Origin: Flavobacterium sharifuzzamanii
GTDB lineage: Bacteria; Bacteroidota; Bacteroidia; Flavobacteriales; Flavobacteriaceae
Length of the DNA: 64,000 bases
Direction of reading: 5' to 3'
NCBI RefSeq assembly: GCF_003254585.1
Contig: NZ_QJGZ01000039.1
Span: 248,001-312,000, forward strand
Below, piece after piece: positions 1 to 64,000 of the stretch (its first letter is position 1; each line of letters begins with the position of its first letter). A model generated the notes under the pieces. The model saw only the letters and a program-made list of their open reading frames with translations. It was not told where the DNA came from and did not search any database. The translations under genes and the position numbers were made by a program.

Positions 1-327
1 GAAACTACTGGATATACTGCAGGTAACGGAAATTTCGTAAAAGTAAAACACAACGGAACCTACTCTACTCAATATTTACATATGTCTAAAATCTTGGTTC
101 GCCGCGGACAGCGCGTTACTCAAGGTCAGACAATTGGTTTGGTTGGAAGCACAGGTTTAGCTTCTGGCCCGCATGTTTGTTATCGTTTCTGGAAAAACGG
201 CGTACAAGTAGATGCACTTCGATTAAATTTACCGACTGGAGAATCTTTGACAGGAAACGACAGAACTCGTTTTATGACACAGATTGAACCTCTGAAAAGA
301 GAATTAGACAGCATTGGGAATTTGTAA
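1..327 (+). CDS. M23 family metallopeptidase, C-terminal part (5' truncated by window edge)
   Basis: Frame 1 is open from the first base, so this is the end of a gene that begins outside the window. The visible 108 residues match the C-terminal half of a peptidase M23 (LytM/lysostaphin-type) domain: GNGNFVKVKHNG, then YSTQYLHMSK, which holds the H-x-H-like metal-site region, then GQTIGLVGSTGLASGPHVCYRF, where GPH supplies a zinc ligand in this family. Such enzymes cut peptide cross-links in peptidoglycan, or act as division and envelope regulators when degenerate. The usual HLH is replaced here by QYLHMS, with the His retained. The N-terminal part, which could carry a signal peptide, coiled coils or LysM domains, is not visible. 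Family assignment is good; the role is inferred. Confidence 0.85.
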   Translation, partial: ETTGYTAGNGNFVKVKHNGTYSTQYLHMSKILVRRGQRVTQGQTIGLVGSTGLASGPHVCYRFWKNGVQVDALRLNLPTGESLTGNDRTRFMTQIEPLKRELDSIGNL

Positions 328-362
328 ACAATCCATTTTGCAATCTTTTTGAATTGAAAGTC

Positions 363-983
363 ATGAAAAATGAACGCCTCAAAACCATTTACCATGAAAC
401 TTTTTCTGGTCTAAAATTATTTTATAGGGACACAAATCTTCCTGAAAATCTAATTTTAAACTATAAAGTCGGACAGATTATTCAAGAAAAAGGATTTACC
501 GACATGAGTTCGATTGGTGGAGGACTTTCGGGAAATTTGAGATATTTGATTGCAAGCGCGCACGCAAAAGATTTGTCAAAATTTAATCCTGATTCGGCAA
601 AAATCGGACATTTTCTTTTAGACTCAATTGCGTATTTCAAAGTGTTGGACATTCAGAAAATTGGAGATAAAACACAAATTTTTCTTTTGAATATTCCAGA
701 CAATTCGATCTCCCTTTTTAAAAATTCGTCTTCAAACTTAGAAGAAGAAATTATAGAAAAAGCTCAAAAACGCTTTCGCGAAAAAATCGATACTGATTTA
801 ATTCCCGAATTACAAACTGAAAACTGGAAAGAAAGAACCAAACTTCCACTTGGAATGAGTGATAATGGCGAACTTTTTTTTGATGATTCTAAAATTAAAG
901 CCGAATCTCCAAAAAGAATTGATGTCGATGTTTCGAAGAAAATCATAGAGATCAATAAAAAACCTTGGTGGAAATTTTGGTAA
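363..983 (+). CDS. conserved hypothetical protein (206 aa)
   Basis: I do not recognise this protein. I start it at the ATG at 363; an in-frame TTG at 354 is possible but less likely. It has no signal peptide or membrane segment. It is mixed alpha/beta and charged, with a glycine-rich patch (SSIGGGLSGNLRY) near residues 48-60 and a long acidic/basic helix (EEEIIEKAQKRFREKI) near residues 123-140. It ends in an aromatic tail, KKPWWKFW, a C-terminus often seen in small cytoplasmic or membrane-peripheral proteins. It follows the M23 peptidase gene by 35 bases on the same strand, so the two may be co-transcribed. Its reading frame and composition match neighbouring genes, so it is probably real, but no function can be given. 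Confidence 0.7.
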   Translation: MKNERLKTIYHETFSGLKLFYRDTNLPENLILNYKVGQIIQEKGFTDMSSIGGGLSGNLRYLIASAHAKDLSKFNPDSAKIGHFLLDSIAYFKVLDIQKIGDKTQIFLLNIPDNSISLFKNSSSNLEEEIIEKAQKRFREKIDTDLIPELQTENWKERTKLPLGMSDNGELFFDDSKIKAESPKRIDVDVSKKIIEINKKPWWKFW

Positions 984-999
984 TTAAATCTCTTAATTA

Positions 1000-1842
1000 C
1001 TAAGAATATTTTTTTCTAAATTCCGAAGGATTCATTCCTTTATGTTTTTTAAAGACTTTATTTAAATGGCTTTCGTCAGAAAAGTTTAATTCATCTGCGA
1101 TTTCATTAATTCGCATATCGCTGTTCAAAAGTCTAGCTTCAATTAATCTCAATTTGTAGTTTGCAATATATTCTTGCAGTGTTTCACCCGTTTGCTTTTT
1201 AAAATATTTACCTAAATAATTAAGCGTAATATTGAAATGTTCGCTTATTTTTTCTGATTTTAATTCTTTTGGATCGTAAATATTCTCTTGAATATAATGC
1301 AGAATTTCAAGAACCATTTCTCCAGTTGTTTCTTTAATATTCTTCGGGAGTTTCAAAGCAATATTTCTCGCCACAATTGTAATAATTGTATTTACAATCT
1401 GCTCAATAATCTTTTGATGGTAAATCTGCTGATTGTTTTGCTCACTGATTATATTTTCTATCAATGAAGCAATTAACGGTTTATCAATATGATTTTTCAA
1501 AATACAACCTGGTTGATGACTTGCATTTTGCAGAATATACTCCATTCGCAAAACTGCTTCAGATTGCCCATTTTGAGAACCTGCTTTTACGTAATATTCA
1601 TTAAATCGAAGAAAAAAGAATTTTGTTGGTGTTATAATTTCAAACGAATGCACATCTTGCGGCGTCACCAAAAATAGATTTCCGTTTCGATATTGAAACT
1701 TATTGTCATTAATAACTTGAATTCCTGTTCCATCAACAATATAAATCAATTCAAAGAAATTGTTTTTCCGAACTGTTTTCGGAAACTGCTCCAGTTCTTT
1801 AAAATCAACTTCAAAAGGAAGATATAAATTCTTGTTTGTCAT
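1000..1842 (-). CDS. AraC family transcriptional regulator
   Basis: This is a DNA-binding regulator of about 280 residues. The start is the ATG at 1840-1842 (MTNKNLYLPFEV); upstream codons in the same frame do not look like AraC sequence. The N-terminal 150 residues form a cupin-like sensor (IYIVDGTGIQVINDN, LFLVTPQDVHSFEI). The C-terminal 100 residues are a typical double HTH: SEHFNITLNYLGKYFKKQTG, then INEIADELNFSDESHLNKVF and the KKHKGMNPSEFRKKYS signature end. It is transcribed away from the short SDR gene at 1938 with about 95 bases between the starts, so it likely controls that gene and perhaps itself. The effector is unknown. Confidence 0.92.
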   Translation of the reverse strand: MTNKNLYLPFEVDFKELEQFPKTVRKNNFFELIYIVDGTGIQVINDNKFQYRNGNLFLVTPQDVHSFEIITPTKFFFLRFNEYYVKAGSQNGQSEAVLRMEYILQNASHQPGCILKNHIDKPLIASLIENIISEQNNQQIYHQKIIEQIVNTIITIVARNIALKLPKNIKETTGEMVLEILHYIQENIYDPKELKSEKISEHFNITLNYLGKYFKKQTGETLQEYIANYKLRLIEARLLNSDMRINEIADELNFSDESHLNKVFKKHKGMNPSEFRKKYS

Positions 1843-1900
1843 TATGTAAAAATACAATTTTAGTACCAATAAGTACAATTTTCGGCGAATGCTAACTTCT

Positions 1901-1908
1901 TAATTTTG
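1901..1908 (+). promoter_or_regulatory. putative -7 promoter element for the SDR gene
   Basis: TAATTTTG matches the Bacteroidota -7 consensus TAnnTTTG and lies 29 bases before the ATG at 1938. No clear TTG -33 element is at the normal distance. That fits an activator-dependent promoter such as one served by the adjacent AraC protein, but this is inference. Confidence 0.45.
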
Positions 1909-1937
1909 TTTCAGATAACAAACTAAAAATCTGCAAA

Positions 1938-2498
1938 ATGAAAATACTTTTAATTGGAGCAAATGGAGAAATTGGCAAAATACTGCATCCAGCTTTCGCA
2001 AAAAATCATGAAATAATTTCGGCTGGAAGAAACAGCGGAGATTTTAGAATCGACTTATCAGATTCAAATTCGATTGAAAAATTATTCGAAGAAGTCAAAA
2101 ACATTGATGCTTGTATTTGTGTTGCGGGCGATTGCTACACAGGAGATTTACTTTCGCTTGACGAAAAAAAATTAAATATTGGCATTCAGAACAAATTACT
2201 TGGACAAGTTAATCTGGTTTTAATTGGACAAAAGTACTTAAACGATAACGGATCATTTACACTCACTTCAGGAAAAATGGGCGATAAACCTGTAAAAAAC
2301 AATATAAGCAAAGCTATTGTAAATGGCGGAATCAACAGTTTTGTTCTTGCAACTTCGTTAGAACTAGATAGAGGAATCAGAATAAATGCTATTAGTCCAG
2401 CAAAAGTTGCAGATATTCCGACTGAAGATTTAATAAACGCTTATGCGAAGAGTATTGAAAAAACTTTAAATGGAGAAATTATTAAAGTAAACTATTAA
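1938..2498 (+). CDS. short-chain dehydrogenase/reductase-fold protein
   Basis: This 186-residue Rossmann-fold protein is shorter than the usual 240-260 residue SDR. It opens with the nucleotide-binding motif LLIGANGEIGKIL (residues 4-16) and has an arginine at the position that favours NADPH (SAGRNSGDF). The loop VAGDCY stands in for the usual NNAG. Near the active site it has LTSGKMGDKP, then NNISKAIVNGG. The lysine is present, but the Tyr of the YxxxK motif is replaced by Asn, as in a known subgroup of short SDRs. It ends ELDRGIRINAISPAKV, a normal SDR feature. The substrate is unknown. It is likely the target of the divergent AraC regulator, and the lipocalin-like gene follows by 10 bases. 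Confidence 0.82.
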   Translation: MKILLIGANGEIGKILHPAFAKNHEIISAGRNSGDFRIDLSDSNSIEKLFEEVKNIDACICVAGDCYTGDLLSLDEKKLNIGIQNKLLGQVNLVLIGQKYLNDNGSFTLTSGKMGDKPVKNNISKAIVNGGINSFVLATSLELDRGIRINAISPAKVADIPTEDLINAYAKSIEKTLNGEIIKVNY

Positions 2499-2508
2499 AT
2501 TTTAAAAG

Positions 2509-2994
2509 ATGAAAAACGCAATTTTGATTATACTGCTTTTAATTTTAAATTCAATCAATGCTCAAAAAAAATCTGAATTTTCAGGTTCATGGACTTTGGT
2601 TTCGGTTGAAAACACCAATTCTGACGGAACAAAAAACCTTCCCTATGATGTAAATCCGAAAGGCTTTTTGTTATTTGATGAAAAAGGGAATTATGCAGTT
2701 CAGATTTATAAAGATAAAAGGGCAAGAATTGCTTCTGGAGATAAAAACAAATGTACGCCCGAGGAAAATGCTACAATTGTACAAGGAAGTAATTCGCATT
2801 TTGGTGAATATGAAATTGACGAAACAAATAAGACTATAACTTTTAAAATAAAAACGGCATCTTTTCCAAACTGGGAAGGAACAATTCAAAAGAGGTCGTA
2901 CACTTTTGCAAACAACGAACTTAAATATGCTGTAACCAATACTACGCAAGGCGGAAAATCAGTAACAGCAGAAGTTGTCTGGAAAAAGTTATGA
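2509..2994 (+). CDS. exported lipocalin-like domain protein
   Basis: The protein is 161 residues. The first 19 form a signal peptide (MKNAILIILLLILNSINA). The rest resembles the lipocalin-like domain family found in many Bacteroidota: SGSWTLVSVENTNSDG near residues 26-41, then GFLLFDEKGNYAVQIYKD and GEYEIDETNKTITFKI, which are successive beta-strands of a small barrel. These domains bind small hydrophobic molecules or are simply secreted stress proteins. The gene follows the SDR gene by 10 bases and is probably in the same transcript, so both may answer to the AraC regulator. The ligand is unknown. Confidence 0.75.
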   Translation: MKNAILIILLLILNSINAQKKSEFSGSWTLVSVENTNSDGTKNLPYDVNPKGFLLFDEKGNYAVQIYKDKRARIASGDKNKCTPEENATIVQGSNSHFGEYEIDETNKTITFKIKTASFPNWEGTIQKRSYTFANNELKYAVTNTTQGGKSVTAEVVWKKL

Positions 2995-3070
2995 TGAAGT
3001 TTTCATAAAACGTTTTCGTAACTAATTGTTATATAATTGCAAACCGCTCCCCTTTTAAAAGTTATTTCAG

Positions 3071-3078
3071 TATTTTTG
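3071..3078 (+). promoter_or_regulatory. putative -7 promoter element for pgi
   Basis: TATTTTTG matches TAnnTTTG and lies 33 bases before the pgi ATG. I did not find a well-spaced TTG -33 box. Confidence 0.45.
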
Positions 3079-3111
3079 TGTTTCAGAAAACAAACTCAAT
3101 TATAGATAAAA

Positions 3112-4755
3112 ATGGCTTTAAACACAACAAACCCAACTGGGACTGAAGCGTGGAAAAATCTACAAAACCACTATAACGCAATTCACGAAACCACAATACA
3201 AGAATTGTTTCAACAAGATAGTGCCCGTGCAGAAAAATTCAATTTACAATGGAATGATTTTTTAGTAGATTATTCTAAAAACAATATTAGTCAGGAAACG
3301 GTTTCTCTTTTACTAGAATTAGCAAACTCAATTGGATTGAAAGATGCAATTGCACAATATTTTGGAGGAGAATTAATCAATCAGACAGAAAACCGTGCAG
3401 TTCTACATACAGCATTACGTGCTCCAGAATCGGCAGTTATTAAAGTAGACGGAGAAAATGTAATTCCAGAAGTATTCGAAGTAAAAAACAAAATCAAAAA
3501 TTTTACTGAAGAAGTAATCTCTGGACAAAGAAAAGGATATACTGGAAAAGCTTTTACAGATGTTGTAAATATTGGTATTGGTGGTTCTGACCTTGGTCCT
3601 GTTATGGCTGTTGAAGCTTTACAATTTTACAAAAATCACCTAAACACACATTTCGTTTCAAATGTTGACGGTGACCACGTAAATGAAGTCATCAAAAAAC
3701 TAAATCCTGAAACGACACTTTTCGTGATTGTTTCTAAAACTTTTACTACTCAGGAAACACTTTCGAATTCAGAAACTATAAAAGAATGGTTTTTAAAATC
3801 GGCTTCTCAAGAAGACATTGCAAAACACTTCGTAGCGGTTTCTACAAATATTAAAAATGTAACAGAATTCGGAATTAATCCAGACAACGTTTTCCCGATG
3901 TGGGACTGGGTTGGAGGAAGATTTTCTCTTTGGAGTGCAGTTGGTTTAAGCATTGCTTTGGCTGTTGGATTTGATAATTATAATGATTTATTAAGTGGCG
4001 CCTATGAAATGGATGAACATTTCAAATCGGCAGAATTTGATGAAAACATTCCCGTTATTTTAGCTTTGTTAAGTGTTTGGTATAATAATTTTTATGGCGC
4101 TGAGAGCGAAGCTTTGATTCCATACACACAATATTTACACAAACTTGCTCCTTATTTACAGCAAGCTTTTATGGAAAGTAATGGAAAAAGTGTTGGTCGT
4201 GATGGAAAACCTGTTAACTATCAAACTGGAACAATCATTTGGGGAGAACCAGGAACAAACTCACAACATGCTTTCTTCCAATTAATTCACCAAGGAACAA
4301 AAAGAATCCCAACAGATTTTGTGGGATTTGTAAAACCTCTTTATGGCAACGAAGATCACCACAATAAATTGATGTCAAACTTCTTTGCTCAAACTGAAGC
4401 TTTAATGAATGGAAAAACAGAGGCACAAGTTCAAGCAGAGTTTGACAAACAAGGACTTTCTGCTGACAAAGCATCTTACTTAAGACCGTTTAAAGTTTTT
4501 ACAGGAAACAAACCAACGAATACCATTTTGATTCAAAAACTTACACCAAAAAGCTTAGGATCATTAATTGCCTTATACGAGCATAAGATTTTTGTTCAAG
4601 GAGTTATCTGGAACATTTTCAGTTTTGATCAATGGGGAGTTGAGTTGGGTAAACAATTGGCAAATTCTATCTTAGACGAAATCAATTCTAAGACTGTTAA
4701 GAGTCATGATAGTTCAACTTCATTTTTGTTAAATCATTTCTTGAAAAACAAATAG
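3112..4755 (+). CDS. pgi: glucose-6-phosphate isomerase
   Basis: This cytoplasmic enzyme interconverts glucose 6-phosphate and fructose 6-phosphate in glycolysis and gluconeogenesis. The 547 residues match the long (about 550 aa) PGI type. Visible signatures are [11 protein letters not shown] near residue 92, the phosphate-binding [10 protein letters not shown] near residue 154, [26 protein letters not shown] near residue 264 and the C-terminal PGI signature [13 protein letters not shown] near residue 505. The catalytic Glu ([11 protein letters not shown] region) and His ([15 protein letters not shown]) are present. It stands alone, followed by a clear hairpin terminator. Confidence 0.98.
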
Positions 4756-4786
4756 AAACATTTATTTAAATATTCTATAACTTTTG

Positions 4787-4823
4787 AAACGTCCTAATTT
4801 CTAGTAAAATTAGGACGTTTTTT
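4787..4823 (+). terminator. Rho-independent terminator after pgi
   Basis: AAACGTCCTAATTT and its reverse complement form a 14-bp stem with a 6-base loop, followed by a T run. It ends 68 bases after the pgi stop. The gap up to the receptor gene at 5077 otherwise holds only AT-rich sequence and the promoter of that gene. Confidence 0.85.
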
Positions 4824-5042
4824 ACATAAAATACCGACAAAAAGCAGAATTATTCGCCAATTTGCCTGTTTACACTTACAACGTTATTCAAATAATTACA
4901 TTTTTAACAAAAAAGCTTCGCATAAATTCAAGAAAACAATATTTTTTTTAACGAAAAAAGAAATATTCATTTTAATGCGCAACACAAAAGACAAAACTGT
5001 TTTTTCTTAACATTTCGATAACATTATCTGAGTTATTTGTTA

Positions 5043-5050
5043 TAATTTTG
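5043..5050 (+). promoter_or_regulatory. putative -7 promoter element for the TonB-dependent receptor gene
   Basis: TAATTTTG fits TAnnTTTG and lies 27 bases before the start codon. The upstream 200 bases are AT-rich with no other recognisable element. Confidence 0.45.
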
Positions 5051-5076
5051 CCAAAAACAATAAACTCAATAACAAA

Positions 5077-7875
5077 ATGAAGAAAATGAAAAATTGGTTA
5101 CTGACTGGACTATTTTTTATGATAGTTTCGACCGTATTTTCTCAAGGAAAGGTTACTGGTAAAATTACCGACGGAACAGGCGGATTACCAGGAGCAAATG
5201 TAGTAATCAAAGGGTCTACTACAGGAACTTCAACAGACTTTGATGGTAATTTTTCCCTTACCTCAACATCAAGCACAGGAGAGATTGTAATCTCTTTTTT
5301 AGGTTATGACAACCAAACTGTAAAATTTACAGTAGCAAATGGCTCAACTGCAAACTTAGGAACTATCACTTTGGTAGCTTCAAATTCTAACGAATTAAGT
5401 GAAGTTGTAGTTACAAGCAGTATTATTGACGTTGCAAAGGACAGAAAAACTCCTGTTGCAGTTTCTACAATTAAAGCTGCTGAAATTCAAGCAAAATTAG
5501 GATCTCAGGAGTTTCCTGAAATCTTAAAAAGCACTCCATCTGTGTATGCTTCAAAAGCAGGTGGTGGATATGGAGATTCAAGAATTGCAATTCGTGGATT
5601 TGACCAAAAAAATATTGCCGTTATGATCAACGGTGTGCCAATCAATGATATGGAAAACAGCTCTGTTTACTGGAGTAACTGGGCAGGTATCTCTGATGTA
5701 ACTTCTGCAATGCAAGTTCAAAGAGGTCTTGGAGCTTCTAAATTAGCTATTTCTTCTGTTGGAGGAACAATCAATATTGTTACAAAAACATCTGATATGA
5801 AAGAAGGTGGATCTGTTTCTTCAAGCTTTGGTAACAATAATTACTTAAAAACACAAGCTTCTTACAATACAGGAGTTATGAAAAACGGACTTTCAGCTTC
5901 TGTTTTATTTAGTAGAACAGCTGGAGACGGATACGTTAACGCTACTGAATTTGAAGGATACAATTATTTCATTGCTTTAGGTTACAAAGCTAGCGACAAA
6001 CACAACTTCCAGTTCACATTTACAGGAGCTCCTCAATGGCACGACCAAAGATCTAACTCTCCTCTTTTAAGTGATTACTTAAAATACGGAAGTAATGGTA
6101 CAGACCCAAACATTAAATACAACTCTGATTGGGGAATGAGAAATGGTGAGCAATATAATTTAAAAACAAATTATTACCACAAACCTGTAATGTCTCTTAA
6201 CTGGGATTACGATATCAACTCTACAACAAAATTATCTACAGTTGGTTATGCTTCATGGGGACGTGGAGGAGGTACTACTACAAATGGTGGTATTAGAGGA
6301 AACAATCCTTACTCAACAAACAACTCTTTAAGAACAGCTGACGGTCTTGTTAACTTTGATTTAATTCAAAACTGGAATTCAGGTCAACCAACAACTTTAG
6401 GAACAAGAGTACCTGTAAATGGTAGATATGAAAACAGCTCTGACACAGGTAGTAACAGAGTTAATGGTGCAACAGTTATCAACAACATGTCAGGTATTTC
6501 TCAAATTGCTTCTGTAAACTCACACAACTGGTATGGTGCAGTAATCAATTTAGACAAAAAATTCTCTGAAAACCTTACATTCGATTTTGGAGTTGAAGGA
6601 AGAATGTACCAAGGTATCCACTTCCAAAACTTAATTGATTTACTTGGAGCGGATGTTTACAAAAACACTGCTGACGTAAATAACAATCCTGGTTATTTTA
6701 ACACTACTTATGCTCCAAGACCAAATGGAAACCCATTTGTTAGCACAGACTACCAAGAGAGAATTAACTACTGGAATGACAGTAAAGTTAATTACTACGG
6801 AGCATTTACTCAATTAGAATATACTACTGGTAACTTTACTGCTTTCCTTCAAGGAGCTATTTCTCAACAAGCTTACCAAAGAATTGACCATTTCAAGTAT
6901 ACTTATGATAGCCCTCTTGCTAAAACAGGTTTCAAAACTATTACTGGTGGAGATATTAAAGCTGGAGCTAACTACAACATTAATGAGCACCATAATGTAT
7001 TTGTAAATGGAGGTATATACTCAAAACAACCGTTTTTCAATGCAGTATACCCTAACAATGCTTCAATTGTTAACCCTAACCTTACAAACGAAAAAATCAA
7101 AGCAGTTGAAGTTGGTTACGGTTTCCGTTCTGGAATCTTCAATGCAAACTTAAATGCTTATTACACAACTTGGGATGACAGATTTACAACTGCAACAGAT
7201 CAGGCAGCTACTAACCCAAGCGGATACTACACTTTCCAAGGTGTTAATGAAATACATAAAGGTGTAGAGTTAGATGTTACAGCTAAACCAATTGACAAGT
7301 TAAAATTAAACGGGATGATCTCTATTGGTGACTGGAAATACAGCGGAAATGCTACAAGTAGTCGTTTTGATGTTGCTAACAACCCAATTAGTGGAGACCA
7401 GCCTTTATACTTAGATGGAGTTAAAGTTGGAAACAATGCCCAAACTACAATGGCAATTGGAGCAGCTTACGAAATCATTAACGGTCTTAATGTTGATGCA
7501 AACCTTAACTACTCTGAGAAGTTGTATGGAAACATTGATGTATCTAAATTTTCGGCAGCAAACAACAAAGGAGCAATGGAATTGCCAGGTTTCGCAACTA
7601 CAGATGCTGGTGTATCATACAAATGGAACATCTCTCCTAAGATCGGTGCATTAAACTTTAGATTAAATGTAAACAACGTTTTTGATAAAATTTTCATCAA
7701 CGAATCATTTACAAACATTTTTACAAGTGATTACAAAACAGCTCCTACTACAGCAAACCCTGCTGGTGTAACTTATGCACAAGCTGGAGAAGTTTACAAT
7801 GGAATTGCTACTGCAAACAAAGTTTACTTTGGTTACGGAAGAACTTGGAACTTTAGTTTACGTTACGATTTCTAA
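5077..7875 (+). CDS. TonB-dependent outer-membrane receptor with carboxypeptidase-like regulatory domain
   Basis: This 932-residue receptor imports a ligand across the outer membrane using TonB energy. A signal peptide (about residues 1-23, ending VFSQG) is followed by a CarboxypepD_reg-like beta-sandwich (GKVTGKITDGTGGLPGANV, about residues 24-105). The plug domain includes RIAIRGFDQKNIAVMINGVP and VQRGLGASKLAISSVGGTIN (about residues 115-230). The rest is a 22-strand barrel ending in an aromatic C-terminus (GRTWNFSLRYDF). There is no SusD partner on either side, so it is more like an orphan siderophore, vitamin or peptide receptor than a glycan one. The ligand is unknown. The start MKKMKNWLL has a second Met, so the start is uncertain by a few residues. 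Confidence 0.93.
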   Translation: MKKMKNWLLTGLFFMIVSTVFSQGKVTGKITDGTGGLPGANVVIKGSTTGTSTDFDGNFSLTSTSSTGEIVISFLGYDNQTVKFTVANGSTANLGTITLVASNSNELSEVVVTSSIIDVAKDRKTPVAVSTIKAAEIQAKLGSQEFPEILKSTPSVYASKAGGGYGDSRIAIRGFDQKNIAVMINGVPINDMENSSVYWSNWAGISDVTSAMQVQRGLGASKLAISSVGGTINIVTKTSDMKEGGSVSSSFGNNNYLKTQASYNTGVMKNGLSASVLFSRTAGDGYVNATEFEGYNYFIALGYKASDKHNFQFTFTGAPQWHDQRSNSPLLSDYLKYGSNGTDPNIKYNSDWGMRNGEQYNLKTNYYHKPVMSLNWDYDINSTTKLSTVGYASWGRGGGTTTNGGIRGNNPYSTNNSLRTADGLVNFDLIQNWNSGQPTTLGTRVPVNGRYENSSDTGSNRVNGATVINNMSGISQIASVNSHNWYGAVINLDKKFSENLTFDFGVEGRMYQGIHFQNLIDLLGADVYKNTADVNNNPGYFNTTYAPRPNGNPFVSTDYQERINYWNDSKVNYYGAFTQLEYTTGNFTAFLQGAISQQAYQRIDHFKYTYDSPLAKTGFKTITGGDIKAGANYNINEHHNVFVNGGIYSKQPFFNAVYPNNASIVNPNLTNEKIKAVEVGYGFRSGIFNANLNAYYTTWDDRFTTATDQAATNPSGYYTFQGVNEIHKGVELDVTAKPIDKLKLNGMISIGDWKYSGNATSSRFDVANNPISGDQPLYLDGVKVGNNAQTTMAIGAAYEIINGLNVDANLNYSEKLYGNIDVSKFSAANNKGAMELPGFATTDAGVSYKWNISPKIGALNFRLNVNNVFDKIFINESFTNIFTSDYKTAPTTANPAGVTYAQAGEVYNGIATANKVYFGYGRTWNFSLRYDF

Positions 7876-7898
7876 AATTTAGAATCTAAATAAATAAT

Positions 7899-7937
7899 AA
7901 AAACGGCATTGACTTTTAAGTTTAATGCCGTTTTTTT
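7899..7937 (+). terminator. Rho-independent terminator after the TonB-dependent receptor gene
   Basis: AAACGGCATT and AATGCCGTTT pair around a 13-base loop and are followed by seven T residues, 24 bases after the stop codon. Confidence 0.85.
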
Positions 7938-7951
7938 ATGGCCTTTTTTGT

Positions 7952-7959
7952 TATATTTG
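7952..7959 (+). promoter_or_regulatory. putative -7 promoter element
   Basis: TATATTTG matches TAnnTTTG and is 24 bases before the ATG at 7983. That supports starting the following gene at 7983 rather than at the upstream in-frame codons, which would overlap the promoter. Confidence 0.5.
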
Positions 7960-7982
7960 TTTTTGAACAAAAAACACCCCTT

Positions 7983-8405
7983 ATGTATAATTTTCTACAA
8001 AAATTTCACTCTGGCTGGGCATACTTAGCGCTACTACTTTTAGTTGTTGCGGTTGTTAATGCCATCATTGGAGTAACTTCAAAAAAAGAATTTACAGCTA
8101 AAGATCGTAAAATTGCTTTATTTGCTTTAATTGGCACACACACTCAATTATTAATTGGCTTAATCTTATATTTTGTTTCTCCGCTTGGAAAAGCAGCGTT
8201 TGGACAAATGTCTAATGCAGAACTAAGATTAACATCATTAGAGCACCCTCTAATTAACATTATTGCTATCATCCTAATTACTATTGGATGGTCTAAACAT
8301 AAAAAATTAGTTAATAGTGAAGCTAAATTTAAAACCTTTGCTATTTTTTACACATTAGGATTATTGCTTATTTTAAGTAGAATCCCATGGAACCTTTGGT
8401 TCTAA
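7983..8405 (+). CDS. small four-helix integral membrane protein (cytochrome b-like)
   Basis: The protein is about 140 residues starting at MYNFLQKFHSGW. It is almost entirely four hydrophobic helices: WAYLALLLLVVAVVNAIIGV, IALFALIGTHTQLLIGLILY, PLINIIAIILITIGW and FAIFYTLGLLLILSRIPW. Histidines fall in or next to helices (HSGW, GTHTQ, EHPL), the arrangement expected for a di-haem cytochrome b-type fold. Homologues in flavobacteria carry vague names; haem binding is my inference. The gene is alone between two hairpin terminators. Confidence 0.7.
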   Translation: MYNFLQKFHSGWAYLALLLLVVAVVNAIIGVTSKKEFTAKDRKIALFALIGTHTQLLIGLILYFVSPLGKAAFGQMSNAELRLTSLEHPLINIIAIILITIGWSKHKKLVNSEAKFKTFAIFYTLGLLLILSRIPWNLWF

Positions 8406-8417
8406 AAAATACCAATT

Positions 8418-8443
8418 AAAAGCCCTATATCAGGGCTTTTTTT
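8418..8443 (+). terminator. Rho-independent terminator
   Basis: AAAAGCCCT, a short loop and AGGGCTTTTTTT form a compact GC-rich stem with a T tail just after the membrane-protein gene. Confidence 0.85.
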
Positions 8444-8496
8444 ATCTCGGCATATTATTTGTACAAACTCCCCCCAAGTCTGAAAAAGAATAACCC

Positions 8497-8985
8497 ATGA
8501 GAAATAAAAAAAACATTTTATTCGCCACAATCGCCTTAACCTTAATTAGCGGCTTTACTTATGTGATAAGCCAGACCAAACCTACAACAGAACCTAAAAT
8601 CATTCAAGATACTGTTAAAAATGTAAAACCAACTATTATCCCATTGCCGGATTCAGTTTTTACAGACAAAGGTTTAAAACTTAGACCATACAAGAAAAAC
8701 GCTCATGCCTCCTACTATGCAGATCGTTTTAATGGAAAAAGAACCGCTAACGGAAGCCGATTCAACAACAACAGCTACACAGCAGCTCACAAAAAACTTC
8801 CTTTTGGAACTAGAGTAAAAGTAACCAATGAAGCTAATGGCAAATTTGTCATCGTAAAAATTACAGATCGCGGTCCATTTGTAAAAACCCGCGAAATCGA
8901 TTTGTCTAAAAGAGCTTTTATGGACATTACAAAAAGTAAAGGTGCCGGAGCAATGAAGGTTACCATCGAAACCATAATCGAATAA
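8497..8985 (+). CDS. RlpA-like double-psi beta-barrel protein (septal ring lytic transglycosylase family)
   Basis: The 162-residue protein has an N-terminal hydrophobic segment (residues 6-25, signal anchor or signal peptide) and a linker. Its RlpA/DPBB domain spans about residues 68-160. The domain shows the family hallmarks ASYYADRFNGKRTANGSRFN, TAAHKKLPFGTRVKVTNEAN and VKITDRGPFVKTREIDLSKR, including the aspartate of DRGP used for catalysis in active RlpA. RlpA proteins cleave naked glycan strands or only bind them. No SPOR domain is present, which is common for Bacteroidota versions. It is a single gene ending in a terminator shared with the convergent DinB-like gene. Confidence 0.9.
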   Translation: MRNKKNILFATIALTLISGFTYVISQTKPTTEPKIIQDTVKNVKPTIIPLPDSVFTDKGLKLRPYKKNAHASYYADRFNGKRTANGSRFNNNSYTAAHKKLPFGTRVKVTNEANGKFVIVKITDRGPFVKTREIDLSKRAFMDITKSKGAGAMKVTIETIIE

Positions 8986-9014
8986 AAAAAATCCCGCTTA
9001 AAGCGGGATTTTTT
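8984..9014. terminator. bidirectional terminator between rlpA-like and DinB-like genes
   Basis: A run of A, then ATCCCGCTT, a two-base loop, AAGCGGGAT and a run of T. The symmetry serves both convergent genes. Confidence 0.85.
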
Positions 9015-9016
9015 AT

Positions 9017-9472
9017 TTAAACCAATTTTCGTAAAGCCATTGCAACTCCTGTATGAAGACCTTCGTGATAATTATTAAAATCTAAGGCTCCTTGAACATG
9101 ACGAAGCGTAAAGCCTACGCTTGTAGTATACTCATTGTAGTCAACAAATAAACCACTTTCAAAATCATTTTTTGTTTTTTCTAGAGTTGTTGAAAGTAAT
9201 GTTCTTATCTCATCAACCTCAGCTTGAGAAACATCTCCTTCTGGTTTGGTTCCTTTTCTGTATTTGTTAATGAACTCTTCAGAAACCATTGTTGGAAGAC
9301 CTGATAGCTTGTAAACTAAAAGCTGTTGTGAAGAAATACAATGGCCTATATTCCAAATGATATTATTGTTAAAACCATCTGGAATTTTGTTTAATTGCTC
9401 TAATGAATGACTATCTAAGAGTTTCAAAAGAATTTCTCTAATTGTTTTTTGTACATCAAAAACTGAACTCAT
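9017..9472 (-). CDS. DinB-like (DinB_2) family protein
   Basis: The 151-residue protein belongs to the DinB/YfiT-like four-helix bundle superfamily, many members of which use three histidines to bind a metal and some of which are bacillithiol- or mycothiol-type thiol transferases. Visible landmarks are IIWNIGHCISSQQLLVYKL near residues 38-56 and TLRHVQGALDFNNYHEGLHTG near residues 122-142. His residues in NIGH, in NYH and in GLH are the likely metal ligands. The start is the ATG at 9470-9472. It converges on the rlpA-like gene. The substrate is unknown. Confidence 0.8.
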   Translation of the reverse strand: MSSVFDVQKTIREILLKLLDSHSLEQLNKIPDGFNNNIIWNIGHCISSQQLLVYKLSGLPTMVSEEFINKYRKGTKPEGDVSQAEVDEIRTLLSTTLEKTKNDFESGLFVDYNEYTTSVGFTLRHVQGALDFNNYHEGLHTGVAMALRKLV

Positions 9473-9551
9473 AATTTTATTTTTTTTCTAAAATTAGTCA
9501 TTTTTAAGTTTCAAATGGATTTTCTTTGCATTCTAACAAATTCATAAAATA

Positions 9552-9899
9552 ATGGACAAAATATATTATTTATCATCTTGCGATACTTGCAGAAAAATCA
9601 TCAAAAGTTTACCTGAAAACAATCTTGTTTTTCAAGATATTAGACAAGACCCAATTACTGAGGAACAATTGGAAGAAATGCACAAACTTGCAGGTAGTTA
9701 CGAAGCATTATTCAGCAGAAAAGCGCAATTATACAAATCGATGGGGTTAAAAGATCAATCTTTGACTGAAGCCGATTTTAAGAAATACATTTTGGAGCAT
9801 TATACTTTTTTAAGTCGTCCTGTTTTTATTATTGATGGCAAAATTTACATCGGCAACAGCCAAAAAAATGTAGCTGAAGTGATAAATGCTTTGAGCTAA
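9552..9899 (+). CDS. ArsC/Spx family protein (arsenate reductase-like thioredoxin fold)
   Basis: A 115-residue protein of the ArsC/Spx/MgsR family. The N-terminus MDKIYYLSSCDTCRKIIKSL carries a CxxC motif at residues 10-13. It also has the family FQDIRQDPITEEQLEEM segment near residues 29-45 and, near residues 93-106, RPVFIIDGKIYIGN, the typical cis-Pro loop strand. Members are glutaredoxin-dependent arsenate reductases or Spx-like redox regulators. There is no ars operon nearby, so arsenate reduction is not supported by context. Confidence 0.85.
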   Translation: MDKIYYLSSCDTCRKIIKSLPENNLVFQDIRQDPITEEQLEEMHKLAGSYEALFSRKAQLYKSMGLKDQSLTEADFKKYILEHYTFLSRPVFIIDGKIYIGNSQKNVAEVINALS

Positions 9900-9976
9900 A
9901 GAGCTATTTTCTTTTCTGTTAAATTGAAAACTGCGACTGAACACTAATTTCCAATCAAATAGAGCAAACTTTTATT

Positions 9977-9984
9977 TATCTTTG
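9977..9984 (+). promoter_or_regulatory. putative -7 promoter element for yicC-gmk
   Basis: TATCTTTG (TAnnTTTG) is followed by GCGCC and lies 20 bases before the ATG at 10004. The same TATCTTTGCGCC string precedes the CvpA-like gene (28529) and lepA (54947), which supports it as a real promoter core. Confidence 0.6.
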
Positions 9985-10003
9985 CGCCTTTATACTCAAT
10001 TAT

Positions 10004-10864
10004 ATGATACAATCTATGACAGGGTTTGGCAAAGCTTCTTTGCAATTGCCTACAAAAAAAATTACCGTTGAAGTAAAATCCCTAAACAGTAAAGGTTTAG
10101 ATTTGAATGTAAGAATGCCATCTGTTTACCGCGAGATGGAACTTGGTTTACGAACTCTTATTTCGACTAAACTGGAAAGAGGTAAAATTGATTTTGCGAT
10201 CTATGTAGAAAGCACTGCAGAACAGACTTCAACTAAAGTAAACGTACCTGTTGTAAAAAATTATATCGCACAGTTAAAAGAAGTAAATCCAGATGCCGAT
10301 GAAACTGAATTAATGAAAATGGCCGTTCGTATGCCTGACACATTAAAAACAGAACGTGAGGAAATCGACGAAAATGATTGGGAGCAAATTCAGGTAATTA
10401 TTGACGAAGCACTTCAAAATATTTTAAATTTCCGTAAAGACGAAGGAGAATCTCTTGAAAAAGAATTCAATTTAAGAATTGGAAACATTCGTCAATTCAT
10501 GAACGACACATTGGCTCTTGATCCAGAACGCGTACAAGCTATTAAAGATCGTCTTCAGACTGCAATTTCAGAATTACAGGTTAATGTTGACGAAAACCGC
10601 TTTGAACAAGAATTAATCTATTATTTAGAGAAATTAGATATTACCGAAGAAAAAGTCCGTTTAGGCAATCACTTAGATTACTTTATAGAAACCCTAAATG
10701 GAACCGAAGCTAACGGAAGAAAACTTGGTTTTATCACTCAGGAAATGGGACGTGAAATCAATACAATGGGATCTAAATCAAATCACGCACAAATGCAGAA
10801 ATTGGTCGTAATGATGAAGGATGAATTGGAGAAAATTAAAGAACAGGTTTTAAACGTTTTATAA
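10004..10864 (+). CDS. yicC: YicC/YloC family endoribonuclease
   Basis: The 286-residue protein is a YicC family member: MIQSMTGFGKASLQLPTKKI at the start and the C-terminal block EMGREINTMGSKSNHAQMQK with VVMMKDELEKIKEQVLNVL at the end. E. coli YicC is a ring-forming RNase acting on small RNAs and mRNA. Conserved acidic residues (EQELIYYLEKLDITEE near residues 205-220) are present. It is followed by gmk, the usual neighbour of yicC in many bacteria, 94 bases downstream. Confidence 0.95.
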   Translation: MIQSMTGFGKASLQLPTKKITVEVKSLNSKGLDLNVRMPSVYREMELGLRTLISTKLERGKIDFAIYVESTAEQTSTKVNVPVVKNYIAQLKEVNPDADETELMKMAVRMPDTLKTEREEIDENDWEQIQVIIDEALQNILNFRKDEGESLEKEFNLRIGNIRQFMNDTLALDPERVQAIKDRLQTAISELQVNVDENRFEQELIYYLEKLDITEEKVRLGNHLDYFIETLNGTEANGRKLGFITQEMGREINTMGSKSNHAQMQKLVVMMKDELEKIKEQVLNVL

Positions 10865-10958
10865 GGCTATAAGCCTTAAGCAATAAGCTATAGGCAACAA
10901 AATACCGCACAAATATTAAAGCTTAAAGCATACTGCTTAAAGCCTAAAGCACAAACTA
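10865..10958. repeat. word-like intergenic repeat between yicC and gmk
   Basis: The gap consists of variants of the words TAAGCC, AAGCTT and TTAAAGC in direct and inverted order, for example AAGCCTTAAGC, AAGCTTAAAGC and CTTAAAGCCTAAAGC. It can fold on itself. It resembles other low-complexity spacers in this window and carries no ORF. Confidence 0.55.
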
Positions 10959-11531
10959 ATGAACAAAGGAAAATTAATTGTTTTTTCGGCACCCTCAGGC
11001 TCAGGAAAAACAACTATCGTAAAGCATTTACTTGGGAAAGAAGATTTAAATTTAGAATTTTCGATCTCTGCAGCTTCACGCGACCCGCGCGGAGAAGAAG
11101 TCCACGGAAAAGATTATTATTTCATTTCGCTGGAACAATTCAAAAAACATATCAAAGCAGAGGAATTCTTGGAATGGGAAGAAGTTTACCGTGATAATTT
11201 CTATGGCACTTTAAAATCAGAAATAGAAAGAATCTGGGCTATGGGAAAAAACGTGATTTTTGATATTGATGTCGCTGGAGGATTACGTATTAAACATAAA
11301 TTTCCAGAACAAACTTTAGCCGTTTTCGTAAAACCACCAAGTGTTGACGAACTAAAGCGCAGATTAAAACAGCGTTCTACAGAAAGCGATGATAAAATCA
11401 ATATGCGTATTGCAAAAGCTTCGGTTGAATTGGCAACTGCACCTCAATTTGACACTATTATCAAAAACTACGATTTAGATACAGCTAAAGAAGAAGCTTA
11501 CCAATTAGTAAAAGAGTTCATAAATAAGTAA
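10959..11531 (+). CDS. gmk: guanylate kinase
   Basis: A cytoplasmic enzyme that phosphorylates GMP to GDP with ATP. The 190 residues match the family length. The P-loop is FSAPSGSGKTTIVKHL (residues 8-23), followed by the guanylate-kinase signature around RDPRGEEVHGKDYYFIS (about residues 42-58). EEFLEWEEVYRDNFYGT and the VIFDIDVAGGLRIK strand follow, with the lid RLKQRSTESDDKINMRIAKA near residues 134-155. It pairs with yicC upstream. Confidence 0.97.
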   Translation: MNKGKLIVFSAPSGSGKTTIVKHLLGKEDLNLEFSISAASRDPRGEEVHGKDYYFISLEQFKKHIKAEEFLEWEEVYRDNFYGTLKSEIERIWAMGKNVIFDIDVAGGLRIKHKFPEQTLAVFVKPPSVDELKRRLKQRSTESDDKINMRIAKASVELATAPQFDTIIKNYDLDTAKEEAYQLVKEFINK

Positions 11532-11533
11532 TC

Positions 11534-11636
11534 TTATTACACGGAGATTTACAAAGAAAAAACACAGAGATTCGCAAAAGGTTTTTTAAACTTTGCGAAT
11601 CTTTGTGCTATCTTAGCGACTCTCGGTGAAACTGTA
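11534..11636. repeat. intergenic inverted word repeat upstream of nadD
   Basis: The gap holds an imperfect inverted repeat built from ACACAGAGATTCGCAAAG-like and CTTTGCGAATCTTTGTG-like strings. The arms at about 11563-11580 and 11596-11613 can pair. It lies directly before the nadD start and may act as a 3' hairpin for gmk or in the nadD leader. No ORF. Confidence 0.5.
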
Positions 11637-11640
11637 AAAA

Positions 11641-12222
11641 ATGAAAATAGGTCTTTACTTCGGAACATATAACCCTATACATGTTGGTCATTTGATCATT
11701 GCCAATCATATGGCAGAGTTTGCAGATTTAGATCAGATTTGGATGGTTGTTACACCTCATAATCCGTTAAAAAAGAAATCGACATTATTAGATGATCAGC
11801 AGCGTTTGCAAATGGTTTATCTGGCAACAGAAGATTACACAAAGATAAAACCATCTGATATCGAATTTAAGCTACCTCAGCCGAGTTATACCATAATTAC
11901 ACTTGCTCATCTTAAAGAAAAATATCCAACTCATGAGTTCTCTTTAATTATGGGTGAAGACAATCTAAAAACGCTTCATAAGTGGAGAAACTATGAAGTA
12001 ATTTTAGAAAATCATGATATTTATGTTTACCCAAGAATATCTGACGAACCTGAAAATGTCGAATTAAAATCGCATCCAAAAATTCATGTAATTGATGCGC
12101 CTATTGTTGAGATTTCTTCGACTTTTATTCGAAACAGCATTAAAGAAGGTAAAAATATCCAGCCTTTATTACCACCAAAGGTTTGGGAATATATTGATCA
12201 TAATAATTTTTATAAAAAATAA
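11641..12222 (+). CDS. nadD: nicotinate-nucleotide adenylyltransferase
   Basis: The enzyme adenylates nicotinate mononucleotide to deamido-NAD in NAD+ synthesis. The 193 residues match the family. It has the nucleotidyltransferase signature YFGTYNPIHVGHLIIANHM (residues 6-24, with the HxGH-type motif HVGH), then DQIWMVVTPHNPLKKK, then SLIMGEDNLKTLHKWRNYE, and the C-terminal ISSTFIRNSIKEGKNIQPLL, which contains the ISSTxIR motif. It is not in the NAD/ADP-ribose island, which starts on the opposite strand 250 bases away, but both concern NAD. Confidence 0.96.
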   Translation: MKIGLYFGTYNPIHVGHLIIANHMAEFADLDQIWMVVTPHNPLKKKSTLLDDQQRLQMVYLATEDYTKIKPSDIEFKLPQPSYTIITLAHLKEKYPTHEFSLIMGEDNLKTLHKWRNYEVILENHDIYVYPRISDEPENVELKSHPKIHVIDAPIVEISSTFIRNSIKEGKNIQPLLPPKVWEYIDHNNFYKK

Positions 12223-12231
12223 TGAATTTGA

Positions 12232-12262
12232 ATTGCCTCCAGTTTTAACTGGAGGTTTTTTG
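12232..12262 (+). terminator. Rho-independent terminator after nadD
   Basis: CCTCCAGTT, two bases, AACTGGAGG and a T run directly after the nadD stop. Confidence 0.9.
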
Positions 12263-12274
12263 TTTTACACAATC

Positions 12275-12402
12275 TTGTCATTTCGACGAAGGAGACTCGA
12301 GCGATAGCGAACAGGCGAAGCAAATCTTCACAACTAACTCCATATAGTAAATCAATCTTTGTAGAGTTTCTAACGAAGATTTCTCCTTCGTCGAAATGAC
12401 AA
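12275..12402. repeat. 128-bp palindromic intergenic element (MITE/REP-like)
   Basis: The ends are perfect 21-bp inverted repeats: TTGTCATTTCGACGAAGGAGA at 12275-12295 and its complement at 12382-12402. Inner arms AAATCTTC (12322) and GAAGATTT (12375) pair as well. The same GTCATTTCGACGAAGGAG ends are known to me as a common dispersed repeat in Flavobacterium and other Bacteroidota. The 70-residue minus-strand ORF across it is not a gene. No target-site duplication is obvious. Confidence 0.75.
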
Positions 12403-12423
12403 ACAGAACGTAAAAAACTCAAA

Positions 12424-12465
12424 TCACAAAAAAAGCCTGAATTTAAAATTCAGGCTTTCGTTTTT
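12424..12465 (-). terminator. Rho-independent terminator of the NAD/ADP-ribose operon
   Basis: GCCTGAATTT (12435-12444) pairs with AAATTCAGGC (12446-12455). Read on the minus strand, the stem is followed by a run of seven T. It lies just beyond the NAMPT/NadV stop and closes the operon. Confidence 0.85.
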
Positions 12466-12469
12466 ATAA

Positions 12470-13939
12470 TTAAGCTTCGATACTTACTTCGCTTTTTACT
12501 CTCGTTCTGATTTCACTCAGCGATTGATCTATCAAAAGTTTTCCATCTCTAAAAACTTCTTTCAATTCGCCTTGTTTTTCTTCTTCCCAAGAAACATTAT
12601 CAGTTAAATGATACTTGCCATCAATTAAATCAATTTTCATTAATCCTTTAGCCGATTTTTTCGTTCCGTCGTCTGTAATCGGATCTTTGAAAATCGCTCT
12701 TCCCTCCCCATTTACTTCTCCGTAAGTTGCTTTCATCGCAAATCCGAAAGTATCTCTGGTGTTATATTGATAAGTAAAAGATCCAATTCCTAAAACAACA
12801 TTCGTAGAAGCAAATCCTTTTTCTTTTAATCTTTCGCAGATTTGAGTTGCTCTGGCTACTGTAATACTATCTCCGTAAATAGCTCCGATTTGCGGAACCA
12901 ATTCTTTGAATCCTTTCGCATTTGTTGTTCCACCAAAAACATCCCAAAGCAATTCGATAACACCTTTTTTCTCTTGTTCTGTTTTTCCGTTTGGATTTCC
13001 GCAGATAATATCAACTGGATCACCACTATCAGGACGAATTACGACCTTTCCTTCTCTTGAAACGATATCTTCTCTTAATCTTGGCAGATAATCCGTTAAA
13101 ACCTTCCATAAATCCCAAGTATCAGAAACGATAGAAACAATTCCTTTTTGGTAAACTTCTGTAATTAATCTTTTGAAGGTTTCATACTCGCCTTCTGTAG
13201 TTCCCATACACATAACAGAATGTTCTGTTGCAGCAACTGAACCTGCAACCAATTCCTGATCTGAGTTGGCTTTGTAATATTCTTCTAAGAAATCAATCGC
13301 TGGAATCGTATCAGAACCTGTGAAGCTCAATAAGTGTCCTGATGCAGAAGTTAAAGCCGCTTCAATTCCACCCATTCCTCTCATTGAGAAATCGTGCGCT
13401 TGCCAATCTACAAATTCCGGAACAGATGAAGTCTGATCTGCATATTTATCTAAAACTTTTCTATACTCTTTTGCAATTGTTGCTGAATTGCAAGGAAGCC
13501 AGATTACAGCAGATAGTAAAGTTTCGAAATAATTGGTTAGCCAGAAAAACTCTGGAATGGTATTATACATTGTAAACATTGGCACTCTCAAGGGAACACT
13601 TGCCCCTTCTGGCAAAGCTTTAAAAACCATCGGAATGTAACCTAAATCATGTAAATCTTCAATATGCTTAGTTCCAACTTGATTTTCGTCTAAATAATTA
13701 TTGATTCTGCGAGCGTACTTTGCAACAACTTCTTCTTTTGATTTTTTAAAAAAATACTCTTCAAAGTCATGAATAATATATTTTTTGATGAAATACTGTA
13801 ATCCGAAGAACACAACTTCATCAACTTCTTCTAATCTAGATTTTCTTGGTGTCCAGTTAGAATATACTAATGTTGTTCCGTCTGGATATTGTCTTCTGTG
13901 GTCAACTTTGTAACCGTCGGTTAATAATAGTGGGTTCAT
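12470..13939 (-). CDS. nadV: nicotinamide phosphoribosyltransferase (NAMPT/NadV family)
   Basis: The 489-residue protein is full-length NAMPT. In the known reaction, nicotinamide plus PRPP gives NMN; phage Namat relatives use ADP-ribose pyrophosphate and yield NAD+ directly. Visible active-site parts are LLTDGYKVDHRRQYPDGT (residues 5-22), HDFSMRGMGGIEAA with the Phe and Arg that hold nicotinamide, the FTGSDTIPA Asp, VAATEHSVMCMG with the catalytic-site His, and VVIRPDSGDPVDII, which binds phosphoribose. It is the last gene of the operon, 11 bases after an ADP-ribosylglycohydrolase gene. A PRPP-synthetase homologue sits in the same operon as the likely supplier of its co-substrate. Family is certain; the exact sugar donor is not. 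Confidence 0.93.
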   Translation of the reverse strand: MNPLLLTDGYKVDHRRQYPDGTTLVYSNWTPRKSRLEEVDEVVFFGLQYFIKKYIIHDFEEYFFKKSKEEVVAKYARRINNYLDENQVGTKHIEDLHDLGYIPMVFKALPEGASVPLRVPMFTMYNTIPEFFWLTNYFETLLSAVIWLPCNSATIAKEYRKVLDKYADQTSSVPEFVDWQAHDFSMRGMGGIEAALTSASGHLLSFTGSDTIPAIDFLEEYYKANSDQELVAGSVAATEHSVMCMGTTEGEYETFKRLITEVYQKGIVSIVSDTWDLWKVLTDYLPRLREDIVSREGKVVIRPDSGDPVDIICGNPNGKTEQEKKGVIELLWDVFGGTTNAKGFKELVPQIGAIYGDSITVARATQICERLKEKGFASTNVVLGIGSFTYQYNTRDTFGFAMKATYGEVNGEGRAIFKDPITDDGTKKSAKGLMKIDLIDGKYHLTDNVSWEEEKQGELKEVFRDGKLLIDQSLSEIRTRVKSEVSIEA

Positions 13940-13950
13940 ATATTTTCTAT

Positions 13951-14889
13951 TTATATTTTTTGTGATAATCGTATTGCTAAATCTTTAATATCATTAGATC
14001 TGACCAAATTGTCAATCCATTTTTGTGGCACGCTTTCAATTCTGTAATAAATTCCCGCCAAGCCTCCTGCAATTGCACCTGTTGTATCTGTATCTTCGCC
14101 TAAATTAACAGCTTTCAAAACAGTTCCCTCATAAGAATCGGAATTTAAAAAACACCAAAAGCTCGCTTCTAAACTATGAAGAACATAACCCGATGAATAA
14201 ATTTCATTCTCTGGATATACAGAAATATCATTTTTCAAAATCCTATCAAACAATCCAATTTCCATCAGATTAAACTCTTTGCTTTCTAGAAATTTTGCAA
14301 CAACAATTTGCATTTCTTTATAAGCTTCGAATTTATCTTTATCTTTTAGAATCTCCAAACAATAAATAACATAAATAAAACAGGCAAACACCGAACGGAA
14401 ATGAGCATGCGTTATTGACGAAACTTCTTTTACTTTTTTATAAATGACTTCTATATCTTTCTCTTTCTGAAGATAAAAAACCAATGGCAAAATACGCATT
14501 AAGGAACCATTGCCATTATCGCTTTCAGAAAATCCTCCGCATAAATCTGGCTGATGCCCTTTCGCTATATTGTGAATCGCATGAGTAGTCGCTATTCCAA
14601 TATCGAAAACTCGTCCATGCGGTGTCCACATTTCTGCGGAATACCATTTCACAAAATTCTTAGCGATATCAGTTAAATCATAACCCGAGCATAAACTTTC
14701 CGCTAGACAAAAGGCAAGTGAACTATCATCACTCCAAGTTCCAATTGGCTGATGATGTGTTCCAAAACCAAACATTTCAGTAACTGGATTTGCTTTTAAA
14801 TAGGCTCTCGACTGAAATTCTACCGGAACGCCCAAAGCATCACCAACCGCTAATCCAAATAAACCTGATTCTATTTTACTTTTCATCAT
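13951..14889 (-). CDS. ADP-ribosylglycohydrolase family protein (copy 1)
   Basis: A protein of about 312 residues (start MMKSKIESGLFGLAVGDALG at 14889; the ATG at 14886 is equally possible). Family enzymes (DraG/ARH) hydrolyse the bond between ADP-ribose and a protein side chain, or other O-/N-linked ADP-ribose, using two Mg ions. The ligands are seen: GDALGVPVEFQ near residue 16, GTWSDDSSLAFCLAESL near residue 50 (DDS metal site) and LGEDTDTTGAIAGGLAGIYY near residue 270 (DxDT metal site). Its start lies beyond the stop codon of the phosphoesterase gene with one base between, so translation is likely coupled. It is distinct from the second family member at 15625. Confidence 0.92.
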   Translation of the reverse strand: MMKSKIESGLFGLAVGDALGVPVEFQSRAYLKANPVTEMFGFGTHHQPIGTWSDDSSLAFCLAESLCSGYDLTDIAKNFVKWYSAEMWTPHGRVFDIGIATTHAIHNIAKGHQPDLCGGFSESDNGNGSLMRILPLVFYLQKEKDIEVIYKKVKEVSSITHAHFRSVFACFIYVIYCLEILKDKDKFEAYKEMQIVVAKFLESKEFNLMEIGLFDRILKNDISVYPENEIYSSGYVLHSLEASFWCFLNSDSYEGTVLKAVNLGEDTDTTGAIAGGLAGIYYRIESVPQKWIDNLVRSNDIKDLAIRLSQKI

Positions 14890-14890
14890 C

Positions 14891-15622
14891 TTATTTATTT
14901 CTTCCTTTTTCGTTTGAATAAAATGTCTGTACAGCATCACTCTGCCAAAAGACTTTTGTTTCAACATCCAAACAAGTTAATTTACCATAAAACCCAGCAC
15001 CCGTATCAATATTCCAAACATTACAGCCCTGCATCGGAATCTCAACGTCATAATGCAATGTTGGTGTGTGACCAATATAAATTTCATTAAAAAGCAGTAA
15101 TCGTTTCGGGTATGAAAGTGAATCTTTTTGAATTCTTTTATCCATTGTCAAAGCCATTTCCCATAACGTTCTATCCCATGAATAATTGGTTTTGTAATGT
15201 TCTTTTTCTGGACCGTGCATCGATGAAAAACCAGCGTGAATGAATAAATTGTTATTTTCATCGACAAAATAGTCTTTCATTTTATTGAAGAAATTACGAT
15301 GCTTTTCTTTTTCAGAAATAGCAATATCTTCATAACTTTCTATAGTCGATTTTCCTCCGTGCAGAAACCAAATATCGTTTACGACATTTTCTTCCAGCCA
15401 TTCCTGACACCAAGCATCATGATTTCCTTTTATAAAAATACATTCTTGTTTTTGAGATAACTCAATAAGAAAATCAATCAATTGTTTCGATTCACTCCAA
15501 CCATCAACATAATCACCTAGAAAAATAAAACGATCATTTTCTGAATATTCAGTTCTTTCCAATAACTGAATTAATGCTTTTAATCCGCCGTGAATGTCTC
15601 CAAAAACTAAGGTTCTTTTCAT
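14891..15622 (-). CDS. calcineurin-like metallophosphoesterase
   Basis: The 243-residue protein has the full metallophosphoesterase motif series: VFGDIHGGLKALIQLL (GDxHG, residues 6-21), FIFLGDYVDGWSESK (GDxxDxG-like, residues 33-47), FIKGNHDAWCQEW (GNHD, residues 67-79), LFIHAGFSS (H) and EIYIGHTPTLH (GHT). It resembles the bis(5'-nucleosyl)-tetraphosphatase/Ser-Thr phosphatase group. It sits between two ADP-ribosylglycohydrolase genes with gaps of 1 and 2 bases. I infer that it removes phosphate from, or opens, a phosphorylated ADP-ribose such as the KptA product, but this is context only. Confidence 0.9.
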   Translation of the reverse strand: MKRTLVFGDIHGGLKALIQLLERTEYSENDRFIFLGDYVDGWSESKQLIDFLIELSQKQECIFIKGNHDAWCQEWLEENVVNDIWFLHGGKSTIESYEDIAISEKEKHRNFFNKMKDYFVDENNNLFIHAGFSSMHGPEKEHYKTNYSWDRTLWEMALTMDKRIQKDSLSYPKRLLLFNEIYIGHTPTLHYDVEIPMQGCNVWNIDTGAGFYGKLTCLDVETKVFWQSDAVQTFYSNEKGRNK

Positions 15623-15624
15623 GA

Positions 15625-16464
15625 TTAACTAAACTTGTTATTCAGAGCTACATCCAGTTTCATGAGAAAATCTTTTCCGAATTTATCATTTTCCAACTCT
15701 TCATACAGAAACGACGGCAATGTCTTCTCACAATTCTGTTTCTGACTTAAAATTGCCATCGACAATGCTGCAACTGTATCAGTGTCTCCACCATAACCAA
15801 TTCCTGTCTTTAGGCAATCTTTCATAGAAACAGCTTCAGAAACCATTTTAATTACAGCTTGTGTTGTTGGATATCCATGCATATCAATTGGAGAAGTAAT
15901 TCTATAATTTTCATTCTCCTTTAAAGTCTGGTTCAAAAAATCTATCAAAGTAGATCCATCACCAAGATTATATTTAAAATAATGAACTGCCAGCGCAATA
16001 CGTTTTGCACAACTTATTCCTTCAACCGTATTGTGCGAAGTCTTAGCCTGAATCTCACAGAACTCAAGTATTTGTTTGATATCTTTTAAATGTCCAATTG
16101 AATATGCTCTCATGGCAGAGCCATTTCCGCTGCTTCCATTATCAATTATTTTGATAAAATCAGAACCATTTTTACTGGCATCCAAAGCATTGTAAACTCT
16201 ATCCGAATAACCGCGTCTTTTATCTCTGTGAAATACTTCTACAAATTTATCGGCAACTTTTATTTCGTTCCAATTATCATCTTCAAGCAGCAATTCCGAA
16301 ATTGCAATTGCCATTTGAGTATCATCAGTATATCTTTTATAAATCTCTGTGTACATTCCGTGTTTATCATACTGAGTCAGATTATTGTTTTTAGAAATAA
16401 AATCTAAATCTCTAAATTCAAAACCCGCACCGTATGCATCACCTATTGCTGCTTCTAAAATCAT
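15625..16464 (-). CDS. ADP-ribosylglycohydrolase family protein (copy 2)
   Basis: A second ARH/DraG-type protein, 279 residues and clearly diverged from copy 1. Metal-site motifs are EAAIGDAYGAGFEFRDLDF (residues 4-22), YKRYTDDTQMAIAISELLL (TDDT, residues 43-61), NGSSGNGSAMRAYSIGHL near residues 107-124, and IGYGGDTDTVAALSMAILSQ near residues 221-240. The start MILEAAIGDAYG begins very close to the first motif, as is usual for the family. It lies 19 bases after kptA and 2 bases before the phosphoesterase gene. Two paralogues in one operon suggest different ADP-ribosyl linkages as substrates. Confidence 0.92.
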   Translation of the reverse strand: MILEAAIGDAYGAGFEFRDLDFISKNNNLTQYDKHGMYTEIYKRYTDDTQMAIAISELLLEDDNWNEIKVADKFVEVFHRDKRRGYSDRVYNALDASKNGSDFIKIIDNGSSGNGSAMRAYSIGHLKDIKQILEFCEIQAKTSHNTVEGISCAKRIALAVHYFKYNLGDGSTLIDFLNQTLKENENYRITSPIDMHGYPTTQAVIKMVSEAVSMKDCLKTGIGYGGDTDTVAALSMAILSQKQNCEKTLPSFLYEELENDKFGKDFLMKLDVALNNKFS

Positions 16465-16483
16465 AATTGTTGTTTTTGATTAT

Positions 16484-17032
16484 TTAAGATTTAAACTCGA
16501 TATACTTTGAAGGAACTTCATCTGTCAGCCAAACATTGTTTTCTGACAAATAAAATTTAAATCCGTCTCTGTACATAGCACCGCTTCTAACAGTTAAAAT
16601 TTGCGGAACTCCTCTTCTGCTTCCCACTTTTGTTGCGGTTTCTTTGTCTTTGGAAAGATGCACATGCTGACGGCTCATTTTCTTTAAGCCCTCTTTCTGA
16701 ATACTTTCCATGAATTTTCCAACAGTTCCGTGATACAGATATTCTAGAGGTTCTGTTTCTGCTAAATTTAATTCAACCGAAATCGAATGTCCCTGACTTG
16801 CACGGATTCTAGTTTTATCTTCGTTATAAGCAAAACGCTTTTTATCGTTATTTTCTACTACGTAATCTAAAAGTTCGGCATCGAGACGATTCCCTTTTTT
16901 AGTACATTTTTCTATCAATTCATTGACATCTGCCCAACCGTTTTCGTCTAATTTTAATCCGATTTTTTCTGGCGAATGTCTGAGCACTAAACTTAGAAAT
17001 TTACTTACTGTTTTTGCTGTATTTTCATTCAT
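16484..17032 (-). CDS. kptA: RNA 2'-phosphotransferase (KptA/Tpt1)
   Basis: The 182-residue enzyme removes a 2'-phosphate from RNA using NAD+, giving nicotinamide and ADP-ribose 1'',2''-cyclic phosphate. Motifs are KFLSLVLRHSPEKIGLKLDE (residues 11-30, with the RH pair), GWADVNELIEKC, RIRASQGHSISVEL (residues 76-89), EYLYHGTV (residues 98-105) and QHVHLSKDKETATKVGSRRG (residues 121-140). These cover the conserved Arg-His-Arg-Arg active-site set. It overlaps the DUF4291 gene by 8 bases. No RNA ligase or splicing gene is nearby; the setting links it to NAD/ADP-ribose turnover instead. Confidence 0.95.
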   Translation of the reverse strand: MNENTAKTVSKFLSLVLRHSPEKIGLKLDENGWADVNELIEKCTKKGNRLDAELLDYVVENNDKKRFAYNEDKTRIRASQGHSISVELNLAETEPLEYLYHGTVGKFMESIQKEGLKKMSRQHVHLSKDKETATKVGSRRGVPQILTVRSGAMYRDGFKFYLSENNVWLTDEVPSKYIEFKS

Positions 17033-17672
17033 GATTTCCAGAAATTTTTAGTTTTTTATTCAATTCCTCGTCTTGAAAAACTAGAGGCTTTTCGGCAGGA
17101 ATCAAAAGGTTTTCCAATTGTCTTTTCTGCACAAACTCATATTGTTCTTGTACAAAATCCGAAATATCTTCAATCAACAGAATATCTTCTTTCGAAAATG
17201 ATCTTGTAAATTCATCTCGTAAACCAATCTGAATGGCTCTTCTTTCTAATTTTGATCCGTAAGGGTCGTGATCCGGATCCCACTGTAATCTCACCGAAGA
17301 TGTTTTTACTTCAATCTGCCATTCTTCATAGCTTTTTCCAAGTGAAGAATCGTGAGTAGAATAAACCGCATTTTGCAAATATTTTTGAAATGCTTCTCTT
17401 TTAAGATGAATTGCCAAAACAACTTCTTGTCCTTCTTTTGTTCCCCAGCCGTTTCTGTACATCATCCAAAGAAAATTAGGTTTGATCCACGTCATTCTTT
17501 CCAGACTAAATGCACCTCCAAAAAACTGATTTTTTACAGCAAATTCACCGATTTCTTTTCGATACGACTGATAAACAACTATTTTTTCATCGTCATATTG
17601 AGCCATTATATGATGACCAGATTTTGGCCATTCTTTTATTTGCTCGTTATATTTTTTTAATTCTATTTTCAT
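17025..17672 (-). CDS. DUF4291 domain protein
   Basis: A protein of about 215 residues. I start it at MKIELKKYNEQIKEW (17672); an upstream Met at 17687 is less likely. The body matches my memory of DUF4291: IMAQYDDEKIVVYQSYRKEI near residues 22-41, RMTWIKPNFLWMMYRNGWGT near residues 56-75, VLAIHLKREAFQKYL, then RLQWDPDHDPYG near residues 127-138 and RRAIQIGLR near residues 143-151. No function is established for the family as far as I know. It overlaps kptA by 8 bases and lies among enzymes of ADP-ribose chemistry, so a role in NAD+, ADP-ribose or modified RNA metabolism is likely but unproven. Confidence 0.8.
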   Translation of the reverse strand: MKIELKKYNEQIKEWPKSGHHIMAQYDDEKIVVYQSYRKEIGEFAVKNQFFGGAFSLERMTWIKPNFLWMMYRNGWGTKEGQEVVLAIHLKREAFQKYLQNAVYSTHDSSLGKSYEEWQIEVKTSSVRLQWDPDHDPYGSKLERRAIQIGLRDEFTRSFSKEDILLIEDISDFVQEQYEFVQKRQLENLLIPAEKPLVFQDEELNKKLKISGNHE

Positions 17673-17727
17673 TTTATAAATACACAATAGCTTGATTGTG
17701 TTTATTTTCTAATTATTTTTTTGTGAT

Positions 17728-18198
17728 TTAAAAATCATAGACCACAGCTTCTATATTCTGATCAGACAGTGTTCTAAGAATAATTGGTTCAATCATTTCC
17801 CATTTTCCTCCAGCTAATCCGCAACCAATTCTAGGCATATGAACCGATGCATTGTTTGTTTTTGCGAAATCAGAAACAGTTTTTAACCCTTCTTCAATAG
17901 CATTATATCGAATTGGCGCACCTCCATTTTCATCTTTATTGATTTTATACTGACCAATTAAATTTGCCACCCATAAATCTTCTTCAACCTGAACAAACTG
18001 CACTTTTCCTAATTCAAAATCATTTTTAGATTTAAACCATTCACGATATTGCTTTTCTGGTGTTTTCCATTTTTTTGAAATTGCCATTACAAACCCTTTT
18101 CCCCATGCACCAATATCATTGCAAACGTGAACAATTATCTTATTTTCTGATCCTTCAGGAGATGTAGCATCGCCTTTTATATATTGAATATCTTTCAT
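17728..18198 (-). CDS. macrodomain protein (ADP-ribose/Appr-1''-p processing)
   Basis: A stand-alone macrodomain of about 156 residues. The start is MKDIQYIKGDATSP (18198); two upstream in-frame Mets give only a lysine-rich extension. Ligand-binding loops are visible: YIKGDATSPEGSENKIIVHV (loop after the first strand), NDIGAWGKGFVMAISKKW (glycine-rich loop, residues 26-43) and MPRIGCGLAGGKWEMIEPII (the GCGLAGG phosphate loop, near residues 119-138). Such proteins bind ADP-ribose, dephosphorylate ADP-ribose 1''-phosphate or reverse ADP-ribosylation. In this operon it could complete the KptA by-product pathway to free ADP-ribose. Confidence 0.93.
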   Translation of the reverse strand: MKDIQYIKGDATSPEGSENKIIVHVCNDIGAWGKGFVMAISKKWKTPEKQYREWFKSKNDFELGKVQFVQVEEDLWVANLIGQYKINKDENGGAPIRYNAIEEGLKTVSDFAKTNNASVHMPRIGCGLAGGKWEMIEPIILRTLSDQNIEAVVYDF

Positions 18199-18219
18199 TT
18201 TTATATTTATTTTAATCAA

Positions 18220-18290
18220 ACGTTCCTACGGAACGTAAATTCGATTAATCGATATTTTTTTCTACCGACCAAATGTTCCTAGCGGAACAT
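18220..18290. repeat. two short intergenic palindromes between NADAR and macrodomain genes
   Basis: ACGTTCCTACGGAACGT at 18220-18236 and ATGTTCCTAGCGGAACAT at 18273-18290 are near-perfect palindromes sharing GTTCCTA..GGAAC. They look like one of the REP-type families of flavobacterial genomes. Their place inside the operon could allow mRNA processing. Confidence 0.6.
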
Positions 18291-18292
18291 CT

Positions 18293-18823
18293 TTAGGATT
18301 TTAATTCATCCCTAACCTCCATTAAAGCAAAACCTAAAAGATTCAAACCTTTCCACTTCTCAGGATTTGAAACATCTGTATGATCACTTGCCATTCCGAT
18401 TCCCCAAATTGGATCAACAGGACTTGCTTCTACAATGACTCTGTCGTTTGTGCTTAACAGAAAGGTTTTCAAGTCGAGATTTTGGCTGAACTTATGAAAG
18501 TTCCCTTCTTTTACGATTTCAAATCGGTTTTCTAACCAGATTTTATCATCGTAGTTTCTTACTTTACGTCCTAATTTTTTAGCTTCAGCAGGCGAATTGC
18601 ATTTTATAATCTTTTCTAAAATTTCCTGATCATTAAATAATTCAGCCTTTTTTGCCATCATCCAATGTTCGGCTGTTTTGTAAGTCACACCATTAACTTC
18701 GAAAGAACTTAACCACCACTGGCTGAAGCAGGTTTTAGTAATCGTTCCATCTTTACTTGGCTGATGTCCCCAGAAAAATAAAAATTTACTTTCTGGAGCT
18801 ATATTGTCTATATTGTATTTCAT
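18293..18823 (-). CDS. NADAR family protein (YbiA/DUF1768-like)
   Basis: The 176-residue protein is a NADAR (NAD and ADP-ribose) domain: LFFWGHQPSKDG near residues 15-26, CFSQWWLSSFEVNG near residues 32-45, YKTAEHWMMAKKAELFND near residues 48-65, AEAKKLGRKVRNYDDKIW near residues 79-96, and IWGIGMASDHTDVSNPEKWK with LNLLGFALMEVRDEL at the end. The family is known to act on ADP-ribose derivatives: YbiA on riboflavin-path N-glycosides, and others as glycohydrolases that remove ADP-ribose from guanine in nucleic acids. The operon points to the ADP-ribose function. Confidence 0.95.
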   Translation of the reverse strand: MKYNIDNIAPESKFLFFWGHQPSKDGTITKTCFSQWWLSSFEVNGVTYKTAEHWMMAKKAELFNDQEILEKIIKCNSPAEAKKLGRKVRNYDDKIWLENRFEIVKEGNFHKFSQNLDLKTFLLSTNDRVIVEASPVDPIWGIGMASDHTDVSNPEKWKGLNLLGFALMEVRDELKS

Positions 18824-18835
18824 TTTTTCTATTTT

Positions 18836-18961
18836 TTGTTTCAGGTTTAAAGTTTCAGGTTTTTCACTGAACTTGAAAACTGTTTTTAACTTGAAACAGT
18901 TAGCTTTTTTTGTTTCATGTTTACGTTACACAGAGAACTTGAAACCTGAAACTTGAAACAT
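18836..18961. repeat. intergenic inverted word repeat between prs-like and NADAR genes
   Basis: The gap is made of AAGTTTCAGGTTT, ACTTGAAAC and the inverse AAACCTGAAACTTGAAAC in several copies, able to form a long imperfect hairpin. No ORF. It is the largest gap within the operon apart from the regulatory one, so the leader or a processing site could be here. Confidence 0.55.
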
Positions 18962-19849
18962 TTAAATTAATTGATCCAATCCAATTACCTGAACACTTTC
19001 TCCTTCAAAATCTTTAAAAGAATTTGTGGTAAAAATTCCGTCGAAGCAGTTTAAAACTTCAAAATCTTTAAAAGAATTTGTGGTAAAAATTCCGTCGAAG
19101 CAGTTTAAAACTTCAAAACCTTTATTAAAAATTCCGTGGCTTACCGCTAAGTATAATTTTCCGGCATTTTTCTTTTTTAGTTCTTCTGCTAATCCTACGA
19201 AAGTTCCTCCTCCATCGCATATATCATCCACAATTAAACAATCCATTCCGTTTAAATCATCCTCGTAAACTTTAAAGCCAGATAATTTTCCTGTTTTTAC
19301 ATCGCGACTTTTACTGCATTCTACCACTTCAACTCCGCCTAAAAACTCAGAAACTTTGTAGATCTTTTTTAAAGCGCCACCGTCTGGAGAAATCAATTTT
19401 ACATTTTGACCAATTCTATTCAACACTTCTTTGATGAAAGTATAGTTTGGAATCACTGTACTATTATTCAACAAAGCCGGAGTAACCTCAGAGTGCGCAT
19501 CAAAAACAAAAACTTTGTTCAATTGCATTGCATTTATAATATCAGCATATACTTTAACAGATAACGGTTCGCCAGGAATCATAACACGATCTTGTCTCGC
19601 TGCCGGGAAATACGGAATAAAGAGTTCAATGATTTTAACGTCCATTCTGCGTAACGCATCAACTGTAACACACAATAAACCTAAATCGTTGAAAGAGTTT
19701 AGTCTGTGTGTAATTGTCACTTTTCTGTTTACATCAAAATCTAGAGCAATTTTAATGTGTGGTTCTCCACCAGAAAATGTAAAACTTTGAAATTTGATTT
19801 CTTCCTGATTTTGAAATGGAGCAAATTTTGGGTCGAGATTTAGTATCAT
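18962..19849 (-). CDS. short divergent ribose-phosphate pyrophosphokinase (PRPP synthetase) homologue
   Basis: A 295-residue protein (277 without an internal duplication); canonical Prs is about 310-320. It shows the family plan: IIELFIPYFPAARQDRVMIP near residues 73-92 (PYxRQDR region), FVFDAHSEVTPALL near residues 117-130 where canonical Prs has DLHxxQIQGFF, SPDGGALKKIY near residues 153-163, and the PRPP loop CLIVDDICDGGGTFVGLAEE near residues 205-224. Canonical Prs makes PRPP from ribose 5-phosphate and ATP. Phage Adps enzymes of this superfamily instead pyrophosphorylate ADP-ribose. Linkage to NAMPT and NrtR supports a role in NAD+ supply with either chemistry. Near the C-terminus an 18-residue block is perfectly duplicated. 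Confidence 0.88.
   Translation of the reverse strand: MILNLDPKFAPFQNQEEIKFQSFTFSGGEPHIKIALDFDVNRKVTITHRLNSFNDLGLLCVTVDALRRMDVKIIELFIPYFPAARQDRVMIPGEPLSVKVYADIINAMQLNKVFVFDAHSEVTPALLNNSTVIPNYTFIKEVLNRIGQNVKLISPDGGALKKIYKVSEFLGGVEVVECSKSRDVKTGKLSGFKVYEDDLNGMDCLIVDDICDGGGTFVGLAEELKKKNAGKLYLAVSHGIFNKGFEVLNCFDGIFTTNSFKDFEVLNCFDGIFTTNSFKDFEGESVQVIGLDQLI
19003..19118. repeat. perfect 54-bp tandem duplication inside the prs-like gene
   Basis: The unit 19003-19056 is repeated identically at 19057-19110, with 8 further matching bases. Being 54 bp, it keeps the frame and adds 18 residues. The block containing LNCFDGIFTTNSFKDF occurs twice in the protein (residues about 247-283). It looks recent because no base differs between copies. 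Confidence 0.95.
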
Positions 19850-19858
19850 AGTTTTTAT

Positions 19859-19879
19859 TTTGCGTTAATTATACGCAAA
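19859..19879. promoter_or_regulatory. NrtR operator, site 1
   Basis: TTTGCGT, seven bases, ACGCAAA: a perfect 21-bp palindrome with 7-bp arms. It overlaps the -7 box of the promoter for the prs-like gene, so a bound repressor would block transcription. NrtR proteins are known to bind palindromes of about this size next to NAD genes. Confidence 0.8.
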
Positions 19880-19905
19880 TGTAGAATTAAATTTTAAATA
19901 AACAA
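19876..19905 (-). promoter_or_regulatory. promoter of the NAD/ADP-ribose operon
   Basis: On the minus strand the -33 TTG (19903-19905), a 19-base spacer and the -7 element TACATTTG (19876-19883) fit the Bacteroidota TTG-N17..23-TAnnTTTG promoter exactly. The prs-like ATG is 27 bases downstream of the -7 box. Operator site 1 begins inside the -7 box, and site 2 lies upstream of the -33. Confidence 0.8.
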
Positions 19906-19910
19906 TTTAT

Positions 19911-19931
19911 TTTGTGTAAAAATTACGCAAA
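19911..19931. promoter_or_regulatory. NrtR operator, site 2
   Basis: TTTGTGT, seven bases, ACGCAAA: same length and arms as site 1 with one mismatch. It spans the stop codon of the nrtR gene. Centre-to-centre distance to site 1 is 52 bp, about five helical turns, which would suit cooperative binding or looping. Confidence 0.7.
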
Positions 19932-20615
19932 CTTTATTTCGAAGTGAAAGCCTTTCTGAATTAACTCATTATATTTCAACTTATTGAACTTAAAAAGTTT
20001 TGCTGGACGTCCCGTTTTAATTGGTGAAAATTTTTCAGTTTCTTCTAAAATACCATAACTGAGTATTTTTTTTCTGAAGTTTCTGCGGTCTATTTCTTTT
20101 TCTAAAATAGTGCAATAAAGGTTTTCAAGATCTGAGAACAAGAATTCTTCCGGAAGTAAATCGAAACCAATTGGTTCGTATGTCAATTTGGCTTTAAGCC
20201 TTTCTATTCCTTTCTTTAAGATTAAATTATGGTCAAAAGCCAAAGGCGGAATTTCATCTATCTTAAACCACTGTACTCGTTCAGCATCTGTATCAGCTTT
20301 AATCTCCAAATTCGAAGCGTCAACTAAAGCATAATACGCGACTGAAATCACACGATTTCTCGAATCTCTATGAATGTCATCGCCAAAAGTGTACAATTGT
20401 TCCATAAAAGTCAACTGCACATTTGTTTCTTCATGCAATTCACGTATTACTGCATCGCTAAGAGATTCATCATTCTGAACTAAACCTCCTGGTAATGCCC
20501 AATATTTATCTGCTGAGCCAAATTTCTGCTCAATCAACAGTGCATATAAACCATTGTTTTTATATCCAAAAACAATCGCATCTACAGCAATTCTAATATT
20601 TTGTAATTTTTCCAT
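19923..20615 (-). CDS. nrtR: NrtR-type NUDIX-domain transcriptional regulator
   Basis: About 230 residues, starting at MEKLQNIRIAVDAIVFGYKN (20615). The N-terminal 150 residues are a NUDIX domain with an intact box: G-x5-E-x7-REL-x-EE, seen in GGLVQNDESLSDAVIRELHE (residues 41-60). The C-terminal 80 residues are a winged helix (DLENLYCTILEKEIDRRNFR, RPAKLFKFNKLKYNELIQKG). NrtR proteins repress NAD genes and release DNA on binding ADP-ribose or related NAD metabolites. Two matching palindromes lie between this gene and the prs-like gene. The intact box means it might also hydrolyse ADP-ribose. It is 73 bases from the prs-like gene. Confidence 0.92.
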   Translation of the reverse strand: MEKLQNIRIAVDAIVFGYKNNGLYALLIEQKFGSADKYWALPGGLVQNDESLSDAVIRELHEETNVQLTFMEQLYTFGDDIHRDSRNRVISVAYYALVDASNLEIKADTDAERVQWFKIDEIPPLAFDHNLILKKGIERLKAKLTYEPIGFDLLPEEFLFSDLENLYCTILEKEIDRRNFRKKILSYGILEETEKFSPIKTGRPAKLFKFNKLKYNELIQKGFHFEIKFA

Positions 20616-20634
20616 AATCCTCAATCCTATCAAA

Positions 20635-20642
20635 CAAATATA
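20635..20642 (-). promoter_or_regulatory. putative -7 promoter element of nrtR
   Basis: Minus-strand TATATTTG fits TAnnTTTG and is 19 bases before the nrtR ATG. No TTG is at a good distance. No copy of the NrtR palindrome is present here, so direct autoregulation at this promoter is not supported. Confidence 0.45.
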
Positions 20643-20645
20643 ACG

Positions 20646-20700
20646 AATGAGAGCCAACTTTATAATTTAATACAAAAGCTTAAATTATAAAATTGACTCT
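20646..20700. terminator. long hairpin, probable terminator of the PKD lipoprotein gene
   Basis: GAGAGCCAACTTTATAATTT (from 20648) pairs with AAATTATAAAATTGACTCTC (to 20699) with two mismatches, around a central loop. It lies between the PKD gene stop and the nrtR promoter. It lacks a strong GC stem plus T run, so it may be a weak terminator or a repeat. Confidence 0.55.
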
Positions 20701-20722
20701 CATCAATATCTTTTAACTTTTC

Positions 20723-21079
20723 CTAGTTAACCGTAACGGTTCTTTTGGGAACAGAAGTACATTCTGCACCATCTTTTTTAACGGTAACTTCAGCCTTAGC
20801 TTCATATGTACCAGCAGCTGCGTAAGTATGCGTTACTGCAGTACCAGTTCCTGTAGTTCCATCACCAAATGTCCATTTCACTCCAACCAAAGTTCCTGTT
20901 CCTGTGTACTCAACCGAGTAGTTCATTAACTTCGGATTAGTCGCATCGGTTGAATTATGTAATTTAACAAAAATCGATTCTGCCAAACAATCTACTATCA
21001 CTTCATCATCGTGTTTACTGCACGAATTGTTCAAAAATACAGTAACAATAAGGATTAACACTGTCGCAATCTTTTTCAT
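20723..21079 (-). CDS. PKD-domain lipoprotein
   Basis: About 118 residues starting at MKKIATVLILIVTVFLNNSC (21079). This is a lipoprotein signal peptide with the lipobox ending NNSC near residue 20. The mature part is one PKD-type immunoglobulin-like domain: GVKWTFGDGTTGTGTAVTHT near residues 66-85, with the family hallmark WTFGDG and THTYAAAGTYEAKAEVTV. These domains are adhesive or structural modules on the cell surface. It is a single gene between LysR and nrtR; no partner is apparent. Confidence 0.82.
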   Translation of the reverse strand: MKKIATVLILIVTVFLNNSCSKHDDEVIVDCLAESIFVKLHNSTDATNPKLMNYSVEYTGTGTLVGVKWTFGDGTTGTGTAVTHTYAAAGTYEAKAEVTVKKDGAECTSVPKRTVTVN

Positions 21080-21146
21080 TTTTGAAAATTTTAGTGGTTT
21101 CTTTATCAAAATTACTCTTTTATGCTACGTGAACAAATGATTGAAA

Positions 21147-22052
21147 TCATAATCTATTTCCGAAAAACAGCTTTAATTCTTTTTCAATAATATCAAAAAA
21201 AGACTTTAAGTTATTATTCTTTGGAGTCAATAAATACACAAATTCTTCGGGAACATGAAAACTGTTCCAAACTAACTGCAGTTTATTTTCTTTAATATAA
21301 TGTCTTGCATTGCAATTCCAAGTTGCAGCGATTCCTTCATTTTTAGCTAAAAGCCTCAACATTTCAGATTCTGATGGAATAATGTAATTCGGAACCATCG
21401 AAGGCCTTTTTTTATTAAAAGCATGCAACCAAAATAATTTTATATGCGGAATTCGAGCATCATGACTGTACCATTTTTGTGCATTAAGCCATTGCTCTAT
21501 TTCATTATAATTATCTGCTTTCAATTTCTGGCGGAATTCTGTTATGTCCAAAGAGGTTGGAGCAACCAGAATCAATTTAATCTTCCCTACGATTTCGTAA
21601 GTTGTATCAAAAGTGTCAAATCTTTTTGTGGTAATAGCAAAATCTAATTTTTTAGCATCCACTAAAGCAAAAAGCTCATCATTTTCTGCAAAAGTAAAAT
21701 CGATTAAATCAAACTTCGAAATCAAAAGATTTCCAATGCAGTCAAAAAGATGTTTTGAGACTCCAACAGAAATTAACCGAGTAGCATCTTCTGCCTTTGC
21801 ACGAAAACCAGTTTCGACACTTTCCAGACGATCAAGCGCATCTATTATCAAATTATTCAGTAACTTAGCGTATTCGGTTGGCTCTACCCCTTTTGACTTC
21901 CGATTAAATAATTTATTTCCAACATGCGCTTCAAGCATTGAAATCTGCTGACTTACGGCAGGCTGACTCATAAACAATTCTTTTGCAGCGATCGAAAAAT
22001 TACCATTTTTATAAACCGCTTTAAATGTTCTGTACCATTCTAGATTTACCAT
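21147..22052 (-). CDS. LysR family transcriptional regulator
   Basis: The 301-residue protein has the LysR winged HTH at residues 3-60: WYRTFKAVYKNGNFSIAAKE, LFMSQPAVSQQISMLEAHVG, LFNRKSKGVEPTEYAKLL. The remaining 230 residues are the periplasmic-binding-like effector domain (LISVGVSKHLFDCIGNLLIS, LDFAITTKRFDTF). It is divergent from the DJ-1/PfpI gene at 22139 with 86 bases between, so it probably controls that gene. The inducer is unknown. Confidence 0.94.
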   Translation of the reverse strand: MVNLEWYRTFKAVYKNGNFSIAAKELFMSQPAVSQQISMLEAHVGNKLFNRKSKGVEPTEYAKLLNNLIIDALDRLESVETGFRAKAEDATRLISVGVSKHLFDCIGNLLISKFDLIDFTFAENDELFALVDAKKLDFAITTKRFDTFDTTYEIVGKIKLILVAPTSLDITEFRQKLKADNYNEIEQWLNAQKWYSHDARIPHIKLFWLHAFNKKRPSMVPNYIIPSESEMLRLLAKNEGIAATWNCNARHYIKENKLQLVWNSFHVPEEFVYLLTPKNNNLKSFFDIIEKELKLFFGNRL

Positions 22053-22113
22053 GATATAATTTTATTTATAACAAACATAGTTTATTTTATTTTTACTGAT
22101 ATCACTTTCGACG

Positions 22114-22121
22114 TAAATTTG
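22114..22121 (+). promoter_or_regulatory. putative -7 promoter element for the DJ-1/PfpI gene
   Basis: TAAATTTG fits TAnnTTTG, 18 bases before the ATG. No TTG -33 is seen, as expected for a promoter activated by the divergent LysR protein. Confidence 0.5.
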
Positions 22122-22138
22122 TTCAAAATTTAATATTT

Positions 22139-22900
22139 ATGAAGAAAATAGCATTACTCGCAATAGTTGCATTTACGGCTTTAGGCACATCTGCTGAAGC
22201 TCAAAAATCAAATAAAAAAGGGATGAAAAAAGTATTATTTGTTGTAACCAGTAATGATAAGCTGGGCAATACAGGAGAAAAAACAGGATTCTGGTCAGAA
22301 GAATTTGCTGCACCGTATTATGAATTATTAGATCAAGGAGTTGATATTACCATTGCTTCTCCACTTGGAGGCCAGCCGCCAATTGATCCAAAAAGTGCTG
22401 ATCCGGCATCGGCAACTGAAGACACAAAACGTTTTGACGCCGATAAAGTTTTACAGGAAAAGCTAAAAAATACTTTAAAACTTTCGACAGTAAACCAGAA
22501 AGATTACGATGCTGTTTTTTATCCCGGAGGTCATGGTCCTCTTTGGGACTTAGTCGAAGATAGAAACTCGATAGCTTTAATTGAATCTTTTTATACTCAC
22601 AATAAACCGGTAGCTTTTGTTTGTCATGCTCCTGCTGTTCTGAAAAACGTAAAAGTAAACGGCCAATATTTAGTTAAAGGTAAAAAAGTTACCGGATTTA
22701 CAAATGCCGAAGAAGAAGCGGTTGGTTTAACTAAAGTAGTTCCATTTTTATTGGAAGATGTTTTAGCTTCAAATGGAGCAATTTTTTCTAAAGGGGAAAA
22801 TTGGCAGCCTTACGCTGTTGCTGATGGACTTTTGATTACGGGCCAAAACCCTGCATCGTCTAAATTGGTAGCTGCAAAATTATTACAAGAGTTGAAATAA
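22139..22900 (+). CDS. exported DJ-1/PfpI family protein (Hsp31-like glutamine amidotransferase fold)
   Basis: The 253-residue protein carries an N-terminal signal peptide (MKKIALLAIVAFTALGTSAE, cleavage near residue 21-22). The rest is a class I glutamine amidotransferase-like domain of the DJ-1/PfpI/Hsp31 group: GFWSEEFAAPYYELLDQGVD near residues 47-66, AVFYPGGHGPLWDL near residues 123-136, and the nucleophile elbow FVCHAPAVL with Cys162 followed by His163. Relatives are glyoxalase III, chaperones or stress hydrolases. Export to the periplasm is unusual for the cytoplasmic glyoxalase members but known for Bacteroidota homologues. It is likely controlled by the divergent LysR gene. Confidence 0.88.
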   Translation: MKKIALLAIVAFTALGTSAEAQKSNKKGMKKVLFVVTSNDKLGNTGEKTGFWSEEFAAPYYELLDQGVDITIASPLGGQPPIDPKSADPASATEDTKRFDADKVLQEKLKNTLKLSTVNQKDYDAVFYPGGHGPLWDLVEDRNSIALIESFYTHNKPVAFVCHAPAVLKNVKVNGQYLVKGKKVTGFTNAEEEAVGLTKVVPFLLEDVLASNGAIFSKGENWQPYAVADGLLITGQNPASSKLVAAKLLQELK

Positions 22901-23079
22901 AAGGGACTAAGGGACTGAGATGTTAAGGCTCTAAGGTTTTTCTTAGTTGCTTAAAAGCTTAATCTCTTATTTCATTACTATTAAAAAAATTAAACAAATA
23001 ACAATTGCTAGGTTGCAGATAAGTTCAAAGAAAAAAACTTAGAACCTCAGAATCTTAGCATCTTAGAACCTAAAAAAAA
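22901..23079. repeat. intergenic inverted word repeat (AGGGACTAAGG / CTTAGAACCT family)
   Basis: The 179-bp gap starts with words like GGGACTAAGG, TTAAGGCTCTAAGG and TTCTTAGTTGC, and ends with the inverse AGAACCTCAGAATCTTAGC and ATCTTAGAACC. The two ends can pair as an imperfect long hairpin. No ORF and no clear terminator. Confidence 0.5.
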
Positions 23080-24237
23080 ATGCTAAACTTTGAATTATAC
23101 AATCCGACAAACTTAGTTTTCGGAAAAGGACAAATTGAAAAACTTTCTACTTTAGTACCAAAAGGTGCAAAAATTCTTTTAGCTTATGGCGGTGGAAGTA
23201 TTTTTAAAAACGGAATTTACGATCAGGTAATTGCGAATCTAAAAGGTTTTGAAATTGTAGAATTTGGCGGAATCGAACCAAACCCAAGATTTGAAACTCT
23301 GATGAAAGCCGTTGATGTTATAAAAGCAGAAAAAATCGATTTTATTTTGGCTGTTGGTGGAGGATCTGTAATTGATGGTGTGAAATTTATTTCAGGTGCC
23401 GTTCATTTTGAAGGAAATCCAATTGACATTCTTCAAAAACGAATTTTAATTAAAGAAAATGCAATGCCGTTTGGAACTGTTTTGACACTTCCAGCAACGG
23501 GAAGCGAAATGAATTCTGGATATGTGGTAACAATTGAAGCGACTCAGGAAAAATTATCTTCTGGAGGAAGTGCTTTGTTTCCGAAATTCTCTATTTGTGA
23601 TCCGACTGTAATTTCGTCTTTACCAAAAAGACAAATCGAAAATGGTGTTGTAGACGCCTACACACACGTTATGGAGCAATATTTAACGTATCCAACAGAT
23701 GCTTTTCTTCAGGATAGGATTGCCGAAGGAATTTTACAGACTTTAATTGAAGTTGGTCCTGGCGTTGTACAAAATCCAACCGACTATACTTTGGCTTCTA
23801 ATTTTATGTGGAGCTGTACAATGGCTTTAAACGGATTAATTCAGAAAGGTGTCCCAAGCGATTGGGCGACTCACATGATTGGTCACGAATTGACAGCACT
23901 TTACGAAATTGATCATGCTAGAACTTTGGCGATAATTGGGCCAAGTCTGTACCATGTAATGTTTGAAACTAAAAAAGCAAAACTAGCACAATACGGAAGA
24001 AGAATTTTCAACTTAACTGGTTCTGATGAAGAAGTAGCAAAAGAAGCAATAAACAAAACCGTTGAATTTTTCCATACAATGGGAATGGACACTAAACTTT
24101 CTCAGTACACAAAAGACTATTCTAATACAGCAGATTTTATCGTAAATCGTTTCGAAGAAAGAGGCTGGAAAGGTTTAGGCGAAAATCAATTGGTAACTTT
24201 AGACAAAGTAAAATCAATTGTTGAGCTTAGTTATTAA
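23080..24237 (+). CDS. iron-containing alcohol dehydrogenase (YqhD/BdhA-like)
   Basis: The 385-residue protein is a group III iron-dependent alcohol dehydrogenase. It begins MLNFELYNPTNLVFGKGQIE, as is common for this family, and has the nucleotide-binding GGGSVIDGVKFISGAVHF near residues 97-114. TLPATGSEMNSGYVVT is near residues 144-159. The metal ligands are in DAYTHVMEQYLTYP (near residues 193-206) and MIGHELTALYEIDHARTLAI (near residues 266-285). YqhD-type enzymes reduce a wide range of aldehydes with NADPH. The gene is alone; the terminator follows. Confidence 0.95.
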   Translation: MLNFELYNPTNLVFGKGQIEKLSTLVPKGAKILLAYGGGSIFKNGIYDQVIANLKGFEIVEFGGIEPNPRFETLMKAVDVIKAEKIDFILAVGGGSVIDGVKFISGAVHFEGNPIDILQKRILIKENAMPFGTVLTLPATGSEMNSGYVVTIEATQEKLSSGGSALFPKFSICDPTVISSLPKRQIENGVVDAYTHVMEQYLTYPTDAFLQDRIAEGILQTLIEVGPGVVQNPTDYTLASNFMWSCTMALNGLIQKGVPSDWATHMIGHELTALYEIDHARTLAIIGPSLYHVMFETKKAKLAQYGRRIFNLTGSDEEVAKEAINKTVEFFHTMGMDTKLSQYTKDYSNTADFIVNRFEERGWKGLGENQLVTLDKVKSIVELSY

Positions 24238-24533
24238 AAAAGTAATCAGTGTTCAGTTTTTAGTGATCAGTACGCACTTTACTGAATACTAAAAACTGAA
24301 TACTGCCAACTAAAAAAGGCGTTCTTAACAAGTTTAGGAACGCCTTTTCAAAATACTAAAACAAAACTAACTAACTCAATTTTTTTTAAATTCATTAAAA
24401 TTCTAATTTATAAACTATTATAACGGAAGGTGATTATTTTTTATTGTATCGCATTTTAAAAAAATATTTTACGCTTAAACTTCTTGAAAGTATTGCAATT
24501 AAAGAGCTCTTTCAAAATTTCTTAAAGTAGATT
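24238..24533. repeat. gap after the alcohol dehydrogenase: repeat, terminator and AT-rich leader
   Basis: The first 70 bases are CAGTGTTCAGTTTTTAGTGA-type words and their inverse (ACTAAAAACTGAATACTG), the same family seen at 25582, 25681 and 27861. A hairpin terminator follows. The rest up to the gpsA promoter is AT-rich with nothing recognisable. Confidence 0.55.
24312..24348 (+). terminator. Rho-independent terminator after the alcohol dehydrogenase gene
   Basis: AAAAAAGGCGTTC, a 13-base partly paired loop, then GAACGCCTTTT. Confidence 0.8.
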
Positions 24534-24565
24534 TTGCTTTATTAGCACATTATTAAGTACTTTTG
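24534..24565 (+). promoter_or_regulatory. promoter of gpsA
   Basis: TTG (24534-24536), a 21-base spacer and TACTTTTG (24558-24565) fit the Bacteroidota consensus. The gpsA ATG at 24584 is 18 bases further on, which also shows that the longer reading frame from 24563 is not the true start. Confidence 0.65.
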
Positions 24566-24583
24566 TTTCAAATTAATAAAATA

Positions 24584-25579
24584 ATGAGCGAAAAGTTAAA
24601 ATTTGCAGTAATTGGAGGAGGAAGTTGGGCAACGGCAATTGCCAAAATGTTATGTGTGAATCTTTCAGAAATTGCGTGGTATATGCGTAATGAATCTGCA
24701 ATTGAACATCTTCAGAAATACAAACACAATCCGAACTATTTAAGTTCTGTTGAATTTGATACCAACAAGCTTAAACTGACAAGCAATATAAACGAAGCAA
24801 TAGAATATGCAGATTATATCATTTTTGCTATTCCTTCAGCTTTCTTAGATGCCGAATTAAAAAACATGACGGTTTCTCTAGCCGATAAAATCATTTTTTC
24901 TGCTATTAAAGGTATCGTTCCAGAAACAAGCTTAATTGTCGGCGAGCATTTCCATATTCAATACGACATTCCATATTACAACATTGGAGTTATTACAGGA
25001 CCTTGTCACGCAGAGGAAGTTGCTTTAGAAAGACTTTCTTACTTAACAATTGCATGCGGTGATCCAGAAAAAGCTTGTACTGTAGCAAAATCGCTTTCAG
25101 GAAATTATATCAAAGCCAAAATTTCAGACGACATTATCGGAACTGAATATGCAGCGATGCTGAAAAACATTTATTCAATCGCAGCCGGAATTGCACATGG
25201 TTTGGGTTATGGCGACAACTTCCAGTCAGTTTTAATGAGTAATGCTATTCGCGAAATGAAAAAATTCATTAGAAAAGTGCATAAAATGAAACGTAACATC
25301 AACGATTCGGCTTATTTGGGCGATTTATTGGTTACAGGATATTCTGTTTTCTCTAGAAATAGAATGTTCGGAAATATGATCGGAAAAGGATATACAGTAA
25401 AAAGTGCCATGATGGAAATGAGCATGGTTGCCGAAGGATATTACGCAACAAAAAGTGCTTACAAACTAAATCAAGGTTACGGCGCGAAAACGCCAATTAT
25501 AGATGCTGTTTATGCTGTTTTATATGAAGGAAAAGATGCTAAAACGGTTTTCAAGAAATTGACTGAGTCTTTGGATTAA
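24584..25579 (+). CDS. gpsA: NAD(P)H-dependent glycerol-3-phosphate dehydrogenase
   Basis: About 331 residues from MSEKLKFAVIGGGSWATAIA. The enzyme reduces dihydroxyacetone phosphate to sn-glycerol 3-phosphate for phospholipid synthesis. The Rossmann motif is VIGGGSWATAIAKML (residues 9-23). Family signatures are ADYIIFAIPSAFL, FSAIKGIVPE, GVITGPCHAEEVALERLSYL (the GPxxAxE motif) and EYAAMLKNIYSIAAGIAHGL with the catalytic Lys. It is a single-gene unit with its own promoter and terminator. Confidence 0.95.
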   Translation: MSEKLKFAVIGGGSWATAIAKMLCVNLSEIAWYMRNESAIEHLQKYKHNPNYLSSVEFDTNKLKLTSNINEAIEYADYIIFAIPSAFLDAELKNMTVSLADKIIFSAIKGIVPETSLIVGEHFHIQYDIPYYNIGVITGPCHAEEVALERLSYLTIACGDPEKACTVAKSLSGNYIKAKISDDIIGTEYAAMLKNIYSIAAGIAHGLGYGDNFQSVLMSNAIREMKKFIRKVHKMKRNINDSAYLGDLLVTGYSVFSRNRMFGNMIGKGYTVKSAMMEMSMVAEGYYATKSAYKLNQGYGAKTPIIDAVYAVLYEGKDAKTVFKKLTESLD

Positions 25580-25621
25580 GTATTCAGTGGTCAGTTTTTT
25601 AGTGATCAGTTAAAACAAAAT

Positions 25622-25660
25622 AAAAAAGTCCGAAAAAATATTTTTCGGACTTTTTTATTT
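25622..25660 (+). terminator. Rho-independent terminator after gpsA
   Basis: AAAAAAGTCCGAAAAA, a short loop and TTTTTCGGACTTTTTT. It is symmetric and can serve both directions. On both sides it is flanked by CAGTGGTCAGTTTTTTAGTG-type repeats in inverted orientation (25582-25612 and 25681-25728). Confidence 0.85.
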
Positions 25661-25723
25661 TACGCTTAATTTCAATTTAAACCGAATACTGAGACTGATC
25701 ACTAAAAAACTGACCACTGAATA

Positions 25724-26131
25724 CTACTTCACCATAACCCCTTCAACAAACAAAATTGGCACTTCTTCCGTATTGTTTTCGTCAAGCGAATTGGCTTTAA
25801 AAATAAACTTCTTATCGTATAAAGTATTTCCGATGAAGAAAGTCACCATAAACTCGTTATTAAGCGCTAAAAGGCTTTTTTCTACCAATTCTATCTTCAC
25901 AACAGAAACCGAAGGAACCTCAACAAATGCATGACGCAGAATTGACGTTTTTTTCATTTCTCCATCAATAGTTCCAAATGCTTTTGAAACCACCATTACG
26001 CTGTCTAAGTTAAAATCACTATCATTAACCAAGTAAGCGTACCATACTTTTTCCATAAAATCGTCACTCCATTCCTGCACTGCTGCTAGAAATACATTTT
26101 CAACTTCTGGAATTATTATATCTTTTTTCAT
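25724..26131 (-). CDS. conserved hypothetical protein (about 135 aa)
   Basis: I start it at MKKDIIIPEVENVFLAAVQE (26131), because the longer frame runs into repeat sequence. It is a soluble alpha/beta protein with no signal peptide or membrane segment. Visible blocks are EWSDDFMEKVWYAYLVNDSD, IDGEMKKTSILRHAFVEVPS, KIELVEKSLLALNNEFMVTF and the ending EEVPILFVEGVMVK. I recall similar short proteins next to pheS in flavobacteria, but no function. It follows pheS by about 90 bases on the same strand. Confidence 0.7.
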   Translation of the reverse strand: MKKDIIIPEVENVFLAAVQEWSDDFMEKVWYAYLVNDSDFNLDSVMVVSKAFGTIDGEMKKTSILRHAFVEVPSVSVVKIELVEKSLLALNNEFMVTFFIGNTLYDKKFIFKANSLDENNTEEVPILFVEGVMVK

Positions 26132-26133
26132 AT

Positions 26134-26222
26134 GAGTCAAAAGTTTTAAAGTCGAAAGTCGAAAGTCAAAAGCCATCACTCTGAGACTTTTGACTTTCGA
26201 CTTTACAACTTTATGACTTAAA
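26134..26222. repeat. intergenic inverted word repeat between pheS and the hypothetical gene
   Basis: AAGTCGAAAGTCGAAAGTCA and the inverse TTTTGACTTTCGACTTT flank a short centre, forming an imperfect hairpin of roughly 80 bases. It probably acts as an operon hairpin; no ORF. Confidence 0.55.
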
Positions 26223-26223
26223 A

Positions 26224-27243
26224 TTAAATATTTGCTTTAAACTGCTCTAAGAAACGAACATCATTTTCGTAGAACATACGAATATCGCCAATTTGGTATA
26301 AAAGCATCGCAATACGCTCTACTCCCATTCCGAAAGCAAATCCGTTGTATTCGTCTGGATTGATATCACAGTTTTTCAAAACGTTTGGATCAACCATTCC
26401 GCAACCTCCAATTTCTAACCAACCAGTTCCTTTTGTGATACGGTAATCAGTTTCTGTTTTTAGTCCCCAATAAATATCAATTTCGGCACTTGGCTCTGTA
26501 AATGGGAAATATGACGGACGAAGACGAATCTTAGATTTTCCGAACATTTCTTTTGTGAAATACAATAATGTCTGCTTCAAATCAGCAAAAGACACATCTT
26601 TGTCAATGTATAATCCTTCCACTTGATGGAAAATACAGTGCGAACGAGATGAAATAGCCTCATTACGGAAAACGCGTCCTGGAGAAATGGTACGGATTGG
26701 CGGTTTATGATTTTCCATATAACGCACCTGAACAGATGATGTATGCGTACGCAACAACACATCAGGATTAGTCTGAATGAAAAATGTATCCTGCATATCA
26801 CGCGCTGGGTGATATTCTGGTAAGTTCAATGCTGTAAAGTTATGCCAGTCGTCTTCAATTTCTGGTCCTTCAGAAACGTTGAATCCGATATTAGCAAAAA
26901 TATCTATAATTTGATTTTTAACGATAGAAATTGGGTGGCGAGAACCGATAATTACAGGTTCTGCCGCACGTGTTAAATCTCCAAAAATTCCTTTAGACTC
27001 TTCTTTACTTTCAAGCTCTTCCTGAATAACTCTAACTTTTTCTTCAGCAACCGATTTTAAAGTATTGATTACTTGTCCAAAATCTTTTTTCTGGTCATTT
27101 GGAATATTTTTAAATTCAGTAAAAAGTTCTTTCAGCAAACCTTTACTTCCTAAATATTTAATACGGAATTGTTCTAACGATTCTTTATTCTTCTCATTAA
27201 AGGCTTTAGCTTCCTCTATGTGCTGTTTTATCTTATCTATCAT
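26224..27243 (-). CDS. pheS: phenylalanyl-tRNA synthetase alpha subunit
   Basis: The 339-residue catalytic subunit that charges tRNA-Phe. The N-terminal 85 residues are a coiled-coil arm (MIDKIKQHIEEAKAFNEKNK, KYLGSKGLLKELF). The class II core shows motif 2 in ISPGRVFRNEAISSRSHCIF near residues 183-202, and motif 3 in GFAFGMGVERIAMLLYQIGD near residues 305-324. It also has HPARDMQDTFFI and GCGMVDPNVL. pheT is not adjacent, which is usual in Bacteroidota. Confidence 0.98.
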   Translation of the reverse strand: MIDKIKQHIEEAKAFNEKNKESLEQFRIKYLGSKGLLKELFTEFKNIPNDQKKDFGQVINTLKSVAEEKVRVIQEELESKEESKGIFGDLTRAAEPVIIGSRHPISIVKNQIIDIFANIGFNVSEGPEIEDDWHNFTALNLPEYHPARDMQDTFFIQTNPDVLLRTHTSSVQVRYMENHKPPIRTISPGRVFRNEAISSRSHCIFHQVEGLYIDKDVSFADLKQTLLYFTKEMFGKSKIRLRPSYFPFTEPSAEIDIYWGLKTETDYRITKGTGWLEIGGCGMVDPNVLKNCDINPDEYNGFAFGMGVERIAMLLYQIGDIRMFYENDVRFLEQFKANI

Positions 27244-27327
27244 TTTCCTTCGATAATTGAGAGTACAAATTTAGTGTTTTTAGTTGAAACTGTGCGGTCA
27301 CAGTCGCAGTTTTCGGTTTTCCGTAAA

Positions 27328-27855
27328 TTATTTTATCAGATTTAACTTTTCTTCAATTTGTTTAATCTTTACATGCCAATAATCTAAACCTTCCTGATTG
27401 GTTACGATTTCCTTTTTGTAGTTAGGAGAAATACTGCTTAATTTGTGCCAGTTCTTATTTAAATCTCGTTCTCTTTCTTGTTTATTTGTGGGTTCAATTC
27501 TGTTGCGCCAAAAATCCATATTTTTAAAATAGGTCTTTTTTATGCCTTCAAAATACTCTACTAATTTTTCTTTTGAATTCGGAATATAACCTGGTCCACT
27601 GCATCCGCAAGAGTGAAACGTAATTCCAACAGAAAACAAACTTTTTATATGTTCCCACTTTTTGACATCATCTTTTTTAGGCGATTCAAAATCTAGTCCC
27701 ATATTTGCCATAAATTCACCACATTGCGGACATTTGGCTTCAAAAACCGATGCTTCTCCTTTTTTTATATCAACCATCAATCTTCTTTTAAATGTTTTTC
27801 GACAATTAAAACAAGCATAATGAGGTTTATAAGATGTCATGGCGTATCTGCACAT
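27328..27855 (-). CDS. zinc-ribbon-containing conserved hypothetical protein
   Basis: The protein is 175 residues (or 170 from the second Met at 27840). The N-terminal third has two CxxC knuckles, ACFNCRKTFKRR (residues 14-25) and AKCPQCGEFMANMG (residues 41-54), typical of a zinc ribbon. A third Cys-rich stretch, SCGCSGPGY, is near residues 82-90. The C-terminal half is a charged helix region (FWRNRIEPTNKQERERDLNK, DYWHVKIKQIEEKLNL). I cannot assign a function. Neighbours are pheS and another hypothetical, with repeat-filled gaps on the upstream side. Confidence 0.72.
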   Translation of the reverse strand: MCRYAMTSYKPHYACFNCRKTFKRRLMVDIKKGEASVFEAKCPQCGEFMANMGLDFESPKKDDVKKWEHIKSLFSVGITFHSCGCSGPGYIPNSKEKLVEYFEGIKKTYFKNMDFWRNRIEPTNKQERERDLNKNWHKLSSISPNYKKEIVTNQEGLDYWHVKIKQIEEKLNLIK

Positions 27856-27860
27856 TTTTT

Positions 27861-27958
27861 TTAGTGGTCAGTGGTCAGGTTTTTAGTGGTCAGTTTCCGC
27901 TTGCTTAGTTACAATTTACAGCACTGAACACTAGGCAACTGAATACTGAACACTAAAA
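27861..27958. repeat. intergenic inverted word repeat (GTGGTCAGT / ACTGAACACTA family)
   Basis: Words AGTGGTCAGTGGTCAGG and TTTTAGTGGTCAG at 27861-27892 face CACTGAACACTAGGCAACTG and AATACTGAACACTAAAAAAA at about 27922-27960. The same words are found around gpsA and after the alcohol dehydrogenase gene. Confidence 0.6.
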
Positions 27959-27963
27959 AAAAT

Positions 27964-28320
27964 CTATTCAATAAGCTTTCTTTCTAAAAAATAACTTACA
28001 ATCGCTTCTTTCATTAAAACCGATTGTTCACCGGCTTTTAACGGCGGTAAATTTTCTTTTACTTTGTAATGAGGCCAGCCTTCGTCGTCGAAATATTCGA
28101 ATTCGTAAAAACCGTATGGCTCCAACAATCGACAGATGGCAATGTGCATTAAATTTAGTTTTTCATCTTTCTTGTATTCGCGGTGCACTTTTCCGTATTC
28201 CTGAACTCCGATTAGGTAAATTATAGCATCCAAATCTAAATCTTCGCCTTGCGAAAACTGATTGGAAAGTATATCAACGAGCTTTTCCCATCGCTCTTTT
28301 AATTGTGTATCTCTAGACAT
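27964..28320 (-). CDS. conserved hypothetical protein (118 aa)
   Basis: A small acidic, soluble, mainly helical protein: MSRDTQLKERWEKLVDILSN at the start, DLDAIIYLIGVQEYGKVHRE near residues 38-57, then LMHIAICRLLEPYGFYEFEY and HYKVKENLPPLKAGEQSVLM. No signal peptide or membrane helix. I do not recognise a named family, but reading frame and composition look genuine. It is upstream of the zinc-ribbon gene on the same strand, with 108 bases of repeat between. Confidence 0.7.
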   Translation of the reverse strand: MSRDTQLKERWEKLVDILSNQFSQGEDLDLDAIIYLIGVQEYGKVHREYKKDEKLNLMHIAICRLLEPYGFYEFEYFDDEGWPHYKVKENLPPLKAGEQSVLMKEAIVSYFLERKLIE

Positions 28321-28479
28321 TTAATTTATGATTTTTGATTGTAGATTTTAGATTGCTGATTAAAAATCAATTCTGAGGGGGCAGAATCGCAATCTATATT
28401 CTAAATTTGATTTGCAAAGATACAGAGTTCGAACTCAATGTGCCTAAAAAAATTAAACACTAAAATTACATCTCCCACA

Positions 28480-28520
28480 AAACCTTTGAACCTTTGCCTC
28501 TCTGCACCTGTGAACCTTAA
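28480..28520. repeat. ACCTTTGAACCTT word repeat ahead of the CvpA-like gene
   Basis: AAACCTTTGAACCTTTGCC and CTGTGAACCTTAA directly precede the -7 box. The same words precede the WYL regulator (57770-57805) and thiL (62748-62795). Confidence 0.5.
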
Positions 28521-28528
28521 AAAAAACA

Positions 28529-28536
28529 TATCTTTG
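28529..28536 (+). promoter_or_regulatory. putative -7 promoter element of the CvpA-like gene
   Basis: TATCTTTG followed by GCGCC, 25 bases before the ATG; the same core is found before yicC and lepA. Confidence 0.55.
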
Positions 28537-28561
28537 CGCCTTTATTAAACACCCGTAAAAA

Positions 28562-29107
28562 ATGAGTTTTTTTGATATTATTGTAGCCGCACTTTTAGGA
28601 TACAGTTTGTATAAAGGCATTAAAAATGGCCTTTTTGTAGAGGTTGCTTCTTTTATTTCTTTGTTGCTAGGAATTTACCTTGCGATTAAATTTTCTTCGT
28701 TAATGACAGGATGGATTTCAAAACATGTTTCGTGGAATCCGACTAATATTCAGATTACGGCTTTTATCTTAACTTTTATTCTTGTTGTAATTGGAGTTTA
28801 TTTCTTAGCAAAAATTTTAACTGGAATTGCCGATTTTGCCATGCTAGGCTGGATGAACAAACTTGGAGGCGGATTTTTCAGGATATTAAAAACGATTCTT
28901 ATTCTAAGTATTTTTATTGCCTTGTTTGAGAAAATCAATTTCAATAATACTTTCGCTAAAAAGGAAACTTTAGATAATTATATTTTTTATAATCCAGTAA
29001 AGAAAGTTGCTGCTTTTGTATATCCTTCAATTGAGAAATGGTACGAAACGTTTAAAAAAGATCATTCAGAGAAAGCAGAAGAAGAAAAAAAACAGACAGA
29101 AAAATAA
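28562..29107 (+). CDS. cvpA: CvpA family membrane protein
   Basis: The 181-residue protein starts MSFFDIIVAALLGYSLYKGI and has four predicted membrane helices. The second is near FISLLLGIYLAIKF, the third near IQITAFILTFILVVIGVYFL, the fourth near FRILKTILILSIFIALF. The loop with GWMNKLGGGFFRILK matches the CvpA family signature (LxNRxLGxxFG-like). The C-terminal tail is charged (KDHSEKAEEEKKQTEK). Family members are linked to colicin V production and envelope stress. It is an isolated gene. Confidence 0.9.
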   Translation: MSFFDIIVAALLGYSLYKGIKNGLFVEVASFISLLLGIYLAIKFSSLMTGWISKHVSWNPTNIQITAFILTFILVVIGVYFLAKILTGIADFAMLGWMNKLGGGFFRILKTILILSIFIALFEKINFNNTFAKKETLDNYIFYNPVKKVAAFVYPSIEKWYETFKKDHSEKAEEEKKQTEK

Positions 29108-29127
29108 TCGATAAATCGTTTATAATT

Positions 29128-29160
29128 AAACCCGACAGGTTTTCGAAACCTGTCGGGTTT
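29128..29160. repeat. palindromic element AAACCCGACAGG...CCTGTCGGGTTT, copy 1
   Basis: AAACCCGACAGGTTTTCG and its complement form a perfect hairpin followed by TTT, able to terminate the CvpA-like transcript. An almost identical palindrome is at 39795-39827, so it belongs to a dispersed family used as an intergenic hairpin. Confidence 0.8.
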
Positions 29161-29239
29161 ACTGTTTTATGCAATTTACACATCTAAATAAAGCCCCACC
29201 GGGGCAAAATATTTATAGAAATAATTTCCGTAAAGAAAA

Positions 29240-29300
29240 AAAGCTCCAGCGGAGCGACATATTTGATTATTAAAATTTTATGTCGCTCCGCTGGAGCTTT
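29240..29300. repeat. inverted repeat AAAGCTCCAGCGGAGCGACATA
   Basis: 22-bp perfect arms at 29240-29261 and 29279-29300, each itself containing the palindrome GCTCCAGCGGAGC, separated by 17 AT-rich bases. A related AAAGCCCCACCGGGGC hairpin sits at about 29193. I recall this as a frequent Bacteroidota repeat. The 271-bp gap between the CvpA-like and GH95 genes contains nothing else. Confidence 0.75.
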
Positions 29301-29378
29301 ATTTTGTAACTATCTATTTTACTCTATAAATATTTCGCTTCTCCGAAGCTTACCTACTTATAAAATCAAACATTATTT

Positions 29379-31775
29379 TTAAAAATTGATTTCTTTCTTT
29401 TCTCCCTTTTTCAAAACAATTTCTTGTTTTTTATCTCCATAAATCAACGTTGTTTTTCCTCCATTTTTAGAAGAAACAATTACTTTTTCTGGTTTTTTAT
29501 CTCTCCACGTCATTTCAATTTCAAATCCGCCTCTTGCACAGATTCCTTTTACAGAACCTTCTGACCAAGCGTCTGGTAAAGCAGGCAATAATCGAATTTC
29601 ATTTTCATCTGACTGAACCAACATTTCGGCAACTGCTGCTGCACCACCAAAATTACCGTCAATTTGAAATGGCGGATGCGCGTCGAATAAATTCGGATAC
29701 GTTCCTCCTCCTCTTCTTGGTTTTTCTGTTTTCTTTCCGTCCGGATCAACGTAACGAAGTAATTCTCGGAACATTTTATAAGCACGATTTCCGTCCCAAA
29801 GTCTCGCCCAAAGATTGATTCTCCAGCCTTTTGACCAGCCTGTAGTTTCGTCTCCTTTTATTTCTAAAGTCTTTTTTGAAGCTTCTGCCAAATCTGGAGT
29901 TTTTAATGGCGTAATAAGATCGCCAGGGAAAAGTCCGAATAAGTGTGATTGATGGCGATGTTTCGGTTCATTATCTTCCCAATCAAAATACCATTCCTGC
30001 AAATTTCCTTTTTTTCCAATTTGATACGGATGCAATTTTGAAAGTGCTGTTTCCAGTTCTTTTCTAAAACCAGCATCAGTATTCAACACTTTTGACGCTT
30101 TTATGGTTTTATCAAAACATTCGCGAATCATCGCTAAATCAGCCGTTCCTCCGTATAATGTTGCACCTACAAAACCATCAGCCAGTTTATATTGATTTTC
30201 TGGTGAAGTTGATGGTGAAGTAATTAAATTTCCGTTTTTATCGGTAACCATCCAACCTAAACAAAATTCGGCTGCGCCTTTCATTAACGGATAACCTTCT
30301 TTTTTCAAATAAGCTAAATCTTGCGTAAAAGTATAATGTTCCCAAATATGTGTACTCAGCCACGCCTGCGCCATTGGCCAGCAAGCCCACATTGGATCTT
30401 CTTTTCCAAACTGTCCAACCGGATTGGTCATTGCCCAGATATCTGAATTATGAGCAGCTGCCCAACCTTTATCTACTCCGTAAAAAGTCTTTGCCGTAAC
30501 TTTTCCTGTTACCGAAAGGTTTTTAATAAAACTCAAAAGTGACGAATGCATTTCGGAAAGATTGGTATTTTCTGCCAACCAGTAATTTTCTTCCAGATTG
30601 ATATTCATTGTATAATTACTGCTCCAAGGCGGACTCAAATGCGGATTCCAAAGTCCTTGTAAATTGGCCGGAACGCCCAAAGTTCTTGACGAGCTGATTA
30701 ATAGATAACGTCCGAAATTGAAATATAGAATTTCGAGATTTTTATCTTCTTTTCCGTCAGCATAACGTAATAAACGTTCGTCGGTCGGCAAATCTGGGGC
30801 GCTGGTTTTTCCTAAATCTAAATCGACACGATTGAAGAATTTTTGATAATCGGCAATGTGAGATTCTTTTAGTTTATCGAATGCTTTTGCGTATGCATTG
30901 TTCAGATTTTGTAAGGCGATCGAAACCTCGTCTAATCCTTCTGATGCTGGATTTTTGTCAAAACCATTAAAACTTGTTGCAACAGAAACGAAAATAATCG
31001 CCTCTGTTGCGTCTTTTAAGGTCAAGGTTTCTCGAGAACTTGTAACCGTTCCGTCTGTTTTTTTGATTTGGACTAAACCCGTAAATCTTGTTCCTCTTTC
31101 TTTTAAGCTCAAATATTTTGGCGAAACATTGTACCCTGCATTTTCATGAATTGGTGCAGAACCTTTTAAAACCAAGATATTATTTCGCACTTCAACATTT
31201 GATTTTAGCAGGCTTTTTAGATTTATATCAAAGTTTAAAGCTCCTTTTTGGTCTGCCGTCAATTTGATAATCATAACTTTATCTGGAGCCGACACAAAAT
31301 ATTCTCGGGTATATTTTATACCTGCCATTTCGTAACTTACTTTCGAAATGGCGTTCGAAAGATCCAATTCTCTATGGTAATTTACTGCTTTTCCTTTCTC
31401 AGAATTATTGATTTCTAATGTTCCTAAAGGCGCATACGATTCGGAGTTTTTTCCCTGAACTTTTTTATTGAGTTCTTCTGCCAGTTTGTAATTTTCCTTT
31501 TGTAAAGCTTCACGAATTGCTGGAATGTTTTTATACGCTTCCGGACTCATATTGGCATTTACGGGTTCGCCCGACCAAAGTGTAATATCGTTCAGATAAA
31601 TTTTATCTGAATTAGCACCTCCAAAAACGGTTGCTCCCATTTTTCCGTTTCCTAAAACTAAGCTTTCTTCAAAGAATTCTGCGGGCTGTTTGTACCATAA
31701 AACATTTTTGGATTGCGCCGAAATGTTCGTGTAGTAAGATGTGAGAAGTAAAATGAAAAATGTTTTTTTAATCAT
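29379..31775 (-). CDS. GH95 family glycoside hydrolase (alpha-L-fucosidase type)
   Basis: The 798-residue exported enzyme has a signal peptide (residues 1-20, ending NISA). An N-terminal beta-sandwich opens with LWYKQPAEFFEESLVLGNGK, a family start. A central (alpha/alpha)6 barrel includes SSRTLGVPANLQGLWNPHLS, NYTMNINLEENYW and TSPSTSPENQY, with PFQIDGNFGGAAAVAEMLVQ near the end. GH95 enzymes release alpha-1,2-L-fucose, or alpha-L-galactose, from xyloglucan side chains. It is the last gene of the PUL and fits removal of the terminal fucose of fucosylated xyloglucan. Substrate is inferred from context. Confidence 0.93.
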   Translation of the reverse strand: MIKKTFFILLLTSYYTNISAQSKNVLWYKQPAEFFEESLVLGNGKMGATVFGGANSDKIYLNDITLWSGEPVNANMSPEAYKNIPAIREALQKENYKLAEELNKKVQGKNSESYAPLGTLEINNSEKGKAVNYHRELDLSNAISKVSYEMAGIKYTREYFVSAPDKVMIIKLTADQKGALNFDINLKSLLKSNVEVRNNILVLKGSAPIHENAGYNVSPKYLSLKERGTRFTGLVQIKKTDGTVTSSRETLTLKDATEAIIFVSVATSFNGFDKNPASEGLDEVSIALQNLNNAYAKAFDKLKESHIADYQKFFNRVDLDLGKTSAPDLPTDERLLRYADGKEDKNLEILYFNFGRYLLISSSRTLGVPANLQGLWNPHLSPPWSSNYTMNINLEENYWLAENTNLSEMHSSLLSFIKNLSVTGKVTAKTFYGVDKGWAAAHNSDIWAMTNPVGQFGKEDPMWACWPMAQAWLSTHIWEHYTFTQDLAYLKKEGYPLMKGAAEFCLGWMVTDKNGNLITSPSTSPENQYKLADGFVGATLYGGTADLAMIRECFDKTIKASKVLNTDAGFRKELETALSKLHPYQIGKKGNLQEWYFDWEDNEPKHRHQSHLFGLFPGDLITPLKTPDLAEASKKTLEIKGDETTGWSKGWRINLWARLWDGNRAYKMFRELLRYVDPDGKKTEKPRRGGGTYPNLFDAHPPFQIDGNFGGAAAVAEMLVQSDENEIRLLPALPDAWSEGSVKGICARGGFEIEMTWRDKKPEKVIVSSKNGGKTTLIYGDKKQEIVLKKGEKKEINF

Positions 31776-31786
31776 ATTTGGTTATA

Positions 31787-31889
31787 TTATCCTAACAGGT
31801 TTTCAAAACCTGTTAGGTATTTATTTTTTATCTAAACTAATAAAAAAACTATTTGACACCTAACAGGTTTTGAAAACCTGTTAGGATAA
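31787..31889. repeat. paired palindromes CCTAACAGG...CCTGTTAGG, copy 1
   Basis: Two 27-bp palindromes (31791-31817 and 31859-31885) flank an AT-rich centre. The whole unit reads as an inverted repeat, starting TTATCCTAACAGG and ending CCTGTTAGGATAA. The same paired layout is found at 44503-44597 upstream of GH31. Confidence 0.85.
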
Positions 31890-31919
31890 AAAACATCAAT
31901 GAGATTTATAGCCATTTTA

Positions 31920-32037
31920 TGCGCGTGAGGGATAGGAGCAAGCTACCGAAGTAGCGCGGATAGCCCGACCCCGATAAGATAAGTGGGCGAATAATGACAA
32001 AGTATGTTTGCCCACTTATCTTATCGGGGTCACGCCC
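31920..32037. repeat. REP-like element with perfect 22-bp arms
   Basis: A GCGTGAGGGATAGGAGC head followed by AGCCCGACCCC, then GACCCCGATAAGATAAGTGG at 31967 and its complement ending at 32031 (22-bp arms, 21-base spacer). The head resembles a repeat I know from many Flavobacterium intergenic regions. It lies just past the acetylesterase stop. Confidence 0.7.
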
Positions 32038-32040
32038 AAA

Positions 32041-33987
32041 TTATTTACTCACTTTATATTTCTCATTCGCCGTTAGCATTTCCCAATTATCAGTTCTAAA
32101 AGGCGATGCAGGAAATTTTTCTTTATTGAAAAGATTAATTGCCGTATCGTCGTCTGCCCACCCGTAATGAACTGCTACTGGATTTTGAACTTTATCACTT
32201 GAAACGATTATTTTATTGTCTTTTATTATCGCTTTCGCGGAATGAAAAACTTTGTCTGCACCTGCAATTTCGAAACCTTTTAATTCCTCATTATTTGGCG
32301 TTGATAATCTGCTGCCGATGTTATCGAAAGTAAGGATAATTTCGTTTCCTTTTATTGTTTGAGATTTATAAGTCGGTCCGCTGTGAACTTGTTTTTTGCC
32401 ATAAAGGTTATTCATTGCAATCGCTGCCAAGCGCAAACCAATGTCTTGTTTGTTGGTTGGATGAATGTCTTTTGCATTTCCAATATCAGTTGTAACAGCC
32501 ATTCCAGTGTTTGGCAATTTTAAAGTTTCAGATTGTGCTTCGCGAAGTTCTGCCCAACGGCTTCCTTTTTGGCTGTTGCCTCCAAATTCGTCAAAAGTGG
32601 ATAATTGAACGAAATAGAAAGGGAAATTTCCTTGTTTGAATTTGGTTCTCCAATCGTTGATCATTAAAGGAAATGATTTTTTGTATTCTGCCGCTCTCCA
32701 AACATTCGCTTCTCCCTGATACCATAAAGCACCTTGAATAGCATAAGGTACTAGCGGATTTACCATGGCATTGTACAATAATGACGGATAACTGTTTGGT
32801 GAAACTTCAATTCTCACTTTTACAACATTGAATTTCCAAAGTCCTTCTAACGGAAGACTCGAATCTTTAAAGTCGATTTTTAAATCTTGTGGATCGCCAT
32901 AAATTCCGCCGCCACCGCTGTAATCTGTAATTCTTACGGCGATTACGTTTGTTCCTTCTTTTAAAACGTTTGCCGGAATTTTGTAAATTCTTTTGGCATC
33001 CCAAAGATTATTGGTTCCGATTTCAACTCCGTTTACATAAGTTTTGTCTTCGTCATCAACTTTTGCTAAATGTAAAATGGCTTCTTTTTTGGCTTGTTCT
33101 GCTGTTAAAACAATGGTTTTACGCATCCAGACAATTCCGTCGATATTTCCAATTTGCTGATTTTCCCAAAGTGACGGCACTTTTATTTCTGGCCAGTTTT
33201 TATCTTGGAAGTTTGGATTTTTAAATTGCTCTTCGTTTTCCATCGAAACATCAAAACCTTGCACTTTTTTAAGATTGTCTAAAACCGATTTTTTATAGGT
33301 TTCAAAAATGGCATTGATATCTACGGTTGGAACATCGGCAATCATGGCTTTAAAATCAGGACTGTTTTCGAAAGCTTCACGGCTTGTCCAGGTTTCCACA
33401 TTGGTTCCGCCCCAAGAAGTATTGATTATTCCGATTGGAATTTTTAGTTCTGAATATAGTTTTCTGGCAAAATAATATCCGACCGCTGTAAAGTTGCCTA
33501 CATTTTCTTTATTGGCTTCTTCCCATTTTCCTTGTTTTAAATCGTCTTTTGGTTTTCCGCTTAAATCTTGCGCCACACCAAAATGACGAATCATTGGGTA
33601 ATTTGCACTTGCAATTTCTTTTTCGGAATTCATCGTTTTGAAAACCTGAAATTCCATATTCGATTGTCCGCTGCAAATCCAAACTTCGCCGACCAAAACA
33701 TTTTTGATGGTGATTTTATTTTTTCCGATGATAATTAATTCAAATGGTCCACCAGCTTTTTCAGCACTTAAATTTACCGTCCATTTTCCGTTTTTATCGG
33801 CTGTTGTTTTCTTGATTTGTTTGTTGAAATGAATTTCAACATTCTCATTTGGATCAGCAAAGCCCCAAATCGGAATTTGCTTGTCTCTTTGCAAAACCAT
33901 TCCGTCAGAGAATATTAAAGGCATTCTTACGTTAGCGCTAGATATTACGCTAAATATCAATAAAATAAAAACTATTGATTTTTTCAT
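32041..33987 (-). CDS. sialate O-acetylesterase-type SGNH carbohydrate esterase
   Basis: The 648-residue protein has a signal peptide (MKKSIVFILLIFSVISSANV). It is an SGNH esterase of the SASA type, interrupted by a galactose-binding-like jelly roll (WPEIKVPSLWENQQIGNIDG to AVRITDYSGGGGIYGD, about residues 275-365). Block I is VWICSGQSNMEFQVF (nucleophile Ser, near residues 101-115). Later blocks include IGIINTSWGGTNVETWTSRE and the catalytic Asp/His in IGNAKDIHPTNKQDIGLRLA. In a xyloglucan PUL it most likely removes O-acetyl groups from galactosyl residues. Despite the family name there is no sign of sialic acid use. Confidence 0.9.
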   Translation of the reverse strand: MKKSIVFILLIFSVISSANVRMPLIFSDGMVLQRDKQIPIWGFADPNENVEIHFNKQIKKTTADKNGKWTVNLSAEKAGGPFELIIIGKNKITIKNVLVGEVWICSGQSNMEFQVFKTMNSEKEIASANYPMIRHFGVAQDLSGKPKDDLKQGKWEEANKENVGNFTAVGYYFARKLYSELKIPIGIINTSWGGTNVETWTSREAFENSPDFKAMIADVPTVDINAIFETYKKSVLDNLKKVQGFDVSMENEEQFKNPNFQDKNWPEIKVPSLWENQQIGNIDGIVWMRKTIVLTAEQAKKEAILHLAKVDDEDKTYVNGVEIGTNNLWDAKRIYKIPANVLKEGTNVIAVRITDYSGGGGIYGDPQDLKIDFKDSSLPLEGLWKFNVVKVRIEVSPNSYPSLLYNAMVNPLVPYAIQGALWYQGEANVWRAAEYKKSFPLMINDWRTKFKQGNFPFYFVQLSTFDEFGGNSQKGSRWAELREAQSETLKLPNTGMAVTTDIGNAKDIHPTNKQDIGLRLAAIAMNNLYGKKQVHSGPTYKSQTIKGNEIILTFDNIGSRLSTPNNEELKGFEIAGADKVFHSAKAIIKDNKIIVSSDKVQNPVAVHYGWADDDTAINLFNKEKFPASPFRTDNWEMLTANEKYKVSK

Positions 33988-34009
33988 TTTTTCTAATTTA
34001 TTTATTTTG

Positions 34010-34089
34010 AAACCATATAAGTGATATAAGTAAATATAAATTCTTAAAATAGATTAAACTTAAATTATCTTATATCACTTATATGGTTT
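34010..34089. repeat. inverted repeat between GH5 and esterase genes
   Basis: AAACCATATAAGTGATATAA and its complement form 21-bp perfect arms (34010-34030 and 34069-34089) around 38 AT-rich bases. It fills the gap between two PUL genes. Confidence 0.85.
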
Positions 34090-34101
34090 AACCACATTTT
34101 T

Positions 34102-35601
34102 TTACTTTAATCCGTCAATTAAAGCGTTTAAAGCTTGTGTATCGAAGACGGTATTATTGCTTCTATCCATGATTCCGAAACCATTGTTCCCTAAACTTCC
34201 TTCATCCCAATAAAAAGGTAATAATCCGTTTGCCTTTGCTGTTTTTACCACCGTTTTTAAATAATACGCTCTTGAGTTTAAATGTAAAGTCAGCGCGTCT
34301 CCCGTTAAAGTTGTTCTGCGGATGGCTCCAAATTCTCCCAATAAAACTGGAATCCCTTTGTCTACAAACTGGGTTTTCATCAATTTGAAATTTTTCTCTA
34401 AATCGGCTTCTTCTCCCCAAGTTGCATTTCGTTCTGTATCGGTTGTGGAGTGAAAACCAGCTCCCCAATAATAGAACATTTTGCCCCAAGTTTCGTCTTT
34501 GGTTAAACCAGCAAAATTCCATGGAGAATAATAATGTACTTCGACCATCATTCTTCCAGTCGCTTTATCTACTGGCAATGTAGTCATTAATTTGTTTGTT
34601 TTTTCGATATCTGTTGTTGGACCTTGTACAACTAAAACACGCGTTGCGTTTTTTCCTCCTGTAGAACGAACCGCATCGATAAAAGTTTGATGATACGAAG
34701 TTAAAACTGCCATTTGTGTTGCATCTTCAACTGCTGGTTCATTAGCGCTTGCAAAAAGCAAATGTTCGTCGAATCCCCGTAAATGTGTGGCAATTTGTTC
34801 CCAGAAGGCTTTTTGTTTGGCGTTGTTTTCTACTTTTTTAGCTTCGGTAATATTGTTTTCCAGCCAACCGCCGTCCCAGTGAATGTTTACTACAACATAC
34901 ATATCGTTATCCACACAGTATTGTACGACTTCTTTCACTCGGTTTAACCAATCTACTTTGATTTTTGCTGTTGTAGCGTTTTCTAAATTTTGATTCCATG
35001 AACACGGAATTCTAATCGCATTAAAACCATTTGCTTTTACAGCGTCAATTAGGGATTTGGTTACTTTTGGATTTCCCCAAGCGGTTTCCCTTCCAGTTGC
35101 TTCCAAAGTATTTCCGATATTCCAGCCTAATTTGATTTTTGCAGCCAATTCAACTGCAGAACTTCCCATTCCGGACGCATCAGCTGCAATTGGATTAGCG
35201 TTATAACTTGGATATAAACTTGTTGCAACCACGGCTGCTTGAGAAATTGTAATTGTCGAAGTAAATCCTTCGATAGAAGTTAAAGCTAAAGTTGTATTTC
35301 GAACTGAAGTATTTGCATTTTCTAAAGCTGTAATTTTTATGATTGTACTTCCAGAAGTTCCAGAAGTAGAACTTAGCTTTATCCAACTGGCAGAATTACT
35401 CAAAGTCCATGCGACACCATTAGAATTAACCGTTATTTCAATTGTATTTTCTTTACTTTCAAAATCAATTTTATTTGTACTTGCCGAAAGTGTTTTTATA
35501 CTCACTGGATTTTCTTCTTTATCTGAACTGCACGCTAAAACTCCGAAAAAAGCAAAACATAAAATGAAAGACAAGAAATAATCTTGGATTGATTTTTTCA
35601 T
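34102..35601 (-). CDS. BACON-domain GH5 endo-glucanase lipoprotein (probable endo-xyloglucanase)
   Basis: The 499-residue lipoprotein has a signal peptide with lipobox near FFGVLACSSDKEEN (Cys24). Residues about 35-130 are a BACON domain (SASTNKIDFESKENTIEITV, WTLSNSASWIKLSSTSGTSG). The GH5 (beta/alpha)8 domain covers residues 150-499: LGWNIGNTLEATGRETAWGN, IRIPCSWNQN, YVVVNIHWDGGWLE, acid/base Glu in FASANEPAVED, HYYSPWNFAG, and nucleophile Glu in PVLLGEFGAIRRTTL. This layout matches PUL endo-xyloglucanases of subfamily GH5_4. It would make the first cut in the polymer at the cell surface. Subfamily is my judgement from motifs. Confidence 0.92.
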   Translation of the reverse strand: MKKSIQDYFLSFILCFAFFGVLACSSDKEENPVSIKTLSASTNKIDFESKENTIEITVNSNGVAWTLSNSASWIKLSSTSGTSGSTIIKITALENANTSVRNTTLALTSIEGFTSTITISQAAVVATSLYPSYNANPIAADASGMGSSAVELAAKIKLGWNIGNTLEATGRETAWGNPKVTKSLIDAVKANGFNAIRIPCSWNQNLENATTAKIKVDWLNRVKEVVQYCVDNDMYVVVNIHWDGGWLENNITEAKKVENNAKQKAFWEQIATHLRGFDEHLLFASANEPAVEDATQMAVLTSYHQTFIDAVRSTGGKNATRVLVVQGPTTDIEKTNKLMTTLPVDKATGRMMVEVHYYSPWNFAGLTKDETWGKMFYYWGAGFHSTTDTERNATWGEEADLEKNFKLMKTQFVDKGIPVLLGEFGAIRRTTLTGDALTLHLNSRAYYLKTVVKTAKANGLLPFYWDEGSLGNNGFGIMDRSNNTVFDTQALNALIDGLK

Positions 35602-35610
35602 TTGGTTTGG

Positions 35611-35630
35611 TTTAAGTTAAGTGTAAGTTT
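35611..35630. promoter_or_regulatory. shared 20-bp leader motif upstream of GH5
   Basis: TTTAAGTTAAGTGTAAGTTT occurs here, 10 bases from the GH5 ATG, and identically at 53047-53066 upstream of the first ORF of the SusC transcript. On the minus strand both read as the last part of a 5' leader. This suggests a second transcription start or common control inside the PUL. Confidence 0.5.
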
Positions 35631-35635
35631 TTAAA

Positions 35636-35668
35636 ATCAACGCCAGCTTTTAGTGGGCTGGCGTTGAT
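35636..35668 (-). terminator. hairpin after the GH3 gene
   Basis: ATCAACGCCAGC and GCTGGCGTTGAT form a 12-bp GC-rich stem with a 9-base loop. On the minus strand it is followed by TTTT. It may partly terminate or protect the upstream PUL mRNA. Confidence 0.65.
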
Positions 35669-35696
35669 AGTTTGGTTATTTTATAGCAATAACAAT

Positions 35697-37934
35697 TTAT
35701 TTAACTGTTACCTGAATTTCTTTTTTAATATCTCTAGAAGAAGTTCCTAACTTAATAGTATATTTTCCAGATTCAACCGTCCATTTTTTAGAAGCAACAT
35801 CATAATATGCCAATTCTTTTACTGGAACTTTGATTGTTACTTTTGCTGAACTTCCAGCTTTTACTTCTGCTTTTTTGAAGCCTTTTAATTCCTGTGCTGC
35901 ACGTGTAATTTTAGAATCAGATTTCGCAGTATATAATTGAACCACTTCTTTTCCGTCTACTTTTCCTGTGTTTTTAACGTCAACAGTAACTTCGATTACA
36001 TCGTTTTGAGCATATGAATCTTTATTTGCTTTGGCATTATCAAGCGCAAATGTTGTGTATGATAATCCGTAACCGAAAGGATATAATGGCGCTACGTTTT
36101 TCGTATCAAACCAACGGTATCCAATTAAGATTCCTTCAGCATAATTTACCGCTTTGTCTCCAGGGAAACTATTTGTTGCGTGTGCAGGAGAATCTTTCAA
36201 TTGTTTAGGCATTGTCCAAGGTAATTTTCCTGAAGGATTTACTTTTCCTAAAATAACATCTGCTAAAGCATTTCCTCCTTCAGATCCGTTAAACCAACTC
36301 CAAACTAAAGCTGAAGTTTTTTGGCTTACTTCGTTAATATCAAATGGAGCACCAGCCACCATAACTACAATAGTTTTTGGATTAACAGCCAATACTTGTT
36401 TGATTAATTCTTCTTGTCCAAATGGCAAGTGTAAATCTCTACGATCTGAAGCTTCTGTTTCGTAATCACGGTTTGAACCCGCAAAAATAATCGCCACATC
36501 AGAGTTTTTAGCCGCTTCGACAGCTTCTTTAACTTTTGCTGGATCTAATTTGTCAATTGTAACTGGACCATTAGCTGTAATATTTCCTAAGTTTCCTTTG
36601 TTTTTCTCATCGTAACGTTCCAAATATCCTTCCGCATAATTGATTTTGATTGAAGAAGGAAGTCTGTTTTTAAGACCTTCAAGAGGCGTAACTTCTCTTT
36701 TTGTTTTTACACCAGCTCCAAATCCGCCCAAAGCATTTTTCTTTGTCGCGTTGTTTCCAATAACAGCAATAGATTTTACTCCGTCTAGTTTTAAAGGCAA
36801 TGCATTGTTTTCGTTTTTCAACAATACAATTGCTTCTGCAGCAATTTTGTACGCATCTTGATAATGTGCTTCTGTCGCAATGCTTCCTTTTGCACGCTCG
36901 CCTCCGCCCATTGCTTTCACTTGGAATAAAACTCTTAAAATACGTTTTACATGCAGATCAATTTCTTTTTCAGAAACTTCTCCAGATTTAACTGCAGCGA
37001 TTAATTTATCGGCTAAGAAAAATTCATTGAAAGGTTTTGGTGTTCCCATTTCAATATCTAAACCATTTTTCAAAGATTTTGCTGTAGAATGAACGGCAGC
37101 CCAATCTGAAACTACAATTCCTTTAAATCCCCATTCGTCACGAAGGATTTTATTCAGCATATAATCATTTTCACATAAATATTCTCCTCTAAATTTATTG
37201 TAAGCTCCCATAATACTGTAAGCTTTTGCTTCTTTTACAGTAGCTTCAAAAGCTGGAAGATAAATTTCGCGAAGTGTACGCTCGTCAATTTGCACATCTA
37301 CAAAATCACGATTCGTCTCCTGATTATTTGCTGCATAATGTTTTACGCATGCCATTACATCTTTTTCCTGTAAACCAACAACCAAAGGCACGGCAATTTT
37401 TTTATTTAAAAATGGATCTTCCGACATGTATTCGTAAGTTCTTCCTCCAAGCGGTGTTCTAACCATATTGATCGCTGGCGAAAGTAACATGTCTTTATCT
37501 CTTGCACGTAATTCTTCTCCTAAACTAGTTCCGAAAGTGTGTGCCATTTCGGCATTCCACGTAGCTGCCAACGCGCCTCCTGCTGGATAATATGTTGCAA
37601 AATCGTTTGTCCATCCGGCTGGAGCCCAATTGTCTCTTGAAATTTCTTCACGAACTCCCAACGGACCATCGGCCATTTTTAATTCTGGAATTCCTAAACG
37701 TTTTACGCCTGCATTAGCAAACATGCTGTTCCCGTGAAGCATTCCGATTTTTTCTTCTAATGTCATTTGCGAAATCAATTTATCGATTTCTGCATCATGG
37801 TCTGTACTTATTTCTTTTCCAACGTATTCTTCGGTCTGTGCCGAATTTGAAGCTGTTGTCTGAGCATCGTTTTTACATGAAGTAAAGAATGCAAAAACTA
37901 AAGCTGATGAAAGGAATATCATTTTGTTTTTCAT
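35697..37934 (-). CDS. GH3 family beta-glucosidase (lipoprotein)
   Basis: The 745-residue protein starts with a lipoprotein signal (SSALVFAFFTSCKND, Cys20). The GH3 barrel shows GMLHGNSMFANAGVKRLGIP, MADGPLGVRE, LLSPAINMVRTPLGGRTYEY, CVKHYAANNQETNRDFVDVQ and the nucleophile Asp in KGIVVSDWAAVHST (near residues 272-285). The second alpha/beta domain has IAVIGNNATKKNALGGFGAG. The C-terminal fibronectin type III-like domain (VDVKNTGKVDGKEVVQLYTA) is complete. It would cleave de-branched cello-oligosaccharides to glucose. Confidence 0.95.
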   Translation of the reverse strand: MKNKMIFLSSALVFAFFTSCKNDAQTTASNSAQTEEYVGKEISTDHDAEIDKLISQMTLEEKIGMLHGNSMFANAGVKRLGIPELKMADGPLGVREEISRDNWAPAGWTNDFATYYPAGGALAATWNAEMAHTFGTSLGEELRARDKDMLLSPAINMVRTPLGGRTYEYMSEDPFLNKKIAVPLVVGLQEKDVMACVKHYAANNQETNRDFVDVQIDERTLREIYLPAFEATVKEAKAYSIMGAYNKFRGEYLCENDYMLNKILRDEWGFKGIVVSDWAAVHSTAKSLKNGLDIEMGTPKPFNEFFLADKLIAAVKSGEVSEKEIDLHVKRILRVLFQVKAMGGGERAKGSIATEAHYQDAYKIAAEAIVLLKNENNALPLKLDGVKSIAVIGNNATKKNALGGFGAGVKTKREVTPLEGLKNRLPSSIKINYAEGYLERYDEKNKGNLGNITANGPVTIDKLDPAKVKEAVEAAKNSDVAIIFAGSNRDYETEASDRRDLHLPFGQEELIKQVLAVNPKTIVVMVAGAPFDINEVSQKTSALVWSWFNGSEGGNALADVILGKVNPSGKLPWTMPKQLKDSPAHATNSFPGDKAVNYAEGILIGYRWFDTKNVAPLYPFGYGLSYTTFALDNAKANKDSYAQNDVIEVTVDVKNTGKVDGKEVVQLYTAKSDSKITRAAQELKGFKKAEVKAGSSAKVTIKVPVKELAYYDVASKKWTVESGKYTIKLGTSSRDIKKEIQVTVK

Positions 37935-38032
37935 AGATAGTTAGGTGTTTTTTGATTTAAAGACTTTTGATTCCTCACGCATCCTCTTTAAATACCGTTA
38001 ATACTATTTTTATGTTTGTGGTTTTATCTCTA

Positions 38033-39598
38033 TTATTGTTTGATTAAATTCAGCATTACAACATCATTTTCATTGATTTTGAATTCTCTGCTGAAAGTTC
38101 CTTTTCCGTCAATTGTAATTTTTTCTGTCGAAATTGGCGCGCCGTTATTTTTCTCTTTTATTGAATTGACTTGCACGCGTGTTAACTGACTTGGCTTATT
38201 CATTCTTAAATAATCAGCATACGCATCGTTTACTTTATAGCCAACTTTATATATTTCTAGTACATATTTTCCTTTCTGCATTCCGTCTACTTCAATTTTG
38301 ACTTTTCCTTTTTCTTTTGATGGAAGATCTTTAATGTAATACGTCTGATTCAGCTCTTTATCACCAGGATGTGTATTGGTAAAATCCCACAATAAAACTT
38401 GTACGTCGCCTTTTGCATTTTTGGAAGTCCAAGATGACTTATCTGAATTTTGAAGCTCTGTTTCTCCCAATTTATTCATTAAAAAATAAGAGAAATAAGC
38501 CGGTTTTTTAATTCCCTGTGTATTCAATAATCCGAAACCACCGTGAAATGGTGTAAATCTTGGCCCTGCTTCTTCAAAAATATCGGTAAAAACCCAATAC
38601 GACATGGAATTTGCAGCATTACCAACTTGTTTTAATTTCTGCAAAATATAAGCTGCAGAATGATAACTGTCGTGAATTGGATCTGCTGGTGTGTAAGACG
38701 CACTCCATTCTGTATAATGCAATTCTAAATTTGGTTTAGCCGACTCCGTAATCAATTTTCTAGAATTGATAATTTCTCCGCTCACACTCCATTCGTCCTG
38801 ATTTAAAATTGTTCCCGAAGTTCCGAATTCATCTAAATAACCATGTTTTACGCCATAAGTATGTGTCGAAACAAAATCCATCGGAACATTATTCTTCGCA
38901 CAAAAATCAATTGTTTCTGAAACCCATCCAGATCCCGCTGTTGCAGGTCCGCCCACTCTGTAAGCTGGATTTACTGCTTTTACACCGCGAGCTGCGTAAT
39001 CATATAATTTGAAATATTCTTCCTGAGTTCCTGTCCAAAATCCTGGAGATAAATTTGGTTCGTTCCAAACTTCAAAATACCATGTTTTTACTTCTTCTGC
39101 TCCATATCTTTCTGTGAAATGCTGAGTTAAGTTTTTAACTAAATCTTCCCATTTTTTATAATCTTTTGGAGGCGTAACATTTCCTTTCCACCAAAAAATG
39201 GTTTCTTTTCCGCTTGCTAAAGCATTTGGCATAAAACCCAATTCCACAAATGGTTTCATTTTTAGACTAATAATATAATCGAACAAAACGTCTACATATT
39301 GGTAATTGTATTCTGGATTTCCTTTTTCGTCTTCACGATAAACGGCCATATCATCGGTCAATAAACCATGAAATCGGATGTATTTAAAATCGCATTCTTT
39401 TTTTACCAATGCCAATTGCTGCTGCCAATCTGCACGAAGACCTTCATTTGCTCTTCCCGCACCGATGCATTCTTTAAACATGTTGTTTAATTTTCCAGCA
39501 GTTTTATTGAAATCTACTTTTATGATTCGGTTTTCATTTTGCCCAAACGAATAGATTGAACTAAATAAAACTCCTGCTAGTATTAAAAGTTTTTTCAT
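38033..39598 (-). CDS. GH39 family glycoside hydrolase (beta-xylosidase type)
   Basis: About 521 residues from MKKLLILAGVLFSSIYSFGQ (39598), a signal peptide; the upstream in-frame codons belong to a repeat. GH39 motifs are FKECIGAGRANEGLRADWQQ near residues 40-59, FKYIRFHGLLTDDMAVY, the acid/base Glu in WYFEVWNEPNLSPGFW (near residues 174-189), PMDFVSTHTYGVKHG and the nucleophile Glu in ELHYTEWSASYTPADPIHDS. GH39 includes beta-xylosidases and some arabinosidases or xylosidases for side chains. In this PUL it may act on side-chain pentose; the exact bond is uncertain. Confidence 0.9.
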   Translation of the reverse strand: MKKLLILAGVLFSSIYSFGQNENRIIKVDFNKTAGKLNNMFKECIGAGRANEGLRADWQQQLALVKKECDFKYIRFHGLLTDDMAVYREDEKGNPEYNYQYVDVLFDYIISLKMKPFVELGFMPNALASGKETIFWWKGNVTPPKDYKKWEDLVKNLTQHFTERYGAEEVKTWYFEVWNEPNLSPGFWTGTQEEYFKLYDYAARGVKAVNPAYRVGGPATAGSGWVSETIDFCAKNNVPMDFVSTHTYGVKHGYLDEFGTSGTILNQDEWSVSGEIINSRKLITESAKPNLELHYTEWSASYTPADPIHDSYHSAAYILQKLKQVGNAANSMSYWVFTDIFEEAGPRFTPFHGGFGLLNTQGIKKPAYFSYFLMNKLGETELQNSDKSSWTSKNAKGDVQVLLWDFTNTHPGDKELNQTYYIKDLPSKEKGKVKIEVDGMQKGKYVLEIYKVGYKVNDAYADYLRMNKPSQLTRVQVNSIKEKNNGAPISTEKITIDGKGTFSREFKINENDVVMLNLIKQ

Positions 39599-39620
39599 CT
39601 GAAAATGGCTTTGTTTATTT

Positions 39621-39712
39621 TTTGCCACAGATTAAAAAGATTCAAAAGGATTTCTTTTCTCTCGCAGATTTAGCAAATCATGCAGATTTAAATCTTTTTA
39701 ATCTGTGGCAAA
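39621..39712. repeat. inverted repeat TTTGCCACAGATTAAAAAGATT, copy 1
   Basis: 22-bp perfect arms (39621-39642 and 39691-39712). A diverged copy starting GCCACTGATTAAAAGGATTA and ending AATCTGTGGC lies at about 41887-41999, on the other side of the GH97 gene. Confidence 0.8.
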
Positions 39713-39794
39713 ATATTTTATTTTCTAATTAATATGTTAGACGCACTGCAGTGCGTCTCTACAGATTACGTTGTGCATAATCGTTGTGTTGAGT

Positions 39795-39827
39795 AAACCC
39801 GACAGGTTTTAAAAACCTGTCGGGTTT
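39795..39827. repeat. palindromic element AAACCCGACAGG...CCTGTCGGGTTT, copy 2
   Basis: Same palindrome as at 29128-29160 except for the central bases. It is located directly after the GH97 stop on the minus strand. Confidence 0.8.
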
Positions 39828-39856
39828 AACATCTAACTTTTAACTTCTCACTTACA

Positions 39857-41863
39857 TTACAATTTCTTGAATCTTACAGCTCCACCGCCAGCTCCACCTA
39901 AATTCAATTTTAGAGAATCTGTAGATTTTACTGTTTTCTTAGAAATTGCTACGGCTTCTGGATTATGTGTTTGATCTGTTCCTTCAGCATCAACATAAAT
40001 TTGTGCTTCGTAAGTTGCATTTGGATCTAAGAATGATAATGAAACATTTACGTTTCTTGGATTTTCATTTGTTAATGTTCCTAAATACCAATCAGCGCTA
40101 TTTCTATCTTTTCTTGCTGTTGTGATGTATTCCCCAATTTTTCCTTCTAAGATTTTAGTATCTTCCCAATCTGTTGGAACATCTTTTAAGAATTGTAAAG
40201 CTGGTTTTCCTTCGTAATTTTCTGGAAGATCTGCCAACATTTGAATCGGAGAATAAATCGTCACATACAAGGCCAATTGCTGTCCAACTGTTCCTTGAAT
40301 TCTTTTTCCTGGATAACCTTGTTTTACCTCAACATCAAAAATTCCAGGCGTGAAATCCATTGGGCCAGAAAGCAATCTTGTAAACGGAATAATGCTTAAA
40401 TGGTTTGGTGGATTTCCTTCGCTCCAAGCATTATATTCTTGTCCGCGCGCTGCTTCTCTTGAAACCATATTTGGATACGTTCTTCTTTCTCCTGTATCTT
40501 TAATAGATTCGTGGTATAAAACCGCCAAATCATATTGTGCTGCTTTTTCTAAAATATATCTGAAATAATTTACTCCAAATTGTCCGAAGTGCATTTGTTT
40601 CATGTTTAATTTAGAACCTACGTGACCAATTTTCACGGTATGAATTCCAAGTTTTTTGTATAAAGCAAAACCTTCATCAACTTCTTTTAAATAGTTAATT
40701 AAGTTTGAACCTGTTTCATGGTATCCGATTAATTCGATATTCTTTTTCTTTCCATATTCAACCACTTTTTCTAAGTCGAAATTGTCAGCGCTTTTCGTAA
40801 AACTGAACATGTGCATACGGTTTTCATACCAACCCGGTGTCCATCCTTTATTCCATCCTTCGATTAATAAATGGTGGAAACCTTCTTTTGCTGTAAAATC
40901 CATATATTCTTCAGCATGTTTTGTAGTTGCTCCTTGTTTATCACTTTCCCAAAAAGTATATTTCCCGATGTGCATTCCCCACCAGATTCCTAAATATTTG
41001 TATGGTTTGAAATAACTGTTTGTATTCTTTAATTTGTTTGGTTCGTTTAGGTTTAAAACCAAATAAGAAGTAATCAATTCTCCCGGATTTTCTCCAATTT
41101 GAAGCGTTCTCCAAGAAGAAGTGAACGAATCTTTCACACGAACTTTTACTCCATCAGCCCACGGCACTAAATCAGATTTTAGTTCTGTTCCTTTTGTGTT
41201 TACCAAAGTCATACTGGCAAAATCGATCAAGTTTGCTTCATGGAAACTTAACGCTAATCCACTTTTGCTTTCGATTGTTAACGGAGTTAAAACAGTATCT
41301 AAAGTACTTACTGGCGCATCTTTGAAAAGATATTCGTCACGGTTTTCTCTGTTTGCCGGAATCCACCAAGCTTTTCCGTCTTCTTTTAAGTTGAAAGTCG
41401 TTTTTTCATCCATGATGAAAATACTGTCTTTTACATTTTGTTTCGGATAAACATATCTAAAAGCCACCCCGTCATCGAAAGCACGAAACTGAATTTGTAA
41501 TTTTCTTTTGTTTCCAGTTTTCTGCTGTAAATCAACTACCAATTGATTGTAATGATTTCTGATGTTTTTCTTTTCTCCCCAAACTTGTTCCCAAGTTTCA
41601 TCAAACGTTGAAGTCTTTGCTCCTTTGATTTCAAAGTTTGAACTTAAATCTTCGTTTCCTTTTAATACAAATCCCATATCTGACGGAGAAATCACTTCGG
41701 TCTTTCCGTGAGAAACTGCATATTTTGGAGCGTTTTTTACTAACTCAAATTTGATTGTATTCTTTCCGTTTGGCGATGCCAATTCGTAAGCGTTTTTAGT
41801 TTTTTGACTGTAGCCAACTGCTATTGAAAACAGTACAGCTGGGAGAACTAGATAGTTTTTCAT
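39857..41863 (-). CDS. GH97 family glycoside hydrolase (alpha-glucosidase/alpha-galactosidase)
   Basis: About 668 residues from MKNYLVLPAVLFSIAVGYSQ (41863), a signal peptide. The N-terminal super-beta-sandwich (ELASPNGKNTIKFELVKNAP, DDGVAFRYVYPKQ, WWIPANRENRDEYLF) is followed by the catalytic barrel (YLGIWWGMHIGKYTFW, FHHLLIEGWNKGW, IELIGYHETGSNLINYLKEV, YHESIKDTGERRTYPNMVSR, EAARGQEYNAWSEGN). HETGS and the Glu residues of EAARGQE resemble the inverting, calcium-dependent SusB type, so I favour an alpha-glucosidase. Its role in a xyloglucan locus is not obvious; it may serve a mixed or related glycan. Confidence 0.92.
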   Translation of the reverse strand: MKNYLVLPAVLFSIAVGYSQKTKNAYELASPNGKNTIKFELVKNAPKYAVSHGKTEVISPSDMGFVLKGNEDLSSNFEIKGAKTSTFDETWEQVWGEKKNIRNHYNQLVVDLQQKTGNKRKLQIQFRAFDDGVAFRYVYPKQNVKDSIFIMDEKTTFNLKEDGKAWWIPANRENRDEYLFKDAPVSTLDTVLTPLTIESKSGLALSFHEANLIDFASMTLVNTKGTELKSDLVPWADGVKVRVKDSFTSSWRTLQIGENPGELITSYLVLNLNEPNKLKNTNSYFKPYKYLGIWWGMHIGKYTFWESDKQGATTKHAEEYMDFTAKEGFHHLLIEGWNKGWTPGWYENRMHMFSFTKSADNFDLEKVVEYGKKKNIELIGYHETGSNLINYLKEVDEGFALYKKLGIHTVKIGHVGSKLNMKQMHFGQFGVNYFRYILEKAAQYDLAVLYHESIKDTGERRTYPNMVSREAARGQEYNAWSEGNPPNHLSIIPFTRLLSGPMDFTPGIFDVEVKQGYPGKRIQGTVGQQLALYVTIYSPIQMLADLPENYEGKPALQFLKDVPTDWEDTKILEGKIGEYITTARKDRNSADWYLGTLTNENPRNVNVSLSFLDPNATYEAQIYVDAEGTDQTHNPEAVAISKKTVKSTDSLKLNLGGAGGGAVRFKKL

Positions 41864-41879
41864 GTTTTTTGGTATTATA

Positions 41880-42070
41880 TTTTTTTTGCCACTGATTAAA
41901 AGGATTAGAAAGGATTTTTTCTTTATGATTTTTTCACGCAGTCCCAAAAGCTATCGGGAGCAGATTTTATTTTAATCTTTTTAATCCTTTAATCTGTGGC
42001 TATATTTTTTCGCTACGAATTACACCAATTAACACCAATTCAATTCGTGGGAATTCGTGAAATTCGTGGC
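41880..42070. repeat. repeat-filled gap between GH97 and GH31
   Basis: It contains the second copy of the GCCAC(A/T)GATTAAAA inverted repeat (about 41887-41999) and a run of AATTCGTGG / CACCAATT words (42012-42070). No gene. Confidence 0.55.
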
Positions 42071-42078
42071 TAACTTTT

Positions 42079-44478
42079 TTATTTTACCCACTCCGTTTTA
42101 AAAGTGGTTTTTCCGTTTAGCGGATTTGCTACTACATCGAAATTGTTTCCAGTTTTATTCACTTTTATTTCTTGTACTGCATCGCCTTCTGGTAAAAATA
42201 CTTTGGCTGTTGCCGAAGTGGTTTTGTCGCTTGCGTAAACTTTCAACGTTAATTTGCTCCAATCCATATCTTTTGTAGACTGCGCTAAACCGATGTGTGG
42301 AATTGCAGTTCCGTCTTTAATTAAAACTACGATCGGTACTTCACCCGCTTTAATTTTATGCCATCCCGATTGATATACTTTTTTAGTTTGATAATCAATC
42401 CAAGTTCCTTCTGGAAGGTAAACGTCTCTTTCTTCAACTTCTTCAAAAAGCGGCGCAACCAAAATACTTGAACCAAATAAATATTGATTATCTACTAACC
42501 AAGCTCCCGGATCGTTTGGATATTCTACAAAAAGAGCACGCATCATTGGCAATCCTTTTTGAGAACTTTCTTTTGCTTGAGCGTAGATGTATGGCATTAA
42601 TTCGTAGCGCATATTATCAGCTTTTCTAAATCCTTCCAAGAATTCTTTGCTGTACAACCAAGGTTCGCGAGGCGGTTCTCCGTGGCTTCTTACGTGCGAT
42701 GTGAACATTCCGAATGGCGTCCATCTTCTGTAAATATTCTCAGGAGATTTAGTTGCGAAACCTCCAACATCATGGCTCCAGAAACTAAATCCACTTAATC
42801 CTAATGAAAGTCCGCCACGTAATTCTGCCGACATTGCTCCGTTTGAAGTTTCAGAATCTCCTCCCCAATGTAAAGGATAACGCTGAGATCCTGCCCAAGT
42901 ACTTCTAGCCCAGATTAAAGTATATCCTTTTTCTTTCTGAGTAATTTCTGCAACGGCTTTGTTGTATCTTAATGGATATAAATTGTGCTCATAGAAACCT
43001 GTTCTTCCAGAATGGTAAATTCCGTCCGGCGGAGCTGCTTCTCCAAAATCTACTTTGAAAACTGCAACACCTTCATCAAATAACTTTTTCAATTTTCCTT
43101 GGTACCAAGAAATCGTTTCTGGATTTGAGAAATCTAAAACAGCATCTTCGTACGGAAGATTTCCTTTTCTGTCTCTTACCGCTAAATTTTTATCCATGAT
43201 TTCAGGAAACAAAGTGTTCTTTGGCGTGAAATAAGGCAACTGCCAAAGACAAACTTGGAAACCATCTTTCTTTAAATCAGACATCATTTTTGTTGCATCT
43301 GGAAAACGAGATTTTGCAAACTCATAGTTGTTTCTCCAATCTACATCAAACCAGCCTGTATCAAAGTGAATAACGTCGGTTGGAATTTTGTATTTACGTA
43401 AATCTCTGGCAACGTCACGTCCTTCTTTTTCTGAGAAATACGTAATACGACTCATCCAGAAACCGAATGACCAAAGTGGCGGCATTGCGGCTTTTCCTGT
43501 CAAATTCGTGTATTGATCTAAGATATCTTTTGGTTCTCCGATAAAGAAAAATAAATCGGCTTCGTCGTCTCCAATGTACATTTCGTTGGCACTTGAAAAA
43601 TATTTTCCAAAGTCAACTGTAATTGGTGTTGAATGGTGCATGAAAACTCCATAACCACGGCTGCTCATGTAAAACGGAATCGGTTTGTACATTGTTTCAT
43701 TTTGGATTCCGTTGGCGTCATCTGTCCATAAAACTACTTTTTGTCCGCGTTTGTTGAATTGTGTAAATGATTCACCACAACCAAATATTTTTTCGTCTGG
43801 TTCTAAACTGAACGCCGCGCCCATACTTCTTGAATAATCGCTATTTCTGCGAACATAAGAAAACGGAAGTGTTGGTGTATACGTGTTTTTAAAATCAGTA
43901 TCGTGAAGTGTGCTTGTCAGTAATTTTCCTTTTTCATCATAGATTTTTACGTGCCACGGTTTTGTCAAGATTTCAACTCTTCCGTGTTTGCTTGTATAAC
44001 TATGACCTCCTTCGATTTTAGCATATTTCCATAATTCAGGATGATTTGGAGCAACGCCGTCAACCAGCATTAAAGACTCTTTTTGCGGATGAAATTGTGG
44101 TCCAGAAGTAGTTTTTATTCTAACTGTTCTATCTGAAACAAACTGAATTTCGAATGGCAAAACAGGAGATTCTGCATATTCTGTTGTTGGAAATTCGTTT
44201 GCTTTTTCAACATCTGGTTTCATCATCATGTTGTTGAAAGCCTGACGTGTTTTATAATTGTATCTTAAATATTTAATCGTTCCTTTTCCTGTTGCAGGAT
44301 CAAAAGAAGCTAATTCGTCTGCAAAATAAAAAGTGTTAAGATAGTTCTGAAAATCTTTACTGATATCGATTGGAGCATTTAATACATCTGCATTTTGAAT
44401 TTGAGCATTAGCATTTGGAACTGCTAAAAATCCAAACATGACAGCAGAAAATAATGCGGTTAGTTTTGAGTTTTTCAT
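42079..44478 (-). CDS. GH31 family alpha-xylosidase
   Basis: The 799-residue protein has a signal peptide ending NANAQ (residue about 26). The GH31 architecture is N-terminal beta-sandwich (GCGESFTQFNKRGQKVVLWT near residue 235), barrel, and C-terminal beta domains. Substrate motifs are PPLWSFGFWMSRITYFSE, DVIHFDTGWFDVDWRNNYEF, and the nucleophile Asp in VAVFKVDFGEAAPPDGIYHS (near residue 475). The acid/base Asp is in HWGGDSETSNGAM, and FWSHDVGGF follows. FDTGWF and KVDFGE are typical of alpha-xylosidases such as YicI. It would release the alpha-1,6-xylose of xyloglucan oligosaccharides in the periplasm. Confidence 0.95.
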   Translation of the reverse strand: MKNSKLTALFSAVMFGFLAVPNANAQIQNADVLNAPIDISKDFQNYLNTFYFADELASFDPATGKGTIKYLRYNYKTRQAFNNMMMKPDVEKANEFPTTEYAESPVLPFEIQFVSDRTVRIKTTSGPQFHPQKESLMLVDGVAPNHPELWKYAKIEGGHSYTSKHGRVEILTKPWHVKIYDEKGKLLTSTLHDTDFKNTYTPTLPFSYVRRNSDYSRSMGAAFSLEPDEKIFGCGESFTQFNKRGQKVVLWTDDANGIQNETMYKPIPFYMSSRGYGVFMHHSTPITVDFGKYFSSANEMYIGDDEADLFFFIGEPKDILDQYTNLTGKAAMPPLWSFGFWMSRITYFSEKEGRDVARDLRKYKIPTDVIHFDTGWFDVDWRNNYEFAKSRFPDATKMMSDLKKDGFQVCLWQLPYFTPKNTLFPEIMDKNLAVRDRKGNLPYEDAVLDFSNPETISWYQGKLKKLFDEGVAVFKVDFGEAAPPDGIYHSGRTGFYEHNLYPLRYNKAVAEITQKEKGYTLIWARSTWAGSQRYPLHWGGDSETSNGAMSAELRGGLSLGLSGFSFWSHDVGGFATKSPENIYRRWTPFGMFTSHVRSHGEPPREPWLYSKEFLEGFRKADNMRYELMPYIYAQAKESSQKGLPMMRALFVEYPNDPGAWLVDNQYLFGSSILVAPLFEEVEERDVYLPEGTWIDYQTKKVYQSGWHKIKAGEVPIVVLIKDGTAIPHIGLAQSTKDMDWSKLTLKVYASDKTTSATAKVFLPEGDAVQEIKVNKTGNNFDVVANPLNGKTTFKTEWVK

Positions 44479-44502
44479 TGGTTAATAATCTAGATGTTAG
44501 TT

Positions 44503-44597
44503 TATCCTAACAGATTTTAGAAACCTGTTAGGTGTTTTATTTATATCTTAATAAAAATTTATTGATACCTAACAGGTTTTGGAAACCTGTTAGGATA
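44503..44597. repeat. paired palindromes CCTAACAG...CCTGTTAGG, copy 2
   Basis: Palindromes at 44506-44532 (one arm with changes) and 44568-44594, in the same layout as the pair at 31787-31889. They fill the gap between GH2 and GH31. Confidence 0.8.
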
Positions 44598-44609
44598 GAT
44601 CGTAACTTA

Positions 44610-47096
44610 TTATTCTGTTGTAATTACAATTGTAGATTGTTTCAATCCGTTTGCACTTGCGGTTAATTCCAATCTTCCTGATTGATCTCCCGATTGTACA
44701 ATTACCAAACATTTTCCAGCCAAAGCTGTATGTTTAGTTCCTTTATAAGGTTCATGGCTAACTGGATCTCCGCTACAAACGCCTACGATTTTTCCGTTTC
44801 CTTTTAATGAAAAGTTGATTTCGTTATTTGCGTTTGGAGCTATCGTTCCATCAGCATCTAAAATATCTACTGTGATAAATGACAAATCGTTTTTGTCTGC
44901 TTTTATAGTACTTCTATCCACAGTTAGTTTTAATTGAGAAGGATTTCCAGCTGTTTTGATTTCCTTTTCTAAAACCACTTTTCCATCTTTACGAGAAATT
45001 GCTTTTAGAGTTCCAGCTTCAAAAGGAATTCGCCACATTACGTGCAAATCGTCTCCTTTTTTGCTTCTTTTTCCAACTGATTTTCCGTTTACGAAAAGTT
45101 CAACCTCATCGGCTTTATTATAATAAGCCCAAACATCAACAGTTTGTCCTGCTTTCCAGTTCCAATGCGGAAAAATGTGCAAAACCGTTTTGTCTGTCCA
45201 TTCGCTTTGGTACATATAATACACGTCTTTCGGGAAACCGGCTAAATCAACAATTCCGAAATACGAACTTACTGATGGCCATTCGTACGGAGTTGGTTCT
45301 CCAATATAATCGAAACCAGTCCAAACGTACATTCCTGCCAAGAAATCATGTTTTTTAATGATTTTCCAAGTCGCTTCGTGTGTAGATCCCCAAGGCGTTT
45401 GCACTTGGTCGTAAGCCGAAACGGTATTTCCAGGATTTCCTTCTGTAAATTTAAGATCCCATCTTACTGGCCATTTTTTGATAGTATCTGAAACAGCATC
45501 GTAATAACCTCTTGTCTGCAAACCTGAAGTAGTTTCAGTTGCAATGAAAGGCGTGTTTGGGAAATTTTTCAAATGATGTTCGAATGTCTGATGCGCATAA
45601 TTGTATCCTATTAAATCTAAAACTCCAGATCCCGCAAGCGGATTAATGGATACATCCTTTTTCTCAAATTGTAAAGTCACGGCATCAATATTCATATTTA
45701 CAGGAGGATTCATCCCTGCAGTCAACGGTCGTGTTTTATCATATTGACGCGTAATTGCCGCCAATTCTTTAGCAATTTCAACACCTGTTTCACTCCATTG
45801 TTCCGGAATTTCATTACCAATACTCCACATAAAAATGCTTGCATGATTTCGGTCGCGCAACAATTGATCGATTAAATCTTGTTTGTGCCATTTGTCCCAA
45901 TCGTTTCCGTAATCGTATTTGGTTTTGGTCTGTTTCCACATATCAAAAGCTTCATCCATGACAATGAAACCCATTTTGTCGCAAAGTTCTAAAAGTTCTG
46001 GAGCAGGCGGATTATGAGAAGTTCTGATTCCGTTTACTCCCATTTCTTTCAGAATCTCCAACTGACGTTCGATCGCACGTGTGTTGATTGCAGAACCTAA
46101 TGGCCCTAAATCGTGGTGCATACAAACACCTTTTATTTTAACCTGCTTTCCATTCAAAATGAAACCTTTGTTCAAATCGAATTTAAAATCTCTGATTCCG
46201 AAAGTGGTTTTATATTGATCAATGATTTTATCGTCAAGTGAAATTTCGGTAACTGCGGTATACAATTCCGGGTTTTCATCTGACCATAAAATGGGATTTT
46301 CAACTTCCGCCGATTGATTCAGCGTTTGGTTTTCGCTGGCATTGATTGTTATATCTTGAGTAACCGATGTTACTTTTTTGTCTTCTTTAAAAATTGTGGT
46401 AGTTACCGTTGCTTTTTTATTTTCTTTGTATTGATTTTTTATTGTGGTTTCAATACTTACAGAAGCTTTTTCGGCTGTAACTTTTGGAGTTGTAATATAT
46501 GTTCCCCATTGTCCCACATGAAGTTTGTCTGTGGTTTCGATCCAGACATTTCTAAAAATTCCTGAACCCGAATACCAGCGTGAATTAGGTTGCTTTGAAT
46601 TGTCAACCTTAACAATTATTTCGTTGTTTTTGTCTCCGTAATTTAAATATGGTGACATATCATATTGAAAACCTATGTATCCGTTTGGACGTTTTCCTAA
46701 GTAATGACCGTTTACCCAAACTTCGCTATTTTTGTAAACGCCGTCAAAAGTAATTGAAGTGATTTTGGTGCTGTCTTCTGCAGCTACTTTGAATGTTTTT
46801 TTGTACCAGCCCAAACCTCCGTTAAGCGATCCTCCGCCATAACCGCCAGGACTTTTTTCATCAAATTTTCCTTCAATGCTCCAATCATGCGGAACATCGA
46901 GAGTTCTCCATTTTGTTGAAGCTCCAATAGTATCTTTATCAACAATGCTGTCATTAAGATGAAAGCTCCAGTCTGCATTAAAAGAAACTTTTCGGTTTAC
47001 AAATGCATCTTCTTTTTTAGTGCAGGAATTCAAGAAAAAAACTCCAGCTGCGATTGCCCATAAACTTATATTTTTTATGTTTTTTCTAATATGCAT
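44610..47096 (-). CDS. GH2 family beta-galactosidase (lipoprotein)
   Basis: The 828-residue protein has a lipoprotein signal (IAAGVFFLNSCTKKED, Cys25). GH2 domain order is visible: sugar-binding jelly roll (WRTLDVPHDWSIEGKFDEKS, VWVNGHYLGKRPNGY), immunoglobulin-like domain, and barrel with KGVCMHHDLGPLGSA and GVNGIRTSHNPPAPELLEL. The acid/base Glu is in IFMWSIGNEIPEQW and the nucleophile Glu in PFIATETTSGLQTRG. DUF4982- and BIG2-like C-terminal domains follow (VDVWAYYNKADEVELFVNGK, LKLTVDRSTIKADKNDLSFI). It would remove the galactose exposed after defucosylation. Confidence 0.95.
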   Translation of the reverse strand: MHIRKNIKNISLWAIAAGVFFLNSCTKKEDAFVNRKVSFNADWSFHLNDSIVDKDTIGASTKWRTLDVPHDWSIEGKFDEKSPGGYGGGSLNGGLGWYKKTFKVAAEDSTKITSITFDGVYKNSEVWVNGHYLGKRPNGYIGFQYDMSPYLNYGDKNNEIIVKVDNSKQPNSRWYSGSGIFRNVWIETTDKLHVGQWGTYITTPKVTAEKASVSIETTIKNQYKENKKATVTTTIFKEDKKVTSVTQDITINASENQTLNQSAEVENPILWSDENPELYTAVTEISLDDKIIDQYKTTFGIRDFKFDLNKGFILNGKQVKIKGVCMHHDLGPLGSAINTRAIERQLEILKEMGVNGIRTSHNPPAPELLELCDKMGFIVMDEAFDMWKQTKTKYDYGNDWDKWHKQDLIDQLLRDRNHASIFMWSIGNEIPEQWSETGVEIAKELAAITRQYDKTRPLTAGMNPPVNMNIDAVTLQFEKKDVSINPLAGSGVLDLIGYNYAHQTFEHHLKNFPNTPFIATETTSGLQTRGYYDAVSDTIKKWPVRWDLKFTEGNPGNTVSAYDQVQTPWGSTHEATWKIIKKHDFLAGMYVWTGFDYIGEPTPYEWPSVSSYFGIVDLAGFPKDVYYMYQSEWTDKTVLHIFPHWNWKAGQTVDVWAYYNKADEVELFVNGKSVGKRSKKGDDLHVMWRIPFEAGTLKAISRKDGKVVLEKEIKTAGNPSQLKLTVDRSTIKADKNDLSFITVDILDADGTIAPNANNEINFSLKGNGKIVGVCSGDPVSHEPYKGTKHTALAGKCLVIVQSGDQSGRLELTASANGLKQSTIVITTE

Positions 47097-47233
47097 AGGT
47101 ACTTTTTATTTTTTTGGAATTTGAAGATAGAAATAAAAAACGGTTTCATTTATTTCCTCATAAAATAATTTAAGTCTCAGTCTTAAAGAACATTACGAAT
47201 GCTTTTAGTACTGAGACTTCAAAACTAACTAAC

Positions 47234-48094
47234 TTACGATTTCGGCTTGTAGTGGAATACAATTAGACAAACTCCTTCACCAGTTCTACTTTGGTCACGC
47301 ACTACTGCTAATCTTAAAGATGTTGCTGTAAGCTCAACCACTTTTACACTGATCCAGTTGCTGCAGTCTCCATAATAGTCTCCACCGTAAAGCATTTGTA
47401 CTCCACCGTTAAAAATCAATTTATTATTTGCAATATCAAATGAATAGGTTCCTTTTTTTGTTGTTTGATTGTTGTTTGCAATCGCTGTTTGAGTTACCGA
47501 TGTATTGTAATTTCCATTTAAATCAAAATACATTTCTCCCCAGTTTTTATTAGCCATTACCCAAGAGTTGCTTGCGTAATCTGGCAACCAGCTCCAGTTA
47601 TCTCCAGACGTAGCTGGGTAGTCTAAACCTGCCCATCCTACTGGATCTGTAAAATCTAAAACCCAAGTTTTTCCGTCAACACCATTTGTAAGCATTTGCC
47701 ATTTTGGGTCTCTAAAATAAGTTTCGTCATTTTCTGCAATATTAACTACAACTGGTGCGGCTTCTACAGAACCTCCTCTTGTGTAAGCAGTGTAATAAAT
47801 AGTATATTTTCCGGCAAAAGGCAGAATTACTTGATCGCTGCTTTTGTTAGAATGTCCTAATTCATTTCCTGCTGCATCTACATATTTCCAAAATGGAATA
47901 ACAGTCGGATCATCACTTTTAAAATTTACAAGATTTTTGTTTGTAGCATCTTGCGTGATAGAAAACTTAAGTGTCTCTGGTGTCAAGGTAACTGCTGGAA
48001 GGCTTTCGCGATCCTCAATTGCCTCACAAGAAAATAACAGCGAACCAATTGTAACAGCTGCTATTAAAATATATAATATACGTTTCATAGTCAT
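47234..48094 (-). CDS. SusE/surface glycan-binding-type lipoprotein
   Basis: The protein is 286 residues, or 284 if translation starts at the second ATG (48088). Lipobox AAVTIGSLLFSCEAIED is near residue 23. Residues 30-120 are beta-rich and Ig/PKD-like (LPAVTLTPETLKFSITQDA, IPFWKYVDAAGNELG, FAGKYTIYYTAYTRGGS). The rest is a second beta domain rich in Trp and Tyr (WVLDFTDPVGWAGLDYPATS, WSWLPDYASNSWVMANKNWG), consistent with a carbohydrate-binding surface. It directly follows SusD, the position of SusE-type surface glycan-binding proteins. Sugar binding is inferred. Confidence 0.82.
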   Translation of the reverse strand: MTMKRILYILIAAVTIGSLLFSCEAIEDRESLPAVTLTPETLKFSITQDATNKNLVNFKSDDPTVIPFWKYVDAAGNELGHSNKSSDQVILPFAGKYTIYYTAYTRGGSVEAAPVVVNIAENDETYFRDPKWQMLTNGVDGKTWVLDFTDPVGWAGLDYPATSGDNWSWLPDYASNSWVMANKNWGEMYFDLNGNYNTSVTQTAIANNNQTTKKGTYSFDIANNKLIFNGGVQMLYGGDYYGDCSNWISVKVVELTATSLRLAVVRDQSRTGEGVCLIVFHYKPKS

Positions 48095-48105
48095 TTTGTT
48101 TTGAA

Positions 48106-49686
48106 TTAATTCCAGCCTGGATTTTGAGTTATTGTACCATTTGAAAGAATGATCTGCGATTGCGGTAATGGCAACCAGCCTTGAGTTTCTGTTCTAAAAG
48201 TAACTGCAAACTGAGAACCTCCAGCAGTGTTATCAATAGCTGCTTTCATTGCAGGCATTCCTTGTCTGATTAAGTCGAAGTAACGAAGTCCTTCAAGAGC
48301 CAATTCTAATTGACGCTCTTTCATGATGTTTTCTATACTAGCTGTTTTTCTGTGAGTAGTATTTTTAAATGCACGATCACGTACTCTGTCAAAATCTGCT
48401 TGCGCTAAAGCTGGATTAGATGATAAATTCAATTCAGCAGCCATCAATAATACATCAGAGAAACGAATAATAGCATAATCTTGGTAGTTGTCAATCTGGA
48501 AGTTTCCTCCGTTTGCTTCTACAACAGCTGTTCCTGCCGCGTTAGTAATTGGACAATATTTTTTCCAAGAATATCCTGTGTACTGACGCTGTTCTCTAGC
48601 TTGTGCATCAAAATTCAAACCTTCGCCTGCATAATCAATAAAAGAAGCTGCTTTTCTAGTATCACCGGCTTCATAAGCATTTACTAAAGCAGGATTAACT
48701 GTAGCTCCTCCCCATCCTGTTGCATATTTTCCAATTGAACCTCCACGCGGTGCGATGTTTACTTGGAAACGGTTTCCTTCGTGAAGATCCCAATTTCCTT
48801 TTCCTGAACCGTTAAAACGAACCGCCCAAACCATTTCAGTATTATCTTCTCCAGCAAAATTTTCAAAAGAAGCCGCTAACCAAAGATTTGCAAAATCAGC
48901 CACTAAACCGTGTCCGCTATTATTTACTGCATCATTAATGTAAGCTGTTGCTTCTGTTTTAGAAACCACACCAGCTAAATCTGCTTTACCATAAGTTCCT
49001 GTATAAAACAAGAATGTTCTAGCCAAATATGCTTCTGCTGCCCATTTTGTAATACGCCCGTAATTAGCATTTCCTGCTTGTGAATAGTTTTCTGGCCCTA
49101 AATTATCTGCAGCAAATTTTAAATCTTTTGCAATTAAAGCATAAGTAACTTCTGGAGCTTGTCTTGGCAATTCGAATTCGCTTGTTGTTACAGTATGATC
49201 AAGAGGAATGATATCTCCAAACATTTTAGCTGCTGTAAAATGGAAGTGCGCTCTTAAGAAACGTGCTTCAGCTTCGTAACGAGTTTTTAAAGCTGTATCA
49301 GAACCCCAGTTTACTTTGTCTATATTTTCTAACAAAATATTAGCTCTGTAAATTCCTAAGTAAGCATTAGCCCAAACATCTTTGTTCATGTCTTTGTCTG
49401 AAACGTACAAGAAACGATCCCATTCGATATCCGTTTGAGCATCGGCAATACCATAACCTCCAAAGCAATCATCAGAAGCTTGTTCACTTATTAATAACGG
49501 TCCGCCGTAAGCCTCGCGCTGTAAAACATCGTAAACTGCCACAAGACCTTCAAAAGCATCAGAAGGTGTTTTATAAAAATTGTCAGTTACCTTATCTGTA
49601 TATGGTTCATTTTCCAAGAAATCCTGCGAGCAAGCACCTAAAGTAAGTAAGCTTGAAAGCGCAAATAATTTTATATATCTTTTCAT
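48106..49686 (-). CDS. SusD/RagB family nutrient-binding outer-membrane lipoprotein
   Basis: About 526 residues from the ATG at 49686 (MKRYIKLFALSSLLTLGACS); the longer frame would need a TTG. Lipobox LGACS puts the lipidated Cys near residue 19. SusD features are FLENEPYTDKVTDNFYKTPS near residues 23-42, ARFLRAHFHFTAAKMFGDI, the TPR-like helices around RITKWAAEAYLARTFLFYTG, DNYQDYAIIRFSDVLLMAAE, and the C-terminal RQLELALEGLRYFDLIRQGM. It acts with the SusC transporter as the lid that captures glycan oligomers. Confidence 0.96.
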   Translation of the reverse strand: MKRYIKLFALSSLLTLGACSQDFLENEPYTDKVTDNFYKTPSDAFEGLVAVYDVLQREAYGGPLLISEQASDDCFGGYGIADAQTDIEWDRFLYVSDKDMNKDVWANAYLGIYRANILLENIDKVNWGSDTALKTRYEAEARFLRAHFHFTAAKMFGDIIPLDHTVTTSEFELPRQAPEVTYALIAKDLKFAADNLGPENYSQAGNANYGRITKWAAEAYLARTFLFYTGTYGKADLAGVVSKTEATAYINDAVNNSGHGLVADFANLWLAASFENFAGEDNTEMVWAVRFNGSGKGNWDLHEGNRFQVNIAPRGGSIGKYATGWGGATVNPALVNAYEAGDTRKAASFIDYAGEGLNFDAQAREQRQYTGYSWKKYCPITNAAGTAVVEANGGNFQIDNYQDYAIIRFSDVLLMAAELNLSSNPALAQADFDRVRDRAFKNTTHRKTASIENIMKERQLELALEGLRYFDLIRQGMPAMKAAIDNTAGGSQFAVTFRTETQGWLPLPQSQIILSNGTITQNPGWN

Positions 49687-49698
49687 GATTTTCAAATT

Positions 49699-52600
49699 TT
49701 AAAAGTTAACATTCAGACCCATCAAATAGGTTCTTGGCTGAGGATAATATCCAACATCAATTCCTTTAGCCCAAGACTGATTTACGTTTCCGAAACCAAT
49801 TTCTGGATCCATTCCTTTGTATTTTGTGAATGTATAAAGGTTGTTTCCTGCAACATATAATCTGAATTTACTGAAGAAACTAAGTTTTGTTGTTAGTTTC
49901 GTTAAATCACATCCGATTGTAGCATTTTTAATTCTGAAGAAATCTGAATCCTGAATATATAAATCTGAGAATTTAGTGTAATTCCCATTTGCATCAGTTC
50001 CGTAAGTTACTCTTGGAATTCTGTTCGAAGTTCCTTCAGTTGTCCATCTTCCTAACACATCTGTAGTGTTGTTTGTATAAGCACGTGTGTAATCGTGAAC
50101 TCCAAAAACGTTTTGTCCTCCTGCGATACCGTAAGTATTAATAGAGAAATCAAAAGCTTTGTATGATAATTCTAAATTAACACCATAGTTAATATCTGGG
50201 TTTGGATCACCAATTTTAGTTTTATCGTTTGCATCGATTTTTCCGTCATTATTTAGATCTACGAAACGAACGTCTCCTGGCTGTGCATTTGGCTGAACAC
50301 CTGCTGCAACTTCAGTAGCATTTTGGAAAATTCCGTCTGTTTTCAATCCGTAGAAATAACCCATTGGTTTTCCAACCTCAACACGGTTCATCTCGTCTAA
50401 ACCTTGAAACAATACGTTTGATTCTCCGTGAATGATTCCTTCGTTGTTAGCAATTTTCAACACTTCGTTTTGGTTACGAGAAAGGTTTGCATTGATGGCA
50501 AAATTCCAGTCTTTTCCAAAACGTGTGCGGTAAGATAAACCAATTTCAAAACCTTTGTTGCTTACGTCACCACCATTAATATAAGGTGCAGTTGCTCCAG
50601 CATACGTTGGGATAGATGCCAATACTAACCAATCTTTGGTTTTCTTGTCATAGTAATCGAAAGTTAAAGTAAAGTTGGTAAACAATGTAGCATCAAAACC
50701 TAAGTCTAACTGCTCAGAAGTTTCCCATTTTAAGTTACGGTTTGCCAATTGGTCAGGGCTTGAACCTACTAAAAGAGTTTCATCACCAGTTCCGAAATGA
50801 TATGTTTTATCAGTAGAGTTTACAGTTGACATATATGCAAATCTTCTTGCAAATTGGTCGTTACCATTTTGTCCCCAGCTTGCTCTTAATTTGAAAGTAT
50901 TTAAAACTTTGTTTTCTTTGAAGAAAGCTTCTTTATCTAAATTCCATCCCGCAGAGAACGATGGGAAAATAGCGTATTTATTATCTGGACCAAATTCTGA
51001 TGAACCGTCACGACGAACTGTTGCAGAGAATAAGTATTTATTGTTGTAATCATACAATAAACGCCCGAAGTAAGACTGGATTGAGTAATCTTTACGATTT
51101 CCTTTTACCACATTAGATGTCGGGTCTTTTGCATTATCTAAATAGGCATGTTCAAAATCATCAAAAATTAAGTTTCTTCCTTGCCCTTCCATATAATCAG
51201 ATGTATTCTTTTTAGCAGAAGTACCCACTAATACATCAAAATTATGAGCATCGGCAATGTTGAATTTGTATTGAAGTGTATTCTCAAAAATCCATCCTAA
51301 AGATTTTGTAGCACTTTGAGTTACGCTAGAAACTGTATTATTATCATTTGAAGAAAGCGAATAAACTGGTCTGAAAGAACGGTAATTGCTGTCTGTCATA
51401 TCAACACCATAACTAGTTCTGAAAGTAAAGTTTTTTGCAAATTTCAATTCAGCAAAAATGTTACCTACATAACGATTTGTTTTTGTCTGATTGAAGTTGT
51501 TGTAGTATAAAGATCCAACCGGGTTGCTGATATCTTGAGAAATAATAGAATGTGCAAAATCTCCATTTTCGTCATACGCCTGATCTATCGGAGCTGCGTT
51601 TAAGAAACTTCTAATTGCGTTGCTGTAAATACCATCATCTGCAACACCGCTAGATTTGATATTTGATAAAGTGAAGTTTTCACCAATTTTTAAATATCCT
51701 TTAATTACTTCAGAAGTAGAGTTTACTGTAAAAGTAACACGATCGTATTGAGATTGGTTAGTCGATCCTCCAATCATACCTTCCTGTCCGTAGTAAGATA
51801 AACCAGTTGCAATAGTAGATTTTTCATCACCTCCAGTAATCAAAAGAGAGTGATTTTGTTTCATTGCACCTTCGTTGAATAAATCTTTTTGCCAATCATG
51901 ATCAGGAAATGAAGCAATTTGCTCTTTAGTATATAGTGGCGCATATCCAGAATTTACACGAGCTTCGTTCATGATTGTTGTATATTCCTGTGTATTCATC
52001 AAATCTAGTTTTTTAGCAATCTGCTGAAAACCTGTATAAGAACTAAAAGACACATTCATTTTACCATCTTTTCCTTTTTTAGTTGTAACCAAGATAACTC
52101 CGTTTGCTGCTCTTGCTCCATAGATAGAAGCTGCAGAAGCATCTTTTAAAACGTCAACCCTTTCAATAACAGATGGATCAAGATATCCAATTCCGTTATC
52201 TACCACTACACCATCAACTACATAAAGCGGATCACTGTTTCCTGCTGTACCTGCTCCACGAATATTTACCACCATATTCGCTCCTGGCTGCCCAGAAGAT
52301 GAAGTTACAGAAACCCCAGAAGCTTGACCTTGTAAAGCATTTACAACATCAAGACTCGCAACCTGCTGAATGTCTTTTCCAGACACCAAAGAAGTTGCCG
52401 CAGTATTTACTTTCTTCTTTTGAGTACCGTAACCGATTACTACAATTTCTTTAAGTTCTGCCGTTTCTGGCTGTAAAACCACATTGACAACTTTTTGAGT
52501 TCCAACCGTAATATTTTGCGCCTTGAAACCTACAAAAGTGATTACCAAAACATCTCCTGTTTTAGCCTCAACTTTATATTTTCCGTCAAAATCGGTAACA

Positions 52601-52788
52601 GTACTCGATTTTGTTCCCTGTACTTGTACAGTTGCACCTGGAACTCCAAATCCGTCTTCGGAAGAGGTAATTGTCCCACTTACAGTTTTAGATTCTTGAG
52701 CAAATCCAAACTGCATCATAAATACGCTAAGCAGCACCGCCATAAAATATGGAAGCTTTGTTGTTTTAATACAATTTTTGCTTTTCAT
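49699..52788 (-). CDS. SusC/RagA family TonB-linked outer-membrane transporter
   Basis: The 1029-residue transporter has a long signal peptide (ending MMQFGFAQES, about residue 31), then a CarboxypepD_reg-like domain (GTITSSEDGFGVPGATVQVQ, about residues 38-115). The SusC plug signature LKEIVVIGYGTQKKK is near residues 111-125, and the plug follows (NMVVNIRGAGTAGNSDPLYV, DASAASIYGARAANGVILVT). The barrel ends ...PRTYLMGLNVNF. It is 12 bases from SusD and is the import channel for the oligosaccharides of this PUL. Its start is at 52788 after a 40-base AT-rich leader. Confidence 0.97.
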   Translation of the reverse strand: MKSKNCIKTTKLPYFMAVLLSVFMMQFGFAQESKTVSGTITSSEDGFGVPGATVQVQGTKSSTVTDFDGKYKVEAKTGDVLVITFVGFKAQNITVGTQKVVNVVLQPETAELKEIVVIGYGTQKKKVNTAATSLVSGKDIQQVASLDVVNALQGQASGVSVTSSSGQPGANMVVNIRGAGTAGNSDPLYVVDGVVVDNGIGYLDPSVIERVDVLKDASAASIYGARAANGVILVTTKKGKDGKMNVSFSSYTGFQQIAKKLDLMNTQEYTTIMNEARVNSGYAPLYTKEQIASFPDHDWQKDLFNEGAMKQNHSLLITGGDEKSTIATGLSYYGQEGMIGGSTNQSQYDRVTFTVNSTSEVIKGYLKIGENFTLSNIKSSGVADDGIYSNAIRSFLNAAPIDQAYDENGDFAHSIISQDISNPVGSLYYNNFNQTKTNRYVGNIFAELKFAKNFTFRTSYGVDMTDSNYRSFRPVYSLSSNDNNTVSSVTQSATKSLGWIFENTLQYKFNIADAHNFDVLVGTSAKKNTSDYMEGQGRNLIFDDFEHAYLDNAKDPTSNVVKGNRKDYSIQSYFGRLLYDYNNKYLFSATVRRDGSSEFGPDNKYAIFPSFSAGWNLDKEAFFKENKVLNTFKLRASWGQNGNDQFARRFAYMSTVNSTDKTYHFGTGDETLLVGSSPDQLANRNLKWETSEQLDLGFDATLFTNFTLTFDYYDKKTKDWLVLASIPTYAGATAPYINGGDVSNKGFEIGLSYRTRFGKDWNFAINANLSRNQNEVLKIANNEGIIHGESNVLFQGLDEMNRVEVGKPMGYFYGLKTDGIFQNATEVAAGVQPNAQPGDVRFVDLNNDGKIDANDKTKIGDPNPDINYGVNLELSYKAFDFSINTYGIAGGQNVFGVHDYTRAYTNNTTDVLGRWTTEGTSNRIPRVTYGTDANGNYTKFSDLYIQDSDFFRIKNATIGCDLTKLTTKLSFFSKFRLYVAGNNLYTFTKYKGMDPEIGFGNVNQSWAKGIDVGYYPQPRTYLMGLNVNF

Positions 52789-52832
52789 AATAAGAATTGA
52801 TTAAGTTTAAGTTATAGTTAGTGTTTCTTACC

Positions 52833-53036
52833 CTAAGAGAAATCTGGAAAACTTCCCAAGCAGGTCATGCCAAAAATGAGGGCCTGAATCTCATTTCCAA
52901 CATTTAGTACTTGCTGACTATAAACAGGCGTTTTAAAAACAAGCATTTCTAAAACTTCAAAATCAATTCTTTTGGCAGAATTTGACGATGGTAATCTCAT
53001 CAAAAAGCTATTAAAATCAATTTTTAGAAAAAACAT
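52833..53036 (-). CDS. possible small ORF ahead of SusC (67 aa), uncertain
   Basis: A 67-codon frame with an ATG 10 bases after the shared leader motif, read in the direction of SusC. The sequence MFFLKIDFNSFLMRLPSSNS, DFEVLEMLVFKTPVYSQQVL, GNEIQALIFGMTCLGSFPDF has no signal peptide or recognised domain. The region is less AT-rich than the gaps around it. It could be a leader peptide, a regulatory small protein or chance. Confidence 0.3.
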   Translation of the reverse strand: MFFLKIDFNSFLMRLPSSNSAKRIDFEVLEMLVFKTPVYSQQVLNVGNEIQALIFGMTCLGSFPDFS

Positions 53037-53046
53037 TTGTGGTAAG

Positions 53047-53066
53047 TTTAAGTTAAGTGTAAGTTT
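53047..53066. promoter_or_regulatory. shared 20-bp leader motif upstream of the SusC transcript
   Basis: Identical to 35611-35630. It lies 10 bases before the ATG of the small ORF on the minus strand. A degenerate version is near 52805, directly before SusC. Confidence 0.5.
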
Positions 53067-53078
53067 GTTCTTTTTTTG

Positions 53079-53116
53079 CTTATGGTCAATTTGAATTTAT
53101 CTTATGGTAAATTTGA
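53079..53116. promoter_or_regulatory. direct repeats upstream of SusC (candidate regulator sites)
   Basis: CTTATGGTCAATTTGA (53079-53094) and CTTATGGTAAATTTGA (53101-53116) differ at one base and are 22 bp apart, about two helical turns. This is the expected geometry for two protein subunits on one face of DNA near a promoter. Confidence 0.6.
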
Positions 53117-53261
53117 CTACAAGTGTAAAACAAATTTTCTATATTAACAAAATATTAGGGTTATTTTTTTTTGATTCTGATTAATCATAATCCATTTTTA
53201 TTAATGTTGTAAAATCTGAAGTAGAATTGAAATAAAAAATATATAAAAATCAAAGATTTAT

Positions 53262-53344
53262 AAAATTGACAATCAGTCGTTTAAGAAACTACCTGAATTG
53301 AAGAGCTTTTCTTACTTGTATTTAAAAGACTGATTATCAATTTT
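53262..53344. promoter_or_regulatory. inverted repeat between SusC and NUDIX regulator genes
   Basis: 23-bp arms at 53262-53284 and 53322-53344 with two mismatches (core AAAATTGAYAATCAGTC), separated by 37 bases. It is an operator pair for the adjacent regulators or a long hairpin. The arms are too far from the coding ends to be a terminator. Confidence 0.6.
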
Positions 53345-53427
53345 TTGTTTCGTTAAAAAAAATATAAGGCTTTCAAAAAGGCTAATAATCATTTTATTTA
53401 TTTAATTTGTCAAAATTTATCTCATAT

Positions 53428-54144
53428 ATGGTTGAAAATGTAGACGACAAAACTGCCCAAAAAAATGAAAACAGCGCGATGAATGCTATCACGATTGACT
53501 GTGTTATTTTTGGTTTTGACAAAGGCAGTCTTGAAGTACTTTTGGTGCAACATGCCGAAGGTATCAGTAAAGGAAAATGGGGACTTCCGGGTGGATGGAT
53601 TTATAAAAAAGAAAGCACAGACAATGCTGCTCACCGCTTATTGAATGAGCTTACTGGTCTTGATAATATTTATTTGGAACAGCTGAAAGCATTTGGAGAT
53701 CCAGACCGTTTTCCGCTGAGACGTGTTATTACAATTGGGTATTATGCTCTTGTAAAAAGAGAAGATTATAACATCAAAGCAGGTTTTACTGCGGCAGATG
53801 CTCAATGGTACAAGATCGAAAATATTCCAGATTTGATTTATGATCATAATGAAATTTTAGATTACAGTATAAAACATCTTAGAAATAAAGTTCGTCAGAC
53901 ACCAATAGGTTTTAATCTGCTTCCAGAAAAATTCACCTTATTGCAATTAATGCAACTGTATGAAGAAATTTTAGGAATCGAAATGGACAAACCCAACTTT
54001 AGAAGAAAAATTCTTCATATGAAACTATTGGTTGCATTAGACGAAAAACAGCAAGATGTTTCTCATCGGGCAGCTCAGTTGTACAAATTTGATCCCGAAA
54101 TCTATAAAAAACTCACTGAAAAGGGATTCAATTTTGAGTTCTAA
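53428..54144 (+). CDS. NUDIX-type sugar-responsive transcriptional regulator (copy 1)
   Basis: About 238 residues from the ATG at 53428 (MVENVDDKTAQKNENSAMNA); a TTG at 53407 is possible. The NUDIX-like sensor is about residues 20-155 (ITIDCVIFGFDKGSLEVLLV, KGKWGLPGGWIYKKESTDNA). The box HRLLNEL lacks the REUxEE glutamates needed for hydrolysis. The C-terminal winged helix (LLQLMQLYEEILGIEMDKPN, FRRKILHMKLLVALDEKQQD) matches the NrtR/AraR group. Bacteroidota AraR-like proteins of this type bind sugars. Being divergent from SusC, it is the likely PUL regulator. Confidence 0.9.
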   Translation: MVENVDDKTAQKNENSAMNAITIDCVIFGFDKGSLEVLLVQHAEGISKGKWGLPGGWIYKKESTDNAAHRLLNELTGLDNIYLEQLKAFGDPDRFPLRRVITIGYYALVKREDYNIKAGFTAADAQWYKIENIPDLIYDHNEILDYSIKHLRNKVRQTPIGFNLLPEKFTLLQLMQLYEEILGIEMDKPNFRRKILHMKLLVALDEKQQDVSHRAAQLYKFDPEIYKKLTEKGFNFEF

Positions 54145-54179
54145 TTTTCAATGCAAATTACTAACAAGACAATAAAAAA

Positions 54180-54881
54180 TTGACAGAAATAAGTACTAAC
54201 CATCACAAACCAGCCGTAGACGGCATCACAATTGACTGCGTTTTCTTCGGATTTAATAAAGAGAGTCTCGAAGTTCTCTTGGTGCAGCATGCCGAAGGTG
54301 AAAGTAAAGGCAAATGGGGACTTCTTGGCGGATGGCTTCAAATAGACGAAAGTGCAGATAATGCTGCTCAACGAATTTTACAGGAACTTACTGGTCTTGA
54401 AAACATCTATTTGGAACAGTTAAAAGCCTTTACAGATCCGCAGCGTGTTCTGGAAAGACGCGTGGTTACTATTGGTTATTATACTTTGGTCAATAGAGAA
54501 GATTATAATATTAAAGCCAGCTTAAAGGTTTTCGAAGCAAAATGGTTTAAGATAAATGAAATTCCTGAGCTGATTTTTGACCACAATGAAATTTTAAATT
54601 TCAGTTTATTACAGCTTCGAAACCGTGTACGTCAGGCACCAATTGGGTTTAATCTTCTTCCAGAAAAGTTTACTTTACTGCAGTTGATGCATTTGTATGA
54701 AGAAATTCTTGGAATCGAATTGGATAAATCGAATTTTAGACGAAAAATTCTTCACATGAAACTCCTGACAGAGCTGGATGAAAAGCAAAAAGACGTTTCG
54801 CATCGAGCTGCTAAACTTTATAAATTTGACGATCAGATGTACAAAAAATTAACTGAAAAAGGGTTTAATTTTGAATTTTAA
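54180..54881 (+). CDS. NUDIX-type sugar-responsive transcriptional regulator (copy 2)
   Basis: A 233-residue paralogue of the preceding gene, alike over the whole length (GITIDCVFFGFNKESLEVLL, KGKWGLLGGWLQIDESADNA, LLQLMHLYEEILGIELDKSN). It must start at a TTG (54180): an in-frame stop lies 18 bases upstream and no ATG occurs before the domain. The NUDIX box AQRILQEL again lacks the catalytic glutamates. It lies 35 bases after copy 1, so the two are likely co-transcribed. Different residues in the sensor part could mean two ligands, or heterodimers. Confidence 0.88.
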   Translation: MTEISTNHHKPAVDGITIDCVFFGFNKESLEVLLVQHAEGESKGKWGLLGGWLQIDESADNAAQRILQELTGLENIYLEQLKAFTDPQRVLERRVVTIGYYTLVNREDYNIKASLKVFEAKWFKINEIPELIFDHNEILNFSLLQLRNRVRQAPIGFNLLPEKFTLLQLMHLYEEILGIELDKSNFRRKILHMKLLTELDEKQKDVSHRAAKLYKFDDQMYKKLTEKGFNFEF

Positions 54882-54946
54882 CGTCAATTTTAATTCACAT
54901 CTTTCAACTATCGAAGAACAGCATTCCAGAATCCAAAACTTTGCGC

Positions 54947-54954
54947 TATCTTTG
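54947..54954 (+). promoter_or_regulatory. putative -7 promoter element of lepA
   Basis: TATCTTTG followed by GCGCC; the ATG of lepA is at 55045, so the leader would be about 85 bases. Confidence 0.5.
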
Positions 54955-55044
54955 CGCCTTAATAACATGCTTTAAAGCAATTGTTTTGAAGCAGATTATT
55001 CCCAAAAAAAGACTTAAAATCGATTAGAGAACCGATATATTAAA

Positions 55045-56841
55045 ATGAAGAAGATACGTAATTTTTGCATTATTGCACACATTGACCACGGTAAGAGTAC
55101 ATTAGCAGACCGATTACTAAGTGCGACACAAACCGTTACAGCTCGTGAAGAAAAAGCGCAATTGCTTGACAACATGGATCTGGAGCGCGAGCGTGGAATT
55201 ACCATTAAGAGTCATGCCATTCAGATGGAATACAAATACAAGGGTGAAGAATATATCTTAAACTTAATTGATACTCCTGGACACGTTGACTTTTCATACG
55301 AAGTTTCGAGATCAATTGCTGCCTGCGAAGGAGCACTTTTGATTGTTGACGCTGCACAAAGTATTCAGGCACAAACCATTTCAAACTTATATTTAGCTCT
55401 TGAAAATGACTTGGAAATTATTCCAGTTTTAAATAAAGTCGATTTGCCAAGTGCAAACCCTGAAGAAGTTAGTGATGATATTATTGATTTACTTGGTTGT
55501 AAATTAGAAGATATTATTCATGCTTCAGGAAAAACTGGTTTTGGTGTTGAGAACATTCTTGCTGCCATTATCGAAAAAATTCCTGCTCCAAAAGGAAATC
55601 CAGAAGAACCATTGCAAGCTTTAATTTTTGACTCGGTTTATAATCCATTCCGCGGAATTGAGGTTATCTTTAGAGTTGTAAATGGGGAAATCAAAAAAGG
55701 CCAGAAAATTAAATTCATGGCTACAGATAATGAATATTTTGCTGATGAAATTGGAACTTTAAAACTAAATCAAGTTCCTAAAAATGTAGTTTCGGCAGGA
55801 GATGTTGGATATTTGATTTCTGGAATTAAAGAAGCTCGCGAAGTAAAAGTTGGTGATACGATTACAGATGCAAAAGTTCCAACGACAAACATGGTTGCTG
55901 GTTTTGAGGATGTAAAACCAATGGTATTCGCAGGTATTTATCCTGTTGATACAGAAGATTACGAAGATTTACGTTCTTCAATGGAAAAATTACAATTGAA
56001 CGATGCTTCATTAGTATTTACTCCTGAAAGTTCTGCGGCATTAGGATTTGGTTTCCGTTGTGGATTCTTAGGAATGCTTCACATGGAAATTATCCAAGAA
56101 CGTTTAGAGCGTGAGTTTGATATGACTGTAATTACTACGGTTCCTAACGTTTCGTATTTGGCTTACACTAAAAAAGAGCCAGAAAAAGCTATTGTTGTAA
56201 ACAACCCTTCAGATTTACCAGAGCCTTCAAAACTAGACAGAGTTGAAGAGCCTTTTATTAAAGCTACCATTATTACAAAAGCTGATTTCGTTGGAAACGT
56301 AATGAGTTTATGTATTGAAAAACGTGGTTTAATTACGAATCAAACGTATTTAACTACAGAACGTGTTGAGTTAAACTTTGACATGCCATTGGCGGAAATT
56401 GTATTCGATTTCTACGATCGTCTTAAAACAGTTTCTAAAGGTTACGCTTCTTTCGATTACTCTCCTATCGGAATGAGAACTTCAAAATTAGTTAAACTTG
56501 ACGTTCTTTTGAATGCTCAAACTGTTGATGCACTTTCTGCATTGATTCACGAAGATAACGCTTACAACATCGGTAAAAAAATGACCGAGAAATTACGTGA
56601 GCTAATCCCAAGACAGCAATTCGATATTCCGATTCAGGCTGCAATTGGAGCTAAAATTATTGCTCGTGAAACGATTAAAGCACTTCGTAAAGACGTCACC
56701 GCAAAATGTTATGGTGGAGATATTTCGCGTAAGCGTAAACTTCTTGAAAAACAGAAAAAAGGTAAAAAACGTATGCGTCAAGTAGGAAACGTTGAAATTC
56801 CGCAAGAAGCATTTATGGCTGTTTTGAAATTGAATGACTAA
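55045..56841 (+). CDS. lepA: elongation factor 4 (LepA), ribosomal back-translocase GTPase
   Basis: The 598-residue translational GTPase is complete. G1 is [19 protein letters not shown] (residues 7-25), switch region [16 protein letters not shown]3 [21 protein letters not shown]4 [15 protein letters not shown]. The LepA-specific C-terminal domain has [40 protein letters not shown] and VLKLND. It works on stalled or newly forming ribosomes. It stands alone with its own promoter and terminator. Confidence 0.98.
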
Positions 56842-56884
56842 GCTTTTCTTTCTAAAGTAGAAGAAAGAAACAAGAATATAGACT

Positions 56885-56917
56885 TAACCCGATGACTTAC
56901 GTTGTCGGGTTTTTTAT
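56885..56917 (+). terminator. Rho-independent terminator after lepA
   Basis: AACCCGAT, a 10-base loop and GTCGGGTTTTTT, 44 bases after the stop. Confidence 0.75.
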
Positions 56918-57082
56918 TTGAATGTAATCCGTTTCTGTTCTTTTAAAAAGTGTAGGTTAAAACTTATTTTTTACAAAAATATTAACTTAATCGATTGTTT
57001 TTTAACGCTTTTACAAAAACTTAAAGTTAATTTTAAGATAAAATTGTATTTTTAATCTTACAACTTTAAAAAATAAAAGATT

Positions 57083-57700
57083 ATGAAAACCAAATTTTCT
57101 GTTATTCTAGCGTTATTTACATTTTACTTTGCAAATGCTCAGCAAGATCAAGTTGATTCAGAAATGAATTCTGCAAAAGGTATTACTTTTCAACATGGAG
57201 ATATGTTTATAGAAGGTTCTATCCAAATCACTACTGGTGGAGATCGAGACTATTATGCTTTTAATCCCAAATTTGGATATTTTCTTAATGATAAATTTGC
57301 CGTTGGAGGACAATTGAGCTATTCTAGCAATAAAGTTGAAGCAACCGATGAAAAAACTAATATTTTTGGAATCGGTGGTTTCGCAAGATATTATGTATTG
57401 GAACTCGATAAAAAACGATTTAAAGCTTATGGAGAAGCAGGTTTAGGATACGGCAGAAATAAATACGAAAGTCCAATCACTGGTACAGATAATAGCAATA
57501 GTCTTACTGCAAATATTAATGTTGGTTTGAACTATTTCCTAACTAAAAACATAGCGGTGACTTTCACTTTGGCAAATATCCTATCCTACAATAGTGTTTC
57601 TCCTGAAAATGGCCCATCTTCAGACACTTTCCAATTAAACATCAACTTATTTGAAAACATCTTCGACCAACCAAAATTTGGATTATTGTTTAGATTTTAA
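57083..57700 (+). CDS. outer-membrane beta-barrel protein
   Basis: The 205-residue protein has a signal peptide (MKTKFSVILALFTFYFANAQ) and an eight-strand barrel-type body with alternating hydrophobic residues and aromatic girdles: GITFQHGDMFIEGSIQITTG, YYAFNPKFGYFLNDKFAVGG, FGIGGFARYYVLELDKKRFK, AYGEAGLGYGRNKYESP, SLTANINVGLNYFLTKNIAV. The C-terminus ends in FGLLFRF, with the terminal Phe used for outer-membrane insertion. It is an OmpA/OmpW-like porin family member of unknown ligand. Single gene with a terminator. Confidence 0.88.
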   Translation: MKTKFSVILALFTFYFANAQQDQVDSEMNSAKGITFQHGDMFIEGSIQITTGGDRDYYAFNPKFGYFLNDKFAVGGQLSYSSNKVEATDEKTNIFGIGGFARYYVLELDKKRFKAYGEAGLGYGRNKYESPITGTDNSNSLTANINVGLNYFLTKNIAVTFTLANILSYNSVSPENGPSSDTFQLNINLFENIFDQPKFGLLFRF

Positions 57701-57722
57701 TTCGTTTTAACGATTTACGCAT

Positions 57723-57757
57723 AAAAGCTGTTCTAGTTTAGAACAGCTTTTTTTATT
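57723..57757 (+). terminator. Rho-independent terminator after the beta-barrel gene
   Basis: AAAAGCTGTTCTA, short loop, TAGAACAGCTTTTTTT. Confidence 0.85.
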
Positions 57758-57818
57758 CTTTAAACAGCAAACCTTTGTAACTTTGAACCTCTAACCTTTG
57801 AACCTAAAAAAAGAAAAA

Positions 57819-58778
57819 ATGCTCGACGAAACCCCAAAACGATTTGACCGAATTGTAGCTATTCTTATTCAATTGCAATCTAAAAAAATTGTAAAAGCGC
57901 AAGAATTAGCTGATCGTTTTGAGTGCAGTTTGAGAACAATTTATCGAGACATTCGAACTTTGGAAGCTTCGGGAGTTCCTATTTATAGCGAGGCTGGAGT
58001 TGGTTATGCATTGATGGATGGTTATCGTCTTCCGCCGGTTATGTTTACACGTGAAGAAGTAAGCAGTTTTATTGCGGCCGAAAAATTAATGCAGAAATTT
58101 ACCGATCCTTCTTTGGGAACACATTATGCTTCGGCGATGTACAAACTGAAAGCTGTTTTAAGAAGCAACGACAAAGATTATCTTTCGAACATCGAATCTA
58201 GAATTGTAATGCAGAATGCAGAACCGATGTTTAATGATAATTCGCCTAATACTTTGGCTGTTCTTTTTGAAGGAATCGCAGAGAAAAAACAAATTCTTTT
58301 GACCTACAAAACTTTTGAAAAAGACGAAACTACTGAGCGTAATCTTGAACCTGTGGGAGTTTTTCATGACAATAATAATTGGTATTTTCTTGGATATTGC
58401 CATCTTCGAAAAGATTACCGTCAGTTTAGAACAGACAGAATTCAGGGAATTAAAAAAACAGATGTTGATTTTACAATCGAACACGATGCTTTGGAAACCT
58501 ATTTAACTAAAACAGATGCTCATCCAACAACAAAAGTTCGTCTTTTAATTGACCGAAAAATAGCGAGATATTTAGCAACTGAAAGAAAATACCATGGTTT
58601 TATTTCGCAAAAAGATGTAGGAGAAAAAATCGAAATGACTTTTATGTCTAGAGATATTAATAATGCTTTTCCGAGATGGTTTTTGATGTTTGGAGATTAT
58701 GCAGAAATTCTCGAACCTGAAACATTAAAAACCAATGTTCTGGAATTATTGGAAATCAATAGAAAAAGACTTTTATAA
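57819..58778 (+). CDS. YafY-type HTH/WYL-domain transcriptional regulator
   Basis: About 319 residues from MLDETPKRFDRIVAILIQLQ (57819); upstream codons belong to the repeat-rich leader. The winged HTH_11 is at residues 5-65 (QELADRFECSLRTIYRDIRT, SGVPIYSEAGVGYALMDGYR). The WYL ligand-binding domain is about residues 145-235 (EKKQILLTYKTFEKDETTER, EPVGVFHDNNNWYFLGYCHL, DYRQFRTDRIQGIK), and the WCX domain follows to the end. It is convergent with two DinB-like genes, a pairing I have seen in Bacteroidota, so it may control them. The ligand is unknown. Confidence 0.93.
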   Translation: MLDETPKRFDRIVAILIQLQSKKIVKAQELADRFECSLRTIYRDIRTLEASGVPIYSEAGVGYALMDGYRLPPVMFTREEVSSFIAAEKLMQKFTDPSLGTHYASAMYKLKAVLRSNDKDYLSNIESRIVMQNAEPMFNDNSPNTLAVLFEGIAEKKQILLTYKTFEKDETTERNLEPVGVFHDNNNWYFLGYCHLRKDYRQFRTDRIQGIKKTDVDFTIEHDALETYLTKTDAHPTTKVRLLIDRKIARYLATERKYHGFISQKDVGEKIEMTFMSRDINNAFPRWFLMFGDYAEILEPETLKTNVLELLEINRKRLL

Positions 58779-58813
58779 AAAAACTCCTGAGAGCAGTATC
58801 TCAGGAGTTTTTT
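58778..58813. terminator. bidirectional terminator between WYL regulator and DinB-like gene
   Basis: CTCCTGAGA (58784-58792), loop, TCTCAGGAG (58799-58807), with A run before and T run after, serving the convergent genes on both sides. Confidence 0.88.
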
Positions 58814-58816
58814 CAT

Positions 58817-59314
58817 TTATTTCTGTTTTACCACATTATAAAAATTATAATCGGTGTTGGAAGCATCCGTAATTCCGATATTTCTTCCCATGGTTACAAT
58901 CTGTCCTCTATGATAAGTGCCATGATTGATAACTTGAATTAAGTATTCAGAAATTGGCAGTTCACATTCAAACCACGGATTCGTAATTTTTACTTCTTTC
59001 ATCAAATCTTCTTCTGACAATGAGTTGATAAGGTGTTTCAATCTAGTAGACGAATTAAGCAATCCTTCAAATATTTCTTCTTTTGACAATTCGCTTTCTG
59101 CCTTCTTTTCTGCCATTTCATTCTCAGAAATTACAGAAAACCAATATTCTTCTGTAGACCAGATATGGTCTAGCGTTTTCATTATGGTTGGAAAACTCGA
59201 TTGAACTTCTGCATAAAGCAATTCATCAGCTTTTGGCGAAAGCCAGTTTACAAATTGCTGGTTTACCCATAAATTATAATCTGCAAAATTGGACATTATC
59301 TTTTTTAAACTCAT
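58817..59314 (-). CDS. DinB family protein (165 aa)
   Basis: A DinB/YfiT-like four-helix protein. Features are MSNFADYNLWVNQQFVNWLS near residues 7-26, ADELLYAEVQSSFPTIMKTL, DHIWSTEEYWFSVISE with the first metal His, and LIQVINHGTYHRGQIVTMGR near residues 128-147, whose NHGTYHRGQ is the classical DinB metal motif. All three expected His ligands (DHIW, NH, YHRGQ) are present. Family members are metal-dependent thiol transferases or stress proteins. It follows the second DinB gene on the same strand by 47 bases. Confidence 0.9.
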   Translation of the reverse strand: MSLKKIMSNFADYNLWVNQQFVNWLSPKADELLYAEVQSSFPTIMKTLDHIWSTEEYWFSVISENEMAEKKAESELSKEEIFEGLLNSSTRLKHLINSLSEEDLMKEVKITNPWFECELPISEYLIQVINHGTYHRGQIVTMGRNIGITDASNTDYNFYNVVKQK

Positions 59315-59361
59315 AGACTTAGTTTTAGATTTCTGATATTAAGTTAGTAAAAAATTATCAA

Positions 59362-59841
59362 TTATCTTTCCCAGAAAAATGGTGGTTCGATATTTAATAC
59401 TCTTAAATACACATAAGCTTGTCCACGGTGATGTACTTCATTATCGATAAAATATAAGATATTTTGAATAACAGGAAATTCATATTGTCCAAAAAGGTTA
59501 AAGGTCTCACTAAAATCTTCAACCGATAATTGTTCCCAATATTTGTTGATTTCTTCTGTAGCTTCATCCCATTTTTCAAGATATTGTGCTTTGAAAATTA
59601 GTTTTTCAGTTCCTTCTGAGAATGGTGCAGTTTCTTTCGTTACAATACCCTTTAGGCCTGGAACTGCAATAGCCAAAAGTTCATCTACTAGTTTTGAAAA
59701 AGTTCTCATTCCGCCAATTGAAAATTCGAAGAAATCTTTCTCTGGGAAAATCTCAATTAAACGACGTGTAAGTGCTCTGTGTCCTTGCCAGTGTTTCAAT
59801 AAATCTTCTGAAGTAATAACTTGTGCTTCTAATGTTTTCAT
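59362..59841 (-). CDS. DinB family protein (159 aa)
   Basis: A second DinB-like protein: MKTLEAQVITSEDLLKHWQG at the start, RRLIEIFPEKDFFEFSIGGM and RTFSKLVDELLAIAVPGLKG in the middle, and the metal motif near the end in LYFIDNEVHHRGQAYVYLRV (EVHHRGQ). It differs considerably from the 58817 protein and is not a recent duplicate. Upstream (59872-59879) is a minus-strand TACTTTTG promoter box. The two DinB genes are likely an operon that faces the WYL regulator. Confidence 0.9.
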   Translation of the reverse strand: MKTLEAQVITSEDLLKHWQGHRALTRRLIEIFPEKDFFEFSIGGMRTFSKLVDELLAIAVPGLKGIVTKETAPFSEGTEKLIFKAQYLEKWDEATEEINKYWEQLSVEDFSETFNLFGQYEFPVIQNILYFIDNEVHHRGQAYVYLRVLNIEPPFFWER

Positions 59842-60268
59842 GGTTTTAAAGTTTAAATATTTTTAATACTTCAAAAGTAAAATGGGCTGGTGACAACAGT
59901 TTGTCAGCAGTAAAAAAAATATTTTAAAAAATATTTCCTATTTATTCTTTAAAAGGAAATTTATTTGTCTTCATATTCTATACTTTTGCCAATTACCAAT
60001 ACTGTTTTTAAGTAAAACGAATCTCTAATTTTTTAACTTTGTTTCCATTTAGCAGATGCATTTGCTACTCTGCCACCGGCAATGAGACAGCTACTTTTTG
60101 TTACCAAATTTTACCAATTAAGAAAAACAAAAACTATTAAAAAAATGAAGCAAAAAAAACTATTTGGCGTAATAGCTGGAATGGAAACAAATTATATTCA
60201 GAATGTGATGTAAAAGGAATATTACAAATTACACTTAAAAATAAACATTACAGAAAATAGATTATAAT
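59842..60268. other. 427-bp gap: DinB promoter, AT-rich leader and a 22-codon ORF
   Basis: A minus-strand -7 box CAAAAGTA (59872-59879 as read on +) serves the DinB gene, and a plus-strand TACTTTTG box lies at 59981-59988. A 22-codon ORF starts at the ATG at 60145 (MKQKKLFGVIAGMETNYIQN...). If the promoter at 59981 drives the acyltransferase gene, the leader is about 280 bases long. No riboswitch or RNA gene was recognised. Confidence 0.5.
60145..60213 (+). CDS. possible 22-aa leader ORF, uncertain
   Basis: A short frame from ATG to TAA, encoding MKQKKLFGVIAGMETNYIQN plus two residues, 55 bases before the acyltransferase ATG. It is basic at its start. It might be a leader peptide, the remains of a longer gene, or chance; nothing else supports it. 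Confidence 0.2.
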   Translation: MKQKKLFGVIAGMETNYIQNVM

Positions 60269-61705
60269 ATGCTCTTTAACTCATTAAACTTTGCAATTTT
60301 TCTTCCTATTGTATTCTTACTATATTGGTTTGGGACAAACGGAAAATTAAAGTACCAAAATATTTTACTACTTATTTCGAGTTATTTCTTTTATGCTTGT
60401 TGGGACTGGAGATTTTTATTTCTTTTAATGTTTTCAACGCTACTTGATTACTTTACAGCAATAAAGATATCAAATACTAAAAATCTAAATTTCAAAAAAA
60501 CTTGGTTTTGGTTAAGCATCTCCATTAACCTTGGTTTTCTTGGTCTTTTTAAATATTACAATTTTTTTGCTGAGTCCTTCTCAATTGCATTGAAAAATAT
60601 AGGATTACATGTTAATCCATGGACATTAAAAGTTATTCTCCCTGTCGGAATTTCTTTTTATACATTCCATGGATTATCATATATAATCGATATTTATAAA
60701 GAGCGAATAAAAGCAGAAAAAAACTTTATAGATTATTCTCTTTTTGTAAGCTTCTTCCCTCTTTTAGTTGCAGGACCAATAGAACGAGCTACTCATCTCC
60801 TACCACAAATTCAAAAAAAGAGATCTTTTTGCTATGCCAAAGCTGTAGATGGATTAAAACAAATTTTGTGGGGATTATTCAAAAAAGTCATTATTGCCGA
60901 TCAATGTGCAGATTATGCAAATCAAATTTTTAATAATTCTGCAAATTATTCTGGAAGCACACTATTATTAGGGGCTGTATTTTTTGCTTTTCAAATCTAT
61001 GGTGATTTTTCAGGTTATTCCGATATTGCTTTAGGAACTGCAAGATTGTTTGGATTTGATTTATTAAGGAATTTTGCTTTCCCATATTTTTCAAGAGATA
61101 TTGCTGAGTTCTGGAGACGTTGGCACATCTCTCTTTCAACTTGGTTTAGAGATTACTTATATATTCCGTTGGGAGGCAGCAAAGGAAGTACTTGGCAAAA
61201 GATAAGAAATACTTTTATTATATTCATTGTCAGCGGGTTTTGGCATGGAGCAAATTGGACTTTTATTGTTTGGGGACTACTTAACGCTCTCTATATTATG
61301 CCTTCAATACTATTTAAAACAAATAGAACCAATCTTGAAATTGTGGCAAAAGGAAAATACTTTCCAAACTTAAAAGATCTTTTTTTTATTGGAATGACAT
61401 TTAGTTTAACTGTTTTTGCCTGGATCTTTTTTAGAGCAGAAAATTTGGGTCATGCAATGCAATATCTTTCTCAAATATTTTCAAAAACACTTTTTTCTAT
61501 TCCAAGCAAAAAGCCAATATATTTATTTGTACTAATATTTCTATTTATTGTCATCGAATGGATTGGGAGAGAAGGAGAGTATGCTCTTGAAAATCTTTTT
61601 AAAAATCAACGAAGAGTAAAAAGATGGTCATTTTATTTATTTATCTCAATCCTCATTTTCCTATTCCAAGGTAAACAGCAAGAGTTTATTTATTTTCAAT
61701 TCTAG
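60269..61705 (+). CDS. MBOAT family O-acyltransferase (AlgI-like)
   Basis: The 478-residue membrane protein begins MLFNSLNFAIFLPIVFLLYW, the standard AlgI-type start, and has about 10-12 membrane helices. Catalytic signatures are RDIAEFWRRWHISLSTWFRD (near residues 277-296), YLYIPLGGSKGSTWQKIRN, and SGFWHGANWTFIVWGLLNAL (near residues 321-340) holding the active His of the MBOAT family. Such proteins move acetyl groups across the membrane to O-acetylate exopolysaccharide, peptidoglycan or other glycans, with a periplasmic SGNH partner. The next gene starts 4 bases after the stop and appears to be that partner. Confidence 0.95.
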   Translation: MLFNSLNFAIFLPIVFLLYWFGTNGKLKYQNILLLISSYFFYACWDWRFLFLLMFSTLLDYFTAIKISNTKNLNFKKTWFWLSISINLGFLGLFKYYNFFAESFSIALKNIGLHVNPWTLKVILPVGISFYTFHGLSYIIDIYKERIKAEKNFIDYSLFVSFFPLLVAGPIERATHLLPQIQKKRSFCYAKAVDGLKQILWGLFKKVIIADQCADYANQIFNNSANYSGSTLLLGAVFFAFQIYGDFSGYSDIALGTARLFGFDLLRNFAFPYFSRDIAEFWRRWHISLSTWFRDYLYIPLGGSKGSTWQKIRNTFIIFIVSGFWHGANWTFIVWGLLNALYIMPSILFKTNRTNLEIVAKGKYFPNLKDLFFIGMTFSLTVFAWIFFRAENLGHAMQYLSQIFSKTLFSIPSKKPIYLFVLIFLFIVIEWIGREGEYALENLFKNQRRVKRWSFYLFISILIFLFQGKQQEFIYFQF

Positions 61706-61708
61706 ATT

Positions 61709-62656
61709 ATGAAAACATTTATAAAAAATGTAATTATATATATTTCCCTTTTTTTTGGATTAGTTCTTCTAATAGAACTTTCAACAGCATTAATCATTAA
61801 TAGACATGCTAATTTTAAATTTGAATTAAAACCGAAATATTTAGTGTTAGGCCATTCACACCCAGAATGTGCTTTTAATGATTCGATTATATATAAGTTA
61901 AAAAACATAGCTCGTTCTGCTGAACCTTATTATTATACTTATTTTAAACTAAAAAAAGTTTTAGAGCAAAATTCATCAATAGAAACCATTTTTATTGAAT
62001 ACACAAATAATCAAATAAATCCTGAAATGGATGATTGGACCTGGGATGATGAGCATATTTCTTCTCGTTATGTTAATTATTCACCATTTATTCCTTTAAA
62101 TCATCAATTTATACTTTTATTAAACAATCCGACAGGTTTCTTTAATGCTTTTTCATACTCAAATAAATCAAAATTTATTAACATAGTAAAAGAAGATTAT
62201 GATTATACAAATAAACTGGGAGGCTATTTATATTTAGTACGTGATAAAACAGATTCAATATTAAAAAATACTTCCAAAATTGATCCAAAAAATTCAATTA
62301 CAATCTCTAAAACAAATATATCGTACTTAGAAAAAACAATAGAATTAATTAAAAGACACAAAAAAAATGTGTTTTTAATAAGGAGTCCGCAACACCCAAA
62401 ATGTGTTGATTATAAAAATGAAACTATTTATAAGCACATTCTTTTCAGTCGTTTCAATGATGTTGAATATCTAGACTTTTCAAATTTCCCACTTTCAAAT
62501 TCAGAATTTGGAGATTTAGAACATTTGAACCATAAAGGAGCTAAAAAGTTTTCAATTTGGTTTAACAAACTAATAAAGGATGGATTATTGTTAAAGGCAA
62601 ATAAGCAAGAATTCATTAATATAAATATTCAAAAAAATAAGAAAACCATACTTTAA
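61709..62656 (+). CDS. membrane-anchored SGNH-like protein, probable MBOAT partner
   Basis: A 315-residue protein with one N-terminal membrane helix (VIIYISLFFGLVLLIELSTA, residues 8-27) and an extracytoplasmic domain. The first strand has YLVLGHSHPECAFNDSII (near residues 48-65): LGHSH is where SGNH enzymes have GDSH or GDS, so a Ser is present. Near the C-terminus DLEHLNHKGAKKFSIWFN (residues 271-288) resembles the Asp-x-x-His block. The pairing with an AlgI-type gene 4 bases upstream is that of DltB/DltD, AlgI/AlgJ or PatA/PatB. I infer acetyl transfer to a surface glycan; catalytic residues need alignment. Confidence 0.75.
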   Translation: MKTFIKNVIIYISLFFGLVLLIELSTALIINRHANFKFELKPKYLVLGHSHPECAFNDSIIYKLKNIARSAEPYYYTYFKLKKVLEQNSSIETIFIEYTNNQINPEMDDWTWDDEHISSRYVNYSPFIPLNHQFILLLNNPTGFFNAFSYSNKSKFINIVKEDYDYTNKLGGYLYLVRDKTDSILKNTSKIDPKNSITISKTNISYLEKTIELIKRHKKNVFLIRSPQHPKCVDYKNETIYKHILFSRFNDVEYLDFSNFPLSNSEFGDLEHLNHKGAKKFSIWFNKLIKDGLLLKANKQEFININIQKNKKTIL

Positions 62657-62747
62657 AAGTGTTTGGCAAAAGAAATCAAATTCAACAATTAATTGAATAT
62701 ATTTCTGCTTCTAGATAATAATAGAGATAACAATTATAGTTATTAAA

Positions 62748-62795
62748 TCCTCAACTTTGTACCTTTGCACCTTAATAACTTTGGAACTTAACAGA
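62748..62795. repeat. ACTTTGTACCTTTGCACCTT word repeat with promoter ahead of thiL
   Basis: The words CTTTGTACCTTTGCACCTT resemble those before the CvpA-like and WYL genes. They include TACCTTTG (62760-62767), a TAnnTTTG box 29 bases before the ATG of thiL. Confidence 0.5.
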
Positions 62796-62796
62796 A

Positions 62797-63843
62797 ATGA
62801 TAGAAGATAAAAATCAGCAGAGAACTAGTATAGCTCAATTGGGCGAATTCGGCTTAATTGACCATTTAACCAAAAACTTTGACGTTACTCAGGAATCGAC
62901 TTTAAAAAGTATTGGCGATGATGCTGCTGTTCTTGATTTTAAAGACAAAAAAGTAGTAGTTTCAACCGATTTATTAATTGAAGGAGTTCATTTTGACTTG
63001 GCTTACATGCCATTGAAACATTTAGGATACAAAGCCGTTGTAGTAAACGTTTCTGACATTTGTGCAATGAATGCAAAACCGACTCAAATTACAGTTTCGG
63101 TTGCCGTTTCCAATCGTTTTCCACTTGAAGCTTTAGAAGAATTGTTTGCAGGAATTACACATGCTGCAAAAGAATATAAAGTTGATGTTATTGGCGGAGA
63201 CACAACCTCATCTCAAAAAGGACTAATTATCAGCATAACTGCAATTGGAGAGGCTGATGAAAATGAAATAGTTTATAGAAACGGAGCCAAACAAACTGAT
63301 TTATTAGTTGTAACTGGTGATCTTGGAGCAGCTTACATGGGATTGCAGGTTTTGGAACGCGAAAAACAAGTTTTCCAGGTTAATCCAAACAATCAGCCAG
63401 ATTTAGATCCTTATACTTATTTGGTAGAACGCCAATTGAAACCTGAAGCACGAAAAGATGTTCGAACTTTACTTCATGCTTTAGACATAAAACCAACTGC
63501 AATGATTGACATTTCAGATGGATTGTCTTCTGAAATTATTCATATCTGCAAACAATCTAAAGTCGGCTGTAACTTGTATGAAGATAAATTGCCATTAGAT
63601 CCGCAATTTATTTCTACTTGCGAAGAATTTAATATTGACAGCACGACGGTTGCTATAAATGGTGGTGAAGATTACGAGCTTTTATTTACAATTGACATTA
63701 ATGATTTCGACAAAATAAAAGGAAATCCGAATTTCTCTGTTATTGGACACATGGCGGAAGAAAATGAAGGAATCCATCTTGTAACCCGTGCCAACACAAA
63801 AATTGCCTTAAAAGCCCGCGGATGGGATGCACTTAGCGAATAA
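62797..63843 (+). CDS. thiL: thiamine-monophosphate kinase
   Basis: The 348-residue enzyme phosphorylates thiamine monophosphate to thiamine pyrophosphate. ThiL/AIR-synthase fold motifs are LGEFGLIDHLTKNFD near residues 16-30, KSIGDDAAVLDFKDKKVVVS (Asp-rich metal site near residue 42), TDLLIEGVHFDLAYMPLKHL, GYKAVVVNVSDICAMNAKPT, VDVIGGDTTSSQKG and the C-terminal INGGEDYELLFTIDIND. No other thiamine gene is adjacent. Confidence 0.96.
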   Translation: MIEDKNQQRTSIAQLGEFGLIDHLTKNFDVTQESTLKSIGDDAAVLDFKDKKVVVSTDLLIEGVHFDLAYMPLKHLGYKAVVVNVSDICAMNAKPTQITVSVAVSNRFPLEALEELFAGITHAAKEYKVDVIGGDTTSSQKGLIISITAIGEADENEIVYRNGAKQTDLLVVTGDLGAAYMGLQVLEREKQVFQVNPNNQPDLDPYTYLVERQLKPEARKDVRTLLHALDIKPTAMIDISDGLSSEIIHICKQSKVGCNLYEDKLPLDPQFISTCEEFNIDSTTVAINGGEDYELLFTIDINDFDKIKGNPNFSVIGHMAEENEGIHLVTRANTKIALKARGWDALSE

Positions 63844-64000
63844 ATTTTAGAACTTCCAATAAAAAAATTCCAAATTCCAATACTGTGATGACATTATTGG
63901 AATTTGGAATTTTCTATTTCGCTTTTTTTATTGGAATTTGGAATTTCAACATTGGGATTTTTCCCCTAAAAAAGCCCTTTGCTTTTTGCTTCTTTTACTA
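63844..64000. repeat. ATTGGAATTTGGAATTT repeat cluster at window end
   Basis: AAATTCCAAATTCCAAT (63865-63881) faces two direct copies of ATTGGAATTTGGAATTT (63896-63912 and 63930-63946). It can fold as alternative hairpins and may end the thiL transcript. No ORF is visible up to the window edge. Confidence 0.65.

Follow-up and report, generated by a model that had tools for sequence, protein, structure and literature searches.

The window analysed here, a 64,000-nucleotide stretch of Flavobacterium sharifuzzamanii DNA, contains two tandem regulator genes, Nud1 and Nud2 (hereafter copy 1 and copy 2), next to a xyloglucan PUL of the XyGUL type (Table 1). In agreement with the first-pass annotation, the coordinates describe paralogues of 238 and 233 residues that are separated by 35 bases and lie divergent from susC. 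The two proteins are identical at 168 of 222 aligned positions (76%). The TTG start proposed for copy 2 also holds: the first base of an in-frame TAA lies 18 bases before the TTG at 54180, and no in-frame ATG or GTG occurs between them, which leaves TTG as the sole usual start. Copy 2 is present within 1.5 kb in 24 of 30 loci, with TTG as the only start in 15 and ATG in 9. Among 57 distinct copy-2 genes, a set partly overlapping these loci, 20 are TTG-only and 37 have ATG, and the TTG of the 20 lies 14–16 residues ahead of one common anchor. The TTG start of copy 2 is conserved among relatives. A frameshift or missed ATG was considered, an out-of-frame ATG lying at 54152, but was rejected, since TTG recurs as the sole start at one conserved place (15/24; 20/57).

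Table 1. Features of the regulator pair, its upstream region and the adjoining locus, in window coordinates
Feature	Position	Strand	Description
Nud1 / copy 1	53428..54144	+	ATG start, 238 aa; XylR-type member of the NrtR/AraR Nudix regulator family, by gene neighbourhood of relatives
Nud2 / copy 2	54180..54881	+	TTG start, 233 aa; paralogue of copy 1
In-frame TAA 5' of copy 2	54162..54164	+	forces TTG start
Candidate operator site A, CTTATGGTAAATTTGACTACAAG	53101..53123		overlaps putative -7 box of divergent susC promoter; 15-locus footprint
Candidate operator site B, CTTATGGTCAATTTGAATTTATC	53079..53101		22 bp from site A; right half degenerate
Putative -7 box, susC promoter, TACACTTG	53120..53127	-	conserved block
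Putative -33 box, susC promoter, TTTTG	53148..53152	-	20 bp from -7 box; conserved in most of 15 rows
Inverted repeat	53262..53344		23-nt arms 91% complementary, 37-nt loop
susC, first gene of divergent XyGUL operon	49699..52788	-	named from place and sequence; SusD adjoining by Pfam
Rest of XyGUL	29379..49695	-	GH95, SASA-type esterase, GH5 near cel5D, GH3, GH39, GH97, GH31, GH2, 286-aa protein, SusD
Third AraR/NrtR-type paralogue	19923-20657	-	box RELHEE; absent from the first-pass annotation

The Flavobacterium XyGUL (Fjoh_0772-0782) is described as needed for growth of F. johnsoniae on xyloglucan and as conserved in plant-associated Flavobacterium (PMC11892949). The window locus resembles it in the GH5 gene nearest cel5D (E 1e-171), GH95, GH3, GH31, GH39, an acetylesterase-type gene and a SusCD pair (PMC11892949). 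The main text of that paper contains no word starting with regulator or nudix, and no mention of repressor, 0783 or 0784. Our literature searches found no paper joining Nudix transcriptional regulators with Flavobacterium polysaccharide utilization, nor one joining Nudix, XylR and Flavobacterium; the sole match for a xylose regulator with NrtR in Flavobacteri- was the regulon paper on B. thetaiotaomicron (PMC3878776). The family and the XyGUL type are known, and the pair is real, conserved and a good candidate for regulating a known locus.

Protein family, sugar pocket and DNA contacts

By their domain composition, both copies are NrtR/AraR-type sugar regulators, a known family. NUDIX, NrtR_WHD and AraR_C score above the Pfam cut-offs in both proteins and follow the NrtR/AraR domain order (3.9e-11, 1.5e-27 and 1.1e-15, respectively, in copy 1). 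The best solved relative by sequence is BtAraR (BT0354, Bacteroides thetaiotaomicron; 5bs6, E 9e-54 for copy 1 and 4e-54 for copy 2; further structures 5dd4, 5ddg and 5deq), which likewise combines a Nudix-like sensor with a winged helix. A predicted model of copy 1 (mean pLDDT 77.7) retrieved AraR chains as its first six PDB matches, ahead of SoNrtR. Classical NrtR (SoNrtR, 3gz5/3gz6) is alike in fold and domain order, with 29% identity in the structural match to the copy 1 model; its effector is NAD or ADP-ribose, unlike the sugar proposed for the copies.

The first-pass annotation placed NUDIX-type regulators with degenerate boxes beside a xyloglucan PUL, and this is borne out for both copies. 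Its statement that the REUxEE glutamates are lost applies to the first and last, so that two of three box glutamates are replaced and the catalytic motif is impaired, but not to the middle one, which stays together with the Arg (RLLNEL in copy 1, RILQEL in copy 2). The BtAraR box, RVLAEL, is in the same state. AraR proteins are described as having two or three box glutamates replaced and as binding sugar in the Nudix domain, a degenerate box being the norm of this branch; bound sugar turns the winged helices off DNA, and BtAraR then loses it (PMC4666351).

Pocket residues were counted in 82 copy-1 and 57 copy-2 proteins, after rows identical in the last 150 residues and rows below 60% identity had been dropped. 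Two sugar-holding residues of BtAraR, Arg86 and His131, are invariant in 82/82 copy-1 and 57/57 copy-2 proteins. Arg34, which touches arabinose O4 in BtAraR, is replaced by His in every protein of both sets, so that the Arg34, Arg86 and His131 combination of AraR orthologues is retained at the latter two positions only. Position 49, Phe in BtAraR, is Trp in all 82 copy-1 proteins and varied in copy 2 (W 38, Y 8, N 8, D 2, L 1). Position 129, which points to sugar C2 in BtAraR, is Tyr in 82/82 copy-1 and Phe in 57/57 copy-2 proteins. Among the DNA-contact residues, compared in 30 copy-1 and 24 copy-2 rows, K179, N181 and R205 are kept, while R180, the intercalating residue of BtAraR, has become Ser or Pro, K184 Arg and K204 His. 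The window genes further differ from BtAraR in being duplicated and in lying beside a xyloglucan PUL rather than araBAD.

D-xylose and L-arabinose differ at C4, and for this reason the change at residue 34 is suggestive for xylose; it may hint at sugar choice and does not amount to a rule. A stricter pocket rule, in which His34/Trp49/Tyr129 denotes xylose, was tried and rejected. With rows identical in the last 150 residues dropped, this set occurs in 38 of 39 xyl-linked copy-1-type rows, and Arg34/Phe49/Phe129 occurs in 9/9 ara-linked AraR rows. The AraR residue set is nevertheless carried by the one exception (L204; L and G numbers are our handles for loci and genomes) and by 3/3 xyl-linked rows of a second set (L286, L287 and L290). 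These four xylA/xylB-linked regulators indicate that His34/Trp49/Tyr129 is not required for the xylose link.

Upstream sequence, xylose genes and age of the pair

An alignment of 15 upstream regions revealed a nearly invariant block over the putative susC -7 box, for which we take TAnnTTTG as the consensus; the block holds sites A and B. The conserved sequence CTTATrGTnAAnTTGACTACAAG overlaps this box and heads the divergent operon whether its first gene is susC, xylB, xylE or another. A site at this place argues for repression. Once identical operator strings and sequences identical in the last 150 residues had been dropped, 73 of 80 distinct copy-1-type upstream regions agreed with the pattern at 17 or more of its 21 positions, 69 of them at 19 or more, leaving seven without a good site. 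Since the pattern was written from copy-1-type loci, an AraR-type set serves as a useful control: 5 of its 27 genes matched at least 17/21 positions and one, the AraR-type gene of the own genome, at least 19/21.

Site B is seen in Flavobacterium loci, and the consensus drawn from 19 other-genus rows lacks it; a similar left half occurs in the single other-genus rows L157 and L226. The main target promoter of AraR is described as having two tandem 21-bp sites (PMC4666351), which sets a precedent for two neighbouring sites here. Two sites also accompany a single regulator in one locus (L058), so that the number of sites does not track the number of proteins. The conserved sequence also precedes a GH74-type gene in three genomes (L142, L143 and L146). 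In each of them the gene product is BNR/sortilin-like and ends in a secretion tail; for L146 the best solved relative is a BNR-repeat glycosyl hydrolase (E 9e-235), and named xyloglucanases come next. A distant relative from another family (L284, 55% identical) has the 23-bp site CTTATAGTAAATTTTACTACAAG, with 10 of 11 dyad pairs counted by eye, in a stretch that holds an AraC-type gene, GH8 and SusC/SusD-like genes.

Two uses of the pattern were abandoned. The dyad of the pooled consensus fails as a lone proof of an operator, because its 7 of 10 pairs equal the commonest best value in 2000 shuffles; L284 alone has a near-perfect dyad. A genome-wide regulon could not be drawn by pattern search, which gave no excess of further sites in the own genome: 496 matches with up to three mismatches versus 478 for the reversed control, and 49 versus 73 for an 18-base pattern, whose one exact match is this site. 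The sole exact and the sole one-mismatch match listed in the own-genome search both fall inside this operator.

Some further upstream elements were observed. The inverted repeat between the operator and copy 1 has the arms TTGACAATCAG and CTGATTATCAA, which are largely conserved in relatives, with a variable loop and an RNA fold z of -2.46. Elsewhere in the own genome (C39:133950 and 131979; L056 10951 and 8980), the AraR-type gene has on either side a site closely resembling the XyGUL operator, the first ahead of an arabinofuranosidase-type gene and the second next to an aldose-epimerase-type gene; cross-talk of arabinose and xylose regulators is possible there. Extra good operator-like sites lie downstream of the regulator gene(s) at L140 9652 and L061 6184, with no GH74-type gene seen adjoining; the genes next to the L140 site are a DinB-type gene and others. 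These sites are perhaps remnants left after loss of the GH74 gene present at this place in L142, L143 and L146.

The gene neighbourhood of relatives was surveyed in the best 80 of 502 relatives, so that the counts lean to close relatives. Two of these loci (L155 and L166) are two places on one contig, and our other genome samples may overlap the set; one comprises 121 genomes, 79 of them with a match at E 0.001. In the 80-locus survey, xylA and/or xylB lies within 8 kb of the regulator in 36 loci: 23 among the 65 Flavobacterium-type loci and 13 among the 15 from other genera. The other genera include Mangrovimonas, Gillisia, Galbibacter, Salinimicrobium, Neptunitalea, Christiangramia and Gramella. 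In 6 of 15 relatives (G103, G094, G024, G112, G030 and G033), xylB and xylA are situated between the regulator and susC on the susC strand; the site, with at most one mismatch, stands before xylB in five of them and before a XylE-type gene in G024 (L087). The first divergent gene passes the NCBIfam cut-off for the D-xylose transporter XylE in 4/4 loci scanned (L087, L156, L157 and L160), which adds to the xylose reading, and it encodes a Sugar_tr protein in three further loci (L158, L162 and L163). Two Sinomicrobium loci have no xylAB in reach and a GH31 gene as the first divergent gene, and the xyl-linked relatives L157 and L172 also have araA/araB in reach.

The window locus itself lacks xylBA. 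The own-genome xylAB is found elsewhere (C14:16599), is 65% and 45% identical to the linked type, and lies behind a GntR-type gene near GH43 and MFS genes; in that region the operator pattern gave two-mismatch matches only, none of them upstream of xylAB. The xylose link of the window pair is therefore borrowed from relatives. The first-pass annotation had left the ligand open among xylose, galactose, fucose and oligomers, and the neighbourhood of relatives points to copy 1 being the XylR, or xylose-type regulator, of Flavobacteriaceae. BtXylR (BT0791) is described as a predicted xylose regulator of the NrtR family with an xylRBAE operon (PMC3878776, PMC4666351). Copy-1 relatives are like it by family and description: they have xylB and xylA as neighbours and, in some loci, a gene for a XylE-type transporter as well; the window locus differs in carrying a PUL and a second regulator copy.

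Although the pair had been called unusual, it is the commonest state in near relatives: in the survey of the best 80 of 502 relatives, 57 of the 65 Flavobacterium-type loci carry a pair, against none of the 15 others. Copy 2 was seen in the Flavobacterium-type loci only, and SusC- and SusD-like genes are in reach of all 57 pairs, the SusC with at least 46% identity. Several species carry one copy only. In a tree with long outgroup branches and an uncertain rooting, 24 copy-2 rows are separated by one branch (97/96) from 30 copy-1 rows. Copy 2 forms a clade in this tree; copy 1 may or may not be one.

The two domains of the copies have diverged to different extents. Within genomes (n=24), copy 1 and copy 2 are identical at 0.694 of Nudix and 0.898 of winged-helix (wHTH) positions. 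The corresponding values are 0.901 and 0.902 among copy-1 relatives and 0.841 and 0.937 among copy-2 relatives. In sets filtered as for the pocket residues, eight differences are fixed at 90% or more, seven of them in the sensor, at BtAraR positions 46, 63, 82, 87, 99, 102 and 129; the sole one in the winged helix is Met/Leu 177. Gene conversion was considered as a cause of the alike DNA-binding domains. Synonymous differences between the copies, which are probably near saturation, amount to 0.455 (Nudix) and 0.433 (wHTH) within genomes and to 0.475 and 0.460 between genomes. Since synonymous change is similar in both domains and merely 0.02–0.03 lower within genomes, conversion does not explain the shared DNA-binding domain and was rejected. 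As judged from these sequence comparisons, copy 2 is an old, retained duplicate. Copy 2 is also found where copy 1 is missing, in L173 next to XyGUL genes and in L089 and L090 alone adjoining lepA, which argues that it is more than a helper. A lone copy-1 relative lies by lepA in Flavobacterium oncorhynchi (L152 8001-8714), where neither the XyGUL panel nor the operator pattern gave a match close by; this looks like loss of the locus with the regulator left behind.

Proposed mode of action and its alternatives

We consider it fairly probable that copy 1 is a XylR and copy 2 a duplicate with an altered pocket, and that both repress the XyGUL through a shared operator array. The two sister switches would probably keep the xyloglucan locus silent as long as no sugar such as xylose is present. 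In this proposal, both genes would encode dimeric, catalytically dead Nudix sugar-sensing repressors. Without sugar, copy 1 would occupy sites A and B, where the divergent promoter has its putative -7 box and start region, and thereby block the XyGUL operon, whose first gene is susC in the window and xylB or xylE in relatives. A pentose, most likely D-xylose, would be freed from xyloglucan side chains by the GH31 enzyme; bound in the Nudix pocket, it would turn the winged-helix domains and release the DNA, following the mechanism that was solved for L-arabinose and BtAraR. Copy 2, with its DNA-binding head kept and its sugar pocket changed, would most likely share the operator of copy 1 and differ from it in ligand range or affinity, acting either as its own dimers or in mixed dimers.

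The same DNA-gripping end and the changed pocket of copy 2 suggest one control site served by two sensors. More tentatively, the pair may form a two-sensor gate on one promoter, in which the operator array integrates xylose and a second xyloglucan signal, possibly via mixed dimers. The second signal might be a further side-chain sugar, an oligomer or xylose at a second threshold, and selection would have held the DNA-binding head the same while the sugar pockets parted. It is rather unlikely, though worth weighing, that both copies instead sense the same pentose with about equal affinity and persist for dosage or as back-up, in which case the changes in the pocket would be neutral. Such redundancy would fit the constancy of Arg86 and His131 in both copies and the sufficiency of one copy in several species; however, the split predates the species compared, sensor differences are fixed in or next to the pocket (46, 87 and 129), and position 49 is Trp throughout copy 1 and varied in copy 2.

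The drift at position 49 of copy 2 could also point to a sensor-impaired partner, which would set basal repression or cooperativity through mixed dimers or by holding one site regardless of sugar. The presence of two adjacent sites and the conservation of copy 2, lower than in copy 1 for the sensor and higher for the DNA-binding domain, are compatible with this role. We judge it unlikely nonetheless, given that Arg86 and His131 are constant in 57 copy-2 proteins, that copy 2 stands without copy 1 in L173, L089 and L090, and that two sites also exist with the single regulator of L058. In Bacteroidota PULs, activators often do the switching, and both copies might be activators in turn. The position of the conserved site over the putative -7 box and start region, and the loss of DNA described for BtAraR upon sugar binding (PMC4666351), make this quite improbable. 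That the pair senses NAD or ADP-ribose like classical NrtR is hardly credible: the NCBIfam NtrR match that would favour it is weak (141 and 128 bits, where the cut-off is 400), the copies are closer to BtAraR than to SoNrtR, and the regulator neighbourhoods contain the XyGUL, xylBA and xylE rather than NAD genes. The pair itself adjoins the XyGUL and lepA; araBAD linkage, as expected for an AraR, belongs to the separate AraR-type gene of the own genome (C39), and a separate paralogue at 19923-20657 fits the NAD role better.

With repression by a XylR and its altered duplicate as the favoured reading, a published, plant-root-relevant type of xyloglucan locus gains a candidate regulator together with a candidate control region of 45 bp. 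The relatives suggest an order of events: a xylose regulator with xylE, xylB and xylA came first, a PUL was added behind them, a second regulator followed, and some lineages ended up without xylBA at the locus. If this order holds, a monosaccharide switch was recruited for running a polysaccharide locus. The paralogue pair would also constitute a natural experiment, in which sugar specificity changed and DNA specificity did not.

Further paralogues were noted in the window and among relatives. The box of the 19923-20657 protein is nearly intact, with REUxEE present, and its gene lies in a run with ribose-phosphate diphosphokinase-like and ADP-ribosyl-hydrolase-like genes, an RNA 2'-phosphotransferase and a nicotinate phosphoribosyltransferase. 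This protein resembles an NAD-type NrtR. A 74% identical relative in G024:C60 (L059 7237-7965, minus strand) stands beside a KDPG-aldolase-type gene and a PfkB-type kinase, with no XyGUL enzyme match within the 20-kb stretch searched. Two more paralogues, 65–66% identical, were found at L063 9325-10044 and L302 (G509:C3), one by a hybrid two-component regulator and GH97 and the other near GH95- and GH31-like genes.
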